This document shows, piece after piece, positions 1-64,000 of a stretch of DNA of 64,000 bases. This stretch comes from Microbacterium lushaniae (GTDB taxonomy: Bacteria; Actinomycetota; Actinomycetes; Actinomycetales; Microbacteriaceae). A model generated the notes under the pieces. It made no database searches, was not told the origin of the DNA, and saw only the letters and a list, made by a program, of their open reading frames with translations. The DNA is taken from positions 496,001 to 560,000 of the forward strand of contig NZ_CP044232.1 in NCBI RefSeq assembly GCF_008727775.1, read 5' to 3'. A program made the translations under genes and the position numbers. Numbering within the stretch: the stretch's first letter is position 1; each line of letters opens with the position of its first letter.

Positions 1-498
1 CGTGGTCAGGTGCGCGGGGGTCTGCGCGCCGGCGAACACATCGCTCACGAGCAGATCGACCGCACCCACCATGGCGCCCGGGAGGCGCGCGAGGCCCGCG
101 CGCGCATCGCCGATGCGCACGCGGATCGACGCTCCCCGCGGCAGCGGCAGCGTCGAGCGGACGAGGTCGACGAGGGGCTGCTCGAGCTCGATCACCTGCT
201 GTCGCGACCCGGGGCGCGTGGCCGCCACATAGCGCGCGAGGGTCAGCGCGCCGGCGCCCAGGTGCACGGCCGTCAGCGGCTGGCCGGGCAGGCGGAGCCG
301 GTCGATGACCGCCCCCATGCGGGCAACGTACTCGAAGTGCAGGTGCGTGGGGTCGTCCAGGTCGACGTGCGACTGGGGGGTTCCGTCCACGACGAGCTCG
401 TAGCCGGTCGTGTACGGGGAGGGCACGACGCGCGCGATCGTCCCGTCGGACAGGCGCGCCGAGGCGAGCTCGGCGGGTTCGACGCGGGCGCGGGCCAT
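1..498 (-). CDS. Spermidine synthase-like methyltransferase-fold protein (3' end beyond window)
   Basis: The first 166 codons of a minus-strand gene are present; the C-terminus lies outside the window. The product reads as a class I SAM-dependent, spermidine-synthase-like protein. A glycine motif (HLGAGALTLARY, about residues 77-88) is followed by an acidic residue in VIELEQPLVDLV and by DLLVSDVFAG, the order of the nucleotide-binding strands in this fold. Actinobacterial members of this family are commonly stand-alone proteins whose polyamine synthase activity is unproven, so no substrate is assigned. The ATG at 498 is preceded by TAGCGT with a 6-nt gap and no ribosome binding site, which suggests a leaderless transcript. 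It is divergent from the peptide transporter genes. Confidence 0.75.
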   Translation of the reverse strand, partial: MARARVEPAELASARLSDGTIARVVPSPYTTGYELVVDGTPQSHVDLDDPTHLHFEYVARMGAVIDRLRLPGQPLTAVHLGAGALTLARYVAATRPGSRQQVIELEQPLVDLVRSTLPLPRGASIRVRIGDARAGLARLPGAMVGAVDLLVSDVFAGAQTPAHLTT

Positions 499-504
499 CC
501 CCCC

Positions 505-510
505 ACGCTA
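505..510 (-). promoter_or_regulatory. Candidate -10 box of a leaderless promoter for the spermidine synthase-like gene
   Basis: Read on the minus strand, TAGCGT lies 6 nt upstream of the ATG at 498. There is no Shine-Dalgarno sequence between them. The same hexamer occurs at the same distance before two other genes in this window (8878 and 21235). The rest of the 185-nt divergent gap (511-683) shows only the dppA-like ribosome binding site and no convincing further promoter. Confidence 0.45.
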
Positions 511-683
511 GCCGGGGCAGGCGGCGGCGGCCGCACGGTCGAAACAAGATCGATACACGCCGGCCATGGGTCGGAAGGCCCTGGACGGGTACGGTCGGTA
601 GATCGGCACAACCGAACGCGCGCGGCACGACGACGTACCGCGCGATCGGTCCGCCATCTCCCCACATGGAAGGTGCACACCAC

Positions 684-2354
684 ATGGCACACACGATGAG
701 ACGACGCCTGCTCACCGGCGCGGCCGCGGTCGCGATCGGGGCGCTCACCCTCTCCGCCTGCTCGAGTCAGCGTGACGGCGGCGGCGGCGAGGAGACCTCC
801 TCCGGCGATGTCGACTCGACGTTCGTCTTCGGCGCATCCGGAGACCCCTCGAGCCTGGACCCCGCGTTCGCCAGCGACGGCGAATCGTTCCGCATCTCCC
901 GCCAGATCTTCGAAGGCCTCGTCGGCGTCGAGCCCGGCACGGCCGACCCCGCGCCACTGCTGGCCGAGAGCTGGGAACAGTCCGAAGACGGACTGTCCTA
1001 CACCTTCCAGCTCAAGGAGGGCGTGACCTTCCACGACGGCACGGAGTTCACCGCGGATGCCGTGTGCTTCAACTTCGACCGCCAGAACAACTTCACCGGG
1101 ATCGCGCAGAGCGAGAGCCTGTCGTACTACTGGGGCAAGATCATGCGCGGCTTCGCCGACACCGGCACCTCGATCTACGACGGCTGCGAGGTCGTCAGCG
1201 ACACCGAGGTCACCGTCAACCTGTCGCAGCCGTTCGCCGGGTTCATCGCCGCCCTGTCGCTGCCCGCGTTCGCGATGCAGAGCCCGACCGCGCTGGAGGA
1301 GTACAACGCCGACGACGTGGGGGGCACCTCTGAGGCGCCCACGCTGAGCGAGTACGCCACGGCGCATCCCACCGGCACGGGGCCCTTCATGTTCGACTCG
1401 TGGGAGCCGGGCTCGGAGACCACCGTCACGGCGTTCGAGGACTACTGGGGCGAGCAGGGTCAGGTCGAAGAGGTCATCTTCCGCGTGATCGGCGACACCA
1501 CCGCCCGCCGCCAGGCGCTGGAATCCGGATCGATCGACGGCTACGACCTCGTCGCCCCCGCCGACCTGGGCGCACTCGAGGACGCCGGCTTCACGCTGGT
1601 CAACCGTGACCCGTTCAACGTCCTGTACCTCGGCATGAACTCCGCCGACCCCGCCCTGTCTGACATCCGCGTGCGGCAGGCCATCGCCCACGCCATCGAC
1701 AAGGAGCAGCTGGTCAGCCAGGTGCTGCCCGAGGGCACCGAGCTGGCCGAGCAGTTCATGCCCGACAGCGTGATCGGCTTCAACGAAGACGTCACGACGT
1801 ACGAGTACGACCCCGACGCGGCCGAGGCGCTGCTGGCCGACGCCGGATTCAGCGCGGCGAGCCCGCTGACGCTGACCTTCAACTACCCGGTCAACATCTC
1901 CCGCCCGTACATGCCCAACCCGGAGCAGATCTTCACGAACCTGCAGTCGCAGCTGGAGGCGGTGGGCATCGTGCTCAACCCGGTCTCCAACGAGTGGGCC
2001 GAGTACCTCGACCTCATCCAGGGCGGCTCGGACCACGGCATCCACCTCCTCGGGTGGACGGGTGACTACAACGACCCCGACAACTTCGTGGGCACGTTCT
2101 TCGGTGCGCCCTCGAACGAGTGGGGCTTCGACAACCCGGAGCTGTTCGCCGCTCTCACCGAGGCGCGCGGACTGCCGACGGTGGACGAGCAGGAGTCGGC
2201 CTACGGGGACATCAACGATCAGATCGCGCAGTTCCTGCCCGGCGTGCCCCTGGCAAGCCCGGTGCCGACCCTCGCGTTCGCCGAGCGTGTCGTGTCGTAC
2301 CCCGCCAGCCCCGTGCAGGACGAGGTCTACAACCTGATCGAACTGTCCGAGTGA
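684..2354 (+). CDS. Peptide/nickel ABC transporter substrate-binding lipoprotein (family 5)
   Basis: Extracytoplasmic solute-binding protein that captures oligopeptides or related solutes and delivers them to the two permeases encoded next. The 556-aa product begins with basic residues and a hydrophobic stretch ending in the lipobox LSAC, so Cys26 should be lipidated. A short Ser/Gly/Glu-rich tether follows, then a family 5 solute-binding domain from about residue 45 to the end. It contains the typical segment TFQLKEGVTFHDGTEFTAD. I chose the ATG at 684 rather than the in-frame ATG at 666 because GGAAGG lies 10 nt upstream of 684. It is first in an operon with the permease genes 2432 and 3433. 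The substrate cannot be read from the sequence. Confidence 0.93.
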   Translation: MAHTMRRRLLTGAAAVAIGALTLSACSSQRDGGGGEETSSGDVDSTFVFGASGDPSSLDPAFASDGESFRISRQIFEGLVGVEPGTADPAPLLAESWEQSEDGLSYTFQLKEGVTFHDGTEFTADAVCFNFDRQNNFTGIAQSESLSYYWGKIMRGFADTGTSIYDGCEVVSDTEVTVNLSQPFAGFIAALSLPAFAMQSPTALEEYNADDVGGTSEAPTLSEYATAHPTGTGPFMFDSWEPGSETTVTAFEDYWGEQGQVEEVIFRVIGDTTARRQALESGSIDGYDLVAPADLGALEDAGFTLVNRDPFNVLYLGMNSADPALSDIRVRQAIAHAIDKEQLVSQVLPEGTELAEQFMPDSVIGFNEDVTTYEYDPDAAEALLADAGFSAASPLTLTFNYPVNISRPYMPNPEQIFTNLQSQLEAVGIVLNPVSNEWAEYLDLIQGGSDHGIHLLGWTGDYNDPDNFVGTFFGAPSNEWGFDNPELFAALTEARGLPTVDEQESAYGDINDQIAQFLPGVPLASPVPTLAFAERVVSYPASPVQDEVYNLIELSE

Positions 2355-2360
2355 CGTGAG

Positions 2361-2404
2361 GATGCAGCGACCCGGGCCCTTCGCGGCGCCCGGGTCGCTG
2401 CATC
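2361..2404 (+). terminator. Strong intra-operon hairpin between binding-protein and permease genes
   Basis: A perfect 17-bp inverted repeat (arms 2361-2377 and 2388-2404, 10-nt loop) starts 7 nt after the stop codon of the solute-binding protein gene. No T-run follows. In binding-protein transporter operons such hairpins commonly stop part of the transcription or protect the upstream message, so that binding protein exceeds permease. Here it separates 684-2354 from the permease gene that starts at 2432. Confidence 0.75.
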
Positions 2405-2431
2405 CGTGCCCTCCCCGATTCCGGAGTCCCC

Positions 2432-3436
2432 GTGCTACGCACCATCGGCAGGCGTCTGCTCCTGCTCATCCCCACCCTCTTCGGGTTGTCCGTCCTGTTG
2501 TTCCTGTGGGTCCGCGCGCTTCCCGGCGGCCCGGCCGTCGCGCTCCTCGGTGAGCGTGCGACGCCGGCGGCCGTCGAGCGCATCAACGAGCTGTACGGCT
2601 TCAACGAGCCGCTGTACGTGCAGTACTTCACGTGGCTCGGGCGCCTGCTCACCGGCGACTTCGGCTCGTCGATCCAGACCGGCCGGCCCGTGCTGGAGGA
2701 GTTCTTCCGGCGTTTCCCGGCGACCCTCGAGCTGTCGATCGCGGCGCTGATCATCGCCGTGGGCATCGGCATCCCGCTGGGATACTGGGCCGCCCGCAAG
2801 CACGGCAAGGCGTGGGATCACATCGCCGTCGTGCTGAGCCTCGTCGGCATCACCATCCCGGTGTTCTTCCTCGCCTTCATCCTCAAGTACGTCTTCGCCG
2901 TGCAGCTGGGCTGGCTGCCCTCCGACGGGCGCCAGAATCCGCGCATCGACGCGACGCACTACACGAACCTGTACGTGTTCGACGGTCTGATCACGGGAGA
3001 GTTCGACGCGGCGTGGGATGCGCTCCTGCACCTCGTGCTGCCGGCGCTGGCGCTGGGCACCATCCCGCTCGCGATCATCGTGCGCATCACGCGCGCGTCG
3101 GTCCTCGACGTGCAGAACGCCGACTACGTGCGCACCGGCCGGGCCAAGGGCATCGGCCAGTCGACGCTGCGCAACCGCTTCATCCTGCGCAACGCGATGC
3201 TGCCGGTGGTCACCACCGTGGGCCTGCAGGCCGGGCTCCTCATCTCCGGGGCGGTGCTCACCGAGACGGTGTTCGCCTTCCCCGGCATCGGGCAGTTCCT
3301 CGCGCGGGCGATCTTCACACGGGACTTCCCCGTGCTCCAGGGATTCATCATCTTCATCGCGATCCTGTACGCCCTCATCAACCTGCTCGTGGACGTGTCG
3401 TACAGCGTGATCGATCCGAGAGTGAGAGTGCAGTGA
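2432..3436 (+). CDS. Peptide ABC transporter permease, DppB/OppB type
   Basis: Inner-membrane subunit of the peptide transporter. The 334-aa product starts with MLRTIGRRLLLLIPTLFG, the usual N-terminal membrane segment of DppB/OppB proteins, followed by ALPGGPA. About six membrane helices can be seen. The cytoplasmic loop that contacts the ATPases (EAA loop) is near residues 225-250, with the core ADYVRTGRAKGIGQSTLRNR. The GTG start at 2432 has GGAG about 7 nt upstream. The stop overlaps the start of the next permease gene by 4 nt (GTGA), so the two subunits are probably translationally coupled. Confidence 0.95.
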   Translation: MLRTIGRRLLLLIPTLFGLSVLLFLWVRALPGGPAVALLGERATPAAVERINELYGFNEPLYVQYFTWLGRLLTGDFGSSIQTGRPVLEEFFRRFPATLELSIAALIIAVGIGIPLGYWAARKHGKAWDHIAVVLSLVGITIPVFFLAFILKYVFAVQLGWLPSDGRQNPRIDATHYTNLYVFDGLITGEFDAAWDALLHLVLPALALGTIPLAIIVRITRASVLDVQNADYVRTGRAKGIGQSTLRNRFILRNAMLPVVTTVGLQAGLLISGAVLTETVFAFPGIGQFLARAIFTRDFPVLQGFIIFIAILYALINLLVDVSYSVIDPRVRVQ

Positions 3437-4392
3437 GCTCCAGCATCCTGCCCCCCGCCCCCAGCGGCGGGCCGGTCGACGACAACGCGATCGTCGACAC
3501 CGCCCTGCTCGCCGCGAAGACCCGCGGCGGGTTCTGGCGCGACGTGTTCCGGCGCCTGCGGCGCAACCCCACCGCGTGGATCGGCGCCGTCATCGTCGCG
3601 CTGTTCCTCCTCGTCGCGCTGCTGGCGCCCCTGCTCGCGCCGTATCCGGCCGAATCCCTCCCCGGCCAGCGGTACATCACGCCCACCGACATCCCCGGTC
3701 CCGGCGAGCTCGCGCAGTTCCCGCTGGGCCTGGACCGCTTCGGCGGCGACGTGCTGTCCAAGCTCATCTGGGGTGCGCAGGCGTCGCTGCAGATCGGCAT
3801 CATCTCCACCGCGTTCGGCCTCGCCGGCGGCATGCTGCTGGGCCTGATCGCCGGGACGTTCGGCGGGTGGGTCGATAACGTCGTGATGCGATTCGTCGAC
3901 ATCCTCCTGTCGGTGCCGAACCTGCTGCTGGCCGTGTCGATCGCGGCGATCCTCGGGCAGAGCCAGCTGGCGATCATGATCGCGATCGGAGCATCCCAGG
4001 TGCCGGTGTTCGCGCGCCTGCTGCGTGCGTCGATGCTGCAGCAGCGCGGGGCCGATTACGTGCTGTCGGCGCAGACGCTCGGCCTGTCGCGCCGGTCGAT
4101 CACGATGAGCCACGTGCTGCCCAACAGCCTCGGGCCGGTCATCGTGCAGGGGACGCTGACCCTGGCCACGGCCGTCATCGACGCCGCCGCACTGTCGTTC
4201 CTGGGCCTGGGCGGCGGGCTGCCGCAGACGGCCGAGTGGGGCCGCATGCTCACCTACGCCCAGTCGGAGCTGGCGATCGCGCCGTGGCTGGCGTTCCTCC
4301 CCGGCATCTGCATCGCCGTGACGGCCCTGGGCTTCACGCTCCTGGGCGAGTCCCTCCGCGAGGCGATGGACCCCCGCACCCGCGCCCGCTGA
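3433..4392 (+). CDS. Peptide ABC transporter permease, DppC/OppC type
   Basis: Second membrane subunit of the peptide transporter, 319 aa from the GTG at 3433 that overlaps the stop of the upstream gene. A cytoplasmic N-terminal tail carries FRRLRRNPTAWIGAVIVALF, the N-terminal region typical of OppC proteins. It is followed by five more helices and an EAA loop with ADYVLSAQTLGLSRRSI near residues 215-231. The ORF continues upstream of this GTG in the same frame, but that would overlap the DppB-type gene heavily, so the GTGA overlap is the better start. The ATPase partner is the convergent gene at 4579-6231. Confidence 0.95.
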   Translation: MSSSILPPAPSGGPVDDNAIVDTALLAAKTRGGFWRDVFRRLRRNPTAWIGAVIVALFLLVALLAPLLAPYPAESLPGQRYITPTDIPGPGELAQFPLGLDRFGGDVLSKLIWGAQASLQIGIISTAFGLAGGMLLGLIAGTFGGWVDNVVMRFVDILLSVPNLLLAVSIAAILGQSQLAIMIAIGASQVPVFARLLRASMLQQRGADYVLSAQTLGLSRRSITMSHVLPNSLGPVIVQGTLTLATAVIDAAALSFLGLGGGLPQTAEWGRMLTYAQSELAIAPWLAFLPGICIAVTALGFTLLGESLREAMDPRTRAR

Positions 4393-4578
4393 CCCCCCGC
4401 CCCGCCCCGGCCCGCCCGGCCCGCCTCGCCCGGCCCGCTCCTCGACCGCGAGACTGCACGCCACCGACGAGACATCGACATCATGTCGCGGTCTCGTCGG
4501 TGGGCTGAAGTCTCGCGGCCGGGGCGTGGGGCCGGGGCGCGCGGCCCGGGGCGTGGGGCCGGGGGCGCGGGGCCGGGG
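4393..4578. terminator. Bidirectional terminator region: C-rich arm, nested palindrome, G-rich arm
   Basis: The gap between the two convergent transporter transcripts starts with C-runs (4393-4440), continues with a nested palindrome (4446-4518), and ends with eight runs of four or five G within 4521-4578. The G-rich part contains a 17-bp direct repeat (4521-4537 and 4548-4564, 27-nt period). Transcripts from either side would carry C-rich, palindromic and then G-rich RNA, so the arms can pair or the G-runs can form a quadruplex. No gene lies here. Confidence 0.6.
4446..4518. repeat. Nested palindromic element C
   Basis: The outer arms are CCGCGAGACT (4446-4455) and AGTCTCGCGG (4509-4518). 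The inner arms are CCACCGACGAGAC (4461-4473) and its exact complement (4491-4503). A central CGACA/TGTCG pair lies at 4476-4480 and 4484-4488. This double-arm geometry resembles elements A, B and D in this window, although the sequence differs. It sits between two convergent stop codons. Confidence 0.65.
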
Positions 4579-6231
4579 TCAGCCGGTGAGGCCGAGCTCG
4601 TTGCCGGGGATGGAGGCGAGCAGGCGCCGGGTGTAGGGGTCGCGCGGGTTGGTGAAGATCTCTTCGCTGGATGCCGCCTCCACGAGCCGGCCGTCCTTCA
4701 TGACGCACACGAAGTCGCTGATGAGCCGCACGACGGCGAGGTCGTGCGAGATGAAGAGGTAGCTCAGGCCGTATTCGCGCTGCAGGTCGCCCAGGAGCGT
4801 GAGGATCTGGTCCTGCACGAGCACGTCCAGCGCCGACACCGGCTCGTCGCACACGACCACCTCGGGGGAGAGGGCGAGGGCCCGCGCGATCGCGACGCGC
4901 TGACGCTGCCCGCCGGACAGCTCCGACGGGTACCGGCGCAGCATCGCCTGCGGCAGGGCCACGTCGTCCATGAGCTTGCGCACGCGCGCCGACCGCTCCT
5001 TCGCCGAACCGCGCTTGTAGAACGTCAGCGGCTCCTCGATGATCCGCTCGATCGTGAACATGGGGTTCAGGCTCGAGTACGGGTCCTGGAAGATCGGCTG
5101 CACCTTCTGCCGGAAGTCCTTCAGCGCGGCGCCCTTGAGGGTCGTGACGTCCTGCCCCTCGTAGCGGATGGTGCCGCTGGTGGGTTCGATGACCTTCAGC
5201 AGCATGCGGGCCGTCGTGGTCTTGCCCGAGCCCGACTCGCCCACGATCGCGACGGTCTCCCCGCGCGGGATGGACAGCGACACATCGTCGACGGCACGGA
5301 AATCCTCCCCGCGCCCGCGCGTGGGGTAGACCTTCGTGAGGTTCTCGATGACGACGACGTCATCGCGTGCCGCGGCCGGCTCGCCGGCGACCTCGAGCGT
5401 GCGGGCTCGGAAGGCCTCGGGGCGCAGTCGCACGGCGGCCACCGACGGCGCCGCCGCGACGAGCGACTTCGTGTACGGATGCTGCGGCGCCTCCAGGATC
5501 TGCCGCGCCGGCCCCTGTTCGACCACGCGGCCGCGGTGCATCACGATCACCCGCGCCGCCCGCTCGGCCGCGAGGCCGAGGTCGTGCGTGATGAGCAGCA
5601 CCGAGGTGCCCAGCTCCGTGGTCATGCGGTCGATCTGGTCCAGGATCGTCCGCTGCACCGTGACGTCCAGGGCGCTCGTGGGCTCGTCGGCGATGAGCAG
5701 GCGCGGCTTGCACGCCATCCCGATCGCGATGAGCGCCCGCTGCCGCATCCCGCCGGAGAACTCGTGCGGGTACTGCTTGGCGCGGGTGGCGGCATCCGGG
5801 AGTCCGGCCGCCTCCAGCGTCTGGACGACCTTGTCCTGCACGTCCGAGCGGGTGGCCATGCCGTGGGCGAGGAGGGTCTCGGCCACCTGCGTGCCGATCT
5901 TGGCGACCGGGTTGAGGTTGGACATGGGGTCCTGCGGCACGAGACCGATGTCGCGCCCGCGCACTTCGCGCATGCGCCCCTCGCCGAAACGCGTGAGATC
6001 TTCTCCGTCGAGCAGGATGCTGCCGCGCGCGACGGATCCGCCGGAGGCGAGCAGCCCGATGATGGCCATCGCGGTGGTGGATTTGCCCGAGCCCGATTCG
6101 CCCACGATCGCCACGGTCTCCCCGGCGGCGATGTCGAAGTCGACGCCGTCCACGGCGTGCACCGGTCCGTCGATCGTGGCGAAGTCGACGGCGAGGTCGC
6201 GGACGGACAGCAGCGGCGCGGCGGGACTCAT
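4579..6231 (-). CDS. Peptide ABC transporter ATP-binding protein, fused DppD-DppF type
   Basis: Cytoplasmic ATPase that powers peptide import, with both nucleotide-binding domains in one 550-aa chain. The first half has Walker [10 protein letters not shown] near residue 44, signature FSGGMRQR and Walker [13 protein letters not shown]. The second half has Walker [10 protein letters not shown] near residue 310, signature LSGGQRQR and Walker [12 protein letters not shown]. Each half ends in the C-terminal oligopeptide-transporter ATPase extension (QHPYTKSL and RDPYTRRL). It is convergent with the binding-protein and permease genes, so it is transcribed separately although it probably serves the same complex. 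The ATG at 6231 gives the usual family N-terminus. Confidence 0.94.
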
Positions 6232-6372
6232 CCGTCCATCCTGCCCGCCTCGCGGTGTCCCCGCACCCCCGGCGGCACATCGTCACGCACCCGTAACCGC
6301 GGTTCGGGAGACGCCGTGAGCGGAGGACCAAAGACCTCTACCCCGCCCGGAGGCGCGAAGTTACATTGGCCA

Positions 6373-6391
6373 GATACGACAGTGTCGCATC
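6373..6391. promoter_or_regulatory. Candidate operator (19-bp palindrome) upstream of the Co/Ni ECF transporter
   Basis: GATACGACAGTGTCGCATC reads almost the same on both strands: 8 of 9 half-site positions pair around a single central base. It ends 29 nt before the cbiM-type ATG, and GGAGAGG (6408-6414) lies between them as ribosome binding site. A metal- or cofactor-responsive repressor is plausible, but its family cannot be told from the site. I saw no cobalamin riboswitch in the 189-nt gap 6232-6420. Confidence 0.5.
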
Positions 6392-6420
6392 AGGCGCTGC
6401 CCGCCCCGGAGAGGACGCGG

Positions 6421-7107
6421 ATGCACGTACCAGATGGGTTCCTCGATCTGCCCACCTCGATCGCGACCGGGGTGGTGGCCGCCGCCGGCATCGCCGTCGC
6501 ACTGCCGGTCGCCCGCCGCGAGGCGACGGACGACCTCAAGGCGCCCATGGTCGGCATCGTGGCGACGCTGATCTTCGCGGCGCAGATGGTCAACTTCCCC
6601 GTCGGAGCCGGCACGAGCGGTCATCTCATGGGAGGTGCGCTCGCCGCGGTCCTCGTCGGCCCCGGCACGGGCGTGCTGTGCCTGAGCGTCGTGCTGATCG
6701 TGCAGGCCTTCCTCTTCGCCGATGGCGGGGTGACGGCGCTGGGGACGAACATCACGCTCATCGGCATCGTGACGGTGCTCGTGGGATGGGCCTTCTTCCG
6801 CGGCCTCATGCGGGTGCTGCCCGGCGGCCGCGCGACGGTGGTCGCGGCATCCGCCGTCGCCGCATTCGTCTCGGTTCCCGCGGCCGCGGCCGTCTTCGCG
6901 CTGCTGTTCGCCGTCGGCGGCACGGTGGCGGTGCCCTTCGACCTGCTGATGACCGCGATGCTCGGATGGCACGCCGTCGTCGGCGTGGGTGAGGCCGTCG
7001 TGACCGGGCTGGTCGTCTCGGCGGTTCTGGCCACGCGGCCCGACCTCGTCTACGGCGCCCGGTTCGTGCGCCCCTCGCGGCGCGTGCCGGAGGAGGCGCG
7101 GGTATGA
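6421..7107 (+). CDS. cbiM: Cobalt/nickel ECF transporter substrate-specific subunit, CbiM/NikM type
   Basis: Membrane S-component that binds the metal in an energy-coupling-factor transporter, 228 aa. The N-terminus MHVPDGFLD is diagnostic: in this family the free amino group and His2 coordinate Ni(II) or Co(II), and a further histidine lies in the GTSGHLMGGALAA loop near residues 63-75. About seven hydrophobic segments follow. The start at 6421 is fixed by this motif and by GGAGAGG 6 nt upstream. It overlaps the next gene by 4 nt (ATGA). Whether it carries cobalt or nickel is open; no riboswitch or urease/hydrogenase context settles it. Confidence 0.93.
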   Translation: MHVPDGFLDLPTSIATGVVAAAGIAVALPVARREATDDLKAPMVGIVATLIFAAQMVNFPVGAGTSGHLMGGALAAVLVGPGTGVLCLSVVLIVQAFLFADGGVTALGTNITLIGIVTVLVGWAFFRGLMRVLPGGRATVVAASAVAAFVSVPAAAAVFALLFAVGGTVAVPFDLLMTAMLGWHAVVGVGEAVVTGLVVSAVLATRPDLVYGARFVRPSRRVPEEARV

Positions 7108-7427
7108 GCCCGTCCCCGCGGCCACGTGTGTCCACCCGTGCGTTCACCGCCGGTGCGCTCGCGGTCGCGCTCCTGCTCGCGTGCATCGTGAGTTTCTGGG
7201 CGTCGAGCCATCCCGACGGGCTCGAGTCCGTCGCGGAGTCCACCGGGTTCCTCGCCGCCGCCCGCGACAGTGCGACCGCCGCCGGCCCGCTCGCCGACTA
7301 CGGGGTGGCCGCCATCGCGCAGCCCTGGGTGTCGGTGGCACTTGCCGGGTTCATCGGATGCGCCGTGACGTTCGGGGCGGCGTGGCTGCTGGGCCGCCTG
7401 GCCCGCCGACGCCGAAGCGACCGCTGA
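7104..7427 (+). CDS. Co/Ni ECF transporter auxiliary subunit with PDGLE domain (CbiN/NikN-like)
   Basis: Small 107-aa membrane protein with one helix near residues 13-32, an extracytoplasmic loop holding HPDGLESVA, and a second helix near residues 78-98 before an Arg-rich end. The PDGLE motif marks the N-type accessory component that works with CbiM/NikM in metal uptake. It overlaps cbiM by 4 nt and is followed after 2 nt by the gene for the T-component, so all four transporter genes form one transcription unit. Confidence 0.85.
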   Translation: MSPSPRPRVSTRAFTAGALAVALLLACIVSFWASSHPDGLESVAESTGFLAAARDSATAAGPLADYGVAAIAQPWVSVALAGFIGCAVTFGAAWLLGRLARRRRSDR

Positions 7428-7429
7428 CG

Positions 7430-8092
7430 GTGCTCCTTTCCGACCGGTCCCCGCGGGAGCGGCCGACGTGGGGCGATCGGGTGTCGCCGCGCCGGCGGCT
7501 CCTCGCCCTCGTGGCCTTCGCGGTGATCGTGGTGGCGACCCCCCGCGAATGGCTGTGGGCGTTCGCGATGTACGGAGCGATCGTGGTCGCCCTGCTCGCC
7601 GCCGTTCGCGTGCCCCCGGCCACGATCGCGCGCCGCATGCTGATCGAGGTGCCTTTCGTGGTGTTCGCGGTGCTCCTGCCCTTCATCGCGACCGGCCCCC
7701 GCGTGCGCGTGTGGGAGGTATCGCTGTCCGTGGAGGGACTGTGGGGCGCGTGGGGGCTGCTGGTGAAGGCGACGCTCGCGGTGCTCGCGTCGATCGTGCT
7801 GATCAGCACCACCGAGCCGCGGCGGATCGTGCTCGCGCTCGAGCAGCTGCGCCTGCCTCGCCAGCTCACCGTGATCGCCGCGTTCATGGTGCGCTACCTC
7901 GACCTCATCGTCGCCGAGTCCGCGCGCATGGGCATCGCGCGCACCTCGCGCGGGTTCCTCGCCCGCAGCCCCGGGTCGTGGCGTGTGCTGGCCGTGGGCA
8001 TCGGTGCGCTGTTCGCGCGGTCGCACGGGCGGGGGGAACGCATCCACCTGGCGATGCTCGCGCGCGGGTACGACGCATCCACCGGTCCATGA
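7430..8092 (+). CDS. cbiQ: ECF transporter transmembrane (T) component, CbiQ type
   Basis: Membrane coupling subunit that links the metal-binding component to the ATPase. The 220-aa product has four to five hydrophobic segments. The cytoplasmic C-terminal half carries the two family coupling motifs with Ala-Arg-Gly cores: ARMGIARTSRGF near residues 166-177 and MLARGYDA near residues 208-215. I chose the GTG at 7430, 2 nt after the upstream stop; an upstream in-frame extension to 7181 would lie inside the cbiN-like gene. It overlaps cbiO by 4 nt (ATGA). Confidence 0.9.
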   Translation: MLLSDRSPRERPTWGDRVSPRRRLLALVAFAVIVVATPREWLWAFAMYGAIVVALLAAVRVPPATIARRMLIEVPFVVFAVLLPFIATGPRVRVWEVSLSVEGLWGAWGLLVKATLAVLASIVLISTTEPRRIVLALEQLRLPRQLTVIAAFMVRYLDLIVAESARMGIARTSRGFLARSPGSWRVLAVGIGALFARSHGRGERIHLAMLARGYDASTGP

Positions 8093-8844
8093 GCGGGCGG
8101 CACGGAGCCGACGTGTCGGTGCACGGTCTGCGATTCCGCTACCCGGGGGACGACGGACGCGGACGGCCGGTGCTGGACGGCGTCGACTTCGATGTCGGTG
8201 CCGGCGAGCGCGTCGCCATCCTCGGGCCCAACGGGTCGGGCAAGACGACGCTCATGCTGCACCTGAACGGCATCCTCTCACCGGGCGAAGGCCGCGTGCT
8301 CGTCGGCGGCGTCGCGCTGGGGCCGCGCACCGTCCGCTCGATCCGGCGGCGCGTGGGGCTGGTCTTCCAAGACCCCGACGATCAGCTGTTCATGCCCACT
8401 GTCGGCGAGGACGTCGCGTTCGGCCCCGCCAACTACGGCGCCGACGGGCAGGCGCTCCAGGAGCGCACGCGGGCGGCGCTGGCGGCGGTGGGACTGGCGG
8501 ATGCGGCCGACCGCAACCCCCAGCGCCTCTCGCTCGGGCAGCGCCGCCGCGCGGCGATCGCGACGATCCTGTCGATGGACGTCGATGTCATCGTGCTGGA
8601 CGAACCCACGTCGAATCTGGATCCCACCGCGCGGCGGGAACTGTCGGCGACCCTCGCGCAGCTGCCCGTCACCCAGATCGTCGTGACGCACGATCTGCCG
8701 TACGCGCTCGAACTGTGCCCGCGCGCGCTGATCCTCGACGGCGGTCGCATCGTCGCCGACGGCCCGACGCGCGATCTGCTGTCGGACGGCGCCCTCATGG
8801 CCGCGCACGGACTGGAGCTGCCGTGGGGGTTCCGCCCGTCGTGA
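8089..8844 (+). CDS. cbiO: ECF transporter ATP-binding protein, CbiO type
   Basis: ATPase of the Co/Ni uptake system, 251 aa. Motifs in order: Walker A GPNGSGKTT (about residues 45-53), Q-loop VFQDPDDQLF, signature LSLGQRRRAA (Leu in place of the first Gly of LSGGQ, as often in CbiO), Walker B VIVLDEPTSNLD, and switch His in VVTHD. Only one ATPase gene is present, so a homodimer is expected. It is last in the operon and is followed by a 33-nt gap containing the promoter candidate of the next operon. Confidence 0.94.
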   Translation: MSGRHGADVSVHGLRFRYPGDDGRGRPVLDGVDFDVGAGERVAILGPNGSGKTTLMLHLNGILSPGEGRVLVGGVALGPRTVRSIRRRVGLVFQDPDDQLFMPTVGEDVAFGPANYGADGQALQERTRAALAAVGLADAADRNPQRLSLGQRRRAAIATILSMDVDVIVLDEPTSNLDPTARRELSATLAQLPVTQIVVTHDLPYALELCPRALILDGGRIVADGPTRDLLSDGALMAAHGLELPWGFRPS

Positions 8845-8864
8845 GAGGTGGCGGGCCGCGCCGG

Positions 8865-8870
8865 TAGCGT
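8865..8870 (+). promoter_or_regulatory. Candidate -10 box of a leaderless pxp promoter
   Basis: TAGCGT ends 7 nt before the pxpA ATG, so the transcript would start at or next to the start codon. GTGAGA (8841-8846) lies 18 nt upstream as a weak -35. There is no Shine-Dalgarno match before the ATG. The spacing is the same as for the genes starting at 498 (minus) and 21235. Confidence 0.5.
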
Positions 8871-8877
8871 GGTCGCC

Positions 8878-9633
8878 ATGCGCGCGATCGACCTCAACGC
8901 CGACCTGGGCGAGACCGTCGCGGGGGTGCCGACGGCCGACGACGAAGCGATGTTCGCCGTCGTCTCCAGCGCGAGCGTCGCGTGCGGCGGACATGCCGGG
9001 GATGCCGCATCCATGCGCGCCGCCGTCGCTCGCGCCGCCCGGTTCGGTGTCGCGGTGGGGGCGCACCCCTCCTACCCCGACCCGGTCGACTTCGGACGCG
9101 CGCCCCGGTCCCCGCAGCCTGCGCAGCTGCGCGCCGAGGTGGCCGCGCAGCTGGCGGCGCTGGCGGGCGCGGGGGCGGACGTGCGCTACGTCAAGCCGCA
9201 CGGCGCGCTGTACCATGCCGTCACCGTCGATTCCGCGCAGGCCGGCGCGGTCGCCGCCGCCGTGGCGGACCTGGCCGCGCGCGTGGGCCGCGCCGTGCCG
9301 GTGCTGGGACTGGGCGGCGAGATCGCGCGGGCGGCGGAGGCGGCGGGACTTCCGTTCGTCCGGGAGGCGTTCCTCGACCGCGCCTACACCGCCGACGGCG
9401 GCCTCCTCTCGCGCGGGGTCGCGGGGGCCGTGCTGCACGATCCGGACGCGGTGGCCGAACGCGCCGTGCGCCTCGTGCGCGAGCGGGTCGTCGTGGCCGT
9501 GGACGGCGCCCTGGTCGCCTCGGATGCCGTGTCGCTGTGCCTGCACGGCGACACCCCCGCGGCGGTGGCCATGGCCGGGGCGGTGCGGACGGCGCTGGAG
9601 GCCGAGGGCGTCGTGGTGCGCGCGCCGTGGTGA
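8878..9633 (+). CDS. pxpA: 5-oxoprolinase subunit A (LamB/YcsF family)
   Basis: Subunit of the ATP-dependent bacterial 5-oxoprolinase PxpABC, which opens the lactam ring of 5-oxo-L-proline to give glutamate. The 251-aa length matches the family. Conserved stretches are DLNADLGE at the N-terminus, ACGGHAGD near residue 40, GAHPSYPD near residue 61 and VKPHGALYH near residue 105. These Asp/His-rich loops line the putative metal site of the deacetylase-like barrel. It overlaps the B-C subunit gene by 4 nt (GTGA), which supports a stoichiometric complex. Confidence 0.94.
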   Translation: MRAIDLNADLGETVAGVPTADDEAMFAVVSSASVACGGHAGDAASMRAAVARAARFGVAVGAHPSYPDPVDFGRAPRSPQPAQLRAEVAAQLAALAGAGADVRYVKPHGALYHAVTVDSAQAGAVAAAVADLAARVGRAVPVLGLGGEIARAAEAAGLPFVREAFLDRAYTADGGLLSRGVAGAVLHDPDAVAERAVRLVRERVVVAVDGALVASDAVSLCLHGDTPAAVAMAGAVRTALEAEGVVVRAPW

Positions 9634-11192
9634 GTTTCCAGCTGCGTCCGATGGGGGAGCGCGCGGTGCTGGCCGAGGTCGGATCGCTCCCGGAGGTGCT
9701 GACGCTCTCGGCTGCGCTCGCCGCATCCCGGCCCCACGGGGTCGTCGATGTCGTGCCGGCGGCCACGACCGTCCTCGTGGCATTCGACCCCGCCGTCATC
9801 GCCGGCTCGGTCGTGCGCGCGTGGATCCGCTCGGCGGGCGCGGATGCGGCGGCGGCGGCCCGCCCGGCGGGGCCGGTCGTGGAGGTGCCGATCCGGTACG
9901 ACGGGCCCGATCTGGCCGGCACCGCCGAGCTGCTCGGCATCGGGGCGGCCGAGCTCGTCGCACGGCACCGCGCGGCGGAGTGGACGGTGGCGTTCTCCGG
10001 CTTCGCACCCGGGTTCGGGTATCTGGTGAGCGCGCAGTGGACCTTCGACGTGCCGCGGCTGGCGTCGCCGCGCACGCGCGTGCCGGCCGGGGCCGTCGGG
10101 GTGGCGGGGGCGTTCTCCGGCGCGTACCCGCGTGAGACGCCCGGCGGGTGGCGGCTCATCGGGACGACGGACGCGCCGCTGTTCGACGCATCCGCCGACG
10201 CGCCCGTCCTGCTGCCGCCGGGCGCGCGCGTGCGTTTCGTCCCCGCGGGTGAGGCATCACTTCCCGTCCGAGACACCCCGCGACGCCGGGTGTCTCAGGC
10301 GGAAAGTGGTGTCTCCGCGGAGGGCGGGCTGCGCGTCGTCGAGCCGGGCCTGCTCGCCACCGTGCAGGACCTCGGCCGGCCCGGGCGCGCGGGGCTGGGG
10401 ATCGCCCGCTCCGGCGCGCTGGATCGGGCGGCGCTGCGCCGCGCGAACCGTCTCGTGGGCAATCCCGAGGGCGCGGCCGGGGTCGAGATCACGATGGGCG
10501 GCTTCCGTGCCGTCGCCGCGCGGGACGGATGGATGGCGCTGGCCGGCGCGACCGGCCCGATCACGATCGACGGGCGCCCCGTCGACGCGCACACCGCCGC
10601 GGCGTGGCCGGCCGGCACCGAGCTGCACGTCGACCGCTTCGCCCACGGCGCGCGCGCCTACCTCGCCGTGCGCGGCGGCATCGAGTCGGCGCCCGTGGCC
10701 GGCTCCCGCGCCACCGACGTCCTGGCCGGGATCGGCCCCGCTCCGTTGCGCTCGGGCGACGTGCTCCCGGTCGGGCCCGCGCCGTCCACGCCGGTCCCCG
10801 CCGCCGACCTCGCCCCGTGGGGCTCCGGCTCCGACGAGCGGATCGAGGTCGAGCTCGCGCCGGGCCCCCGCGCCGACTGGTTCGCCGCATCCGCCCACCG
10901 CGCCCTCTTCGAGGAGGAGTGGACGGTCTCCGCGGCCGCCGACCGGGTCGGGATGCGGCTGGACGGGCCCGAGCTCGAGCGGGTCCGTCAGGGAGAGCTG
11001 CCCAGCGAGGGGATGGTCGCGGGCGCACTGCAGGTGCCGCCGTCCGGGCGCCCCACGATCCTGCTGGCCGACGGCCCCGTCACCGGCGGCTACCCCGTCA
11101 TCGCCGTGGCGACCGAGGCGGCGCTGGACGTCCTCGCGCAGGCCAGACCCGGCACGCGCGTGCGCTTCCGGCACGCCCGGCCGCTGCCCTGA
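9630..11192 (+). CDS. 5-oxoprolinase subunits B and C fused (PxpB-PxpC)
   Basis: 520-aa fusion of the two carboxyltransferase-like subunits that act with PxpA. Residues 1-207 are PxpB (KipI-like), with EWTVAFSGFAPGFGYL near residues 117-132. Residues from about 231 are PxpC (KipA-like), beginning GLRVVEPGLLATVQDLGRPG and containing LPSEGMVAGALQVPPSG near residue 458. Residues 208-230, the linker, are encoded by a 68-nt palindromic element (10251-10318) that has a homologous copy at 63623-63690. Insertion of this element may have joined two formerly adjacent genes. The GTG start overlaps the pxpA stop. Confidence 0.92.
   Translation: MSFQLRPMGERAVLAEVGSLPEVLTLSAALAASRPHGVVDVVPAATTVLVAFDPAVIAGSVVRAWIRSAGADAAAAARPAGPVVEVPIRYDGPDLAGTAELLGIGAAELVARHRAAEWTVAFSGFAPGFGYLVSAQWTFDVPRLASPRTRVPAGAVGVAGAFSGAYPRETPGGWRLIGTTDAPLFDASADAPVLLPPGARVRFVPAGEASLPVRDTPRRRVSQAESGVSAEGGLRVVEPGLLATVQDLGRPGRAGLGIARSGALDRAALRRANRLVGNPEGAAGVEITMGGFRAVAARDGWMALAGATGPITIDGRPVDAHTAAAWPAGTELHVDRFAHGARAYLAVRGGIESAPVAGSRATDVLAGIGPAPLRSGDVLPVGPAPSTPVPAADLAPWGSGSDERIEVELAPGPRADWFAASAHRALFEEEWTVSAAADRVGMRLDGPELERVRQGELPSEGMVAGALQVPPSGRPTILLADGPVTGGYPVIAVATEAALDVLAQARPGTRVRFRHARPLP
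10251..10318. repeat. Nested palindromic element A, inside the pxpB-pxpC fusion
   Basis: Outer arms 10251-10266 and 10300-10315 pair at 13 of 16 positions plus two wobbles. Inner arms GAGACACCC (10270-10278) and GGGTGTCTC (10288-10296) pair perfectly around a 9-nt loop. An ungapped comparison with element B (63623-63690) gives 50 identical bases of 68. Both are 68 nt long. The element is read through in frame as the linker between the two subunits. Confidence 0.8.
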
Positions 11193-11249
11193 CCGCGCCG
11201 GAGAGGTCGCCGTTATACCGCACGTGACGGAACGCGTCAAGAATGCCGC

Positions 11250-11278
11250 TGGACACGGCGCGTCATCCGTCGTATAGT
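11250..11278 (+). promoter_or_regulatory. rpoBC promoter
   Basis: TGGACA (11250-11255), a 17-nt spacer and TATAGT (11273-11278) match the vegetative sigma consensus at 5 of 6 positions in each box. The start of transcription should be near 11285, leaving a leader of about 158 nt before rpoB. I see no convincing terminator in the leader. The 57 nt between the pxp stop and the -35 box hold nothing recognisable. Confidence 0.85.
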
Positions 11279-11442
11279 TGCTGTTTGCGCTCCCCTTTCC
11301 CCTGCCCTCATATGGTGGTCGGCTGTTCCTGCGCGTCCCCGCTCTCGCGGTGTGCGACGCGTCAGGTTTCGGGGCCGGGAGCACTCCACCCTGACGACAA
11401 GGAAATCACGAGCCCTCACCCGGCTCTGCGGAGGTTATTCCC

Positions 11443-14939
<3,497 letters not shown>

Positions 14940-14980
14940 TCCGGCCAGGCAACGAACAGAATTCCGACACAGGAGAAGTA

Positions 14981-18856
<3,876 letters not shown>

Positions 18857-18862
18857 TCGCCT

Positions 18863-18907
18863 CGAAGGCCCCGGTCCCTGCGCATGCCGCAGGGGCCGGG
18901 GCCTTCG
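18863..18907 (+). terminator. rpoBC terminator
   Basis: A 20-bp stem (18863-18882 with 18888-18907, one T-G pair) and a 5-nt loop begin 6 nt after the rpoC stop codon. No T-run follows, as is common for high-GC actinobacterial terminators. Confidence 0.85.
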
Positions 18908-18973
18908 TCGTCCCTGGCGTGGCATGGCGCCTCGCGGCTCCCGAGCGCTTACCGTGGCCGGGGAGGGGATGAC

Positions 18974-19597
18974 ATGGCTCGGGTGAGCGGGCGCAGCCTG
19001 TGGGTCGCATGGCCGGCCGGTGTGCTGTGTGCGGCGGTGGTCGCGGCGCTGCTGTGGCTGGCCGCCCCCGGCGTCCCCGCCGCCATCGACATGATCGGGG
19101 CCACGCTGCGCGGCGCCACCTCCACCCCTGCCGCCGACGGCACGGGGGATGCCGCCACCGAGGCGGCGCCGGCGACCGACTGCCGCGACCTGTATCCCGA
19201 CCGCCTGTGGGCCGAGCTCACCTGGACGCCCGACGTGCTGCTGTCGCAGAACGCCGATCCGCCCGCCACCGCGTCGGCGCTGGCGACGGCGCTGGCCCCG
19301 GCGGTGCGCTTCACGTGCACATGGCGCACCGGCGACGGCCGGTCGGTGTCCACGACCGTGGCCACCGTGCCGGCCGACACCGCTCCCGTCGCCCACGCCG
19401 CGCTTTCCGCAGAGGGCTTCGAGTGCACCCTCGAGGACGGCGCCGCCCGCTGCGAGCGCACGCGCGGAAAGGTCATGGAGGTGCATGACCTGCGCGGCGA
19501 CGTGTGGCTGTCCACGGTGGCGGACGACTGGCTCCCCGAGGAGTACAGCAGCCAGGTCGCGTCCCGCGTCTTCCCGTCCCCGCCCGACGGGGGGTGA
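18974..19597 (+). CDS. Hypothetical membrane-anchored secreted protein
   Basis: 207-aa protein that I do not recognise. One hydrophobic segment (residues about 10-32) acts as signal anchor. An Ala/Thr-rich linker leads to a C-terminal domain outside the cell with four cysteines in the contexts TDCRD, FTCTW, FECTL and ARCER, enough for two disulfides. GGGGAGGGG lies just upstream of the ATG, and a TACCGT -10 box (18950-18955) would give a leader of about 12 nt. It is independent of rpoBC, from which it is separated by the terminator. Confidence 0.75.
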   Translation: MARVSGRSLWVAWPAGVLCAAVVAALLWLAAPGVPAAIDMIGATLRGATSTPAADGTGDAATEAAPATDCRDLYPDRLWAELTWTPDVLLSQNADPPATASALATALAPAVRFTCTWRTGDGRSVSTTVATVPADTAPVAHAALSAEGFECTLEDGAARCERTRGKVMEVHDLRGDVWLSTVADDWLPEEYSSQVASRVFPSPPDGG

Positions 19598-19720
19598 GGG
19601 CGGATCGCGCCCGACATAGCCATCCGACATCGACACACGACGGCACGCCTCCCGAACCACGCGGGGCGCGCGCGTTACCCTCGCACAGCGGGGATCCACC
19701 CCGCGTGAGGAGTGCTGGCG

Positions 19721-20707
19721 ATGAGTGACCCCAGATCGTCGTACGGCGACCCGGTCGACGAGCCGACGGACGCCGAGCGCGACGCCGACGTGGTCGGCCG
19801 CGCACGGGAGGGGCTCGCCGAGGCGGAAGCCGCGCGTGCAGACCTTCCGGCCGAGCCGGCCGATTCCCCCGAGTCCACCGAGCGTCCGGCCGACGCGACC
19901 GAGACCGTCGTCGTCGAAGAGACCGTGGTCGTCCACGAGCGCGTCGACGACGAACCCGACGACGACCGCTGGGCGATGTACGCCGCCTCCGGCGACGCGC
20001 CCACGCGCGCCGACGACATCCCCGTGGAGGATGCCCGCCGCGCCGACGCGCGCGACGATGACACCCCGACGGTGGTCGCCTCGCCCGTCGTGACCCCGAG
20101 CGAGCCGGTCTCCCAGCCCGCCTCGGCGTACCCCGGCGCGCAGCCGATCTTCGTGCAGGCGCCCGAGGCCCCCCGGCCGCGCGGGAACCGAGGAGCTGCC
20201 GGCGCCATCGGGCTGCTCGCAGCGCTCGTCTTCGGCGTGCTCTATCTGGCCGCAGCCCTCGGACTGGGCCTGCTCAACGGACTCCTCGAGGTGTCCGAGG
20301 TACCCGAGTTCGCGCTGGCGGCGCTGACGACGTGGACGCTGTGGGTGCCGGTCGTGGTCTTCTTCCTGGCGTTCTGGCTGCTGGGCGCGGTCATCAACCG
20401 CGGCCGGTGGGGCCACTGGGTGGTGTGGGGCCTGCTCGTCGGTTTCGCCGCCTACGCCGGCCACGTGCTCGGTGCGCTCTTCGAGGCGCCCTTCTGGATG
20501 CTGACGGAACGTCAGGGTGCGGAACTGGTCGAGGCCGAGGTGCTCACGCCACTGGCGATCGTGGCGTTCGTCCTCGGACGCGAACTGACGATCTGGTTCG
20601 GCGCGTGGGTCGCCGCGCGCGGGCGGCGGGTCACCGAGCTCAACGCCGAAGCACAGCGCGAGTACGAGCGCACCCTCGAGGCCGGCCCGCAGCTGCACCG
20701 CGTCTGA
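19721..20707 (+). CDS. Hypothetical membrane protein with acidic disordered N-terminus
   Basis: 328 aa. Residues 1-155 are rich in Asp, Glu, Pro, Ala and Thr and look disordered (repeated short runs such as DEPTDAERDAD and ETVVVEETVVV). Four membrane helices follow (residues about 158-185, 196-224, 230-255, 275-298), and a basic tail ends the chain. I do not recognise the family. The ATG at 19721 is preceded by GAGGAG at 19707-19712; the in-frame GTG at 19712 overlaps that ribosome binding site and is less likely. It is followed after 2 nt by another small membrane-protein gene, so the two probably act together. Confidence 0.75.
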   Translation: MSDPRSSYGDPVDEPTDAERDADVVGRAREGLAEAEAARADLPAEPADSPESTERPADATETVVVEETVVVHERVDDEPDDDRWAMYAASGDAPTRADDIPVEDARRADARDDDTPTVVASPVVTPSEPVSQPASAYPGAQPIFVQAPEAPRPRGNRGAAGAIGLLAALVFGVLYLAAALGLGLLNGLLEVSEVPEFALAALTTWTLWVPVVVFFLAFWLLGAVINRGRWGHWVVWGLLVGFAAYAGHVLGALFEAPFWMLTERQGAELVEAEVLTPLAIVAFVLGRELTIWFGAWVAARGRRVTELNAEAQREYERTLEAGPQLHRV

Positions 20708-20709
20708 GG

Positions 20710-21198
20710 ATGTCGCGCGACGCCGGTTCGCGCGGGGGGCCGGTGGCCCCTGCCGTCGCGCTGGCGTTCGCCGTCGTCGGTTTCGTCGCGCTGGCGATCG
20801 CGGGCCTGGGTCTGACGAGCCTCATCCTCGATGCCGACGTCATCCCGACGCCGGGCCTCGGCCAGATTGCCGGCGCGATCGGGATGCTGCTGGCCACGGG
20901 TGGATTCGCGGCGGCGCTGTGGTTCGGCCTGCGGGCGGAGCATCCGACATTCTGGACGGCGCTGGGCACCGCCGTGTGCGCGTACCTGGGCGAGATCGTC
21001 GGCGTCGCCTTCGGCGCCGTGATCAGCGGCAGCGGCCCGGCGGCGGGGTTCGCCGCGGCCGGCGGCGTGGCGATCGGCTGGCCGGGCGCGGTGATCGCAG
21101 GGGCGGGGCTGGTCGCCGGATGGGGCGGCATCGCCCTGGTGCGCACCCGCGCCGGTCGCCCGCGCTGGCCGTGGGAGCGCGACGAGGACGAGCGATGA
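20710..21198 (+). CDS. Hypothetical four-helix membrane protein
   Basis: 162-aa hydrophobic protein with four predicted membrane segments (residues about 12-38, 46-68, 78-102, 112-140) and a short charged C-terminus (RPRWPWERDEDER). Family not recognised. The ATG sits 2 nt after the stop of the preceding membrane-protein gene with only a weak ribosome binding site, so coupled translation is likely. Confidence 0.7.
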   Translation: MSRDAGSRGGPVAPAVALAFAVVGFVALAIAGLGLTSLILDADVIPTPGLGQIAGAIGMLLATGGFAAALWFGLRAEHPTFWTALGTAVCAYLGEIVGVAFGAVISGSGPAAGFAAAGGVAIGWPGAVIAGAGLVAGWGGIALVRTRAGRPRWPWERDEDER

Positions 21199-21222
21199 CG
21201 CCGCATCCGGCACCTGGCGCAC

Positions 21223-21228
21223 TAGCGT
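21223..21228 (+). promoter_or_regulatory. Candidate -10 box of a leaderless promoter
   Basis: TAGCGT ends 6 nt before the GTG start at 21235, with no ribosome binding site between. It is the third occurrence of this arrangement in the window. Confidence 0.45.
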
Positions 21229-21234
21229 AAGAGC

Positions 21235-21897
21235 GTGGAGCGCTCCCTCGAGACGCAGGTGAGCCAGGCCGTGGACGTCTGGCTGCGCTGGCTGCCGCGC
21301 TGGGAGCCGGCGACGCACCGCGGGAGGGTGGCGCCGTGCCGGCGCTGCTTCGGCTCGCCCCTGCTGTCGGCGGCGGGACTGGGCGCCGACGTGCCGCACG
21401 GCGTGCAGCACGGGCTGTCCACGCGCGTGAAGGCGATCGTCGACGCCGCCGTCGCGGACTACACCGCCCGCAACCTCCCGATGCTGCAGGCCGAGCTCGA
21501 ACAGCAGGCCGCCCGCAACCGCGCGCGGACCTATCGCCCCGCCGAAGGCCTCGAGCCCGAGTTCGAGGGGCTCCCGCTGGATCCCGATCCCGTGCCGGGT
21601 GCGCCGTTCCTCTTCACGGTGTCGGGCCTGGCCGCCGAGGAGGAGGCCGCGATCCCCGCCCTGCCGCCCCTGACCGATGAGGCCAAGGCGGCGCTGCGGC
21701 AGGAGGTGGGCCTGGCCGACGACTACGCCAACATGATCGGCCGGGAAGTGTGCGCCATCCTCCTGCATCACCGCCTGCGCATCCAGGCGGCCGTCTCGGA
21801 GTTCGTCGAACCGCAGATCGCCGCGATGCTGGAGGAGCTCACCCGTTCGCTGGACTCCCCGTTCGATCCCCACGACCCCGGGCCGCCGGCTCCCTGA
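21235..21897 (+). CDS. Hypothetical protein with CxxC motif
   Basis: 220-aa soluble protein of unknown function. The N-terminal region holds a CRRC pair (residues about 35-38) inside RVAPCRRCFGSPLLS, which could bind metal or be redox active. The rest is rich in Ala, Glu and Leu and likely helical, with no catalytic motif that I recognise. The GTG start is supported by the TAGCGT box just upstream. It precedes the kinase operon but is separated from it by 120 nt. Confidence 0.65.
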   Translation: MERSLETQVSQAVDVWLRWLPRWEPATHRGRVAPCRRCFGSPLLSAAGLGADVPHGVQHGLSTRVKAIVDAAVADYTARNLPMLQAELEQQAARNRARTYRPAEGLEPEFEGLPLDPDPVPGAPFLFTVSGLAAEEEAAIPALPPLTDEAKAALRQEVGLADDYANMIGREVCAILLHHRLRIQAAVSEFVEPQIAAMLEELTRSLDSPFDPHDPGPPAP

Positions 21898-22017
21898 GCC
21901 GCCCGCAGGGCCCGGGCCCCGCGGTGGGGGTGCCGCGGATTTGTTAGCATGACCGAGCCTGACAACAGGCGCGTCGATGTGTGACGCCAGGGGAGTTCCG
22001 ACCGGGGGAGGGCGGGT

Positions 22018-23151
22018 TTGCCGACACGCCTGCCCGCCGCGCCTCCGATCCTCCCGGGCCTGACCTACACCCGCCCGCTCGGATCCGGGGGATTCGCCGA
22101 CGTCTTCCTGTACGAGCAGGACATGCCGCGCCGAAGCGTCGCGGTCAAAGTGCTCCCCAGTGACGTGCGCGACCCCGACCTGCTGCGCATGTTCAACGCC
22201 GAGGCCGACGTCCTCGCGCAGCTGTCGGCGCATCCCTCGATCGTGACGGTGTACCAGGCCGGCATCTCCGCCGACGGACGCCCCTACATCGTCATGGAGT
22301 ACTGCCCGGGGTCTCTCGCGCAGCGGTACCGCGTCGAGCGCATCCCCGTGCCCGAGGTGCTGGCGATCGGGGTGAAGATGGCCAGCGCCCTGGAGACCGC
22401 CCACCGCGCGGGCCTCGTGCACCGGGACGTCAAGCCCAGCAACATCCTCATCACGACCTTCGGCGCCCCGGTGCTGGCCGACTTCGGCATCGCGTCGGCC
22501 CTGGCCCGCCAGACCGCCGACGAAGTGCTCGCGATGAGCGTGCCGTGGAGCGCGCCGGAGGTCGTCGCCGAGCAGACCGCCGGCACCGTTCCCAGCGAAG
22601 TGTGGAGCCTGGGCGCCACGATCTACTCGCTCCTGGCCGGTCACAGCCCCTTCGAGCGGCTCGAGCGCGGTCAGAACACACGCGAGCAGCTGCGCCGGCG
22701 GATCGCGCGCGCGAGCTACACCGAGATCGCGCGCGCGGACGTGCCGCCGTCGCTGCAGACGCTCCTGGCACGCACGATGAGCCGCGACGCGCGGGACCGC
22801 TTCGCCAGCGCGCTGGAGGTCGGGCAGGCCGTGCGCACCGTGCAGGCCGAGCTGGGCCTGCCGGTCACGCCGCTGGAGGTGGCGGCGGACGAGTGGGCTC
22901 CGGGGGTGCGTTCGGTGGACTTCTCCGACTCGTCGGTGCGCGGCCCGGTGCGCAGCTCGGTCGAGCACAGCGGGCGGCGGAAGTCGCGCACGTCCTCCGG
23001 CATGGCAGGCCTCGCGCGGGACGAGGACACCGAGATCTCCTCCCCGGAGCGGCGCACCCGCACGGCGGTGCCGTGGCTGCTCGGCGCCGCGGCCCTCATC
23101 GCGGGGGGCGCCGTCGCCGTCACGGCCCTGTTCGCCACTGGGATCCTCTGA
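22018..23151 (+). CDS. Membrane-anchored Ser/Thr protein kinase (Hanks type)
   Basis: 377-aa kinase, first gene of the envelope-signalling operon. Motifs: Gly-rich loop GSGGFADV (about 20-27), catalytic Lys in VAVKVLP, HRDVKPSN (about 137-144), DFG near 156, and APE in the activation segment. The catalytic set is complete, so it should be active. Unlike PknB-type kinases it has no PASTA repeats. The single membrane helix (WLLGAAALIAGGAVAVTALF) is at the extreme C-terminus with only a few residues beyond, so any external sensing must use a partner, probably the Ig-like protein encoded next (TGATG overlap). The TTG start follows GGGGGAGGG. Confidence 0.92.
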   Translation: MPTRLPAAPPILPGLTYTRPLGSGGFADVFLYEQDMPRRSVAVKVLPSDVRDPDLLRMFNAEADVLAQLSAHPSIVTVYQAGISADGRPYIVMEYCPGSLAQRYRVERIPVPEVLAIGVKMASALETAHRAGLVHRDVKPSNILITTFGAPVLADFGIASALARQTADEVLAMSVPWSAPEVVAEQTAGTVPSEVWSLGATIYSLLAGHSPFERLERGQNTREQLRRRIARASYTEIARADVPPSLQTLLARTMSRDARDRFASALEVGQAVRTVQAELGLPVTPLEVAADEWAPGVRSVDFSDSSVRGPVRSSVEHSGRRKSRTSSGMAGLARDEDTEISSPERRTRTAVPWLLGAAALIAGGAVAVTALFATGIL

Positions 23152-26100
23152 TGCGTCGCCGCAGGATCGCCGGCCTCGCCGCCGGAGCCGCCGCACTCGC
23201 TCTCGTGGCGGGCGTGAGCATCGTCTGGCCGGGCCTGGACGCCCAGGAGACGCCTGAGGTCGACGCGTCGGTGTGGGCGCTGCAGACGGCCGACGGCCGG
23301 CGGTACGCGCGCGTGAACACCGCGATCGGCGAGCTGGACACCGTGCGCAGCGTCAGCAACCCGACCGCCGTCGCGCAGTCGCCCGATGGCGCCTTCCTCT
23401 TCTCCGACAGCTACAGCAAGCTCACCCGGATCGACGAAGCCCTCCCCGCCGACCTGGATGAGGAGACCCTGCGCTCGTCGGAGTCGACACCGGCGGGCAC
23501 GACCGAGGTGCTGACCTCCGGCGACTTCGTGGCCTACCGCACCGACACCGGGGCCGTCCACGCCGGCCGGCTCTCCACCGCCGACGCCGCGCAGCTCGAC
23601 CCGTTCGCCTCGGCGGAGGACGAGGAGGAGGACGCTCCCGAGTACACCGCGGAGGCGGTGGCGGTCAACCGCGAGGGGCTCCTGTTCGCCTACTCGGCGA
23701 CGGACGGATCCGTGCTGCGCTACGACATCGCCGGCGACGAGGTGCGCGGTCGCGACCCGCTCACGGCCGAGATCGCCAGCCCGGTCCTCACCGCCGCCGG
23801 CGACACGTGGGCCCTCGTGGACCGCGAATCGGGTGAGGTGCACGTGCGCGGCCGCGAGGAGTCGGTGACGGTGGAGCTCTCCGGCGACATCGTCGTGGGA
23901 GAGCCCGACCCCGACGGGACCGACGTGTGGATCGCGGGGGAGAACGGGCTCGTGCGCGTCTCCGCCGACGGGGCCGTGAGCGTCGAGGTCGATCGTGGCG
24001 CCACGGTGCTCGGTACGCCGGCCGCGCCGATCGTGCACGAGGGCGAGACCTTCGCGGCGTGGCTCGGGCCCACCGACGGCGGCGGCACGCTGTGGAGCTC
24101 GCGGGCGGGGGAGACGGCGCTGGAGTACGGCGCGGAGTCGCTCGGCGACGAGCGGCGGCCGGTGTTCGTCGCGACCGGTGGGGCGGTGATCCTCAACGAG
24201 GTGCGCACGGGGTGGGTGTGGACCCTGCCCGACGGGCGGCTGGTGCCCTCCAGCCAGGACTGGTCGCTGGATGACCGCACCGACCCCGCAGCCGTCCCCA
24301 GCGAGGAGCAGCTGGCCGTCGTCATCGACCCGAAGCCACCGATCGCCGAACCCGACGCGTTCGGCGTGCGGGCGGGACGGCTGGCCACCCTCCCGGTGCT
24401 CCTGAACGACCACGATCCCAACGAGGACGTGCTGAGCATCGACCCCGCCTCGGTGACGGGCCTGGATCCCGGGTTCGGCACCGTGAGCGTCACCGACGAC
24501 GGCCAGCGCTTCGCCGTGCACGTCGCCCCCGGCGCATCCGGCAGCGCGACCTTCACGTACGGCGTCACCGACGGCACGACCGCCGACGGGATGGTGTCAC
24601 CGGCCACCACCGTCACCCTCACCGTCTCCGGCGGCGACGGCGCCCCGCAGTGGTGCGGCGTGGAGAAGTGCCTCGTGCCCTGGCCCGCACCCGAGGTCGC
24701 GCGCGGCGGCACCGTGACGGTGCCGGTGCTGCCCGGCTGGGTCGACCCCGACGGTGATCCGCTGCTGCTGCTGTCGGTGGAGAACCCCTCCGGCATCGGC
24801 ACGGTCGCCTCCTCGCCCGGCGGCGACGTGGTCTATCAGCACGCCGACGACGGCAGCGGCGGCGAGCAGCTCATCGAGCTGACCGTGAACGTCGCCGACA
24901 CCGCGGGACAGATCACCAGCAAGCCGCTCGTGGTGCGGGTGACCCCCTCGCCCGCGCTGAGCGTGCAGTCCTTCGCGCGCGTGGACACGGTGGAGGGCGG
25001 CATGACGATCGACGTCGCCCCGCACGTCACCGGGACGGCGGGCACGCTGTCGCTGACCTCGGTGCGCGTCCTGGACGACCGTGCCGCCACCGCGACCGTC
25101 GTGGGTGGCACGACGACGTTCGACTTCACCGCGGGCGAGCCTGGCACATTCCGCGTCGGTTTCACCGTCACCGACGGGGTCTCGGATGCCACGGGCACGG
25201 CGCGCATCACGATCCTCCCGCCCGACGCCCCCGCGCAGCTGGCCACCTCGCCCGTCGTCGCCTTCGTCCGCCCGCAGGAGGACGTCACGCTCGACGTGTT
25301 CGCCGCGGTGTCCAATCCCACGCGTCGCGTACTGCTGCTCAGCGACGTCGTGGCCTCCGCCGACGAGGGCGCGACGCTGTCGGTGGACGCGGTGGGGCAG
25401 AGCAACCTGCGCGTGTCGGGCACGACCGCCTCCGGCGGCGCGGGGCGCCTGGGCACGGTGTCGTACACCGTCAGCGACGGCACCGAAGACGCCGGGGCGC
25501 GCGTGGCCGGGGAGGCGACGGTGTACCTGCTGCCCCCGGCGCCGGAGCTGGCGCCCATCGCCGTGGACGACATCGTCACGGTGCGCGCCGGCGCCCAGGT
25601 CGACATCCCGGTGCTCGAGAACGACATCTCCCCGGCCGGGGGACGCCCGAGCCTGGACCCGTCGTCGGTCGCCTCGAGCGTGCCGGAGGCGCTGGCCTTC
25701 GCCTCCGGCGATCTGCTCCGCTACCTCGCGCCCACCGAGCCGGGCGACTACGGGGTGGAGTACTCCGTGTACACGACCGGATCCCCCTCCCTCGTGGACA
25801 CCGCGACCGTCCGCATCCGGGTGCTGCCCGACGACGCCAACCGCCCGCCGCTGCCGGCGACGCTGGAGGGGCGCGTGCTCAGCGGCGGCACGACGACGGT
25901 CGAGTTCGACGGCTTCGGCATGGACCCCGACGGCGACGTCGTGACGCTGGACCGCATCCTCACCCAGCCCGAGCGCGGGTCGGCCACGATCTCCGCCGAC
26001 GGCTCGTCGATCGTGTACTCCTCGCTGCCGGGCGACCGCGGGCAGGTGTCGTTCCGCTACCGCGCGGTGGATGCCTCGGGGGCGACGGGGGAGGGCACCG

Positions 26101-29100
26101 CCCGCATCGGCGTCCTGGACGCGCAGGCCAACCCGAGTCCCATCACCTTCACCGATTACGTGCAGGTGCAAGCCGGCGAGGACAACACGATCCGCATCAG
26201 CCCGCTCGCCAACGACATCGACCCCACGCAGGGATCCCTGACCCTCACCGATGTGCGCCCCGACCTGCCGGAGACCTTCGCCGACGACGGCAGCGACAAC
26301 CCCGAGTACGCGCGGCTGAAGGAGCAGATCCTCTCCGTCACCGACACCGGCGTCGTCCTGGCCGCCGGGGCGCTGCCCGGCACGATGTCGTTCCTCTACG
26401 ACGTCGAATCCGACTCGGGGAACACCGGTCGCGGCCTCATCGTCGTCAAGGTCGTGCGCGAGAGCGTGCCGGACCACCCGATCGTCTCGGACACCGTGCT
26501 CACGGCGGAGAACCGCGAGGAGTTCATCTCGGGGGTCGACGTGCTCACCGGCAAGGCGACGTGGTCGCGTGGCGACGTCGACGACCTCGAGGTGAGCCTG
26601 TGGGGCGAGCCGGAGGGCGTCGGATTGAGCGGGCGCGAGCTCAGCGGCGATCTGCCGGCCACCACGCGCCTGATCCCCTTCGCCGTCCACGGGGTCGTCG
26701 GCGAGGAGGAGATCACGACGTACGCGTTCCTGCGCGTACCCGGTGACGACGACCTGTCGCTCTCCCTGCGCTCGGGGACGGCGCCGCAGGAGGTGCCCGA
26801 ACTGGAGTCGGTCGCCTTCGACATGGCCGACCTGGTGGCCCTGCCCCGCGGGGCCGAGCTGGAGGTGGGGACGGATGTCAGCGCCTCGGGCGCGCGGCCG
26901 GAGGCGGCGTGCGCCCTGGAGGCCGGCACGCGCGTGCGCTACGACGCGGGGGCCGGGGCGCCGTGGACCGACGCGTGTCAGGTGCCCGTGCGTCTGGCCG
27001 GCACCGAGGAGTGGACGTACCTGTCGGTGCCGATCACGGTCGCCGCCCGCGATCCGCAGCCCGAGCTGCGCCCTGCCTCCCTCACGGTGGGGCCGGGCGA
27101 GACGGCCACGTTCGACCTGCGCGAGATGACCACGTGGCAGCTGGCGCGCGAGGACTGGGGCGCCATCCAGTACACCCTGGAGTACGGCGGCCCCGCGTTC
27201 GAGGTCACGCTTTCGGGGTCGACCGTCACCGTCGTGGGCGCCGACCGGGCGACACCGGGCAGCGAGAGCGCGGCGATCGTCGGGGTGAGCAGTCATCCCG
27301 CCGTCGCCCCCGCCCGACTCCTGCTGCGCGTGGGGGCCGCGCCCTCGACCCTCCCCCAGGGCGGGTCGGTCACGCAGCAGTGCTCGCAGGCGTCGGGGAC
27401 CTCCTGCACGATCCCCGTCATCGGCGCCGGCGGCGAAGTGAATCCGCTGCCGCGCACGCCGCTGGAAGTGGTCGACGTCCGCCCCACCGGCGCGTGCGTG
27501 GGCGTGAGCTTCCAGGTCGCCTCGGCCGGGGCGGTGGCGGCGTCGTGGACACCGGATGCGCCGGGGGCGACGTGCACCGCGACATTCTCCGTGCGCGACG
27601 CGCAGGGACGCACCACCGCCTCCGAGCGCGACGGCCGCATCCTGCTCGACCTCCAGGGCTACCCCAAGGCGCCCGCCGGTGTCCGCCAGAGCGCCTACGC
27701 CGACGGGACCGTGACGCTGCGCGTCGACGCGGGCGAATCGCGCCTGGCCTACCCCGGGCTCAGCGGCTTCGTCGTGCGCAGCGGCGGCGCCGAGGTGGCC
27801 CGCTGCTCGGCGGACGGCGTGTGCCCGGTCATCTCCGCGCCCAACGGGGAGCAGCGCACGTACGAGGCGTGGGCCGTGAACGCCGTCGGCGAATCCCGCA
27901 CGAGCGTGCGCACGATCGCGTGGGCGTACGACGTCCCCGCGACCCCGGGGAGCGTGGATTGGCAGCCCGTGCCCAACGGCGACGCCGGCGGCGTCATCGC
28001 CCTGACCATCGGCGGCATCGACTCGGCCGAGACCGGGTTCCTGCGGATCCAGAGCGCGACCGGTGTCTCGCGGGACGTCGAGGTGCGAGTGGGGCAGGAC
28101 TCCGTCTCGCTGGACCGCTTCGAGATCGGCTCGAACGCGGCGACGGCCGTCACCGTGACGCCGTTCTCGCGTTTCGACACTCCTCCGGGCCTCGGGGGTG
28201 CCGCGTCGGGTCAGGCCCGCACGATCACGGCCAACGGCATCGGCGCCCCGGCCAACCTGTCGCTGGTGCTGGTTGCCCGATCCACCGGCGACGACAGCGC
28301 GGCGGTCACCGCGACCGCGCGAGCAGACCTCAACGGCGCCGGCTCCCGACTGCTCTTCGACATCGTCCCCGCGAACCAGGCGGGACGGTGCGACCCGCGC
28401 ACGGCGGGGTCACCCGCCTACACCGAGGAGTTCACCGGACTCGAAGCGGGCGAGGTGTACGAGTACGTGGCGTGCGTGGTCTCCGAACGCAACGGACAGC
28501 GCTTCGGCGACGCCGAGGCGCGCAGCTCGATCCAGATCCAGATCGCCCGGGATCCGCGCGGGTGGAGCTACGCGGTGAACTCGCGCCCGGACGTGTCGGG
28601 CCAGCGTGCGGAGTGGCGGATGGGCGAGCCCCGGTCGGATGACCGCATTCCGCGCGGCTACCAGCCGGAGTTCTCCGGGTGGCCCAGCAGCGTCTTCAAC
28701 AGCGACCCCGGCATCACCGTGCGTTACGTGCGCAACGAAGCCGGATGGCAGCCCTCCGGGTCGGTCGCCGTACCGCCCGCATCCGGCAGCGCCCCGTACC
28801 AGGTGGCGATCGAATGGGGCGTGACCAGCTGCGTCGGGGGGTCACCGCTCGCGGTGGGCAAGACCGCAGGGCCGGGCACGGTGACCGCCGACACGCAGTC
28901 CCTCCTCATCCGGTACTTCGATGCCCGGAACATCCTCGTCATCCCGGACACTGCCGGCACCGTGCCGGTGCGCGCGGTCCGGGTCGAGAACATCCCGGTG
29001 ACCGCGTCGGTGGGGCAGTGGGGCCTGGGCGATGCCCGCGGGTCCGCGTCCTTCGGCAGCTGCGATCCCAACCTGCCCCCGGAGCCGCAACCCACGCCGA

Positions 29101-29126
29101 CCCCGACCGACCCAACGACCCCCTGA
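23151..29126 (+). CDS. Giant secreted/membrane-anchored Ig-like and fibronectin-like domain protein
   Basis: 1991-aa cell-surface protein. An N-terminal helix (residues about 5-28) anchors or exports it. Residues about 35-370 look like a beta-propeller-type sensor region. From about 390 on, bacterial Ig-like modules repeat, recognisable by cores such as TLPVLLNDHDPNED, DIPVLENDISP and ISPLANDIDPT. Two or three fibronectin-III-like modules (for example APAGVRQSAYADGTVTLRV near residue 1506) precede a Pro/Thr-rich C-terminus. There is no LPXTG motif and no second helix. Its gene overlaps the kinase gene by 1 nt. Role unknown; a surface scaffold or ligand sensor for the kinase is an inference from gene order. 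Confidence 0.88.
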   Translation: MRRRRIAGLAAGAAALALVAGVSIVWPGLDAQETPEVDASVWALQTADGRRYARVNTAIGELDTVRSVSNPTAVAQSPDGAFLFSDSYSKLTRIDEALPADLDEETLRSSESTPAGTTEVLTSGDFVAYRTDTGAVHAGRLSTADAAQLDPFASAEDEEEDAPEYTAEAVAVNREGLLFAYSATDGSVLRYDIAGDEVRGRDPLTAEIASPVLTAAGDTWALVDRESGEVHVRGREESVTVELSGDIVVGEPDPDGTDVWIAGENGLVRVSADGAVSVEVDRGATVLGTPAAPIVHEGETFAAWLGPTDGGGTLWSSRAGETALEYGAESLGDERRPVFVATGGAVILNEVRTGWVWTLPDGRLVPSSQDWSLDDRTDPAAVPSEEQLAVVIDPKPPIAEPDAFGVRAGRLATLPVLLNDHDPNEDVLSIDPASVTGLDPGFGTVSVTDDGQRFAVHVAPGASGSATFTYGVTDGTTADGMVSPATTVTLTVSGGDGAPQWCGVEKCLVPWPAPEVARGGTVTVPVLPGWVDPDGDPLLLLSVENPSGIGTVASSPGGDVVYQHADDGSGGEQLIELTVNVADTAGQITSKPLVVRVTPSPALSVQSFARVDTVEGGMTIDVAPHVTGTAGTLSLTSVRVLDDRAATATVVGGTTTFDFTAGEPGTFRVGFTVTDGVSDATGTARITILPPDAPAQLATSPVVAFVRPQEDVTLDVFAAVSNPTRRVLLLSDVVASADEGATLSVDAVGQSNLRVSGTTASGGAGRLGTVSYTVSDGTEDAGARVAGEATVYLLPPAPELAPIAVDDIVTVRAGAQVDIPVLENDISPAGGRPSLDPSSVASSVPEALAFASGDLLRYLAPTEPGDYGVEYSVYTTGSPSLVDTATVRIRVLPDDANRPPLPATLEGRVLSGGTTTVEFDGFGMDPDGDVVTLDRILTQPERGSATISADGSSIVYSSLPGDRGQVSFRYRAVDASGATGEGTARIGVLDAQANPSPITFTDYVQVQAGEDNTIRISPLANDIDPTQGSLTLTDVRPDLPETFADDGSDNPEYARLKEQILSVTDTGVVLAAGALPGTMSFLYDVESDSGNTGRGLIVVKVVRESVPDHPIVSDTVLTAENREEFISGVDVLTGKATWSRGDVDDLEVSLWGEPEGVGLSGRELSGDLPATTRLIPFAVHGVVGEEEITTYAFLRVPGDDDLSLSLRSGTAPQEVPELESVAFDMADLVALPRGAELEVGTDVSASGARPEAACALEAGTRVRYDAGAGAPWTDACQVPVRLAGTEEWTYLSVPITVAARDPQPELRPASLTVGPGETATFDLREMTTWQLAREDWGAIQYTLEYGGPAFEVTLSGSTVTVVGADRATPGSESAAIVGVSSHPAVAPARLLLRVGAAPSTLPQGGSVTQQCSQASGTSCTIPVIGAGGEVNPLPRTPLEVVDVRPTGACVGVSFQVASAGAVAASWTPDAPGATCTATFSVRDAQGRTTASERDGRILLDLQGYPKAPAGVRQSAYADGTVTLRVDAGESRLAYPGLSGFVVRSGGAEVARCSADGVCPVISAPNGEQRTYEAWAVNAVGESRTSVRTIAWAYDVPATPGSVDWQPVPNGDAGGVIALTIGGIDSAETGFLRIQSATGVSRDVEVRVGQDSVSLDRFEIGSNAATAVTVTPFSRFDTPPGLGGAASGQARTITANGIGAPANLSLVLVARSTGDDSAAVTATARADLNGAGSRLLFDIVPANQAGRCDPRTAGSPAYTEEFTGLEAGEVYEYVACVVSERNGQRFGDAEARSSIQIQIARDPRGWSYAVNSRPDVSGQRAEWRMGEPRSDDRIPRGYQPEFSGWPSSVFNSDPGITVRYVRNEAGWQPSGSVAVPPASGSAPYQVAIEWGVTSCVGGSPLAVGKTAGPGTVTADTQSLLIRYFDARNILVIPDTAGTVPVRAVRVENIPVTASVGQWGLGDARGSASFGSCDPNLPPEPQPTPTPTDPTTP

Positions 29127-29162
29127 CCTCCGCCCCACCGCACCGACTGAAGGACCCCACCG

Positions 29163-30128
29163 ATGACCCTCACCCAGGAGCAGGCCACCTGGTTCGCCAC
29201 GACGTTCGGCCAGCTCGCCGACAACGTCGAGCGCGCCGTCCTCGGAAAGCGCCACATCGTGGAGCTCGTGCTGACCGCGATGCTCAGCGACGGCCACGTG
29301 CTGCTGGAGGACGTGCCCGGCACCGGCAAGACCTCGCTCGCGCGCGCGATCGCGCAGTCGGTGCAGGGCACCAACACGCGCATCCAGTTCACGCCCGACC
29401 TGCTCCCCGGTGACATCACCGGCATCACCGTGTACGACCAGAAGACCGGTGAGTTCGAGTTCCACTCCGGCCCCGTCTTCGCCAACATCGTCCTGGCCGA
29501 CGAGATCAACCGCGCGAGCCCCAAGACCCAGTCCGCGCTCCTCGAGGTCATGGAGGAGGGTCGTGTCACGATCGACGGCGTGACGCGGCCGGTGGGGGTG
29601 CCGTTCCTCGTCCTGGCGACCCAGAACCCCGTCGAACAGGCCGGGACCTACCGGCTCCCCGAGGCGCAGCTCGACCGCTTCATGATGCGCACCTCGCTCG
29701 GCTACCCCGACCATGCCGCGACGGTGCGGATCCTCGACGGCGGCTCCACGGCCACGGCGGAGCTGACCCCGGTCATCACGCCGCAGGCGCTCGTGGGCAT
29801 GGCCGACCTCGCCGCCGACACGTACGTGGACGCGCTCGTGCTGGACTACATCGCGCGCCTGGTGGATGCCACGCGCTCGGCGGACGAGGTGCGCCTGGGT
29901 GTCAGCATCCGCGGTGCCCTCGCCCTCACGCGCGCCTCGCGCGCCCGCGCGGCGTCGCAGGCGCGCACCTACGTCACCCCCGACGACGTCAAGGCGCTCG
30001 CCGTCGCGGTGCTCTCGCACCGCCTGATCCTGCACCCCGAGGCCGAGTTCGACGGCGTCACGCCCGAAGCCGTCATCGGGCAGGTGCTCCTCGACGTCGC
30101 GCCGCCCACCCAGCGCGAGGCGGTATGA
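29163..30128 (+). CDS. MoxR-family AAA+ ATPase
   Basis: 321-aa cytoplasmic ATPase, a chaperone-like partner of VWA proteins. Walker A is DVPGTGKTS near residue 51, Walker B with the MoxR signature is LADEINRASPKTQSAL near residues 110-125, and the sensor 1 region is LATQNP near residue 152. The C-terminal lid contains VSIRGALALTRASRA. MoxR proteins are typically encoded with a DUF58 (VWA-like) protein, exactly as here (ATGA overlap with the next gene). It probably remodels or activates the DUF58 or transglutaminase-like partner. Confidence 0.94.
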   Translation: MTLTQEQATWFATTFGQLADNVERAVLGKRHIVELVLTAMLSDGHVLLEDVPGTGKTSLARAIAQSVQGTNTRIQFTPDLLPGDITGITVYDQKTGEFEFHSGPVFANIVLADEINRASPKTQSALLEVMEEGRVTIDGVTRPVGVPFLVLATQNPVEQAGTYRLPEAQLDRFMMRTSLGYPDHAATVRILDGGSTATAELTPVITPQALVGMADLAADTYVDALVLDYIARLVDATRSADEVRLGVSIRGALALTRASRARAASQARTYVTPDDVKALAVAVLSHRLILHPEAEFDGVTPEAVIGQVLLDVAPPTQREAV

Positions 30129-31495
30129 CCCCGACCGAGGCAGGCCTCACGCGCACGTCGTTCTCGTCCACCGCGACGGCGTCGCGCACGTCGGTGACCT
30201 CCACCACGACGGCGCGGCGCGGACGCGGGCTCGTCCGTGCGGTCGTGTGGGCGACGGCGGCGTGGCGGGCGCTCGTGCGCGCGGTCGCCGCCGCCGTGCG
30301 CTGGTGCGCCGGCACGGTGCGCCCGGCGGGCGCGCTCGTGGTCGTGGCGGCCACCGCGGGCCTGGTCCTCGGGATGGTGTTCGGATGGGTGGAGTGGATG
30401 GTCGCGGGCGCGGCGGCCCTCGTACTGCTGGTGATGAGCGTGCCCTTCCTCTTCGGCGCGCGCGCGTACGACGTCGACCTCAGCCTCGCCCACGAGCGGA
30501 TCGTGGCCGGCCAGGGGGTCGAGGGCGAGATCGTCGTGCGCAACCATGGACGGCGCATCGCCCTGCCCGGCCGCCTGGACATCCCCGTCGGTCGCGGCCT
30601 GGTGGAATTCGGCGTTCCGCTGCTGCGACCGGGGCACACCGTCGCGCAGCCGCTGGAGATCCCAGCCCTGCCCCGCGGCATCGTCCGCGTGGGGCCGGTG
30701 ACGACGGTGCGCAGCGACCCGCTCGGGCTGCTCCGCCGCGAGCACGCCTTCCCCGACCAGCACGAGCTGTACGTGCACCCGCGCACCGTGGGCCTGCCCT
30801 CCACGAGCGCCGGTCTCATCCGCGACCTGGAGGGCAACCCCACGCGGCGGCTCGTGAACGCCGACATGTCCTTCCACGCCATCCGCGAGTACGCCCCCGG
30901 TGACGCGCAGCGCCAGGTGCACTGGAAATCCACCGCCAAGACCGGCCGGCTCATGGTGCGCCAGTTCGAGGAGTCGCGCCGCTCGCGCATGGCGGTGGTG
31001 CTGGGCACGGCGCAGCAGGAGTACTCCGACGCCGACGAGTTCGAGCTCGCCGTCAGCGCCGCCGCATCCCTGGGCCTGCGCGCGGTGCGCGACGCGCGCG
31101 ACCTCGACATCGTGATCGGCTCGGAGATCCCGCGCGTCGTGCGCGGTCGCCTGCGCGCCATCCAGCACATCCCCACCGTCGCCCCGCGTCCCATGCTCGA
31201 CGGGTTCAGCGCCGTCAACCGGCTCGAGAACACCATGAACATCGAGGACATCTGCCGCCTCACCTCCGAGGCCAACGAGCGCCTGTCGATCGCGTTCGTC
31301 GTGGTCGGCTCCCTCGTCCCGCTCGTGCGGCTGCGGCAGGCCGCCCTCGCCTTCCCCCTCGACACCACCGTCGTCGCTGTGATGTGCGACGAGCACGCCC
31401 ACCCCCGCATGCAGTCGCTGCCGGGCATCTCCGTCCTCACGATCGGCACGATCGAGGATCTGTCGGGCCTGCTCCTGCGGGGAGCTGCGTCGTGA
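30125..31495 (+). CDS. DUF58 domain-containing membrane protein
   Basis: 456-aa protein. After a Thr/Arg-rich N-terminus, two membrane helices lie near residues 68-110. A cytoplasmic or surface beta-domain and then the DUF58 region follow, with the family signature REYAPGDAQRQVHWKSTAK near residues 255-273. DUF58 is related to VWA domains and is the usual MoxR partner. It overlaps both neighbours by 4 nt, which indicates one tightly coupled complex of MoxR, DUF58 and transglutaminase-like protein. Confidence 0.92.
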   Translation: MTPTEAGLTRTSFSSTATASRTSVTSTTTARRGRGLVRAVVWATAAWRALVRAVAAAVRWCAGTVRPAGALVVVAATAGLVLGMVFGWVEWMVAGAAALVLLVMSVPFLFGARAYDVDLSLAHERIVAGQGVEGEIVVRNHGRRIALPGRLDIPVGRGLVEFGVPLLRPGHTVAQPLEIPALPRGIVRVGPVTTVRSDPLGLLRREHAFPDQHELYVHPRTVGLPSTSAGLIRDLEGNPTRRLVNADMSFHAIREYAPGDAQRQVHWKSTAKTGRLMVRQFEESRRSRMAVVLGTAQQEYSDADEFELAVSAAASLGLRAVRDARDLDIVIGSEIPRVVRGRLRAIQHIPTVAPRPMLDGFSAVNRLENTMNIEDICRLTSEANERLSIAFVVVGSLVPLVRLRQAALAFPLDTTVVAVMCDEHAHPRMQSLPGISVLTIGTIEDLSGLLLRGAAS

Positions 31496-33965
31496 CCGCG
31501 CGGCGCGTGGCCGGGGGATCCGTCTTCGTCGGCGTCACCGCCGTCGCCGCGGCGGTCGCGGCGTGGCCGGTGTACGCCTCGTGGCAGTTCGCCGTCCTCG
31601 CCGCGGTGGCAGCGGCCGTGGGCGCCGGCATCGCCGCGCTGGTGTTCCGGCGACGGTGGAGCCCGTGGCGGACGGCCGCCCTGCTGGCCGGGGCGTTCAT
31701 CCTGCTGTGCGTGCCGCTGGCCGTGCCCGCGCGGCTGGGCGGCCCCGTCGACCTCCTCCGCGGCCTGGGGGAGGCCGCCGCCGGCGTCGTCCTGGCGTGG
31801 AAGGACCTCATCACCGTCGACCTTCCGGTGGGGGCGTACCGCAACCTGCTCGTCCCGGCGCTGGTGATCTTCCTGGCCGGCACGTGCGGGGCCCTGCTGC
31901 TGTCGTGGCGCAGCGACCGCTGGGCGATCGCCGCCGTCCCCGTCGGGTTCGGGATGCTGGGATTCGGGCTGTTCTTCGGACGCACCGAGGTCAGCGACCC
32001 CCTGCGGGTGGGTGCGGTGACCCTGTACGCGCCGGCTGAGACGCTCCTGGGAGTGGTCGGGCTGCTGTCGGCGGTGCTGTGGCTGGCGTGGCGGACGCAC
32101 GACGAGCGCGTGCGGGCGCTGTACCGCGCGGCCACCGCGAGCGGCGTACGGGTCTCGCGACGCCCCTCGCGCACCGACCGGCGCCGCACGGCGCTGGGGG
32201 CGGCGATGGTCTCGCTCGCGCTCGTGGCCGCCGTCGCGATCGTGCCGTGGGCCGCACGCGGCGCCGACCGCGATGTGCTGCGTTCGGCGGCCGGACCCGA
32301 GCGCGAGATCGCCGCCGCCGTCAGCCCGCTCACGCAGTACCGCGCGCTGTTCGCCCCCGAGCGCGCCGACGACGTGCTGTTCCGCGTGTCGGGGGAGGGC
32401 CGGCTCCCCGAACGCGTGCGGGTGGCGACGCTCGACACGTACGACGGCGAGACGTTCCGTGCTGGCAGCGGTGACCCCGGGGCATCCGCGTCGTTCGTAC
32501 GGGTGCCGGCGGCGCTGGATGCCGGCGAGGGGGCCGCGGTCGAAGCGGAGATCGCGATCGAGGCGCTTGAGGGCATCTGGCTGCCCACGGTCGGGCGGGT
32601 GTCGTCGGTGGAGTTCGCCGGAGAGCGCGCCGCGGCCCTCGCCGACCGCTTCTACTACAGCGCCCACGCCCAGGCCGGCGTCGTGACCGCCGGGGCGGGG
32701 CCCGCGACGGCGACACGTACCGCGTGCGCGCCGTCGAACCGCCCGCGGCCGATCTGGCCGCCCTCGAGGCGCCCGGCTACGACGCGTCGGCGCTGCCGGC
32801 GCCGGACAACCTCGTGCGGTGGGTCGAGGAGCACGCGACGGGTTCGGACGGCGCGGCCCTCGCGGGCCTCGTGGAGCTGCTGCGCGAGCGCGGCTTCCTC
32901 AGCCACGCGCTGGCGATCGACGAGGATGCGCCGCCGTCGTGGATGCCCGAGCTCGCGCCCTACACGTTCCAGCCCAGCGCCGCGGGGCACTCCCTCGCCC
33001 GCATCGACACGATGTTCGCGCGTCTGCTCGAACGCGAGAGCGACCCGCGGGCAGCCGCATCCGGGAACTTCGTCGCCGCCGTGGGCGATGAGGAGCAGTT
33101 CGCCGTGGCCACCGCGCTCATCGCGCGCGAGCTGGGATTCCCCGCGCGCGTCGTGCTGGGCGCGCGGCTGAGCGCCGCCGACACCGGCGTCTTCACCTGC
33201 GAGGACGGCGTGTGCCGCGCGCAGGACCTTTCGGTGTGGACGGAGGTCCGCGACGTGGACGGGGCCTGGACCGCCGTCGACGTCACGCCGCAGTGGAGCC
33301 GGCCCCCGAGCCTGGAGGTGACCGAGCAGCGCGACCCGGAGAACGTCACCGAGGTGCGCCCCGACACCGTCGAGGAGGTCGTGCCGCCCGAGCCCGTGCA
33401 GGAGGACACCGCGCGCGATGACGACGGCGACGACGGCGCGGGATGGGACCTGTCGTGGCTGTGGCCGATCCTGCGGATCGTGGGAACAGTCCTGCTCATC
33501 CTTCTGGTGATCCTGGGGCCGTTCCTCCTCATCGTCGCCGCGAAGGCGGTGCGTCGGCGGGGTCGGCGCCTCGCCCCCGACGCAGTCCAGCGGATCGCCG
33601 GCGGCTGGGACGAGTACGTCGACGCGGGCACGGACGCCGGGCGCGCCGCGCCGCCCGCCGGCACGCGACCCGAGCTCGCCGCAGCGTTCGCCACACCCGC
33701 CGGCGCCCACCTGGCGGCGGAGGCCGATCGGGCGGTGTTCTCGAGCGAGACGGCGACGCTGGATGACGCGGAGGAGTTCTGGCGCATCGTGGATGACGAG
33801 CGACGCGCGCTGACGCGCGGCGCAGGATTCCGGCGCAGCATCCTCGCGGCCCTATCTTTGAGATCATTCGTCCGCGTCGTCGCGCCGCGGGCGACGGAGC
33901 GGATAGCTCGCATCGTTGAGAGGGGGAAGCGCCGGCGGCTGAGCCGCGGGCGCGAAACGTCATGA
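31492..33965 (+). CDS. Transglutaminase-like (TgpA-type) membrane protein, frameshifted, catalytic residues replaced
   Basis: About 824 aa once a single missing base near 32692-32705 (a GGGG-C-GGGG-CCC tract) is restored. The N-terminal half up to about 32700 and the C-terminal half from about 32706 lie in different frames. Five to six N-terminal helices, an external domain, the transglutaminase-like core and a last helix (WPILRIVGTVLLILLVILGP) can be seen. In the core the normal GDC motif reads GDEEQFA (Glu codon 33090-33092 at the Cys position) and the HAW motif reads SVWTEV (Ser at 33231). Only the Asp (33279-33281) remains. The domain is therefore probably non-enzymatic. The GTG start overlaps the DUF58 stop. 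Confidence 0.85.
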
Positions 33966-35362
33966 ACATGGATGTCATCACGGTCGCGATGGGGGTGACC
34001 TCGTTCATCCTGCTCGTGGTCCTGTACCTCTGGATGGCGCTGGCGCTGTCCGCCCTGTTCCGCAAAGCCGGCGAGGAGGGGTGGAAGGGCTGGGTGCCCG
34101 TGCTCAACCAGGCCGTGCTGCTGCAGCTGGGCGGGTTCTCGCCGTGGCTGATCCTCCTGATCCTCATCCCCGGCCTGGGTGCCCTGGCGGTGTACGTGCT
34201 GCTCGTCGTGGCCGCGCACCGCATCAACCGCTCCTTCGGCTACGGCGCCGGGATGACGGTCCTCGCGGCGCTGTTCATGCTCATCTGGGCCAGCGTCCTG
34301 GGGTTCGGCGCGGCGCGCTGGATCGGCGAGCCTCCGGCCCACGTGCGGCGCTCGAACGAGCCCGCCGCCCCCGCCGCCCCGCCGCTGGTGGGCGGGTGGA
34401 CCCCGTCCGCGCCGCCGCCCCTGCCCGCTCCGGCGCCGGCCGGCGCGTCCGCCGGCCCTGGCGCGGCGGCTCCGGCGTGGGCGCCCTCGACCCCGCCGCC
34501 GCCTCCGCTGCCGCGCGTGTCGGCCGCACCCGCCCCCGCGCGCGGCCCGCTGTCGCCGGAGCTGGAGGACAGCGCGGTGGATCCCGAAGACCGCATGCCC
34601 GCCGCGGCCGCCCAGCCCGCCGGATCGTTCACCCCGCCGCCGGTGCCGCCCGCGGCCGCCGCCGCGCCCGAGCCGATCACCCCGATCTCCTCCGTTCCCG
34701 GCATGCGCTCGGCCCCGCCGCCGGCTGCCGCACCCGCGCCCGTGCACAGCGTGCCGGATGCTCCGACTCCGGCACCCGAGCCCGAGCCGTGGGCGCCGGC
34801 CCCCGTGACGCAGGCTCAGCCGCCGGTGCAGCACGACACGTTCGGCGAGCTGTCCGAGGCCGTCTCGGCGGTGTCGGGAGCACCGGATGCCGGCGCTCCG
34901 CGCTCGGCCCGGTCGTCGGTGTCTGCGCTGTACGCCGAGCCGGGGATCGGTGACGAGCAGTTCGGCGCGGCCGATCCGGCCGCCGATGACGAGCCCTTCG
35001 ACCAGACGGTCATCGCCAAGCGCCGCCGCACTCCGTGGAAGCTCATCCCGCCCTCGGGTGCGCCGCTGGACATCTCCTCCGACGTCGTCATCCTCGGGCG
35101 CAAGCCCGCACCCGACCCCGCGTACCCCGACGCGCAACTGGTCTCGATCCCCGACGAGACCCGCACCGTCTCCAAGACGCACGCGCGGCTCGAGTTGCGC
35201 GGCGAGACCTGGTACGTCACCGACCTCGGCTCCACCAACGGCGTGCTGTTCGCCACGCTGATGGGCACCGAGGTGGAGGCGCAGCCCGGGCAGGAGCTGG
35301 AAGCGGGTGAGCGCTTCTTCCTCGGCGACGCCGAAGTGCGGCTGCGTCGCACCGACGCCTGA
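33962..35362 (+). CDS. FHA domain protein with N-terminal membrane domain
   Basis: 466 aa. Residues 1-120 form three membrane helices with the pattern of small DUF5684-like domains (EEGWKGWVPVLNQAVLL). A long Pro/Ala-rich linker (about 125-345) follows. A C-terminal FHA domain (about 358-466) carries the phosphothreonine-binding signature: ILGRKP, VSKTHARLEL and DLGSTNGVLF. FHA domains read Thr phosphorylation, so the kinase encoded upstream is the likely writer. FDQTVIAKRR just before the FHA domain could itself be a phosphosite. The start overlaps the stop of the transglutaminase-like gene. Confidence 0.9.
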   Translation: MNMDVITVAMGVTSFILLVVLYLWMALALSALFRKAGEEGWKGWVPVLNQAVLLQLGGFSPWLILLILIPGLGALAVYVLLVVAAHRINRSFGYGAGMTVLAALFMLIWASVLGFGAARWIGEPPAHVRRSNEPAAPAAPPLVGGWTPSAPPPLPAPAPAGASAGPGAAAPAWAPSTPPPPPLPRVSAAPAPARGPLSPELEDSAVDPEDRMPAAAAQPAGSFTPPPVPPAAAAAPEPITPISSVPGMRSAPPPAAAPAPVHSVPDAPTPAPEPEPWAPAPVTQAQPPVQHDTFGELSEAVSAVSGAPDAGAPRSARSSVSALYAEPGIGDEQFGAADPAADDEPFDQTVIAKRRRTPWKLIPPSGAPLDISSDVVILGRKPAPDPAYPDAQLVSIPDETRTVSKTHARLELRGETWYVTDLGSTNGVLFATLMGTEVEAQPGQELEAGERFFLGDAEVRLRRTDA

Positions 35363-35373
35363 GCGGAGCATCC

Positions 35374-35913
35374 ATGGGCCAGGACGACGACAGCGACGAG
35401 GACGACGTCACGCTGTGGGCGGGCCGGCTGCGGTCATGGCCTGCCCTCGACACCGACTTCGACGACGCCACCGCCCTGGCCGCACGGGATGGGGGACCGC
35501 GGCGGCGCGCCGAGGCCGCCGCGCCCCACCCGGAGGAACCGGAGGCCGGATCGACGGTCGTGGCCCGTCGCGAGACCCGCCGCCGGGCCACGCGGCCGCC
35601 CGAGGATGCCACGGCCCTGAGTCCCCGGCGCGACACCGTCGCCCCGCACCAGCCGTCGCTGCCGGAGGGCCGGCGGGCCGCCCGGGTACCGGACGGACAC
35701 GCGCGCGAGATCTACCGTCCCCGCACGATGGAGCCCGAGATCGTGGAGCGGCGTGCTCCCGCCCCCCGTGCGCCGCAGCATCCGGTCGCTGCCGGGGCCG
35801 CGGGCACGCGCGATCGCCGGCGGCGCCGGCGCTGGGCGGGGTGGGCCGCCGCGGGGGCCGTTCTCGTGGTGCTCGCCGCGTCCGCCGTCGTACTGATGCT
35901 CGCTCTGGGCTGA
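35374..35913 (+). CDS. Hypothetical single-pass membrane protein with acidic Thr motifs
   Basis: 179 aa, last gene of the kinase operon, 11 nt after the FHA gene. A disordered cytoplasmic part rich in Arg, Pro and acidic residues precedes one C-terminal helix (WAGWAAAGAVLVVLAASAVV). Two similar acidic-Thr motifs, DDATALAARD (about residues 29-38) and EDATALSPRRD (about 75-85), are reminiscent of kinase/FHA target peptides. Function not recognised; a kinase substrate or adaptor is an inference. Confidence 0.7.
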   Translation: MGQDDDSDEDDVTLWAGRLRSWPALDTDFDDATALAARDGGPRRRAEAAAPHPEEPEAGSTVVARRETRRRATRPPEDATALSPRRDTVAPHQPSLPEGRRAARVPDGHAREIYRPRTMEPEIVERRAPAPRAPQHPVAAGAAGTRDRRRRRRWAGWAAAGAVLVVLAASAVVLMLALG

Positions 35914-35922
35914 ACCGCGCGT

Positions 35923-35951
35923 TTGCCAGCCCCCGCCGACGGGCGTATCAT
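35923..35951 (+). promoter_or_regulatory. str operon (rpsL-rpsG-fusA) promoter
   Basis: TTGCCA (35923-35928), a 17-nt spacer and TATCAT (35946-35951) form a strong vegetative promoter directly after the kinase operon. The leader is about 195 nt long. Confidence 0.85.
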
Positions 35952-36029
35952 GGATCGGGTGTGCGCACATGCGCGCCCTGCGTCGTGCCTCGGCCCGTGC
36001 AGGCGAGCAAGCGCCGCATCTCAGGGAAC

Positions 36030-36118
36030 GGCCTGCGAACAGGCCACCCCCACGGCATACCCACCACCAGTACGCGTCAGTCCTCCTGCCGCGCCGGCGG
36101 GTCTGTGGTGAAACCACA
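36030..36118 (+). promoter_or_regulatory. rpsL leader with two short perfect hairpins
   Basis: GGCCTG-CGAA-CAGGCC at 36030-36045 and TGTGGT-GAA-ACCACA at 36104-36118 are perfect 6-bp hairpins in the str operon leader. The second ends 24 nt before the ribosome binding site AAGGAG (36143-36148). They may serve transcription antitermination or feedback by a ribosomal protein; nothing in the sequence proves it. Confidence 0.4.
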
Positions 36119-36153
36119 TGGCTGTCACCGTGCAGCATTATCAAGGAGAGAAC

Positions 36154-36522
36154 GTGCCAACCATTCAGCAGTTGGTTCGCAAGGGGCGTGCGCCGAAGGT
36201 CTCGAAGACCAAGGCTCCCGCACTGAAGGCGAACCCGCAGCAGGCAGGCGTCTGCACCCGCGTGTACACGACCACGCCGAAGAAGCCGAACTCGGCCATG
36301 CGCAAGGTCGCCCGTGTCAAGCTCCGCAACGGCACCGAGGTCACCGCGTACATCCCCGGCGAGGGCCACAACCTGCAGGAGCACTCGCTCGTGCTCGTGC
36401 GTGGCGGCCGTGTGAAGGACCTTCCCGGTGTGCGCTACAAGATCGTCCGCGGCGCCCTGGACACCCAGGCCGTGAAGAACCGCAAGCAGGCCCGTAGCCG
36501 CTACGGCGCGAAGAAGGGTTGA
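36154..36522 (+). CDS. rpsL: 30S ribosomal protein S12
   Basis: Decoding-centre protein of the small subunit, 122 aa, the standard length. The GTG at 36154 gives [12 protein letters not shown] and follows AAGGAG by 5 nt; the upstream in-frame ATG at 36118 would add 12 atypical residues and overlaps a leader hairpin. The conserved loops [10 protein letters not shown] and [10 protein letters not shown] are present, with lysines at the classical streptomycin positions. It is first in the str operon. Confidence 0.97.
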
Positions 36523-36527
36523 GTTAG

Positions 36528-36998
36528 ATGCCTCGTAAGGGTCCCGCCCCCAAGCGTCCCGTCGTCAACGATCCGGTGTACGGCGCCCCCGTCGTCACCC
36601 AGCTCGTGAACAAGATCCTCGTCGACGGCAAGAAGTCCATCGCCGAGTCGATCGTGTACACCGCGCTCCGCGGCGTCGAGACCAAGAACGGCCAGGATGC
36701 CGTCGCCACCCTCAAGAAGGCGCTCGACAACGTGCGCCCCACCCTCGAGGTCAAGTCGCGCCGCGTCGGTGGCTCCACCTACCAGGTGCCGGTGGAGGTC
36801 AAGCCCCACCGCGCCAACACGCTCGCCCTGCGCTGGCTCGTCAGCTACGCCAAGGGTCGTCGTGAGAAGACCATGACCGAGCGCCTCCAGAACGAGATCC
36901 TGGATGCCTCGAACGGCCTGGGGGCTGCGGTCAAGCGCCGCGAAGACACCCACAAGATGGCCGAGTCGAACCGCGCCTTCGCGCACTACCGCTGGTAA
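36528..36998 (+). CDS. rpsG: 30S ribosomal protein S7
   Basis: Primary assembly protein of the 30S head, 156 aa, full length. [10 protein letters not shown] and the C-terminal [14 protein letters not shown] end ([10 protein letters not shown]) are typical. It starts 5 nt after the rpsL stop and is followed by a hairpin before fusA. Confidence 0.97.
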
Positions 36999-37011
36999 AC
37001 AGCTTTTCCGC

Positions 37012-37042
37012 GTCCGGCCGGGGATACCGTCCCCGGCCGGAC
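37012..37042 (+). terminator. Hairpin between rpsG and fusA
   Basis: A perfect 12-bp GC stem (37012-37023 with 37031-37042) has a 7-nt loop and lies inside the str operon. It is likely an attenuator or a processing/stability element, not a full stop, because fusA has no clear promoter of its own in the 73-nt gap. Confidence 0.6.
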
Positions 37043-37071
37043 GCACCACACAAGACGTAAAGGAAAACCCC

Positions 37072-39186
37072 GTGGCACAAGAAGTGCTCACCGACCTCAC
37101 GAAGGTCCGCAACATCGGCATCATGGCCCACATCGATGCCGGCAAGACCACGACGACCGAGCGGATCCTCTTCTACACGGGCGTCAACCACAAGATCGGC
37201 GAAACCCACGACGGCGCTGCCACCACCGACTGGATGGAGCAGGAGCAGGAGCGTGGCATCACGATCACCTCCGCCGCCGTGACGTGCTTCTGGGACAAGA
37301 ACCAGATCAACATCATCGACACCCCCGGTCACGTCGACTTCACCGTCGAGGTGGAGCGTTCGCTGCGCGTCCTCGACGGCGCCGTCGCGGTGTTCGACGG
37401 CAAGGAGGGCGTGGAGCCCCAGTCCGAGACCGTGTGGCGTCAGGCCGACAAGTACGACGTCCCGCGCATCTGCTTCGTCAACAAGATGGACAAGCTGGGC
37501 GCCGACTTCTACTTCACCATCGACACCATCGTCAACCGCCTGAAGGCCAAGCCCCTCGTGCTGCAGCTGCCGATCGGCGCCGAGAACGACTTCGTCGGCG
37601 TCGTCGACCTGGTCGAGATGCGCGCGCTGGTGTGGCCCGGCGACTCCAAGGGCGACGTGACCATGGGCGCGAAGTACGAGATCCAGGAGATCCCGGCCGA
37701 CCTCGCCGACAAGGCCGCCGAGTACCGCGAGAAGCTCATGGAGACCGTCGCGGAGTCGGACGAGGCTCTGCTGGAGAAGTACTTCGGCGGTGAGGAGCTC
37801 ACGGTCGCCGAGATCAAGGGCGCCATCCGCAAGCTCACGATCAACTCGGAGCTGTACCCCGTGCTGTGCGGCTCGGCGTTCAAGAACCGCGGCGTGCAGC
37901 CGATGCTCGACGCGGTCGTGGACTACCTGCCCTCGCCTCTCGACGTCCCCGCCATCGAGGCGCGCGACCCGAAGAACGAAGAGACGATCATCGAGCGTCA
38001 CGCCGACCGTGAGGAGCCGTTCGCGGCCCTCGCGTTCAAGATCGTGACGCACCCCTTCTTCGGTCGCCTCACCTACATCCGCGTGTACTCCGGTCACCTG
38101 GACTCCGGCGCCCAGGTCGTCAACGCGACCAAGGGCAAGAAGGAGCGCATCGGGAAGATCTTCCAGATGCACGCCAACAAGGAGATGCCGATCGACTCGG
38201 TCACGGCCGGTCACATCTACGCCGTCATCGGCCTGAAGGACACCACGACCGGTGACACGCTGTCCGACAGCGCCAACCAGGTCGTCCTTGAGTCGATGAC
38301 CTTCCCCGAGCCGGTCATCGAGGTCGCGATCGAGCCCAAGACCAAGGCCGACCAGGAGAAGCTGGGTCTGGCGATCCAGAAGCTCGCGGAGGAAGACCCG
38401 ACGTTCCGCGTCGAGCAGAACTCCGAGACGGGTCAGACCGTCATCAAGGGCATGGGCGAGCTGCACCTGGACATCCTCGTGGACCGCATGAAGCGCGAGT
38501 TCAAGGTCGAGGCCAACGTCGGCAAGCCGCAGGTGGCCTACCGCGAGACGATCAAGAAGGCCGTCGAGCGTCACGACTACACGCACAAGAAGCAGACCGG
38601 TGGATCGGGTCAGTTCGCGAAGATCCAGTTCGCGCTGGCGCCTCTCGAGGTCACGGCCGACAAGACCTACGAGTTCGAGAACAAGGTCACCGGTGGCCGC
38701 ATCCCGCGCGAGTACATCGCGCCGGTGGACCAGGGCTTCCAGGACGCCATGAACGTCGGCGTGCTCGCCGGCTACCCCATGGTCGGTGTCAAGGCGACCC
38801 TCCTGGACGGTGCGTCGCACGACGTCGACTCGTCCGAGATGGCGTTCAAGATCGCCGGCTCCATGGGCTTCAAGGAGGCCGTCCGCAAGGCGAACCCCGT
38901 CATCCTCGAGCCGATCATGGCCGTCGAGGTGCGTACTCCCGAGGAGTACATGGGCGACGTCATCGGCGACCTGAACTCCCGCCGCGGCCAGATCCAGTCG
39001 ATGGAGGACGCCGCCGGCGTCAAGGTCGTCCGGGCCAACGTGCCGCTGTCGGAGATGTTCGGCTACATCGGCGACCTGCGCTCGAAGACCTCGGGCCGCG
39101 CCGTGTACTCGATGGAGTTCGACAGCTACGCCGAGGTTCCTCGCGCCGTGGCCGACGAGATCGTCCAGAAGACCAAGGGCGAGTAA
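37072..39186 (+). CDS. fusA: Elongation factor G
   Basis: Ribosomal translocase GTPase, 704 aa, complete. G1 is [11 protein letters not shown] near residues 18-28, the switch II region is DTPGHVDF, and G4 is NKMD. The GTG at 37072 follows AAGGA by about 8 nt; the longer ORF upstream runs back into rpsG and is not real. Domains II to V follow in the normal order. It is third gene of the str operon. Confidence 0.98.
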
Positions 39187-39196
39187 CACCGCCCCG

Positions 39197-39235
39197 GGAT
39201 GTCGGGGTCCCTCCCTCGTGAGGGCCCCGGCATCC
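39197..39235 (+). terminator. fusA terminator
   Basis: The left arm 39197-39213 pairs with 39220-39235 (5 + 6 + 5 base pairs, one bulged T and one wobble) around a 6-nt loop, 10 nt after the fusA stop. It separates the first three str genes from tuf. Confidence 0.7.
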
Positions 39236-39341
39236 AGCAAACTCAATACCGACTCTCTAGTAATCTGAGAACCAACCCCGTAGCTGACCGGTCGCAACCC
39301 AGTGCCCGGAACCTCTACACGAACGTCCTGAGGAGGACCCA

Positions 39342-40535
39342 GTGGCTAAGGCCAAGTTCGAGCGCACCAAGCCGCACGTCAACATCGGAACCATCGGTCA
39401 CGTTGACCACGGCAAGACCACGCTCACCGCCGCGATCTCCAAGGTGCTCGCCGACAAGTACCCGTCGGCCACCAACGTCCAGCGCGACTTCGCGTCGATC
39501 GACTCGGCGCCCGAAGAGCGCCAGCGCGGTATCACCATCAACATCTCGCACGTCGAGTACGAGACCCCCAAGCGTCACTACGCCCACGTCGACGCCCCTG
39601 GGCACGCTGACTACATCAAGAACATGATCACCGGTGCCGCTCAGATGGACGGCGCGATCCTCGTGGTCGCGGCGACCGACGGCCCGATGGCCCAGACCCG
39701 CGAGCACGTGCTGCTCGCCAAGCAGGTCGGCGTGCCGTACCTGCTGGTCGCCCTCAACAAGGCCGACATGGTCGACGACGAGGAGATCCTGGAGCTCGTC
39801 GAGCTCGAGGTCCGCGAGCTGCTCTCCAGCCAGGACTTCGACGGCGACAACGCTCCCGTCGTGCGCGTCTCGGGCCTGAAGGCTCTCGAGGGTGACGAGA
39901 AGTGGGTCAACTCGATCGTCGAGCTCATGGAGGCCGTCGACGAGTCCATCCCCGACCCGGTGCGTGACAAGGACAAGCCGTTCCTCATGCCCATCGAGGA
40001 CGTCTTCACCATCACCGGCCGTGGCACGGTCGTCACCGGTCGCGCCGAGCGTGGCACGCTCGCGATCAACTCCGAGGTCGAGATCGTCGGCATCCGCCCG
40101 ACGCAGAAGACCACGGTCACCGGTATCGAGATGTTCCACAAGCAGCTCGACGAGGCGTGGGCCGGCGAGAACTGCGGTCTGCTCCTTCGCGGCACCAAGC
40201 GTGACGACGTCGAGCGCGGCCAGGTCGTCGTCAAGCCCGGCTCGGTCACCCCTCACACGAACTTCGAGGGCACCGCGTACATCCTGTCCAAGGATGAGGG
40301 TGGGCGTCACAACCCGTTCTTCACGAACTACCGCCCGCAGTTCTACTTCCGCACCACGGACGTCACCGGCGTCATCACGCTGCCCGAGGGCACCGAGATG
40401 GTCATGCCCGGTGACACCACGGAGATGTCGGTCGAGCTCATCCAGCCGATCGCCATGGAAGAGGGCCTCGGCTTCGCGATCCGTGAGGGTGGCCGCACCG
40501 TCGGCGCCGGCACGGTGACGAAGATCCTCAAGTAA
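39342..40535 (+). CDS. tuf: Elongation factor Tu
   Basis: Carries aminoacyl-tRNA to the ribosome, 397 aa, complete. G1 is GHVDHGKTT near residues 19-27, switch II contains DAPGHADY, and G4 is NKAD. The GTG at 39342 follows AGGAGG by 5 nt. A 155-nt gap with the fusA terminator and an AT-rich stretch including TAGTAA (39258-39263) suggests a promoter of its own, but I cannot place a -35 box. Confidence 0.98.
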
Positions 40536-40550
40536 GTCCTCGGACTTTCC

Positions 40551-40588
40551 GACTCAGGGGTCGGGCCTTCGGGCCCGGCCCCTGAGTC
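40551..40588 (+). terminator. tuf terminator
   Basis: A 17-bp stem (40551-40567 with 40572-40588, one T-G pair) is closed by a C(TTCG)G tetraloop, a very stable RNA hairpin, starting 16 nt after the tuf stop. Confidence 0.88.
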
Positions 40589-40637
40589 GTCTCCGGACTC
40601 GTGTGTTACGGGCGGATGAAGACTTCGGCGAGGGGCG

Positions 40638-40677
40638 ACAACTTTAGTTGTGTATTTCCTTTGAATGCCGATAGCCT
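40638..40677 (+). promoter_or_regulatory. Candidate promoter and palindromic operator of the small LPXTG gene
   Basis: TTGTGT (40648-40653), an 18-nt spacer and TAGCCT (40672-40677) form a candidate promoter in an unusually AT-rich patch. The 14-bp perfect palindrome ACAACTTTAGTTGT (40638-40651) overlaps the -35 box, a typical place for a repressor. The regulator is unknown. Confidence 0.45.
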
Positions 40678-40736
40678 GACGACAGGGCGGGAAAGGTAGC
40701 AGTTTCCCCCCGTCGATCAGCCCCAGATCGACCCCC

Positions 40737-40760
40737 TTGTCCTTGTCCTTGTCCTCGTCC
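40737..40760 (+). repeat. Tandem hexamer repeat in the leader of the small LPXTG gene
   Basis: Three exact copies of TTGTCC and a fourth with one change (TCGTCC) follow each other without gaps, 20 nt before the start codon. The pyrimidine-rich tract is in the 5' untranslated region. Copy-number slippage there could alter translation, which is inference only. Confidence 0.7.
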
Positions 40761-40779
40761 CCAGTTCTGGAGAATACGA

Positions 40780-41310
40780 ATGAAGAACATCCGCGCAAAG
40801 TTCGCCGCCGTCGTCATTGCGGCCGCCGCCCTCGTCGCCCTGCCCGTCGCGGCATCGGCCTACACCCCGGCCGTCCCGCCGGCAGAGACCGCCACCCTGG
40901 CCCCCGGCGCCAGCGCCCCCTTCACGTTCACCGGCTTCGCTCCCGGCGAGCCCGTGACCTTCACCCTCACGGGTGAGGGTGTCGGCGACGAGCACCTCGC
41001 GCTCGTGAAGGCCGCCCCCACCTCGACGCAGGTGAGCAAGACGGCCACGGCCGACGGTGCGGCCACCGCCACCGTCACGCTGCCGACCAACGCCACGGGC
41101 ACCTACCTGCTCACCTCGGACAGCCCGTCGACCGACGCCGAGACCCTCGCCATCACGGTCGCGGCCGCCGGTGGCGGGGCCCTGCCGGCCACGGGTATCG
41201 ACGCCGCGTCGATGACCGGTGTGTGGATCGGTGGCGGCGCGCTGCTGGCCGCCGGTATCGCCGTCACGAGCGTCGCGATGATCCGTCGTCGCCAGGCCGA
41301 CCAGGCGTAA
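40780..41310 (+). CDS. Small LPXTG-anchored surface protein
   Basis: 176 aa. A signal peptide (KFAAVVIAAAALVALPVAASA, split near residue 26) precedes a Thr/Ala-rich beta-type domain of about 105 residues, a Gly-Gly-Gly linker, the sortase motif LPATG near residue 137, a hydrophobic helix and the basic tail RRRQADQA. It should be covalently fixed to the cell wall by a sortase, which is not encoded in this window. It is monocistronic, with its own promoter candidate upstream and a terminator downstream. Confidence 0.88.
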   Translation: MKNIRAKFAAVVIAAAALVALPVAASAYTPAVPPAETATLAPGASAPFTFTGFAPGEPVTFTLTGEGVGDEHLALVKAAPTSTQVSKTATADGAATATVTLPTNATGTYLLTSDSPSTDAETLAITVAAAGGGALPATGIDAASMTGVWIGGGALLAAGIAVTSVAMIRRRQADQA

Positions 41311-41323
41311 CGCTTCCCCTTCC

Positions 41324-41355
41324 CGAAGGCCCCCCGTCCAGTACGGGGGCCTTCG
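41324..41355 (+). terminator. Terminator of the small LPXTG gene
   Basis: The arms 41324-41337 and 41343-41355 pair over 13 bp with one bulged C, loop of 5 nt, 13 nt after the stop codon. Confidence 0.75.
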
Positions 41356-41493
41356 TCGTGCCCGCCCCACCCCATCCACCCACTCTCGGCGCGCGGCGCG
41401 GCGGGAGCCACCTCTCCTGCACAGGGGCGCGGGCGGGGGAGGAGTGCACAGAGGCGCGGGAGGCGACGACGTCGGTAGTGGGGCGCGCGGAGG

Positions 41494-42456
41494 GTGGAGG
41501 GCGTGCAGACGAACGGACTCCTCCTCACCTCCGACCTCGGCGGCGAAGGCCGCGAGGCCACCCTGGCCGCGGGCGTGCGCAGCGGCGCCGTGGTCCGCAT
41601 CCGCCACGGCGCGTACATCGACGCCGGCCGGTGGGACGCGGCATCCAGCGAAGAGCGTACGAGACTGCGCACCCGGGCGTTCGTCCGGGCGTGCGCGTCC
41701 CCGCCGGTCATCGCGTTCACCAGTGCTGCCGCCGAATGGGATCTGCCCGGGTTCCGCGTGCGCGATGACCGCGTCCACACCCTCGATCCCGGTGCTCATC
41801 CCGCGCGCAGCCGTGCCGACGTGTTCCGCCACAGCGGTCCGCTGCCCCCGGAGGACGTCGAGGTGCGCGACGGGATCCTCGTCACGTCTCTGCCCCGCAC
41901 CATCGCCGACGTGATCCGCATGGTGTCGGTCGAGGCCGCCGTCGCGTACTTCGACGCCGCGCTGCGCGTTGTCGCCTGGCGCGGACACGGGCTGTACGAC
42001 CTCACCGCCGCCGAAGCCTTTCGCGCCGGGATCCACGCGCGACTGGACGCGATGCCGGGGGCCCGCGGCATCCGGCAGGCGCGCTTCGTCACCGACTTCG
42101 CCGACGGACGGGCGCAGCTGCCGGGGGAGAGCGTGTCGCGGCTGTGGATGCAGCGGCTCGGGGTGCCCGCGCCGATCCTGCAGCTCGAGGTCCTCCTCGC
42201 CGGCGGGCGCCGGGCGTACCCCGACTTCGCGTGGCCGATGCTCCGCCGATTCGGGGCGTTCGACGGCGACGGCAAGTACCTCGACCCGGCGATGGCCCGT
42301 GGACTCTCCGTCCGCGACGTTCTGCGCACTCAGCGGACTCGGGAGAGCGAGCTCTGCGCGGCGACGGACTGGACGCCCGTTCGGTGGGGGAGCGAGCGTC
42401 TCACGGGAATCGACGCCTTCGCTGCCTTCCTTCGCTCCCACCAGCTCCTCCGCTGA
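41494..42456 (+). CDS. AbiEi-like / DUF559-like protein (possible nuclease-fold protein)
   Basis: 320 aa. The N-terminal part has the winged-helix pattern of AbiEi-type antitoxins (LLLTSDLGGEGREATLAAG, then VVRIRHGAYID). The C-terminal part resembles the DUF559/Vsr-like nuclease fold: YPDFAW followed by FGAFDGDGKYLD near residues 245-270. The related partial gene at the window end has GESDG where this one has GAFDG, so the acidic Glu of the putative active site is replaced by Ala here. No toxin partner is adjacent. A second GTG at 41503 is an alternative start. Element D begins 4 nt after the stop. Confidence 0.75.
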   Translation: MEGVQTNGLLLTSDLGGEGREATLAAGVRSGAVVRIRHGAYIDAGRWDAASSEERTRLRTRAFVRACASPPVIAFTSAAAEWDLPGFRVRDDRVHTLDPGAHPARSRADVFRHSGPLPPEDVEVRDGILVTSLPRTIADVIRMVSVEAAVAYFDAALRVVAWRGHGLYDLTAAEAFRAGIHARLDAMPGARGIRQARFVTDFADGRAQLPGESVSRLWMQRLGVPAPILQLEVLLAGGRRAYPDFAWPMLRRFGAFDGDGKYLDPAMARGLSVRDVLRTQRTRESELCAATDWTPVRWGSERLTGIDAFAAFLRSHQLLR

Positions 42457-42460
42457 TCTT

Positions 42461-42526
42461 GAGAGTGCATCAACCCCGCGAGAGTGCACCGGATCCCGTG
42501 CACTCTCGCCGGGTCGGTGCACTTTC
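42461..42526. repeat. Nested palindromic element D
   Basis: Outer arms GAGAGTGCA (42461-42469) and TGCACTTTC (42518-42526) pair at 8 of 9 positions. Inner arms GCGAGAGTGCAC (42478-42489) and GTGCACTCTCGC (42498-42509) pair perfectly around an 8-nt loop. It lies immediately after the DUF559-like gene. The remaining gap to 42658 holds no gene that I can support. Confidence 0.7.
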
Positions 42527-42658
42527 GGCTATGGGCCTTAGGGCCCGGATCACGCGGAGACGGGTCGAAGTACCCTTCCCGTGCGCAAAGTCCCCGGTCT
42601 AGGTTCGGGCCGCCACCGGGTGCAGGCTCACCCCGGCGGGATGCGCAACGAGGTGATC

Positions 42659-45600
42659 ATGAGTAGAGGCACACACATGGGGGCATCCTCTGCCCGTCGC
42701 CCTCTCGGACTGCGGCGCCGGTGGTACGGCGGCGGCGTGGCCGCGTTGCTGACCGCGGTGCTCGTGTTCACCGGCTTCGGTTCGCCGGCGATGGCCGCCG
42801 TCGCACCTCCCGCCGACTCAGCGGAGTCCGCCGCGTCCGTCCCGCCCGAGCAGGACGCCGCACCCGCGCCGGACGCTCCGCCCGCGCCGGAAGAGCCCGC
42901 CCCCTCCCCGGCGCCCACGCCGGACCCGGCTCCGCCTGCGACGGAGGCGCCGGTCCCGCCGCCGGTCGAAGAGCCCGCCGCGCCCACCGCCGAACCCGTA
43001 CCGCCCCAGGACGGGGCCACGCCGACACCCACGGCCGCACCGACCCCGGTCGAGTCTGAGCCCACCGATGAGCCTGCGGATGTCGGCGTGCTCGCCGTGC
43101 CCGCACCGGGCGCCACCACGTCCGTGATCACCGTCAAGGTCGGCTCCGACCGCACCGGGATCACCGGTGTGACCAACCTCGCCGGGGTGGTACTGCTCCT
43201 CAACGAAGGCGGTGCCGGCGGGCCGAACGGCACGCGCCCCGACGGGGTGGCCGGCACGGCGGACGGATGGGCGAAGTGCACGTCGGATGCCGCGGGCGAC
43301 TGCTCCTTCATCGTCCCCGAGACGGGCCTCGGGCTCTTCAACATCCCCCAGGCCAACCGCGACGACCGCTATTGGGTCGTCCAGGCCAGCGTGCCCGACG
43401 GGTACTACGCCAACCCGTCACTGCGCACGGGCCCCGGGAGCGGCGGCGGTACGGCCACCGCCTATCAGTTCCGCACCGGCACCCAGCTGCGCGCCGGCAA
43501 CGTCTACAGCTCGCAGAACGCGAGCGACTTCATGCTGTCCTCCGGGTCGCAGGCGACGGCGTCCGGGGGATCTGGCAGCAGTCGCGCACCAATGCAGCGC
43601 TCGATGTGTCCTGCGGCCTCGACGTCGCGCTGATCCTCGACCTGTCGGGCTCGGTCGGATCCAGTACGGGGCAGCTGAAGAGTGCCGCCGACGCCTTCGT
43701 GGACTCCCTCCAGGGCACCCCCTCGCGCATGTCGCTGTTCTCCTTCTCCACCGTCACGCCGGCGGAGGGGGCGACCGCGAACTTCCCGAGCCTGACCTCC
43801 GTGGCCACCGCCACGCAGGCGGATGCCTTCAAGAACCGGTACGCCGGCTGGACGGCGGTGGGCGGCACGAACTGGGACCGGGGACTCGGTGTGGCGGCCG
43901 CCGCGAACACCGCGGCGAACAACTTCGACCTCGCCGTCATCATCACCGACGGCGATCCCACCCTGTACAACCAGCCCTACCAGGGGCCGGGAAACTTCAA
44001 TCGTTTCCGCGAGACCGAGAACGGCATCTTCTCCGCCAACGCCCTGAAGGCTGGTCCGGCAGGCGGATCGCCCACGCGGCTCATCGCGTTCGGCGTCGGT
44101 GACGGCGCGAGCGGCGCCGCGACGGCGCTGAACCTGCGCGCCATCTCCGGCCCCACCGCCTACGACGGTTCCAACGGCACGTCGGCCGACTACTACCAGA
44201 CCGCGAACTACGCCGCGGTCGGGACGGCGCTGCGCAGCCTGGCGCTGGGCAACTGCGAGGGGGCCCTGACCGTCACCAAGCAGATCGTCCCGCAGTCCGC
44301 TCCCGCCGGATCCATCGAGGGGGCGACGCCCGCCGGCGCCGGCTGGCAGTTCACCAGCGAGATCGGCACCACCGGCGTCACGACGCCCGAGCCCGTGCAG
44401 ACGACCTCCGCCGACGGCACCGGCACCGTCAGCTACCCGCTCGACTTCCCCGGCGGCACACCAGACGCATCGGTCACCGTGACGGAGGTGCAGCAGCCCG
44501 GATTCACCCTCCAGCCGGTCGATGACCAGAACGCCGTCTGCACGAATCTGAACACCGGTGATCCGGTCGTGCCCACAGCCTCGCCCACCGACGGCTTCAC
44601 CGTCACCGTGCCCAGCACGCAGGCGGTGAACTGCACCGTCTACAACCGTGCGCCCAGCCCGGAAGCCGACCTCACCGTGACCAAGAACTGGGTCGTCAAC
44701 GGTGTCTCCTACGAGGAGGGCGCCCAGCCCGGCGGCCTCTCCGCGCAGCTCCAGCTCACCGGTCCCGGCGATGCCGAAGCGACCGACCAGGGGTGGGGTG
44801 TGACCCGATCGGGGTACGCGCAGGGCGACACCGTCACGCTCACCGAGCAGGTCGCCCTGATCGATCCGACGCTGTGCACCGACGACGCGGCCGTGACGAG
44901 CCTCAACGGGGCCGCCGTGGACATCCCGCTCGGCGCCGGGTACGACGTGACGCTCGCCCAGGCGCAGAACACCGCGACGATCACCAACACCGTCACGTGC
45001 GAGAGCCGTCTCACCCTCGCCAAGGAGGTCGACGGCGGCGACGCCGACCCGACGAGCTGGACGCTGAACGCGTCGTTCCTGGCCGGCGCGCCGGTCGATG
45101 AAGGCCTCCCCGGGTTCTCCGGCGTCGACGGTGCCGCCGGCACGACATCGCAGCCGGTCACTCCCAATGCCCGCTACCAGCTGTTCGAGACCGGCGGCGA
45201 CGCGCGGTACCTCCAGGTCGACGAGCGCACGGACCTGCAGTCCAATCCCCTGTCCACGGGGTCGGCGACGTGCATCCGCGTCGACGAGAACGGCGACCGG
45301 TATCCCGACAGCGGCTACTCCGACGGGATCAACGGCGGCGTCAACGTGCCGCTGGGCTACCGCGTGGAGTGCACCTTCGTGAACCAGGACGCCCAGCTCA
45401 CCCTGCTGAAGACCGTGGTGAACGACGACGGCGGCTCCGCCACGGCCGACCAATGGGAGCTCACGGCCACCCCCGCGACCCTCGAAGGTCTCACGCCCAC
45501 CACCGTCACCGGATCCGAGGAGGTCTCGGCGGCGAGCATCATCCAGGTGCGCCCCGACCACGTGTACACCCTCACCGAGGAGTCGACCGTGCCGGGGTAC

Positions 45601-48600
45601 GAGTTCTCCCGCCTGCAACGGCGCGTGGGCGAGGAGTGGGTGGATGTCGAGGCCAACCCCGACCCGGCCGGTTACCCGCGGCAGAACGCCGACGGCGACT
45701 GGGAGGTCACCGTCCCCGCGCTGGGCGGACCGGTGTACCGGTTCGTCAACGACGACGTCGCCCCCACCCTCACCCTGGTGAAGGTGATCGTCACCGACAG
45801 CGGCGGCACCGCGGACGAGACGGACTGGACCCTGACGGCGACGACCCCGGATGGCCCGAACCTGAGCGGTCCCACGGGAACGTCGGGGGAGCTCACCGCT
45901 GGCGTGGCGTACACGATCGGCGAGACCGGCCCCGACGGATACGACTGGACCGACCTGACCTGCACCGGCTATCCCGACACGACGAGGGCTGCTCCCGAGC
46001 TGACCCTCCAGCCCGGCGACGACGTCACGTGCACGCTGACCAACGACGATGTCATCGTCCCGGTCACCATCGAGAAGTCCGACGGCGCCGTGGCGCAGTC
46101 CGCCGACGGGGTGTGGACCATCCGCTACCCCGTGGTCGTCACCAACACCAGCAGCACCCTGCCCACGACGTACTCGCTCACCGACGTGCCCGGCTTCGAC
46201 GCGAGCTTCACCGTCCTCACGCAGGGCTGGGAGGGCGCGCCCGATGTGACCGACGTGCCGCTGGAGGCCGGCGGCACCGACGAGTACACGTTCGTGATCA
46301 CGGCCGAGGCGAACGAGACCCCGGTCGACGCGTCGGCGCTGGAGTGCTCGACGACCGGCGGCGGCTTCTTCAACACCGCCGAGGCGACCTACCCGGGCGG
46401 GGAGGCGACCGACACCGGATGCGCCGTCCCGGCCGCCCCGACGGTGGAGAAGATCGCGCAGCCCACGGTGCAGAACCTCACCACCGGCGAGTGGACGCTC
46501 AGCTACCGGGTCGCGGTGGCCAACCCCAGCCAGATCGAGCTGGCCTACGAACTGAGCGACATCGCCGGCGCCCTCCCGGCCGGAGTCACGGGCGGGCAGT
46601 GGACGGCGTCGGATCCGGTCGCCGTCGGCGGCGGCACGTTCGTGCGCAGCGCCGACCCGGTGGGGGACGGACCGCTGGCGACCGGCACGCTTCCCGCCGG
46701 TGCGACGCACACCTACACGCTCTCGCGCACGGTGACGGTGGCGGCATCCGTCACCGACGCGGCGCTGACGTGCGGGACCGTGGTGGGCGAGGGTGGCGGG
46801 GTGTGGAACACCGCGACGGTCACGAACGGGATCGCCGAGCCGACCTCGTCCGACTGCGCGGAGATCGAGCGGCCCGATGCCGGCGTCACCAAGACGGTGA
46901 CCTCGACGGTCCAGCTCACCGACGGCACGTGGCAGATCACGTATGACATCGCCGTGGCCAACTCGTCCGACGCGCTCGTCGCGGTCTACAGCCTCGCGGA
47001 CGCGCTGCAGTTCGGCGGCGACATCACCGTGGAGGGCGCCACGTGGACGGGCCCCACGGGCACTGGCGACTTCGCCGCAGACGGCACAACGACGCTCGCG
47101 ACCGACCGCGCGCTGGCGCCGGGCACCACGGAGACCTACACCGTGGTGGCCCGTGCCGGCGTCGACGCGGCGGCATGGGAGGGCGGCGACCTCGCGTGCG
47201 ACGGCACGACGGCCGGCGGGTTCCTGAACACCGCCACGCTCACCGTCGCCGGCGATGAGGTTCCGGCCTCCGACTGCTCGGAGCCCGCTCTGCCGACGAT
47301 CGAGAAGGTCGGCGTCGCGGTGACCCAGAACCCCGACGCACCCACGCGATGGACCGTCACGTACGACCTCACCGTCACCTCGGGCGGCTACGACACCTTC
47401 TACTCGCTCGGCGACAGCCCGTCCTTCCCGGAAGGGGTCACGCTCGGCGCAGGGACGGCCCAGCGCACCGACACGGAGGCCCAGCCGCTCCTGCCGGTGA
47501 CGCCCGGCGCGGACTTCGTCACCGGCGTCGCGCTCGCCGCCGGCGCCACCCACGTCTACCGCGTGACGTGGCAGGTCGAGCTCACCGATGCCTACAGCGA
47601 GGATGACGCCGCCTGCACCGGCGAGCCCGGCAGCGGGTTCTTCAACGCCGCCCTGCTCCAGGTGGGCTCCATCCCGATCGACGCCACCGACTGCATCCCC
47701 GTCGACGAGCGCGTGTACCCGTCCGTCGCGAAGACGGTGACCACCACCGAGCAGGACCCGGCGACGGGCCTGTGGACCATCGTCTACGACCTCCAGGTGA
47801 CCCTGCCCCCGCTCGGCGAAGACAACCCGAAGGGGCTGTCGGCGGCGTACGACCTCACCGACACGCTCGATTTCGGCGACGGCATCGACATCCGCAGCGC
47901 CTCGTGGTCGGGACAGTCCTCCGGCGACTTCACGTTCTCGCCGGAACCTGCGGTGCTCGCCTCCGGCACGGCGATCGCGGCCGGGGCCACCCACACGTAT
48001 ACCGTGCGCGTCGTGGCCGCCGTCACCGCCGCCGCGGTGGAGGGCGGCACCACCGCATGCCTCCCCGACGCGGCGGGCGGGTTCCTCAACACCGCGCAGC
48101 TGACCTCGGCGACCGTCGAGACCGACGTGCGCGCGTGCGCCGAGCCGGTGTTCCCCGAGGTCGAGAAGACCGCCGTCGGCGAGGCGGTGCTCGATCCCGA
48201 CACGGGGCTGTGGTCGGTCGTCTACGACGTCGCGGTCAGGTACCCCACGACCACCGCCGACCCGCTGCCGACCCTCGCGTACGTCCTCACCGACGCTCCC
48301 GACCTGCCCGAGGGCGTCGAGGTGGCCGGCGAATGGACCGCGGAGGCGGCCACGACCGACACCCCGGCACCGGACCAGCCCTCGTGGGACGGCACCGGCA
48401 CGTGGACGATCGTGAGCGGCACCTTCGACCCCGCCGCCGACGGAGTGCGGGAGCACCTGTTCACCATCACCGCGCAGGTGCGCGTCACCACGACACCGAC
48501 CGGCGAGCCGGTGCAGTGCGACGACGTCGAAGGTCCGGGGGTCGCCATCGCCAACACCGCCACCGTGGTGTCGGGCGGGTACCGCGCCGACGACGACGCG

Positions 48601-50142
48601 TGCGAGCTCGTGCCCTTCGACGACGTCGGGATCGTCAAGACCACCGACGGCGTGGACGGACCGCTGGAAGCCGGCGACACGTTCGACTACGTGCTCACGG
48701 TGACGAACAACGGCATCGTGGATGCGACGGACGTGAGAGTCGCCGACCCCGTACCGAGCCGCCTGACCGTCACCGCGATCGACCTCTCGGCGGCCCCGGG
48801 CTGGTCGAACGAGAACGCGCCCGCGCTCGTGGACGACGGCAACGTCGTAGCGCTGCGCGCGGCGACTCTGCCTGCCGGGGGCAGCGTGGCGATCCGCCTC
48901 TCGGTCACCGTGAACGCGCTGCCGGCGCCCGACGTCGTCGCCCTCGGCCCCGACGACCCTGCACCCACGCCGCAGCTGCCCGAGAGCCGCCTCGTCAACG
49001 AGGCGTGCGTGACGGCGGTGGGCGACAGCGACCCCAGCAACGACTGCGACGACGTCACGGTCCAGACCCGTGACATCGTTGCGGCGGTGTTCACGCGCTG
49101 TGTCAGCGACGTGCCCAGCGTCGGATTCACCCTCGTCAAGACGGATGACCTCGTGGCTGAGCCGGTCCAGCTGTCGTGGACGCCGGATGGCGCGAGCCCG
49201 GCGACCGACCCGGCCTCCGTCGAGCGGTCCTACCCCGGCGGGTCGACGACTCACGCGGACGAGTTCGCGTGGGTGGGCGTGCGGGAGACGGCGGCCGGCG
49301 TCGGGATCGACAACGCCGGCCTGCGGCCGCTGCGCGCGTCGGACTACGCCCCCGGCGGCGGGTACTACCTCCCCGGCACCACCACGGTCATGACGCCCGA
49401 GCAGCAGGCGCAGTTCGTCGTCAACGGGATGATCCTCGACCCCGGCGAGACGGACTTCGCCTGGCGAGGTCCGACCACCCTGACCCTCACCGTGAACCCG
49501 GCCCTGACCTTCCAGATCGCCGAGATGCCGGCCGGCGGCGACTGCACCGCCGCCCGCCGCTCCGACGTGCGGATCGAGAAGACGTCCAGCCTCGAGCGGA
49601 CGGCGCCCGGCGGCGCCTTCACCTACCGGCTGGAGGCCGCCAACGTCAGCACCGACTCCGCCGCCGAAGGCGTCGTCGTGACCGACCCGATCCCCACCGG
49701 CATCCGGGTCACCGACGTGACGTGGCCGGGGAAGGGTGACGCCGACGCGTTCCCGAACTGGCGGACCTGCGCCGTCACAGGTCAGAACGGTGCCGGGTAC
49801 GGCGGCACGCTGCGCTGCGAGCTGTTCGGGCCGCTGCATCCGGCGGGGTCGGGGCTCGGCGCATCCGGCGCGCCGCCGATCACGCTCTCGGCCACCGTGG
49901 ACCCCGGCACCGGCTCGACCACCATCCGCAACGTCGCCGTGGTGGACTCCCACACCTTCGGCGACCCCGGCGATGCGGGCCGTGACAGCGACGACGCGGC
50001 CGTACGGGTATCGTTGCTGCCGCCGACCGGAGGCGGGCCACTCGCGGCCCTCATCCTGTTCGGCGTGCTGGCCCTGGCCGGGGGAGCGACGACACTGGTC
50101 GTGCGTCGCCGCCCCCGTGAGGACGTCGCGGCAGCCCCATGA
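42659..50142 (+). CDS. Large VWA-containing LPXTG surface protein, frameshifted in this sequence
   Basis: About 2494 aa once one G is restored in the GGGGG run at 43565-43569; before it the frame is that of 42659, after it the frame ending at 50142. A signal peptide (cleavage after SPAMA), a Pro/Ala/Glu-rich stalk and a small domain precede a VWA domain with complete MIDAS: DLSGS (nt about 43642), the Thr in GGTNWD and ITDGDP. Prealbumin-like modules follow, then six long modules beginning with a xVEK-type signature (nt 46060, 46438, 46879, 47293, 47719, 48154), two DUF11-like modules and LPPTG with helix and RRRPRED tail. It resembles Gram-positive adhesin or pilin-tip proteins. The start could also be 42641 or 42677. 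Confidence 0.85.
46060..48621 (+). repeat. Tandem surface-protein modules
   Basis: Six consecutive modules of about 126-156 residues start with short [PA]-x-[VI]-x-K signatures at nt 46060, 46438, 46879, 47293, 47719 and 48154. A seventh, DUF11-like unit follows at about 48622. Each has a shared W-x-[IVL]-x-Y-x-[VL]-x-V strand and a conserved Cys near its end. They are diverged repeats within one reading frame. Confidence 0.7.
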
Positions 50143-50157
50143 CCCGGGGCCCGGCCC

Positions 50158-50188
50158 GCGACACGCCCGGGTTTGCGACACGCCCGGG
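50158..50188 (+). repeat. 14-bp direct repeat across the S10 promoter
   Basis: GCGACACGCCCGGG occurs exactly at 50158-50171 and 50175-50188, a 17-nt period. The second copy overlaps the -35 box and spacer of the promoter at 50173-50201, so a protein bound to both copies would sit on the polymerase site. Confidence 0.7.
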
Positions 50189-50201
50189 CTGCACGTAGAC
50201 T
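50173..50201 (+). promoter_or_regulatory. S10 operon promoter
   Basis: TTGCGA (50173-50178), a 17-nt spacer and TAGACT (50196-50201) give a good vegetative promoter. No other promoter of comparable quality is seen before rpsJ. Confidence 0.82.
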
Positions 50202-50207
50202 AGGGCA

Positions 50208-50522
50208 GTTCCACATTCCAGGAGTCGCCACGTGCGTGCTCCGGATCACTGCCAGGGCAGTGCATAGGCAGCGTGAAAGCGCGAGACCTAGGCCGCGGGC
50301 AGCAGAACAACACACCGACCCCCTCTGCTCCCTCCGGAGCCGTGCGTCCGCGCGCGGGGAGGACGGGCCGGATGCGCAGGCGTCCGGTTTGACAGCAGAA
50401 CAGCGGTGCAGCATCGCCCGGAAGGGCGTCGAAGTGCCCGGCGTGCAAGCGCCATGGTGCGTCCAATGCCCGTGTTCCGAATGAACACAGCGGTAAGACG
50501 CGAGAAAGAGAGTGAGCAGACA
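50208..50522 (+). promoter_or_regulatory. Long S10 operon leader, no gene
   Basis: About 315 nt of untranslated leader precede rpsJ. It contains short hairpins, for example CACTGCC/GGCAGTG at 50247-50262 and a CGCCC-GGAA-GGGCG stem further on. I found no credible reading frame. Long S10 leaders are known to carry L4-type feedback in some bacteria, but a matching structure cannot be shown here. Confidence 0.45.
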
Positions 50523-50831
50523 ATGGCGGGACAGAAGATCCGCATTCGCCTGAAGTCGTACGATCACGCCGGACTGGATTCGTCCGCGCGCAAGATCGTC
50601 GACACCGTGACCCGCGCCGGCGCCACCGTCGTCGGCCCCGTGCCGCTGCCGACCGAGAAGAACGTCGTCGTCGTCATCCGGTCGCCCCACAAGTACAAGG
50701 ACAGCCGCGAGCACTTCGAGATGCGCACCCACAAGCGCCTCATCGACATCATCGACCCGACGCCCAAGGCCGTCGACTCGCTCATGCGACTCGACCTGCC
50801 CGCCGACGTCAACATCGAGATCAAGCTCTGA
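50523..50831 (+). CDS. rpsJ: 30S ribosomal protein S10
   Basis: 102 aa, standard length, first gene of the S10 operon. [21 protein letters not shown] and the C-terminal DVNIEIKL are typical. The frame is open upstream but family length sets the ATG at 50523. S10 sits in the 30S head and also acts as NusE in antitermination. The ribosome binding site is weak (AGAGAG). Confidence 0.97.
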
Positions 50832-50839
50832 GGTCCGAC

Positions 50840-51499
50840 ATGGCTGATATCAACTCCAAGGTTTCGAAGGGCCTGCTGGGCACCAAGCTCGGCATGACCC
50901 AGGTCTGGGACGCGAACGGCAAGCTCGTTCCCGTCACCGTCATCGAGGTCGCTCCGAACGTCGTCACCCAGGTGCGCACGCCGGAGAAGGACGGCTACAA
51001 CGCCGTTCAGATCGCGTATGGGCAGATCGACCCCCGCAAGGTGAACAAGCCGCTCACCGCCCACTTCGAGGCGGCCGGCGTCACCCCCCGCCGCCACCTC
51101 ACCGAGGTTCGCACCGCGGATGCTGCTGACTACTCACTCGGTCAGGAGCTCACCGTGGACGGCCTCTTCGAGGCGGGCCAGCTGGTCGACGTCGTCGGCA
51201 CCAGCAAGGGCAAGGGCACCGCGGGCGTCATGAAGCGCCACAACTTCAAGGGCGTCTCCGCTTCGCACGGTGCGCACCGCAACCACCGCAAGCCCGGTTC
51301 GATCGGCGCATCGTCGACCCCGAGCCGCGTGTTCAAGGGCATGCGCATGGCCGGCCGTATGGGTGGCGAGCGCGTGACCGTCCTCAACCTCACGGTGCAC
51401 GCCGTCGACGCCGAGAAGGGTCTGCTGCTCGTCAAGGGCGCCGTCCCCGGCGCGCGCGGCCGCATCGTCTACGTCCGCAACGCAGTGAAGGGTGCCTGA
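50840..51499 (+). CDS. rplC: 50S ribosomal protein L3
   Basis: Early 50S assembly protein near the peptidyl transferase centre, 219 aa. The conserved start [14 protein letters not shown] and the central extended loop [15 protein letters not shown] (about residues 135-149) are present. It starts 8 nt after rpsJ. Confidence 0.97.
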
Positions 51500-51504
51500 T
51501 CTCC

Positions 51505-52170
51505 ATGGCTGACTCGACTCTCGCGCTCGACGTCGTGAAGGCAGACGGCAAGAAGGCCGGCTCCGTGGAGCTGCCCGCCGCTCTGTTCGACGTCAAGACG
51601 AACATTCCGCTCATCCACCAGGTCGTCGTCGCGCAGCGCGCGGCGGCTCGCCAGGGCACGCACTCGACCAAGCGTCGCGGCGAGGTCTCCGGCGCCGGCC
51701 GCAAGCCCTTCAAGCAGAAGGGCACCGGTAACGCCCGTCAGGGCTCGATCCGCGCGCCGCACATGACCGGCGGTGGCATCGTGCACGGCCCGAAGCCCCG
51801 CGACTACGGCCAGCGCACCCCCAAGAAGATGATCGCCGCCGCGCTCCTGGGCGCGCTGAGCGACCGCGCACGCGGCGAGCGTCTCCACGTCGTGGACTCG
51901 TTCGGCATCGAGGGCACCCCGTCGACCAAGACCGCTGCTGCGGTCCTGGCCCAGCTCGCGCCGAACCAGAAGCGTGTTCTGGTCGTCATCGAGCGCGGTG
52001 ACGAGGTCACGGTCAAGAGCGTGCGCAACCTCGCATACGTGCACGTGCTCACGTTCGACCAGCTCAACGCCTACGACGTGCTCGTCTCCGACGACATCGT
52101 CTTCACCAAGGCCGCCTACGATGCGTTCGTCGCGTCCAAGGCCGGCGCAACCCAGGAGGTGTCGGCATGA
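51505..52170 (+). CDS. rplD: 50S ribosomal protein L4
   Basis: 221 aa. The exit-tunnel loop ([17 protein letters not shown] through [12 protein letters not shown], about residues 48-80) is complete, which is where macrolide-resistance changes occur in other species. In some bacteria L4 represses its own operon. It starts 5 nt after rplC and overlaps rplW by 4 nt. Confidence 0.97.
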
Positions 52171-52466
52171 CCACCGTCAACAAGGATCCGCGCGACGTCA
52201 TCCTCAAGCCGGTCGTCTCGGAGAAGAGCTACGGGCTCATCGACGAGGGCAAGTACACGTTCTACGTGGACAGCCGCGCGACCAAGACCGAGATCAAGCT
52301 CGCCATCGAGAAGATCTTCGGCGTCAAGGTGGCCGCGGTCAACACGCTCAACCGTGTCGGCAAGGCCCGCCGCACCCGCTTCGGGATGGGAAAGCGCAAG
52401 GACACCAAGCGCGCCATCGTCACCCTGAAGTCGGGCACCATCGACATCTTCACGGCAGTCGGCTGA
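52167..52466 (+). CDS. rplW: 50S ribosomal protein L23
   Basis: 99 aa protein at the tunnel exit, docking site for trigger factor and [26 protein letters not shown] is read near the start (residues 9 on). The start overlaps the rplD stop (ATGA). Confidence 0.97.
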
Positions 52467-52491
52467 CGGTCGGGACAGAAGGACTCCAACT

Positions 52492-53331
<840 letters not shown>

Positions 53332-53344
53332 GTAGGAACAGAAG

Positions 53345-53626
53345 ATGCCACGCAGTCTCAAGAAGGGCCCCTTCGTCGACGAGCACCTGCTTCGCAAGGT
53401 CGTGTCGCAGAACGAAGCGGGAACCAAGAACGTCATCAAGACCTGGTCGCGTCGCTCGATGATCATCCCGGCCATGCTGGGTCACACGATCGCCGTGCAC
53501 GACGGGCGCAAGCACATCCCTGTGTTCGTGACCGAGACCATGGTCGGCCACAAGCTGGGCGAGTTCGCGCCCACCCGCACCTTCCGCGGCCACGTGAAGG
53601 ACGACAAGAAGGGCCGCCGCCGCTGA
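53345..53626 (+). CDS. rpsS: 30S ribosomal protein S19
   Basis: 93 aa, standard. [19 protein letters not shown] and [16 protein letters not shown] are the family signatures. It is a 30S head protein that contacts S13. Confidence 0.97.
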
Positions 53627-53650
53627 CGCGGAGGCGTAGAGGAGAGAGAA

Positions 53651-54058
53651 ATGGTGGAGTCCATCGCACGCGTGCGACACATCCGCGTGACCCCTCAGAA
53701 GGCTCGTCGTGTCGTCGCGCTCATCAAGGGCAAGCAGGCTCAGGAGGCCCTGGCCATCCTGAAGTTCGCGCCGCAGGGCGCCAGCGAGCCCATCTACAAG
53801 CTCGTCGCCTCGGCGATGGCGAACGCACGCGTCAAGGCCGACCAGGAGAACGAATTCCTGGATGACGCCGACCTGTACGTGTCCAACGCGTACGTCGACG
53901 AGGGCACGACGCTGAAGCGTTTCCAGCCCCGCGCACAGGGCCGCGCGTTCCAGATCAAGAAGCGCACGAGCCACATCACGGTCGTGCTCTCGACGCCGGA
54001 GGCAGCTGACGCTCCGACGAGCGCGGCCACCGGCACGAAGAAGAAGGCGAGCAAGTAA
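53651..54058 (+). CDS. rplV: 50S ribosomal protein L22
   Basis: 135 aa. A globular domain and the long tunnel hairpin ([20 protein letters not shown], about residues 90-109) are present. The last 20 residues are Ala/Thr/Lys-rich. The stop TAA overlaps the rpsC ATG by one base. Confidence 0.97.
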
Positions 54059-54827
54059 TGGGCCAGAAAGTAAACCCGTACGGCTTCCGCCTCGGCATCA
54101 CCACCGACCACGTGTCGCGGTGGTTCTCCGACTCGACGAAGCCCGGACAGCGCTACGCCGACTACGTGGCCGAGGACATCAAGATCCGCAACCTGCTGAA
54201 GAAGCAGCTCGACCGCGCCGGTGTCTCGAACATCGAGATCGAGCGCACCCGTGACCGCGTCCGCGTCGACATCCACACCGCCCGCCCGGGCATCGTGATC
54301 GGTCGCCGTGGCGCCGAGGCCGAGCGCATCCGCTCCGACCTCGAGAAGCTCACGGGCAAGCAGATCCAGCTCAACATCCTCGAGGTGAAGAACCCCGAGG
54401 CCGACGCCCAGCTGGTCGCACAGGGCATCGCCGAGCAGCTCTCCGCCCGCGTGGCCTTCCGCCGCGCGATGCGCAAGGGTCTGCAGGGCGCTCAGCGCGC
54501 CGGCGCCAAGGGTGTCCGCGTCCAGGTCTCCGGCCGCCTCGGCGGTGCCGAGATGAGCCGTTCGGAGTTCTACCGCGAAGGTCGCGTGCCCCTGCACACC
54601 CTCCGCGCGAACATCGACTACGGCTTCTACGAGGCCAAGACCACCTTCGGCCGCATCGGCGTGAAGGTCTGGATCTACAAGGGCGATCTCACCAACAAGG
54701 AGCTCGCACGCGAGCAGGCCAACGCGCCGAAGTCCCGCGGTCGTGACGACCGTGGCGACCGCGGCGACCGCCGCCCGCCGCGCGGCCCCCGCAACGAGGC
54801 CCCCGTGGCAGAAGGAGCGTCGGCGTA

Positions 54828-54828
<1 letters not shown>
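54058..54828 (+). CDS. rpsC: 30S ribosomal protein S3, with RGD-rich C-terminal tail
   Basis: 256 aa. The N-terminal KH domain contains [12 protein letters not shown] (GxxG near residues 81-84). S3 lines the mRNA entry channel. The chain has a long C-terminal extension from about residue 222 with [18 protein letters not shown], a disordered Arg/Gly/Asp tail similar in composition to the N-terminal extension of S5 (58601-59305). The rplP start overlaps its stop. Confidence 0.97.
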
Positions 54829-55246
<418 letters not shown>

Positions 55247-55247
<1 letters not shown>

Positions 55248-55564
55248 TGGCGATCGGCACCAAGACGCTCGCACCCAGCGAGCTCGACACGTTCGAAGAC
55301 TCCCGCCTGGTCGAGGAGCTCCGCAAGGCCAAGGAAGAGCTGTTCAACCTGCGCTTCCAGTCGGCCACCGGCCAGCTCGAGAGCCACGGCCGCATCCGCG
55401 CCGTCAAGCGCGACATCGCGCGCCTGTACACCGTGATCCGCGAGCGCGAGCTCGGGATCCGTGCGACGCCGGCGCCGGTCGAGGCCGCCCCCAAGGCGAA
55501 GAAGTCCACGAAGGCCAAGAAGGCGGCTCCCGCCGACGAGGCCGTGAAGGAAGAGGCTGAGTGA
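55247..55564 (+). CDS. rpmC: 50S ribosomal protein L29, extended
   Basis: 105 aa, longer than the usual 60-75. The core with [16 protein letters not shown] and [16 protein letters not shown] ends near residue 68. A Lys/Ala-rich extension ([18 protein letters not shown]) follows, as in other actinobacteria. The stop overlaps the rpsQ start. Confidence 0.95.
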
Positions 55565-55899
55565 TGGCCACCACCAAGAAGACCGCTGAGGTCGCCGACC
55601 AGGCTGCCGGGCACGAGAGCTCCGCGCACGATGTGCGCGACGTCGACGCCCGCGGATACCGCAAGGCCCGCCGCGGCTACGTCGTGAGCGACAAGATGGA
55701 CAAGACGATCGTCGTCGAGGTCGAGGACCGCGTGAAGCACCCCCTCTACGGCAAGGTCATCCGTCGCACCTCCAAGGTGAAGGCGCACGACGAGGCGAAC
55801 GCGGCCGGCATCGGCGACCTCGTCCTCATCAACGAGACCCGTCCGCTCAGCGCCACCAAGCGCTGGCGCCTGGTCGAGATTCTCGAAAAGGCCAAGTGA
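55564..55899 (+). CDS. rpsQ: 30S ribosomal protein S17, with N-terminal extension
   Basis: 111 aa against about 85 in most bacteria. The first 34 residues ([19 protein letters not shown] part) are extra and probably disordered; the OB-fold core starts near [14 protein letters not shown]. The ATG at 55564 overlaps the rpmC stop; the GTG at 55561 is a less likely alternative. Confidence 0.94.
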
Positions 55900-55903
55900 T
55901 CGC

Positions 55904-56272
55904 ATGATTCAGAACGAATCCCGACTGAAGGTCGCCGACAACACCGGCGCGAAGGAGCTGCTCACCATCCGTGTGCTCGGCGGCTCCAACCGCCGCTACG
56001 CGGGCCTGGGCGACGTCATCGTCGCGACAGTCAAGGACGCCATCCCGGGCGGAAACGTCAAGAAGGGCGACGTCGTGAAAGCGGTCGTCGTGCGCGTCGT
56101 CAAGCAGACCCGTCGTCCCGACGGTTCCTATATCAAGTTCGACGAGAACGCCGCCGTGATCCTGAAGAGCGACGGGGAGCCCCGCGGCACCCGCATCTTC
56201 GGACCCGTCGGTCGTGAGCTTCGCGACAAGAAGTTCATGAAGATCGTCTCGCTCGCCCCGGAGGTCATTTGA
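55904..56272 (+). CDS. rplN: 50S ribosomal protein L14
   Basis: 122 aa, standard. [19 protein letters not shown] is the family start. It is located at the subunit interface where RsfS binds. First gene of the spc group, 4 nt after rpsQ, with no promoter of its own visible. Confidence 0.97.
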
Positions 56273-56274
56273 TC

Positions 56275-56634
56275 ATGGCGAAGATCAAGAAGGGCGACCT
56301 GGTTCAGGTCATCTCGGGCGCCAAGCCCGAGCGCGGCGGAGACCGCGGTAAGCAGGGCAAGGTCCTCGAGGTCCTCGTCGAGCAGAACCGCGTGATCGTC
56401 GAAGGCGTGAACTACGTCACCAAGCACAACCGCGTGGGCCAGTCCCAGCGCGGCACCAAGACGGGCGGCATCGAGACCTTCGAAGCCCCCATCCACATCT
56501 CCAACGTCGCCCTCGTCGACCCCGAGACCAAGAAGCCGACCCGTGTCGGCCACCGGGTCGAGGAGCAGGTCAAGGACGGCGTCAAGCGCACGGTCCGCGT
56601 GCGCTACGCGAAGAAGTCAGGCAAGGACCTCTGA
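56275..56634 (+). CDS. rplX: 50S ribosomal protein L24
   Basis: 119 aa. The KOW motif with [21 protein letters not shown] starts at residue 4. The ATG at 56275 lies 2 nt after the rplN stop; the in-frame TTG at 56269 would overlap it and add two residues. L24 starts 50S assembly. Confidence 0.95.
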
Positions 56635-56636
56635 AT

Positions 56637-57227
56637 ATGAGCACCGCGACTGCCGCGGCGGCTGGCAAGATCCAGCCCCGCCTGAAGCAGAAGTACCGGA
56701 ACGAGATCCAGCAGAAGCTGCAGGAGGAGTTCGGGTACACCAACGTCATGCAGATCCCCGGCCTGGTCAAGGTCGTGGTGAACACCGGCGTCGGCGAGGC
56801 CGCTCGTGACAGCAAGGTGATCGACGGCGCGATCGACGATCTCGTCAAGATCACCGGCCAGAAGCCGATCGTGACGAAGGCCCGCAAGTCCATCGCGCAG
56901 TTCAAGCTGCGCGAGGGCCAGGCCATCGGCGCGCACGTCACCCTCCGTGGCGACCGTGCGTGGGAGTTCATCGACCGCCTGGTGAACCTGGCGCTGCCGC
57001 GCATCCGCGACTTCCGCGGACTGTCCGGCGACCAGTTCGACGGCAACGGCAACTACACGTTCGGTCTCCAGGAGCAGGCAGTGTTCCACGAGATCGACCA
57101 GGACCGCATCGACCGGGTCCGCGGGTTCGACATCACGATCGTCACCACCGCCAAGACGGACGCGGAAGGCCGTTCGCTGCTGCGTCAGCTGGGCTTCCCG
57201 TTCCGTTCCGAAGACGCGCAGGCGTAA
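56637..57227 (+). CDS. rplE: 50S ribosomal protein L5
   Basis: 196 aa, with an Ala-rich start before [46 protein letters not shown] is read across the middle (split: [13 protein letters not shown] then [10 protein letters not shown]). Binds 5S rRNA. The usual S14 gene does not follow; the next 73 nt are non-coding. Confidence 0.96.
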
Positions 57228-57300
57228 CACCCCACCCATTCATAGAAGGTCGTCTGTCGTGTAACGGCAGCCGAAACCTCATGATCGAAAGAAGCATCAC

Positions 57301-57699
57301 ATGACGATGACAGACCCGGTCGCAGATATGCTGACCCGTCTGCGCAACGCGAACTCGGCGCACCACGACACCGTGTCGCTGCCGAGCTCCAAGCTCAAGA
57401 CCCACATCGCCGAGATCCTCCAGCAGGAGGGGTACATCGCGGGATGGTCCGTCGAGGACGCCCGCGTCGGCCAGACCCTGACGCTCCAGCTGAAGTACGG
57501 CCCGAACCGCGAGCGGTCGATCGCCGGCATCAAGCGCGTCTCCAAGCCCGGCCTGCGCGTGTACGCACGCTCGACCGAGATCCCCACGGTTCTCGGCGGC
57601 CTGGGCGTGGCCATCCTTTCCACCTCCTCCGGTCTGCTCACAGACCGTCAGGCCGAGCAGAAGGGCGTGGGCGGGGAAGTCCTCGCCTACGTGTGGTGA
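57301..57699 (+). CDS. rpsH: 30S ribosomal protein S8
   Basis: 132 aa, standard for actinobacteria. [20 protein letters not shown] is read at the start; ATG at 57307 would remove two residues. [20 protein letters not shown] near the C-terminus is typical. It binds the central domain of 16S rRNA. Confidence 0.97.
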
Positions 57700-57705
57700 T
57701 CTGAC

Positions 57706-58242
57706 ATGTCGCGAATCGGACGTCTTCCCATCGACATCCCCGCCGGTGTCACCGTCACGGTGACCGGTTCGGATGTCGCCGTCAAGGGCCCCAAGGGCGA
57801 GCTGTCGCTCACCGTGGCGCGCCCCATCGAGGTCAAGGTCGAGGAGAACCAGGTTCTCGTCACCCGCCCCGACGACGAGCGCGAGTCGCGGTCGCTCCAC
57901 GGCCTGACCCGCACGCTCATCGCCAACAACATCATCGGAGTCACCCAGGGCTACACCAAGGGTCTCGAAGTGGTCGGCACGGGTTACCGTGTCGCCCAGC
58001 GAGGCAGCGCGGTCGAATTCGCCCTCGGGTTCTCCCACCCCGTGCTCGTCGACCCGCCCGCCGGGATCACCTTCACGGTCGAGGGCAACAACCGCCTCAC
58101 CGTGAGCGGCATCGACAAGCAGGCCGTCGGTGAGGCGGCCGCCAACATCCGCAAGATCCGCAAGCCCGAGCCCTACAAGGGCAAGGGTGTGCGTTACGCG
58201 GGCGAGGTCGTCCGCCGCAAGGCCGGAAAGGCTGGTAAGTAA
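57706..58242 (+). CDS. rplF: 50S ribosomal protein L6
   Basis: 178 aa, standard two-domain protein near the factor-binding site. [19 protein letters not shown] and the C-terminal [20 protein letters not shown] are diagnostic. It starts 6 nt after rpsH. Confidence 0.97.
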
Positions 58243-58244
58243 GC

Positions 58245-58604
58245 ATGGCTGTGCAGTCGAAGTCCGTCGCACGTGCGCGACGCCACGCACGCCTTCGCAA
58301 GAAGGTCGTCGGCACCGAGGTCCGTCCTCGTCTTGTCGTGACCCGCTCGGCGCGCCACGTGTTCGTCCAGCTCGTAGACGACAGCAAGGGTCACACCGTG
58401 GCCTCCGCATCCACCCTCGAAACGGACCTGCGTGCGTTCGACGGTGACAAGACCGCCAAGGCGCGCAAGGTCGGCGAACTCGTCGCCGAGCGCGCGAAGG
58501 CCGCCGGCGTCACCGACGTCGTGTTCGATCGCGGTGGCAACCGGTACGCCGGTCGCGTCGCCGCGATCGCCGAGGGCGCCCGCGAAGGAGGGCTGAACCT
58601 GTGA
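58245..58604 (+). CDS. rplR: 50S ribosomal protein L18
   Basis: 119 aa, standard. It binds 5S rRNA with L5. [20 protein letters not shown] and the end [19 protein letters not shown] are typical. The last codons overlap the rpsE GTG by 4 nt. Confidence 0.97.
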
Positions 58605-59305
58605 GTGACAACAAGGAGACCGAAGTGACCGACGCGTCCCAGGCCGCACCGGCCACGGCCGAGACGGCCACGGCCGGCACCGCCGACGCCAGCCGCGAGC
58701 CTCGTGAGGCTCGCCGCGGCGGCCGCGAGCGCAACCCGAACCGCGGCGACCGCGGATCGCGCGACCGCAACGAGAGCCAGTTCCTCGAGCGCGTCGTGAC
58801 GATCAACCGCGTGTCGAAGGTCGTCAAGGGCGGTCGTCGGTTCAGCTTCACGGCCCTCGTGGTCGTGGGCGACGGAAACGGCGTCGTCGGCGTCGGATAC
58901 GGCAAGGCCCGCGAGGTGCCCCTGGCCATCTCGAAGGGTGTCGAAGAGGCCAAGCGCAACTTCTTCCGCGTTCCCCGCGTCGGCAACACCATCCCGCACC
59001 CCGTGCAGGGTGAGGCGGCCGCCGGTGTCGTGCTGCTGCGTCCGGCAGCCGCCGGTACCGGTGTCATCGCCGGTGGTCCGGTGCGTGCGGTGCTCGAATG
59101 CGCCGGCATCCACGACATCCTGTCGAAGTCGCTGGGCTCGTCGAACACGATCAACATCGTGCACGCGACCGTCGCGGCGCTCAAGCAGCTCGAAGAGCCC
59201 CGTGCCGTGGCCGCGCGCCGTGGCCTGGAGTACGACGCTGTCGTGCCCGGCATCATCATCCGCAACGAGGCCAAGGCCGCCGCTGCGGCGAAGGCAGGTG
59301 TCTGA
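58601..59305 (+). CDS. rpsE: 30S ribosomal protein S5, with long N-terminal extension
   Basis: 234 aa against about 165-170 in E. coli. The first 60 residues form a disordered extension ending in [18 protein letters not shown], rich in Arg, Gly and Asp. The S5 core starts at [20 protein letters not shown], with the spectinomycin-region loop intact. S5 lines the mRNA entry tunnel together with S3, which carries a similar tail. The GTG start overlaps rplR. Confidence 0.96.
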
Positions 59306-59490
59306 TGGCGAGCCGACTGAAGGTGACCCAGATCAAGTCCAAGGTGAGCGAGAAGCAGAACCAGCGTGACACGCTGCGCAGCCTCGGTCTCAAGCGGATC
59401 GGCGACGCTGTCGTCCGTCCCGACGACGCGCAGACGCGCGGCTACGTCAAGACCGTGGCTCACCTCGTGAAGGTTGAGGAGATCGACTGA
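59305..59490 (+). CDS. rpmD: 50S ribosomal protein L30
   Basis: 61 aa, standard. [20 protein letters not shown] and [10 protein letters not shown] are typical. The ATG overlaps the rpsE stop by one base (TGATG), and its own stop overlaps the rplO start in the same way. Confidence 0.96.
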
Positions 59491-60047
59491 TGGCTGACAA
59501 CGACAACGTCGAGGCCGACAAGCCCGCGAAGAAGGCGCCCGCGCGCAAGCCCGCGGCAGCCAAGGCGAGCAAGCCCGCCGCCGCCAAGAACGCCGCTCCG
59601 GCGACGCGTCCCGGCGTGCTCAAGGTGCACCACCTGCGTCCGGTCCCCGGTGCGCACACCGCCAAGACCCGCGTGGGTCGTGGTGAGGGCTCCAAGGGTA
59701 AGACCGCGGGCCGTGGCACCAAGGGCACCAAGGCCCGCTACTCGGTGCGCATCGGCTTCGAGGGTGGGCAGATGCCGCTGCACATGCGCACCCCGAAGCT
59801 GCGCGGGTTCAAGAACCCGTTCCGCGTCGAGTACCAGGTCGTCAACCTGGACAAGCTGGCCGAGCTGTACCCGGCCGGTGGCGACGTCACCGTGGGCGAC
59901 CTCGTCGCCAAGGGTGCCGTGCGCAAGAACGAGAAGGTCAAGGTGCTCGGCACCGGCGACATCTCGGTGAAGCTGAACGTGACGGTCGACAAGGTCTCGG
60001 GTTCCGCCGAGCAGAAGATCGTCGCGGCGGGCGGCTCGGTCAACTGA
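59490..60047 (+). CDS. rplO: 50S ribosomal protein L15, with Lys/Ala-rich N-terminal extension
   Basis: 185 aa. The first 45 residues (for example [20 protein letters not shown]) are a low-complexity Lys/Ala/Pro extension. The core begins at [20 protein letters not shown]. The Gly-rich [10 protein letters not shown] and [19 protein letters not shown] segments are normal. Last ribosomal gene before the terminator and secY. Confidence 0.95.
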
Positions 60048-60061
60048 CCACGCCCCAACCG

Positions 60062-60098
60062 CAGAAGGGCCGGGAGGCGTAAGCCCCCGGCCCTTCTG
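60062..60098 (+). terminator. Hairpin between rplO and secY
   Basis: The stem 60062-60078 / 60083-60098 has about 16 bp, one bulged A and a GTAA tetraloop, starting 14 nt after rplO. It separates ribosomal-protein genes from secY-adk-map and may only attenuate. TACGCT at 60102-60107 could be a -10 box for secY, but no -35 box is convincing. Confidence 0.7.
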
Positions 60099-60155
60099 GG
60101 TTACGCTGGTCGTCTGTGCGCCTCGGCGCGCCGGAACCGTTCTGGAGGAATCCAC

Positions 60156-61478
60156 TTGTTCAGCGCCATTGCGCGGGTATTCCGCACGCCTGATCTGCGA
60201 CGCAAGATCGGCTTCACCCTGGGTGTGATCGCCATCTACCGGTTCGGTGCGCACATTCCGGCCCCGTTCGTCGATTTCCCGAACGTGCAGTCCTGCCTCG
60301 CGCAGTCCGGCGGCACCGAGGGCCTGCTCTCGCTGGTGAACCTGTTCTCCGGCGGCGCCCTGCTGCAGCTGTCGATCTTCGCCCTGGGTGTCATGCCCTA
60401 CATCACGGCGACGATCATCGTGCAGCTGCTGCGCGTGGTGATCCCGCACTTCGAGACCCTCTACAAGGAGGGCCAGTCCGGCCAGGCGCGCCTGACGCAG
60501 TACACGCGGTACCTCACGATCGCCCTCGCGCTGCTGCAGTCCACGACCCTGGTCACCGTCGCCCGCAGCGGCCAGCTGTTCGGCGTCACCGGCATCCCCG
60601 AGTGCGAGAACGTCCTCACCAACGACGTGTGGTGGGCGCAGCTGCTCATGATCATCACGATGACCGCCGGCACCGGCCTCATCATGTGGTTCGCCGAGCT
60701 CGTCACCGAGCGCGGCGTCGGCAACGGCATGTCGATCCTCATCTTCACCTCCATCGCCGCGACCTTCCCGGCCGCGATGTGGTCGATCTGGCAGGCCCGC
60801 AGCTTCGAGATCTTCCTCCTGGTGCTGGCCGTCGGAATCCTCGTGGTCGCTCTCGTGGTCTTCGTGGAACAGTCCCAGCGGCGCATCCCGGTGCAGTACG
60901 CCAAGCGGATGGTGGGGCGACGCACGTACGGCGGCACCAACACCTACATCCCGATCAAGGTGAACATGGCCGGTGTCGTGCCCGTCATCTTCGCCTCGTC
61001 GCTGCTGTACATCCCCGCCCTCATCGCGCAGTTCAACCAGCCGCAGGCGGGCGAGGAAGTGCCCGGCTGGGTCGCGTGGATCTCGCAGTACTTCACCACG
61101 GGCGACTCGCCGCTGTACATGCTGGTGTACTTCCTGCTGATCATCGGCTTCACGTACTTCTACGTCGCGATCACCTTCAACCCGGTCGATGTCGCCGACA
61201 ACATGAAGCGCTACGGCGGGTTCATCCCCGGCATCCGCGCCGGCCGGCCCACCGCCGAATACCTCGACTACGTCCTCACCCGCATCACGCTGCCCGGCTC
61301 GATCTACCTGGGCCTCATCGCGCTCCTGCCGCTCATCGCCCTGGCGACGGTCGGCGCCAACCAGAACTTCCCGTTCGGCGGCGCCTCGATCCTCATCATC
61401 GTCGGTGTGGGCCTGGAGACGGTGAAGCAGATCGACGCCCAGCTGCAGCAGCGTCACTACGAAGGGCTCCTCCGCTGA
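60156..61478 (+). CDS. secY: Protein translocase subunit SecY
   Basis: Channel subunit of the Sec translocon, 440 aa with ten membrane helices. The N-terminal RKIGFTLGVIAIYRFGAHIP and the first plug-region helix (LLSLVNLFSGGALLQLSIFA, nt about 60325) are typical, as is GVGNGMSILIF. The TTG at 60156 follows GGAGGA by 6 nt. The stop overlaps the adk start by one base. Confidence 0.97.
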   Translation: MFSAIARVFRTPDLRRKIGFTLGVIAIYRFGAHIPAPFVDFPNVQSCLAQSGGTEGLLSLVNLFSGGALLQLSIFALGVMPYITATIIVQLLRVVIPHFETLYKEGQSGQARLTQYTRYLTIALALLQSTTLVTVARSGQLFGVTGIPECENVLTNDVWWAQLLMIITMTAGTGLIMWFAELVTERGVGNGMSILIFTSIAATFPAAMWSIWQARSFEIFLLVLAVGILVVALVVFVEQSQRRIPVQYAKRMVGRRTYGGTNTYIPIKVNMAGVVPVIFASSLLYIPALIAQFNQPQAGEEVPGWVAWISQYFTTGDSPLYMLVYFLLIIGFTYFYVAITFNPVDVADNMKRYGGFIPGIRAGRPTAEYLDYVLTRITLPGSIYLGLIALLPLIALATVGANQNFPFGGASILIIVGVGLETVKQIDAQLQQRHYEGLLR

Positions 61479-62080
61479 TGGCTCGTCCCCTCCGTCTCCT
61501 CATCGTCGGCCCCCAGGGCTCGGGGAAGGGCACCCAGGGTGCCCGCATCGCCGAGGCCTTCGGCATCCCCGTGGTCTCCACCGGCGACGTCTTCCGCGCG
61601 AACGTCGCGGGGGGCACCGAGCTGGGCCTGCAGGTCCAGGAGATCATCGACGCCGGCCGCCTCGTGCCCGACGAGCTCACCGGCGCCGTCGTGCGTGACC
61701 GGCTGTCGAAGGAGGATGCCGCGGACGGGTTCCTCCTGGACGGATACCCGCGCAACCTCAGCCAGGTGATGAACCTCGACGAATTCCTCGAGGGCCGCGG
61801 CGAGAGCCTCGATGCCGTGCTGGCGCTCGTGGTGCCGCGCGAGGAGTCGATGCTGCGCCTGCGCAAGCGCGCGCAGGAGCAGGGCCGCGCCGACGACACC
61901 GAAGAGGCCATCGCGCAGCGCCTGGCGATCTACGAATCCGAGACCGCGCCGATCCTCGGCGTGTACGGCACGCGCGGCATCGTCGACGAGATCGACGGCG
62001 TCGGTTCGCTGGACGAGGTGACCGTGCGCATCTTCGCCGCGCTCGAGGTGCGCGGGTTCGCCCGCTCCGCCGCGGTCTGA
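61478..62080 (+). CDS. adk: Adenylate kinase, short form
   Basis: Interconverts 2 ADP with ATP and AMP. 200 aa. P-loop GPQGSGKGTQ at residues 10-19, AMP site GDVFR and DGYPRN, and the C-terminal core are complete. The LID insert with its zinc cysteines is missing (the chain passes from LRKRAQEQGRADDT straight on), which is the short bacterial form. It overlaps secY and is followed by map after 1 nt. Confidence 0.97.
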   Translation: MARPLRLLIVGPQGSGKGTQGARIAEAFGIPVVSTGDVFRANVAGGTELGLQVQEIIDAGRLVPDELTGAVVRDRLSKEDAADGFLLDGYPRNLSQVMNLDEFLEGRGESLDAVLALVVPREESMLRLRKRAQEQGRADDTEEAIAQRLAIYESETAPILGVYGTRGIVDEIDGVGSLDEVTVRIFAALEVRGFARSAAV

Positions 62081-62081
62081 C

Positions 62082-62924
62082 GTGGCTTTCCGCTCCTCCG
62101 CCTACAAGTCCGCCGCGCAGCTGCGGTCGATGATCGAGCCCGGGCTCATCACCGCCGCGGCGCTGGATGCCGTGCGCGCGATGATCGCGCCGGGTGTCAC
62201 GACGCTCGACCTCGACGCCGAGGCATCCCGTGTCATCCGCTCCCGCGGTGCGCGCTCGAACTTCCAGATGGTGCGCGGGTACCGGCACACGATCTGCGCC
62301 TCGGTCAACGAGCAGGTCGTGCACGGGATCCCCGGCGACCGGGCGCTGCAGGCCGGCGACCTGGTGTCGATCGACGCCGGCGCCGAGCTCCGCGGCTGGA
62401 ACGGCGACTCCGCGATCAGCGTGGTCGTCCCCGGTGATGCGCCGGCCGACCTCGTCGCCGCGCGTCAGCGGCTGTCGGATGTGACCGAGGGGTCGCTGTG
62501 GGCCGGCATCGCGCGGCTGGCGACGGCATCGCATCTGGGCGAGGTGGGCGCGGCGATCCAGGAGTACATCGAGGCCCACAGCCCGGCGACCGGCTCCTAC
62601 GGCATCCTGCGCGACTACGTCGGGCACGGCATCGGCCGCAAGATGCACGAGTCGCCGAGCGTGTTCAACTACCGCACGGCCGAGCCCGGAGCGCCCGTCC
62701 GGCCGGGGCTGGCCGTCGCGATCGAGCCGATGGTCGTCGCCGGCGACCAGGAGACCTTCGTCGAGGACGACGGCTGGACGGTCTCGACCATCGATCGTTC
62801 AGACGGCTCACACTGGGAACATAGCGTCGCAGTGCACGATGGAGGCATCTGGGTGCTCACGGCCCCCGACGGGGGCGCGGACAAGCTCGCACCCTTCGGT
62901 GTGGTCCCGACGGAGATCGGATAG
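62082..62924 (+). CDS. map: Type I methionine aminopeptidase
   Basis: Removes the initiator methionine from nascent proteins. 280 aa. All five metal ligands are seen: Asp in SIDAGAE, Asp in WNGDSAIS, His in VGHGIGRKMHE, Glu in VAIEPM and Glu in SHWEHSVAV. The GTG at 62082 directly follows the adk stop. infA and the other genes usually found after map are not in this window. Confidence 0.96.
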   Translation: MAFRSSAYKSAAQLRSMIEPGLITAAALDAVRAMIAPGVTTLDLDAEASRVIRSRGARSNFQMVRGYRHTICASVNEQVVHGIPGDRALQAGDLVSIDAGAELRGWNGDSAISVVVPGDAPADLVAARQRLSDVTEGSLWAGIARLATASHLGEVGAAIQEYIEAHSPATGSYGILRDYVGHGIGRKMHESPSVFNYRTAEPGAPVRPGLAVAIEPMVVAGDQETFVEDDGWTVSTIDRSDGSHWEHSVAVHDGGIWVLTAPDGGADKLAPFGVVPTEIG

Positions 62925-62927
62925 ATC

Positions 62928-63617
62928 GTGGCGCAACGCAAGGTCAACTGGTTCGCAATCGGCATCAGCATCGCGGTGGTGGTGGTGCTCATCGGCATCG
63001 GCGCCGCGGTGTGGTGGGGCAACGCCCTGGCCAACTCCGCCGGTGAGGCACCGGACAGCCCCGCGGTGGATGCATCCACCGGCGCCATCTCGGTGGGCGA
63101 CGGACCAGACACCGTCGACACCTACGTCGACTTCATGTGCCCGGCGTGCGCGTCGTTCGAGCAGGCCTACGGCCCGACCCTCGCCGACCTCGCCGCCGAC
63201 GGCACGATCACCCTCAACATCCACCCCGTCTCGATCCTTGACCGCGCCTCCGGAGGGACGGAGTACTCCACGCGGGCGGCGTCCGCGGCCTACTGCGTCG
63301 CCGAGGACGACCCCGACAACGTGCTCCCGTTCGTGCAGGCGATGTACGCCAACCAGCCGAGCGAGGGCGGGACCGGCATGACCGACGACGAGATCATCGC
63401 GATCGCACAGGGGGCCGGAGCATCCGACGCCGTCGCCGAGTGCATCACCGACGGCACGTACAAGCGCTTCGTCACCGCGATGACCCGCGAGACGCCGGTG
63501 CAGGAGGGCGCCTCCGGTGTCGCCACCCCGACGATCGCGGTCAACGGAGAGGTCCTGTCCAACCAGACCGACCTGACCGGCGATCCCGAGCGCGACATCG
63601 TCTCCCGCTTCAACTGA
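62928..63617 (+). CDS. Membrane-anchored thioredoxin-fold (DsbA-like) protein
   Basis: 229 aa with one N-terminal helix (residues about 8-32) and an external thioredoxin-fold domain of the DsbA group. The active-site motif CPAC near residue 71 sits in DFMCPACASFE, and the cis-proline loop is GVATPTIAVNG near residue 198. Likely a thiol oxidoreductase acting on secreted proteins; the many Cys-containing surface proteins here are plausible clients (inference). The GTG starts 3 nt after map, so it is probably in the same transcript. Confidence 0.9.
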   Translation: MAQRKVNWFAIGISIAVVVVLIGIGAAVWWGNALANSAGEAPDSPAVDASTGAISVGDGPDTVDTYVDFMCPACASFEQAYGPTLADLAADGTITLNIHPVSILDRASGGTEYSTRAASAAYCVAEDDPDNVLPFVQAMYANQPSEGGTGMTDDEIIAIAQGAGASDAVAECITDGTYKRFVTAMTRETPVQEGASGVATPTIAVNGEVLSNQTDLTGDPERDIVSRFN

Positions 63618-63622
63618 GCGCC

Positions 63623-63690
63623 GAGACACCACTTTTCGGCTGAAGCACCAGGCGTCGCCGGTGGTCTCAGCCGGAGTGTGGTGTTTCAGC
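63623..63690. repeat. Nested palindromic element B
   Basis: 68-nt element with outer arms of 21 nt (63623-63643 with 63670-63690, 17 of 21 paired) and a small inner CACC/GGTG pair. An ungapped comparison with element A (10251-10318) gives 50 of 68 identities. It fills the gap between the DsbA-like gene and the convergent gene, and contains the stop codon of the latter (63686-63688). It may also act as terminator for both. Confidence 0.8.
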
Positions 63691-64000
63691 GCGCGCGAGG
63701 ATGGTCGCGCAGCGTCGCGAGCAGGGCGTGCTGGGGCGGGCGAACCGCCGGCACCCCGGCCATCCGCAGCTTGGCGTCCAGCGGAGCCGCCCGCATCGCG
63801 TCGCCGTAGTCCCACCGGGCGAAGCCGCGTTCGTATCTGCGGAGCCGGTCCTCGCGGGCCTTCTCCCTGCGTAGGGCGCGGGGATCCGCCGCATCCTGCC
63901 CCGACAGGTACTTCCCGAACCCGTCGGATTCGCCGATGACCCGCTCGTCGGGGAAGTAGAAGTCGCTGCGGTCCTCGGCTCCTTCGTAATGGAAGGTCTG
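63686..64000 (-). CDS. DUF559-like (AbiEi-associated) protein, C-terminal part
   Basis: The last 104 codons and the stop of a minus-strand gene that begins outside the window. It reads SDFYFPDERVIGESDGFGKY, then a basic helix with REKAREDRLRRYERG. The D-x(n)-E-x-D-G-x-x-K-Y pattern matches the C-terminal domain of the gene at 41494 and the Vsr-like DUF559 fold; here the acidic Glu is intact. Function unproven. The stop codon lies inside palindromic element B. Confidence 0.7.
   Translation of the reverse strand, partial: QTFHYEGAEDRSDFYFPDERVIGESDGFGKYLSGQDAADPRALRREKAREDRLRRYERGFARWDYGDAMRAAPLDAKLRMAGVPAVRPPQHALLATLRDHPRAR

Follow-up and report, generated by a model that had tools for sequence, protein, structure and literature searches.

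Seven co-oriented genes, located at 22018-35913 (+) of the Microbacterium lushaniae NZ_CP044232.1 window (the whole stretch of 64,000 nucleotides analysed), form a PFNA-like operon of the Microbacteriaceae, related to the one known as PFNA in Bifidobacterium, and its signalling half probably acts as a short-motif phosphothreonine docking system, gating a MoxR machine. The gene set is otherwise known from PFNA; what is new is its last member, which holds the strongest evidence for a link between the kinase and the FHA protein. Six families had been correctly named in the initial annotation, which left this last gene, encoding a repeat protein, without a name.

The kinase and giant genes are joined by TGATG (23149-23153), MoxR and DUF58, as well as transglutaminase and FHA, by ATGA, and DUF58 and transglutaminase by GTGA; the largest intergenic gap is 36 nt (29127-29162), and 11 nt separate the FHA gene from the last one. 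These coordinates, as well as Pfam matches to Pkinase, three Big_9 stretches, AAA_3 with AAA_lid_2, DUF58, TgpA_N, Transglut_core and DUF5684 with FHA, agree with the layout and domains initially proposed. The downstream neighbour here, outside the operon, is rpsL (36154..36519, +, identified by tblastn).

The first gene (22018..23151, +, TTG start) encodes a Ser/Thr protein kinase of 377 aa (PF00069, E 7.2e-43), with a single C-terminal transmembrane helix and an outside part that is nearly nil. It is followed by the gene (23151..29126, +) for a giant outside protein, whose length of 1991 aa, Ig-like repeats (PF17963 in three stretches) and propeller, as previously described, are upheld by Pfam, AlphaFold2 and Foldseek: an N-terminal anchor precedes a beta-propeller, modelled at about residues 40-370 (mean pLDDT 82.8 for residues 1-400; Foldseek matches mostly propellers), and then bacterial Ig-like repeats. 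Since Pfam matched only Big_9 and cadherin-like models in this protein, and no fibronectin type III, at E <= 0.001, the operon is named PFNA-like, and not a PFNA member. The MoxR AAA+ ATPase (321 aa; 29163..30128, +; PF07726 1.6e-62, PF17863) and the DUF58 protein (456 aa; 30125..31495, +; PF01882 3.7e-11) are encoded next. A MoxR-vWA ternary conflict system was also considered, and ruled out because no operon protein gave a Pfam match to vWA at E <= 0.001.

The gene for the transglutaminase-like membrane protein (31492..33965, +), earlier presented as single and intact, is broken in the window: TgpA_N is read in one frame (31492-33171) and Transglut_core in another (32724-33965), the change falling near 32,700. 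The gene forms a single uninterrupted frame in 101 of the 102 loci counted (from two locus sets, 12 of the first set's 30 loci recurring in the second), the sole exception being the window itself. A programmed frameshift was rejected, because inspection by eye showed no canonical slippery heptamer at the site and every other locus has an intact gene; a strain mutation or a sequencing error is preferred for the same reasons, and the change may be either a true mutation or an error in a G/C-rich run.

All but one of 107 loci have the kinase gene directly beside the giant gene (30/30 in one set, and 76 of the 77 with room in the second), and MoxR, DUF58 and transglutaminase genes are found in this order in 94/94 (30/30 + 64/64). 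The order of the operon genes is conserved far above chance, which excludes chance ORFs, and the operon is supported as one conserved linkage group; a kinase or Ig gene not conserved beside MoxR-DUF58, which had been named as the observation that would speak against it, was looked for in these loci and the linkage was not refuted. The arrangement had also been held to be essentially undescribed. This is contradicted by the PFNA operon of Bifidobacterium, which, according to the available text of two reports (PMC8430577, PMC6803598), has the same order, pkb2-fn3-MoxR-duf58-tgm, with prpC, a hypothetical gene and fha added in some species, is co-transcribed in B. longum GT15, and encodes a Pkb2 that phosphorylates MoxR. 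Given this relationship, the gene set itself is not new; of the PFNA accessory genes prpC and fha, FHA is present and PP2C absent in the window. The literature matches listed do not include the repeat protein or the operon in Microbacterium. Further literature was drawn on (PMC12067865, PMC7159879, PMC8546545, PMC7083832, PMC6733907, PMC10688814).

The last gene (35374..35913, +) encodes a protein of 179 aa, with cytosolic motif repeats and a C-terminal tail anchor, matched by no Pfam or NCBIfam model. Pfam gave no match for five repeat proteins or for three database relatives, either; one of these relatives carries a precomputed PF28211 label. The repeat consensus is D-[DE]-x-T-V-[LIV]-S-x-R-R. 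In 56 orthologues the strict pattern occurs on average 3.07 times per protein, against 0.15 in shuffles, although the motif was first spotted by eye in the same proteins in which it was later counted; 28 of the 56 exceed all of 300 shuffles, and 8 have no strict copy. The window protein has few repeats: 2 strict copies, equal to the shuffle maximum of 2, one more degenerate copy by eye, and three sites with a profile score (see below) of at least 9 in its motif-bearing stretch (35395..35644, +). If any residue is allowed at the acceptor position, T fills it in 99 of 106 repeat sites and S in 3, a preference to be expected in the partner of a Thr-specific FHA domain; the residues at +3 are small. 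Nine divergent repeat ORFs have T at 41 of 42 sites, and are not counted as evidence, having been chosen for the motif. Among 81 loci, the repeat gene is missing despite sufficient room in 7, and 18 could not be judged.

The preceding gene (33962..35362, +) encodes 466 aa, composed of a DUF5684 membrane domain (PF18936, 3.3e-14), a proline-rich linker and an FHA domain (PF00498, 7.9e-8). About 10 residues ahead of the first FHA strand lies the motif FDQTVIAKRRR (T349, R354; 34997..35029, +), whose T and R+5 are found in 65/65 aligned sequences and are invariant in 37/37 from two families. The FHA binding residues G, R, S, H and N (G-R, S-x-x-H, N-G) are also invariant in 37/37 from two families, and the domain model (pLDDT 85.1) matches FHA structures; with both conserved binding residues and fold, it qualifies as a predicted phosphothreonine-binding FHA domain. 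A search of solved structures with the single FHA protein gave no match, and a profile search found FHA domains including GarA, OdhI and others. In the published text available, GarA, OdhI, DgcB and TIFA are FHA proteins that bind an N-terminal self-motif (ETTS in GarA and OdhI), autophosphorylated PknG tails recruit an FHA substrate, and FHA domains are said to read the +3 position; the small residues of the repeat motif at +3 therefore speak against FHA docking.

A motif profile was trained on the repeat proteins only, so that testing it on FHA proteins and kinases is independent of the discovery by eye. The FHA-adjacent site scores on average 14.15, against 3.05 for shuffled sequences, and in 62 of 65 proteins it outscores each of the 20 shuffles. 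The kinase site is weaker (mean 8.07 against 3.03; above all 20 shuffles in 32/78) and does not have the arginine spacing of the repeat motif. In the window it corresponds to the juxtamembrane stretch RDEDTEISSPERR (23017..23055, +; score 12.1), a candidate phospho-docking site; at about this position 73 of 77 orthologues have an acid-acid-(T/S), with T in 68 and S in 5, and the other 4 lack it. The profile exceeds shuffles in none of the MoxR (0/74), DUF58 (0/73) and transglutaminase (0/72) proteins, and in 3 of 80 giant proteins (mean 7.89 against 7.48), one giant frame (locus L044) having 3 sites scoring at least 9. Eleven type-A loci outside the genus served as hold-out: an FHA site scoring at least 9 is found in 10, and an extra ORF with no other matched domain and at least 2 such sites also in 10, the remaining locus (L152) having four sites after the PP2C match, in the PP2C frame. 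At locus L045, a second kinase carries five motif sites in its frame. Within the window genome (19 signalling proteins scanned, L192 over 933 of its 1706 aa), 3 of the other 17 examined also score at least 12: one site lies beyond a membrane helix, one overlaps an FHA domain and one is unexplained. As far as sequence comparison goes, these results establish the identity of the motif, its conservation and its concentration in signalling proteins.

The initial annotation was right that the operon contains no PP2C, as judged by Pfam and tblastn; the absence is not the oddity it was taken for, being a trait of the whole lineage and not of the strain. PP2C is absent in 20/20 and 60/60 loci, from two sets, that share the upstream gene of the window and extend 1.5 kb beyond the FHA gene, and present in 20/20 type-A operons without that gene. 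The upstream gene was used as lineage mark because rpsL is found downstream in only 15/20 and 42/60 loci of the PP2C-less lineage. The M. lushaniae genome contains 4 PP2C matches outside the operon, one of them in a paralogous operon; a housekeeping PP2C as docked substitute was dropped, since its best profile site (13.3) falls after the transmembrane helix. Where PP2C is kept, a loose acid-T-R pattern is found in 19/20 tails, and is weak evidence, because roughly one shuffled tail in two also matches; the profile score is at least 9 in 10/20 tails.

In the mechanism we propose, the kinase would phosphorylate the threonine of the motif D-[DE]-x-T-x-[LIV]-x-x-R at three places: its own juxtamembrane stretch, the linker just before the FHA domain and the repeats that the tail-anchored protein carries; the PP2C tail, where the gene is kept, is perhaps another target. 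The FHA domain would bind the phosphorylated motif of other molecules: its own motif is probably too near for binding in cis, an argument based on general FHA topology, so that FHA proteins would link up in head-to-tail fashion and attach to the repeat protein. The resulting membrane cluster, with a valency set by the number of repeats, could gather or release the DUF5684-FHA protein, and so gate the MoxR-DUF58-transglutaminase machine, which may remodel or mature envelope proteins, perhaps the giant propeller-Ig protein. The broken transglutaminase of this strain speaks against such a machine here. As a candidate input, the initial annotation had suggested that the giant external protein reports to the kinase. 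A further proposal, somewhat less likely than not, is that of a bacterial phosphothreonine code, common to kinase, FHA reader and perhaps phosphatase (where kept), in which the motif is repeated in a membrane scaffold of evolvable copy number and a multivalent cluster on the membrane switches the envelope machine.

Other readings account for part of these data. The operon might be an ordinary PFNA-like one with a switch of the GarA/OdhI type, where the FHA domain is closed in cis by the phosphorylated motif of its own protein, the last gene encoding no more than a variable charged linker protein. Gene order, which agrees with PFNA as reported, and the profile matches to GarA and OdhI, with their N-terminal ETTS, are in line with this; however, the distance of about 10 residues leaves little room for cis binding, and the presence of the same motif in the kinase, and in repeat proteins with threonine kept, would be unexplained. 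We consider such a switch unlikely, and slightly more so that the shared motif is a kinase substrate consensus, whose phosphates act by charge (e.g. membrane release of basic RR stretches) and not by FHA docking. An acid ahead of the threonine and arginines behind it, a kinase site near the membrane and the tail-anchored state of the repeat protein would suit an effect of charge, but the T to S ratio of 99 to 3 and the invariance next to an FHA domain with binding residues kept fit docking better.

Neutral low-complexity expansion of the repeats, by DNA slippage, is suggested by tandem DNA repeats of 51 bp and 69 bp in the tail genes of two relatives examined. No tandem DNA repeat was found in the window copy, however, and the FHA protein has a single copy of the same motif, always in the same position and without variation in two families, which makes this explanation very improbable. 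For the preferred docking system, the motif would pinpoint the threonines where kinase and FHA protein could join, in clusters whose role, that of MoxR-DUF58-transglutaminase, is largely unexplained; its presence in two families and the absence of the phosphatase gene in one lineage offer ready comparisons. Multivalent phospho-scaffolds exist in animals, and a repeat scaffold with species-variable copy number would, if true, be their bacterial counterpart.

Among known systems, the MoxR-vWA-propeller ternary systems (bpMoxR, PF20030) share a MoxR ATPase and a propeller with the window operon, whose MoxR matches bpMoxR at 8.4e-11, whereas this MoxR best matches AAA_3 and is accompanied by DUF58 and transglutaminase instead. 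GarA and OdhI, as far as described in the sources available, have a kinase-targeted threonine motif N-terminal to the FHA domain, to which T349 would correspond in the window as a candidate target, and recruitment of the FHA protein by autophosphorylation of a kinase tail, for which the kinase site may be the counterpart; the window FHA protein differs in being membrane-fused, with a motif close to the domain, unlike ETTS, and repeated in a separate protein. TIFA and DgcB, in the accounts available, have a phosphothreonine on the N-terminal side of the FHA domain, as predicted for the window protein, and in TIFA it is bound by another molecule, but the window operon has a second, multivalent candidate ligand protein. 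To our knowledge, they share no homology with the window protein beyond the FHA domain. PFNA, as published, is the closest in layout: both systems have the core order kinase - large outside protein - MoxR - DUF58 - transglutaminase on one strand, a kinase with a transmembrane helix, the large outside protein in second place and a late FHA gene. The window operon differs from it by a giant protein with Ig-like repeats and a propeller in place of Pfam fibronectin matches, by the lack of PP2C, by a DUF5684-FHA fusion and by the addition of a repeat protein carrying the shared threonine motif.

Seven genes lie on the same strand between 22018 and 35913 of the window (496001-560000 of a 3.65-Mb genome, one contig), with ends that overlap or almost touch, just as the initial annotation had described. 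They encode, in order, a kinase, a giant 1991-aa protein, MoxR, a DUF58 protein, a transglutaminase-like protein, a DUF5684-FHA protein and a 179-aa protein, which has a hydrophobic segment at its C-terminus and matched no Pfam or NCBIfam model. The structure model of residues 1-400 of the giant protein shows a low-confidence N-terminal segment and then a beta-propeller; the Foldseek matches listed for this model are mostly propellers, the first being an archaeal surface-layer propeller-PKD protein. The DUF58 protein starts with a Thr/Ser/Arg-rich stretch, LTRTS...RTSVTSTTTARR (30125-30240), which looks alike in the Microbacterium relatives compared and is a possible further kinase target; it does not fit the motif described below. 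Directly downstream of the operon, in the stretch 35913-39186, lies rpsL, followed by probable rpsG and fusA genes.

Relatives of the giant protein are present in 53 of the 59 genomes of the genus, and split by identity into two groups. Type A, to which the window copy belongs, occurs in 39 genomes and type B, with about 30 percent identity, in 36, both types being present in 22. The genome under study has both, its type B being located at 201669-206288 of the contig. Over the whole order, a relative is present in 59 of 119 genomes and in 27 of 56 genera. Type-B giant genes were seen in tandem in genomes G042, G021, G049, G022, G052, G098 and G140; in G042, four copies fit into about 24 kb. 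The giant gene also matched, at 58 percent, a contig (locus L138) that bears the name Stenotrophomonas maltophilia, probably through contamination or mislabelling.

Synteny was analyzed on a set of 30 type-A loci and a set of 80 loci, 12 of the 30 being also within the 80. The kinase adjoins the giant gene in 106 of the 107 loci with room upstream, the lone exception (L125) lying at the end of a contig, where the match is split, and MoxR, DUF58 and transglutaminase are found in order in all 94 loci with room downstream; the check proposed in the initial annotation thus shows both kinase and giant gene kept beside MoxR-DUF58 in relatives. According to BLAST, these three genes have an FHA gene after them in 92 of these 94 loci; in the other two (L042 and L043) an FHA domain was weakly found by profile, after a PP2C phosphatase. 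The window transglutaminase gene is split over two frames, with a switch near 32,700, and is the sole exception among 102 loci having both halves, the other 101 showing a single open frame (the 30-locus set, with its 12 shared loci, was used here too). The window copy, with its broken transglutaminase, is a weak example.

The missing PP2C gene, also pointed out initially, is a real absence, not peculiar to this strain. The gene upstream of the operon (21235-21897) accompanies 21 of the 30 loci and 76 of the 80, the four lacking it in the larger set being short or cut. Two PP2C queries were run by tblastn on the loci that have the upstream gene and in which the FHA gene is complete and followed by 1.5 kb or more; they found no PP2C in the smaller (0/20) or the larger set (0/60). 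Type-A loci that lack the upstream gene, 9 from the genus and 11 from other genera, all carry a PP2C (20/20; a twenty-first, L148, was left out as too short). The absence is therefore a trait of the whole upstream-gene lineage. The type-B locus of the window's genome carries a PP2C, and in the genome as a whole four PP2C and eight FHA matches were counted, with seven kinases above the cut-off and two weaker ones, so that phosphatases are available in trans. rpsL was found downstream in 15/20 and 42/60 of the loci reaching far enough, and is thus a common, not constant, neighbour.

The repeats in the last gene product are the part that a specialist would find surprising; neither this protein, nor the shared motif, nor such an operon in Microbacterium was seen among the matches listed in the literature search. 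An ORF after the FHA gene, with a C-terminal hydrophobic segment, was searched for in 81 loci (the 80-locus set and the window): it was found in 56 and not found in 7 despite room, 18 being undecidable (the 25 misses were sorted by reading of the list). Loci L103, L106, L108, L109, L112, L117 and L123 are divergent, the repeat gene not being found after FHA; further acid-T stretches were seen by eye in some kinase tails of these seven. Copies of the motif, D-[DE]-x-T-V-[LIV]-S-x-R-R, where T is the putative phospho-acceptor, sit in the cytosolic part of the repeat protein. The 56 orthologues contain 0 to 10 strict copies (mean 3.07 vs 0.15 in shuffles), exceeding the maximum of 300 shuffles in 28 and with zero copies in 8; a looser pattern gives 1 to 15 copies. 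The window protein has just 2 strict copies, equal to the shuffle maximum. When the acceptor position was left free, T occupied 99 of 106 sites and S 3. Tandem DNA repeats of 51 bp and 69 bp in the tail genes of two relatives indicate that copy number can change via recent duplication; the same check found no tandem DNA repeat in the window tail gene. A protein database search, scored on its best 7994 candidates, gave at least 87 proteins, the window's own included, and those bearing a name are annotated as hypothetical or uncharacterized.

A position weight matrix, built from 300 repeat-protein sites, was run on the remaining operon proteins. The best site of the FHA protein averaged 14.15 vs 3.05 in shuffles, and beat every one of the 20 shuffles in 62 of 65 sequences; it lies 115-121 residues from the C-terminus, immediately N-terminal of the FHA domain. 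By alignment, both the acceptor T and R at +5 are found in 65/65; neither varies among 37 sequences that come from two families and share as little as 33 percent identity with the window. The best kinase site scored 8.07 vs 3.03 (above all shuffles in 32/78), the acceptor stretch being acid-acid-T in 68 of 77 sequences, acid-acid-S in 5 and neither in 4. Values for the giant protein were 7.89 vs 7.48 (3/80 above shuffles), and no site above shuffles was found in MoxR (0/74), DUF58 (0/73), transglutaminase (0/72) or the separate C part of the window transglutaminase (0/1).

Beyond the genus, 10 of 11 type-A loci have an FHA site scoring at least 9, and 10 of 11 an ORF with at least two such sites and no other matched domain. 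In L152 four motif sites lie beyond the PP2C match and in frame with it, and in L045 the frame of a second kinase holds five. PP2C tails score at least 9 in 10/20; a loose acid-T-R pattern occurs in 19/20, a figure which counts for little, since shuffled tails often match too. In type-B and type-B-like loci (L051-L060 and L153-L180, of which some are partial and L175 shows no recognised operon) no operon-strand frame of at least 80 aa had at least three sites of score 9; the giant frame of the type-A locus L044 has three at this threshold. In a control on 19 signalling proteins of the window's own genome, five score at least 12: the operon kinase, the operon FHA protein and three others, with one site past a membrane helix, one overlapping the type-B FHA domain and one in L192 (C1:843459), a long, partly read protein that matches FHA and whose high-scoring motif site reaches 13.4.

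The FHA fragment model has a mean pLDDT of 85.1, and shows the motif some 10 residues ahead of FHA strand 1, where the model confidence is low. The motif could be bound in cis, by closure of the GarA/OdhI type, or in trans. Peptide binding by FHA domains takes place at the end opposite their termini, which makes binding in trans the likelier. In such trans binding, the kinase motif, once autophosphorylated, would recruit the FHA protein, the repeat protein may serve as a multivalent dock, and the DUF5684-FHA protein would act on MoxR, DUF58 and transglutaminase.

Known systems offer parallels: head-to-tail FHA binding between molecules is described for TIFA, the FHA domain of DgcB binds its own N-terminal motif, and the autophosphorylated tails of PknG, whose role the kinase motif would take, recruit an FHA substrate. 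The arrangement, whose MoxR-DUF58-transglutaminase part was initially described as having an essentially undefined role in actinobacteria, belongs to an operon type already known, related to the Bifidobacterium PFNA operon, in which the kinase is reported to phosphorylate MoxR (PMC8430577, PMC6803598).
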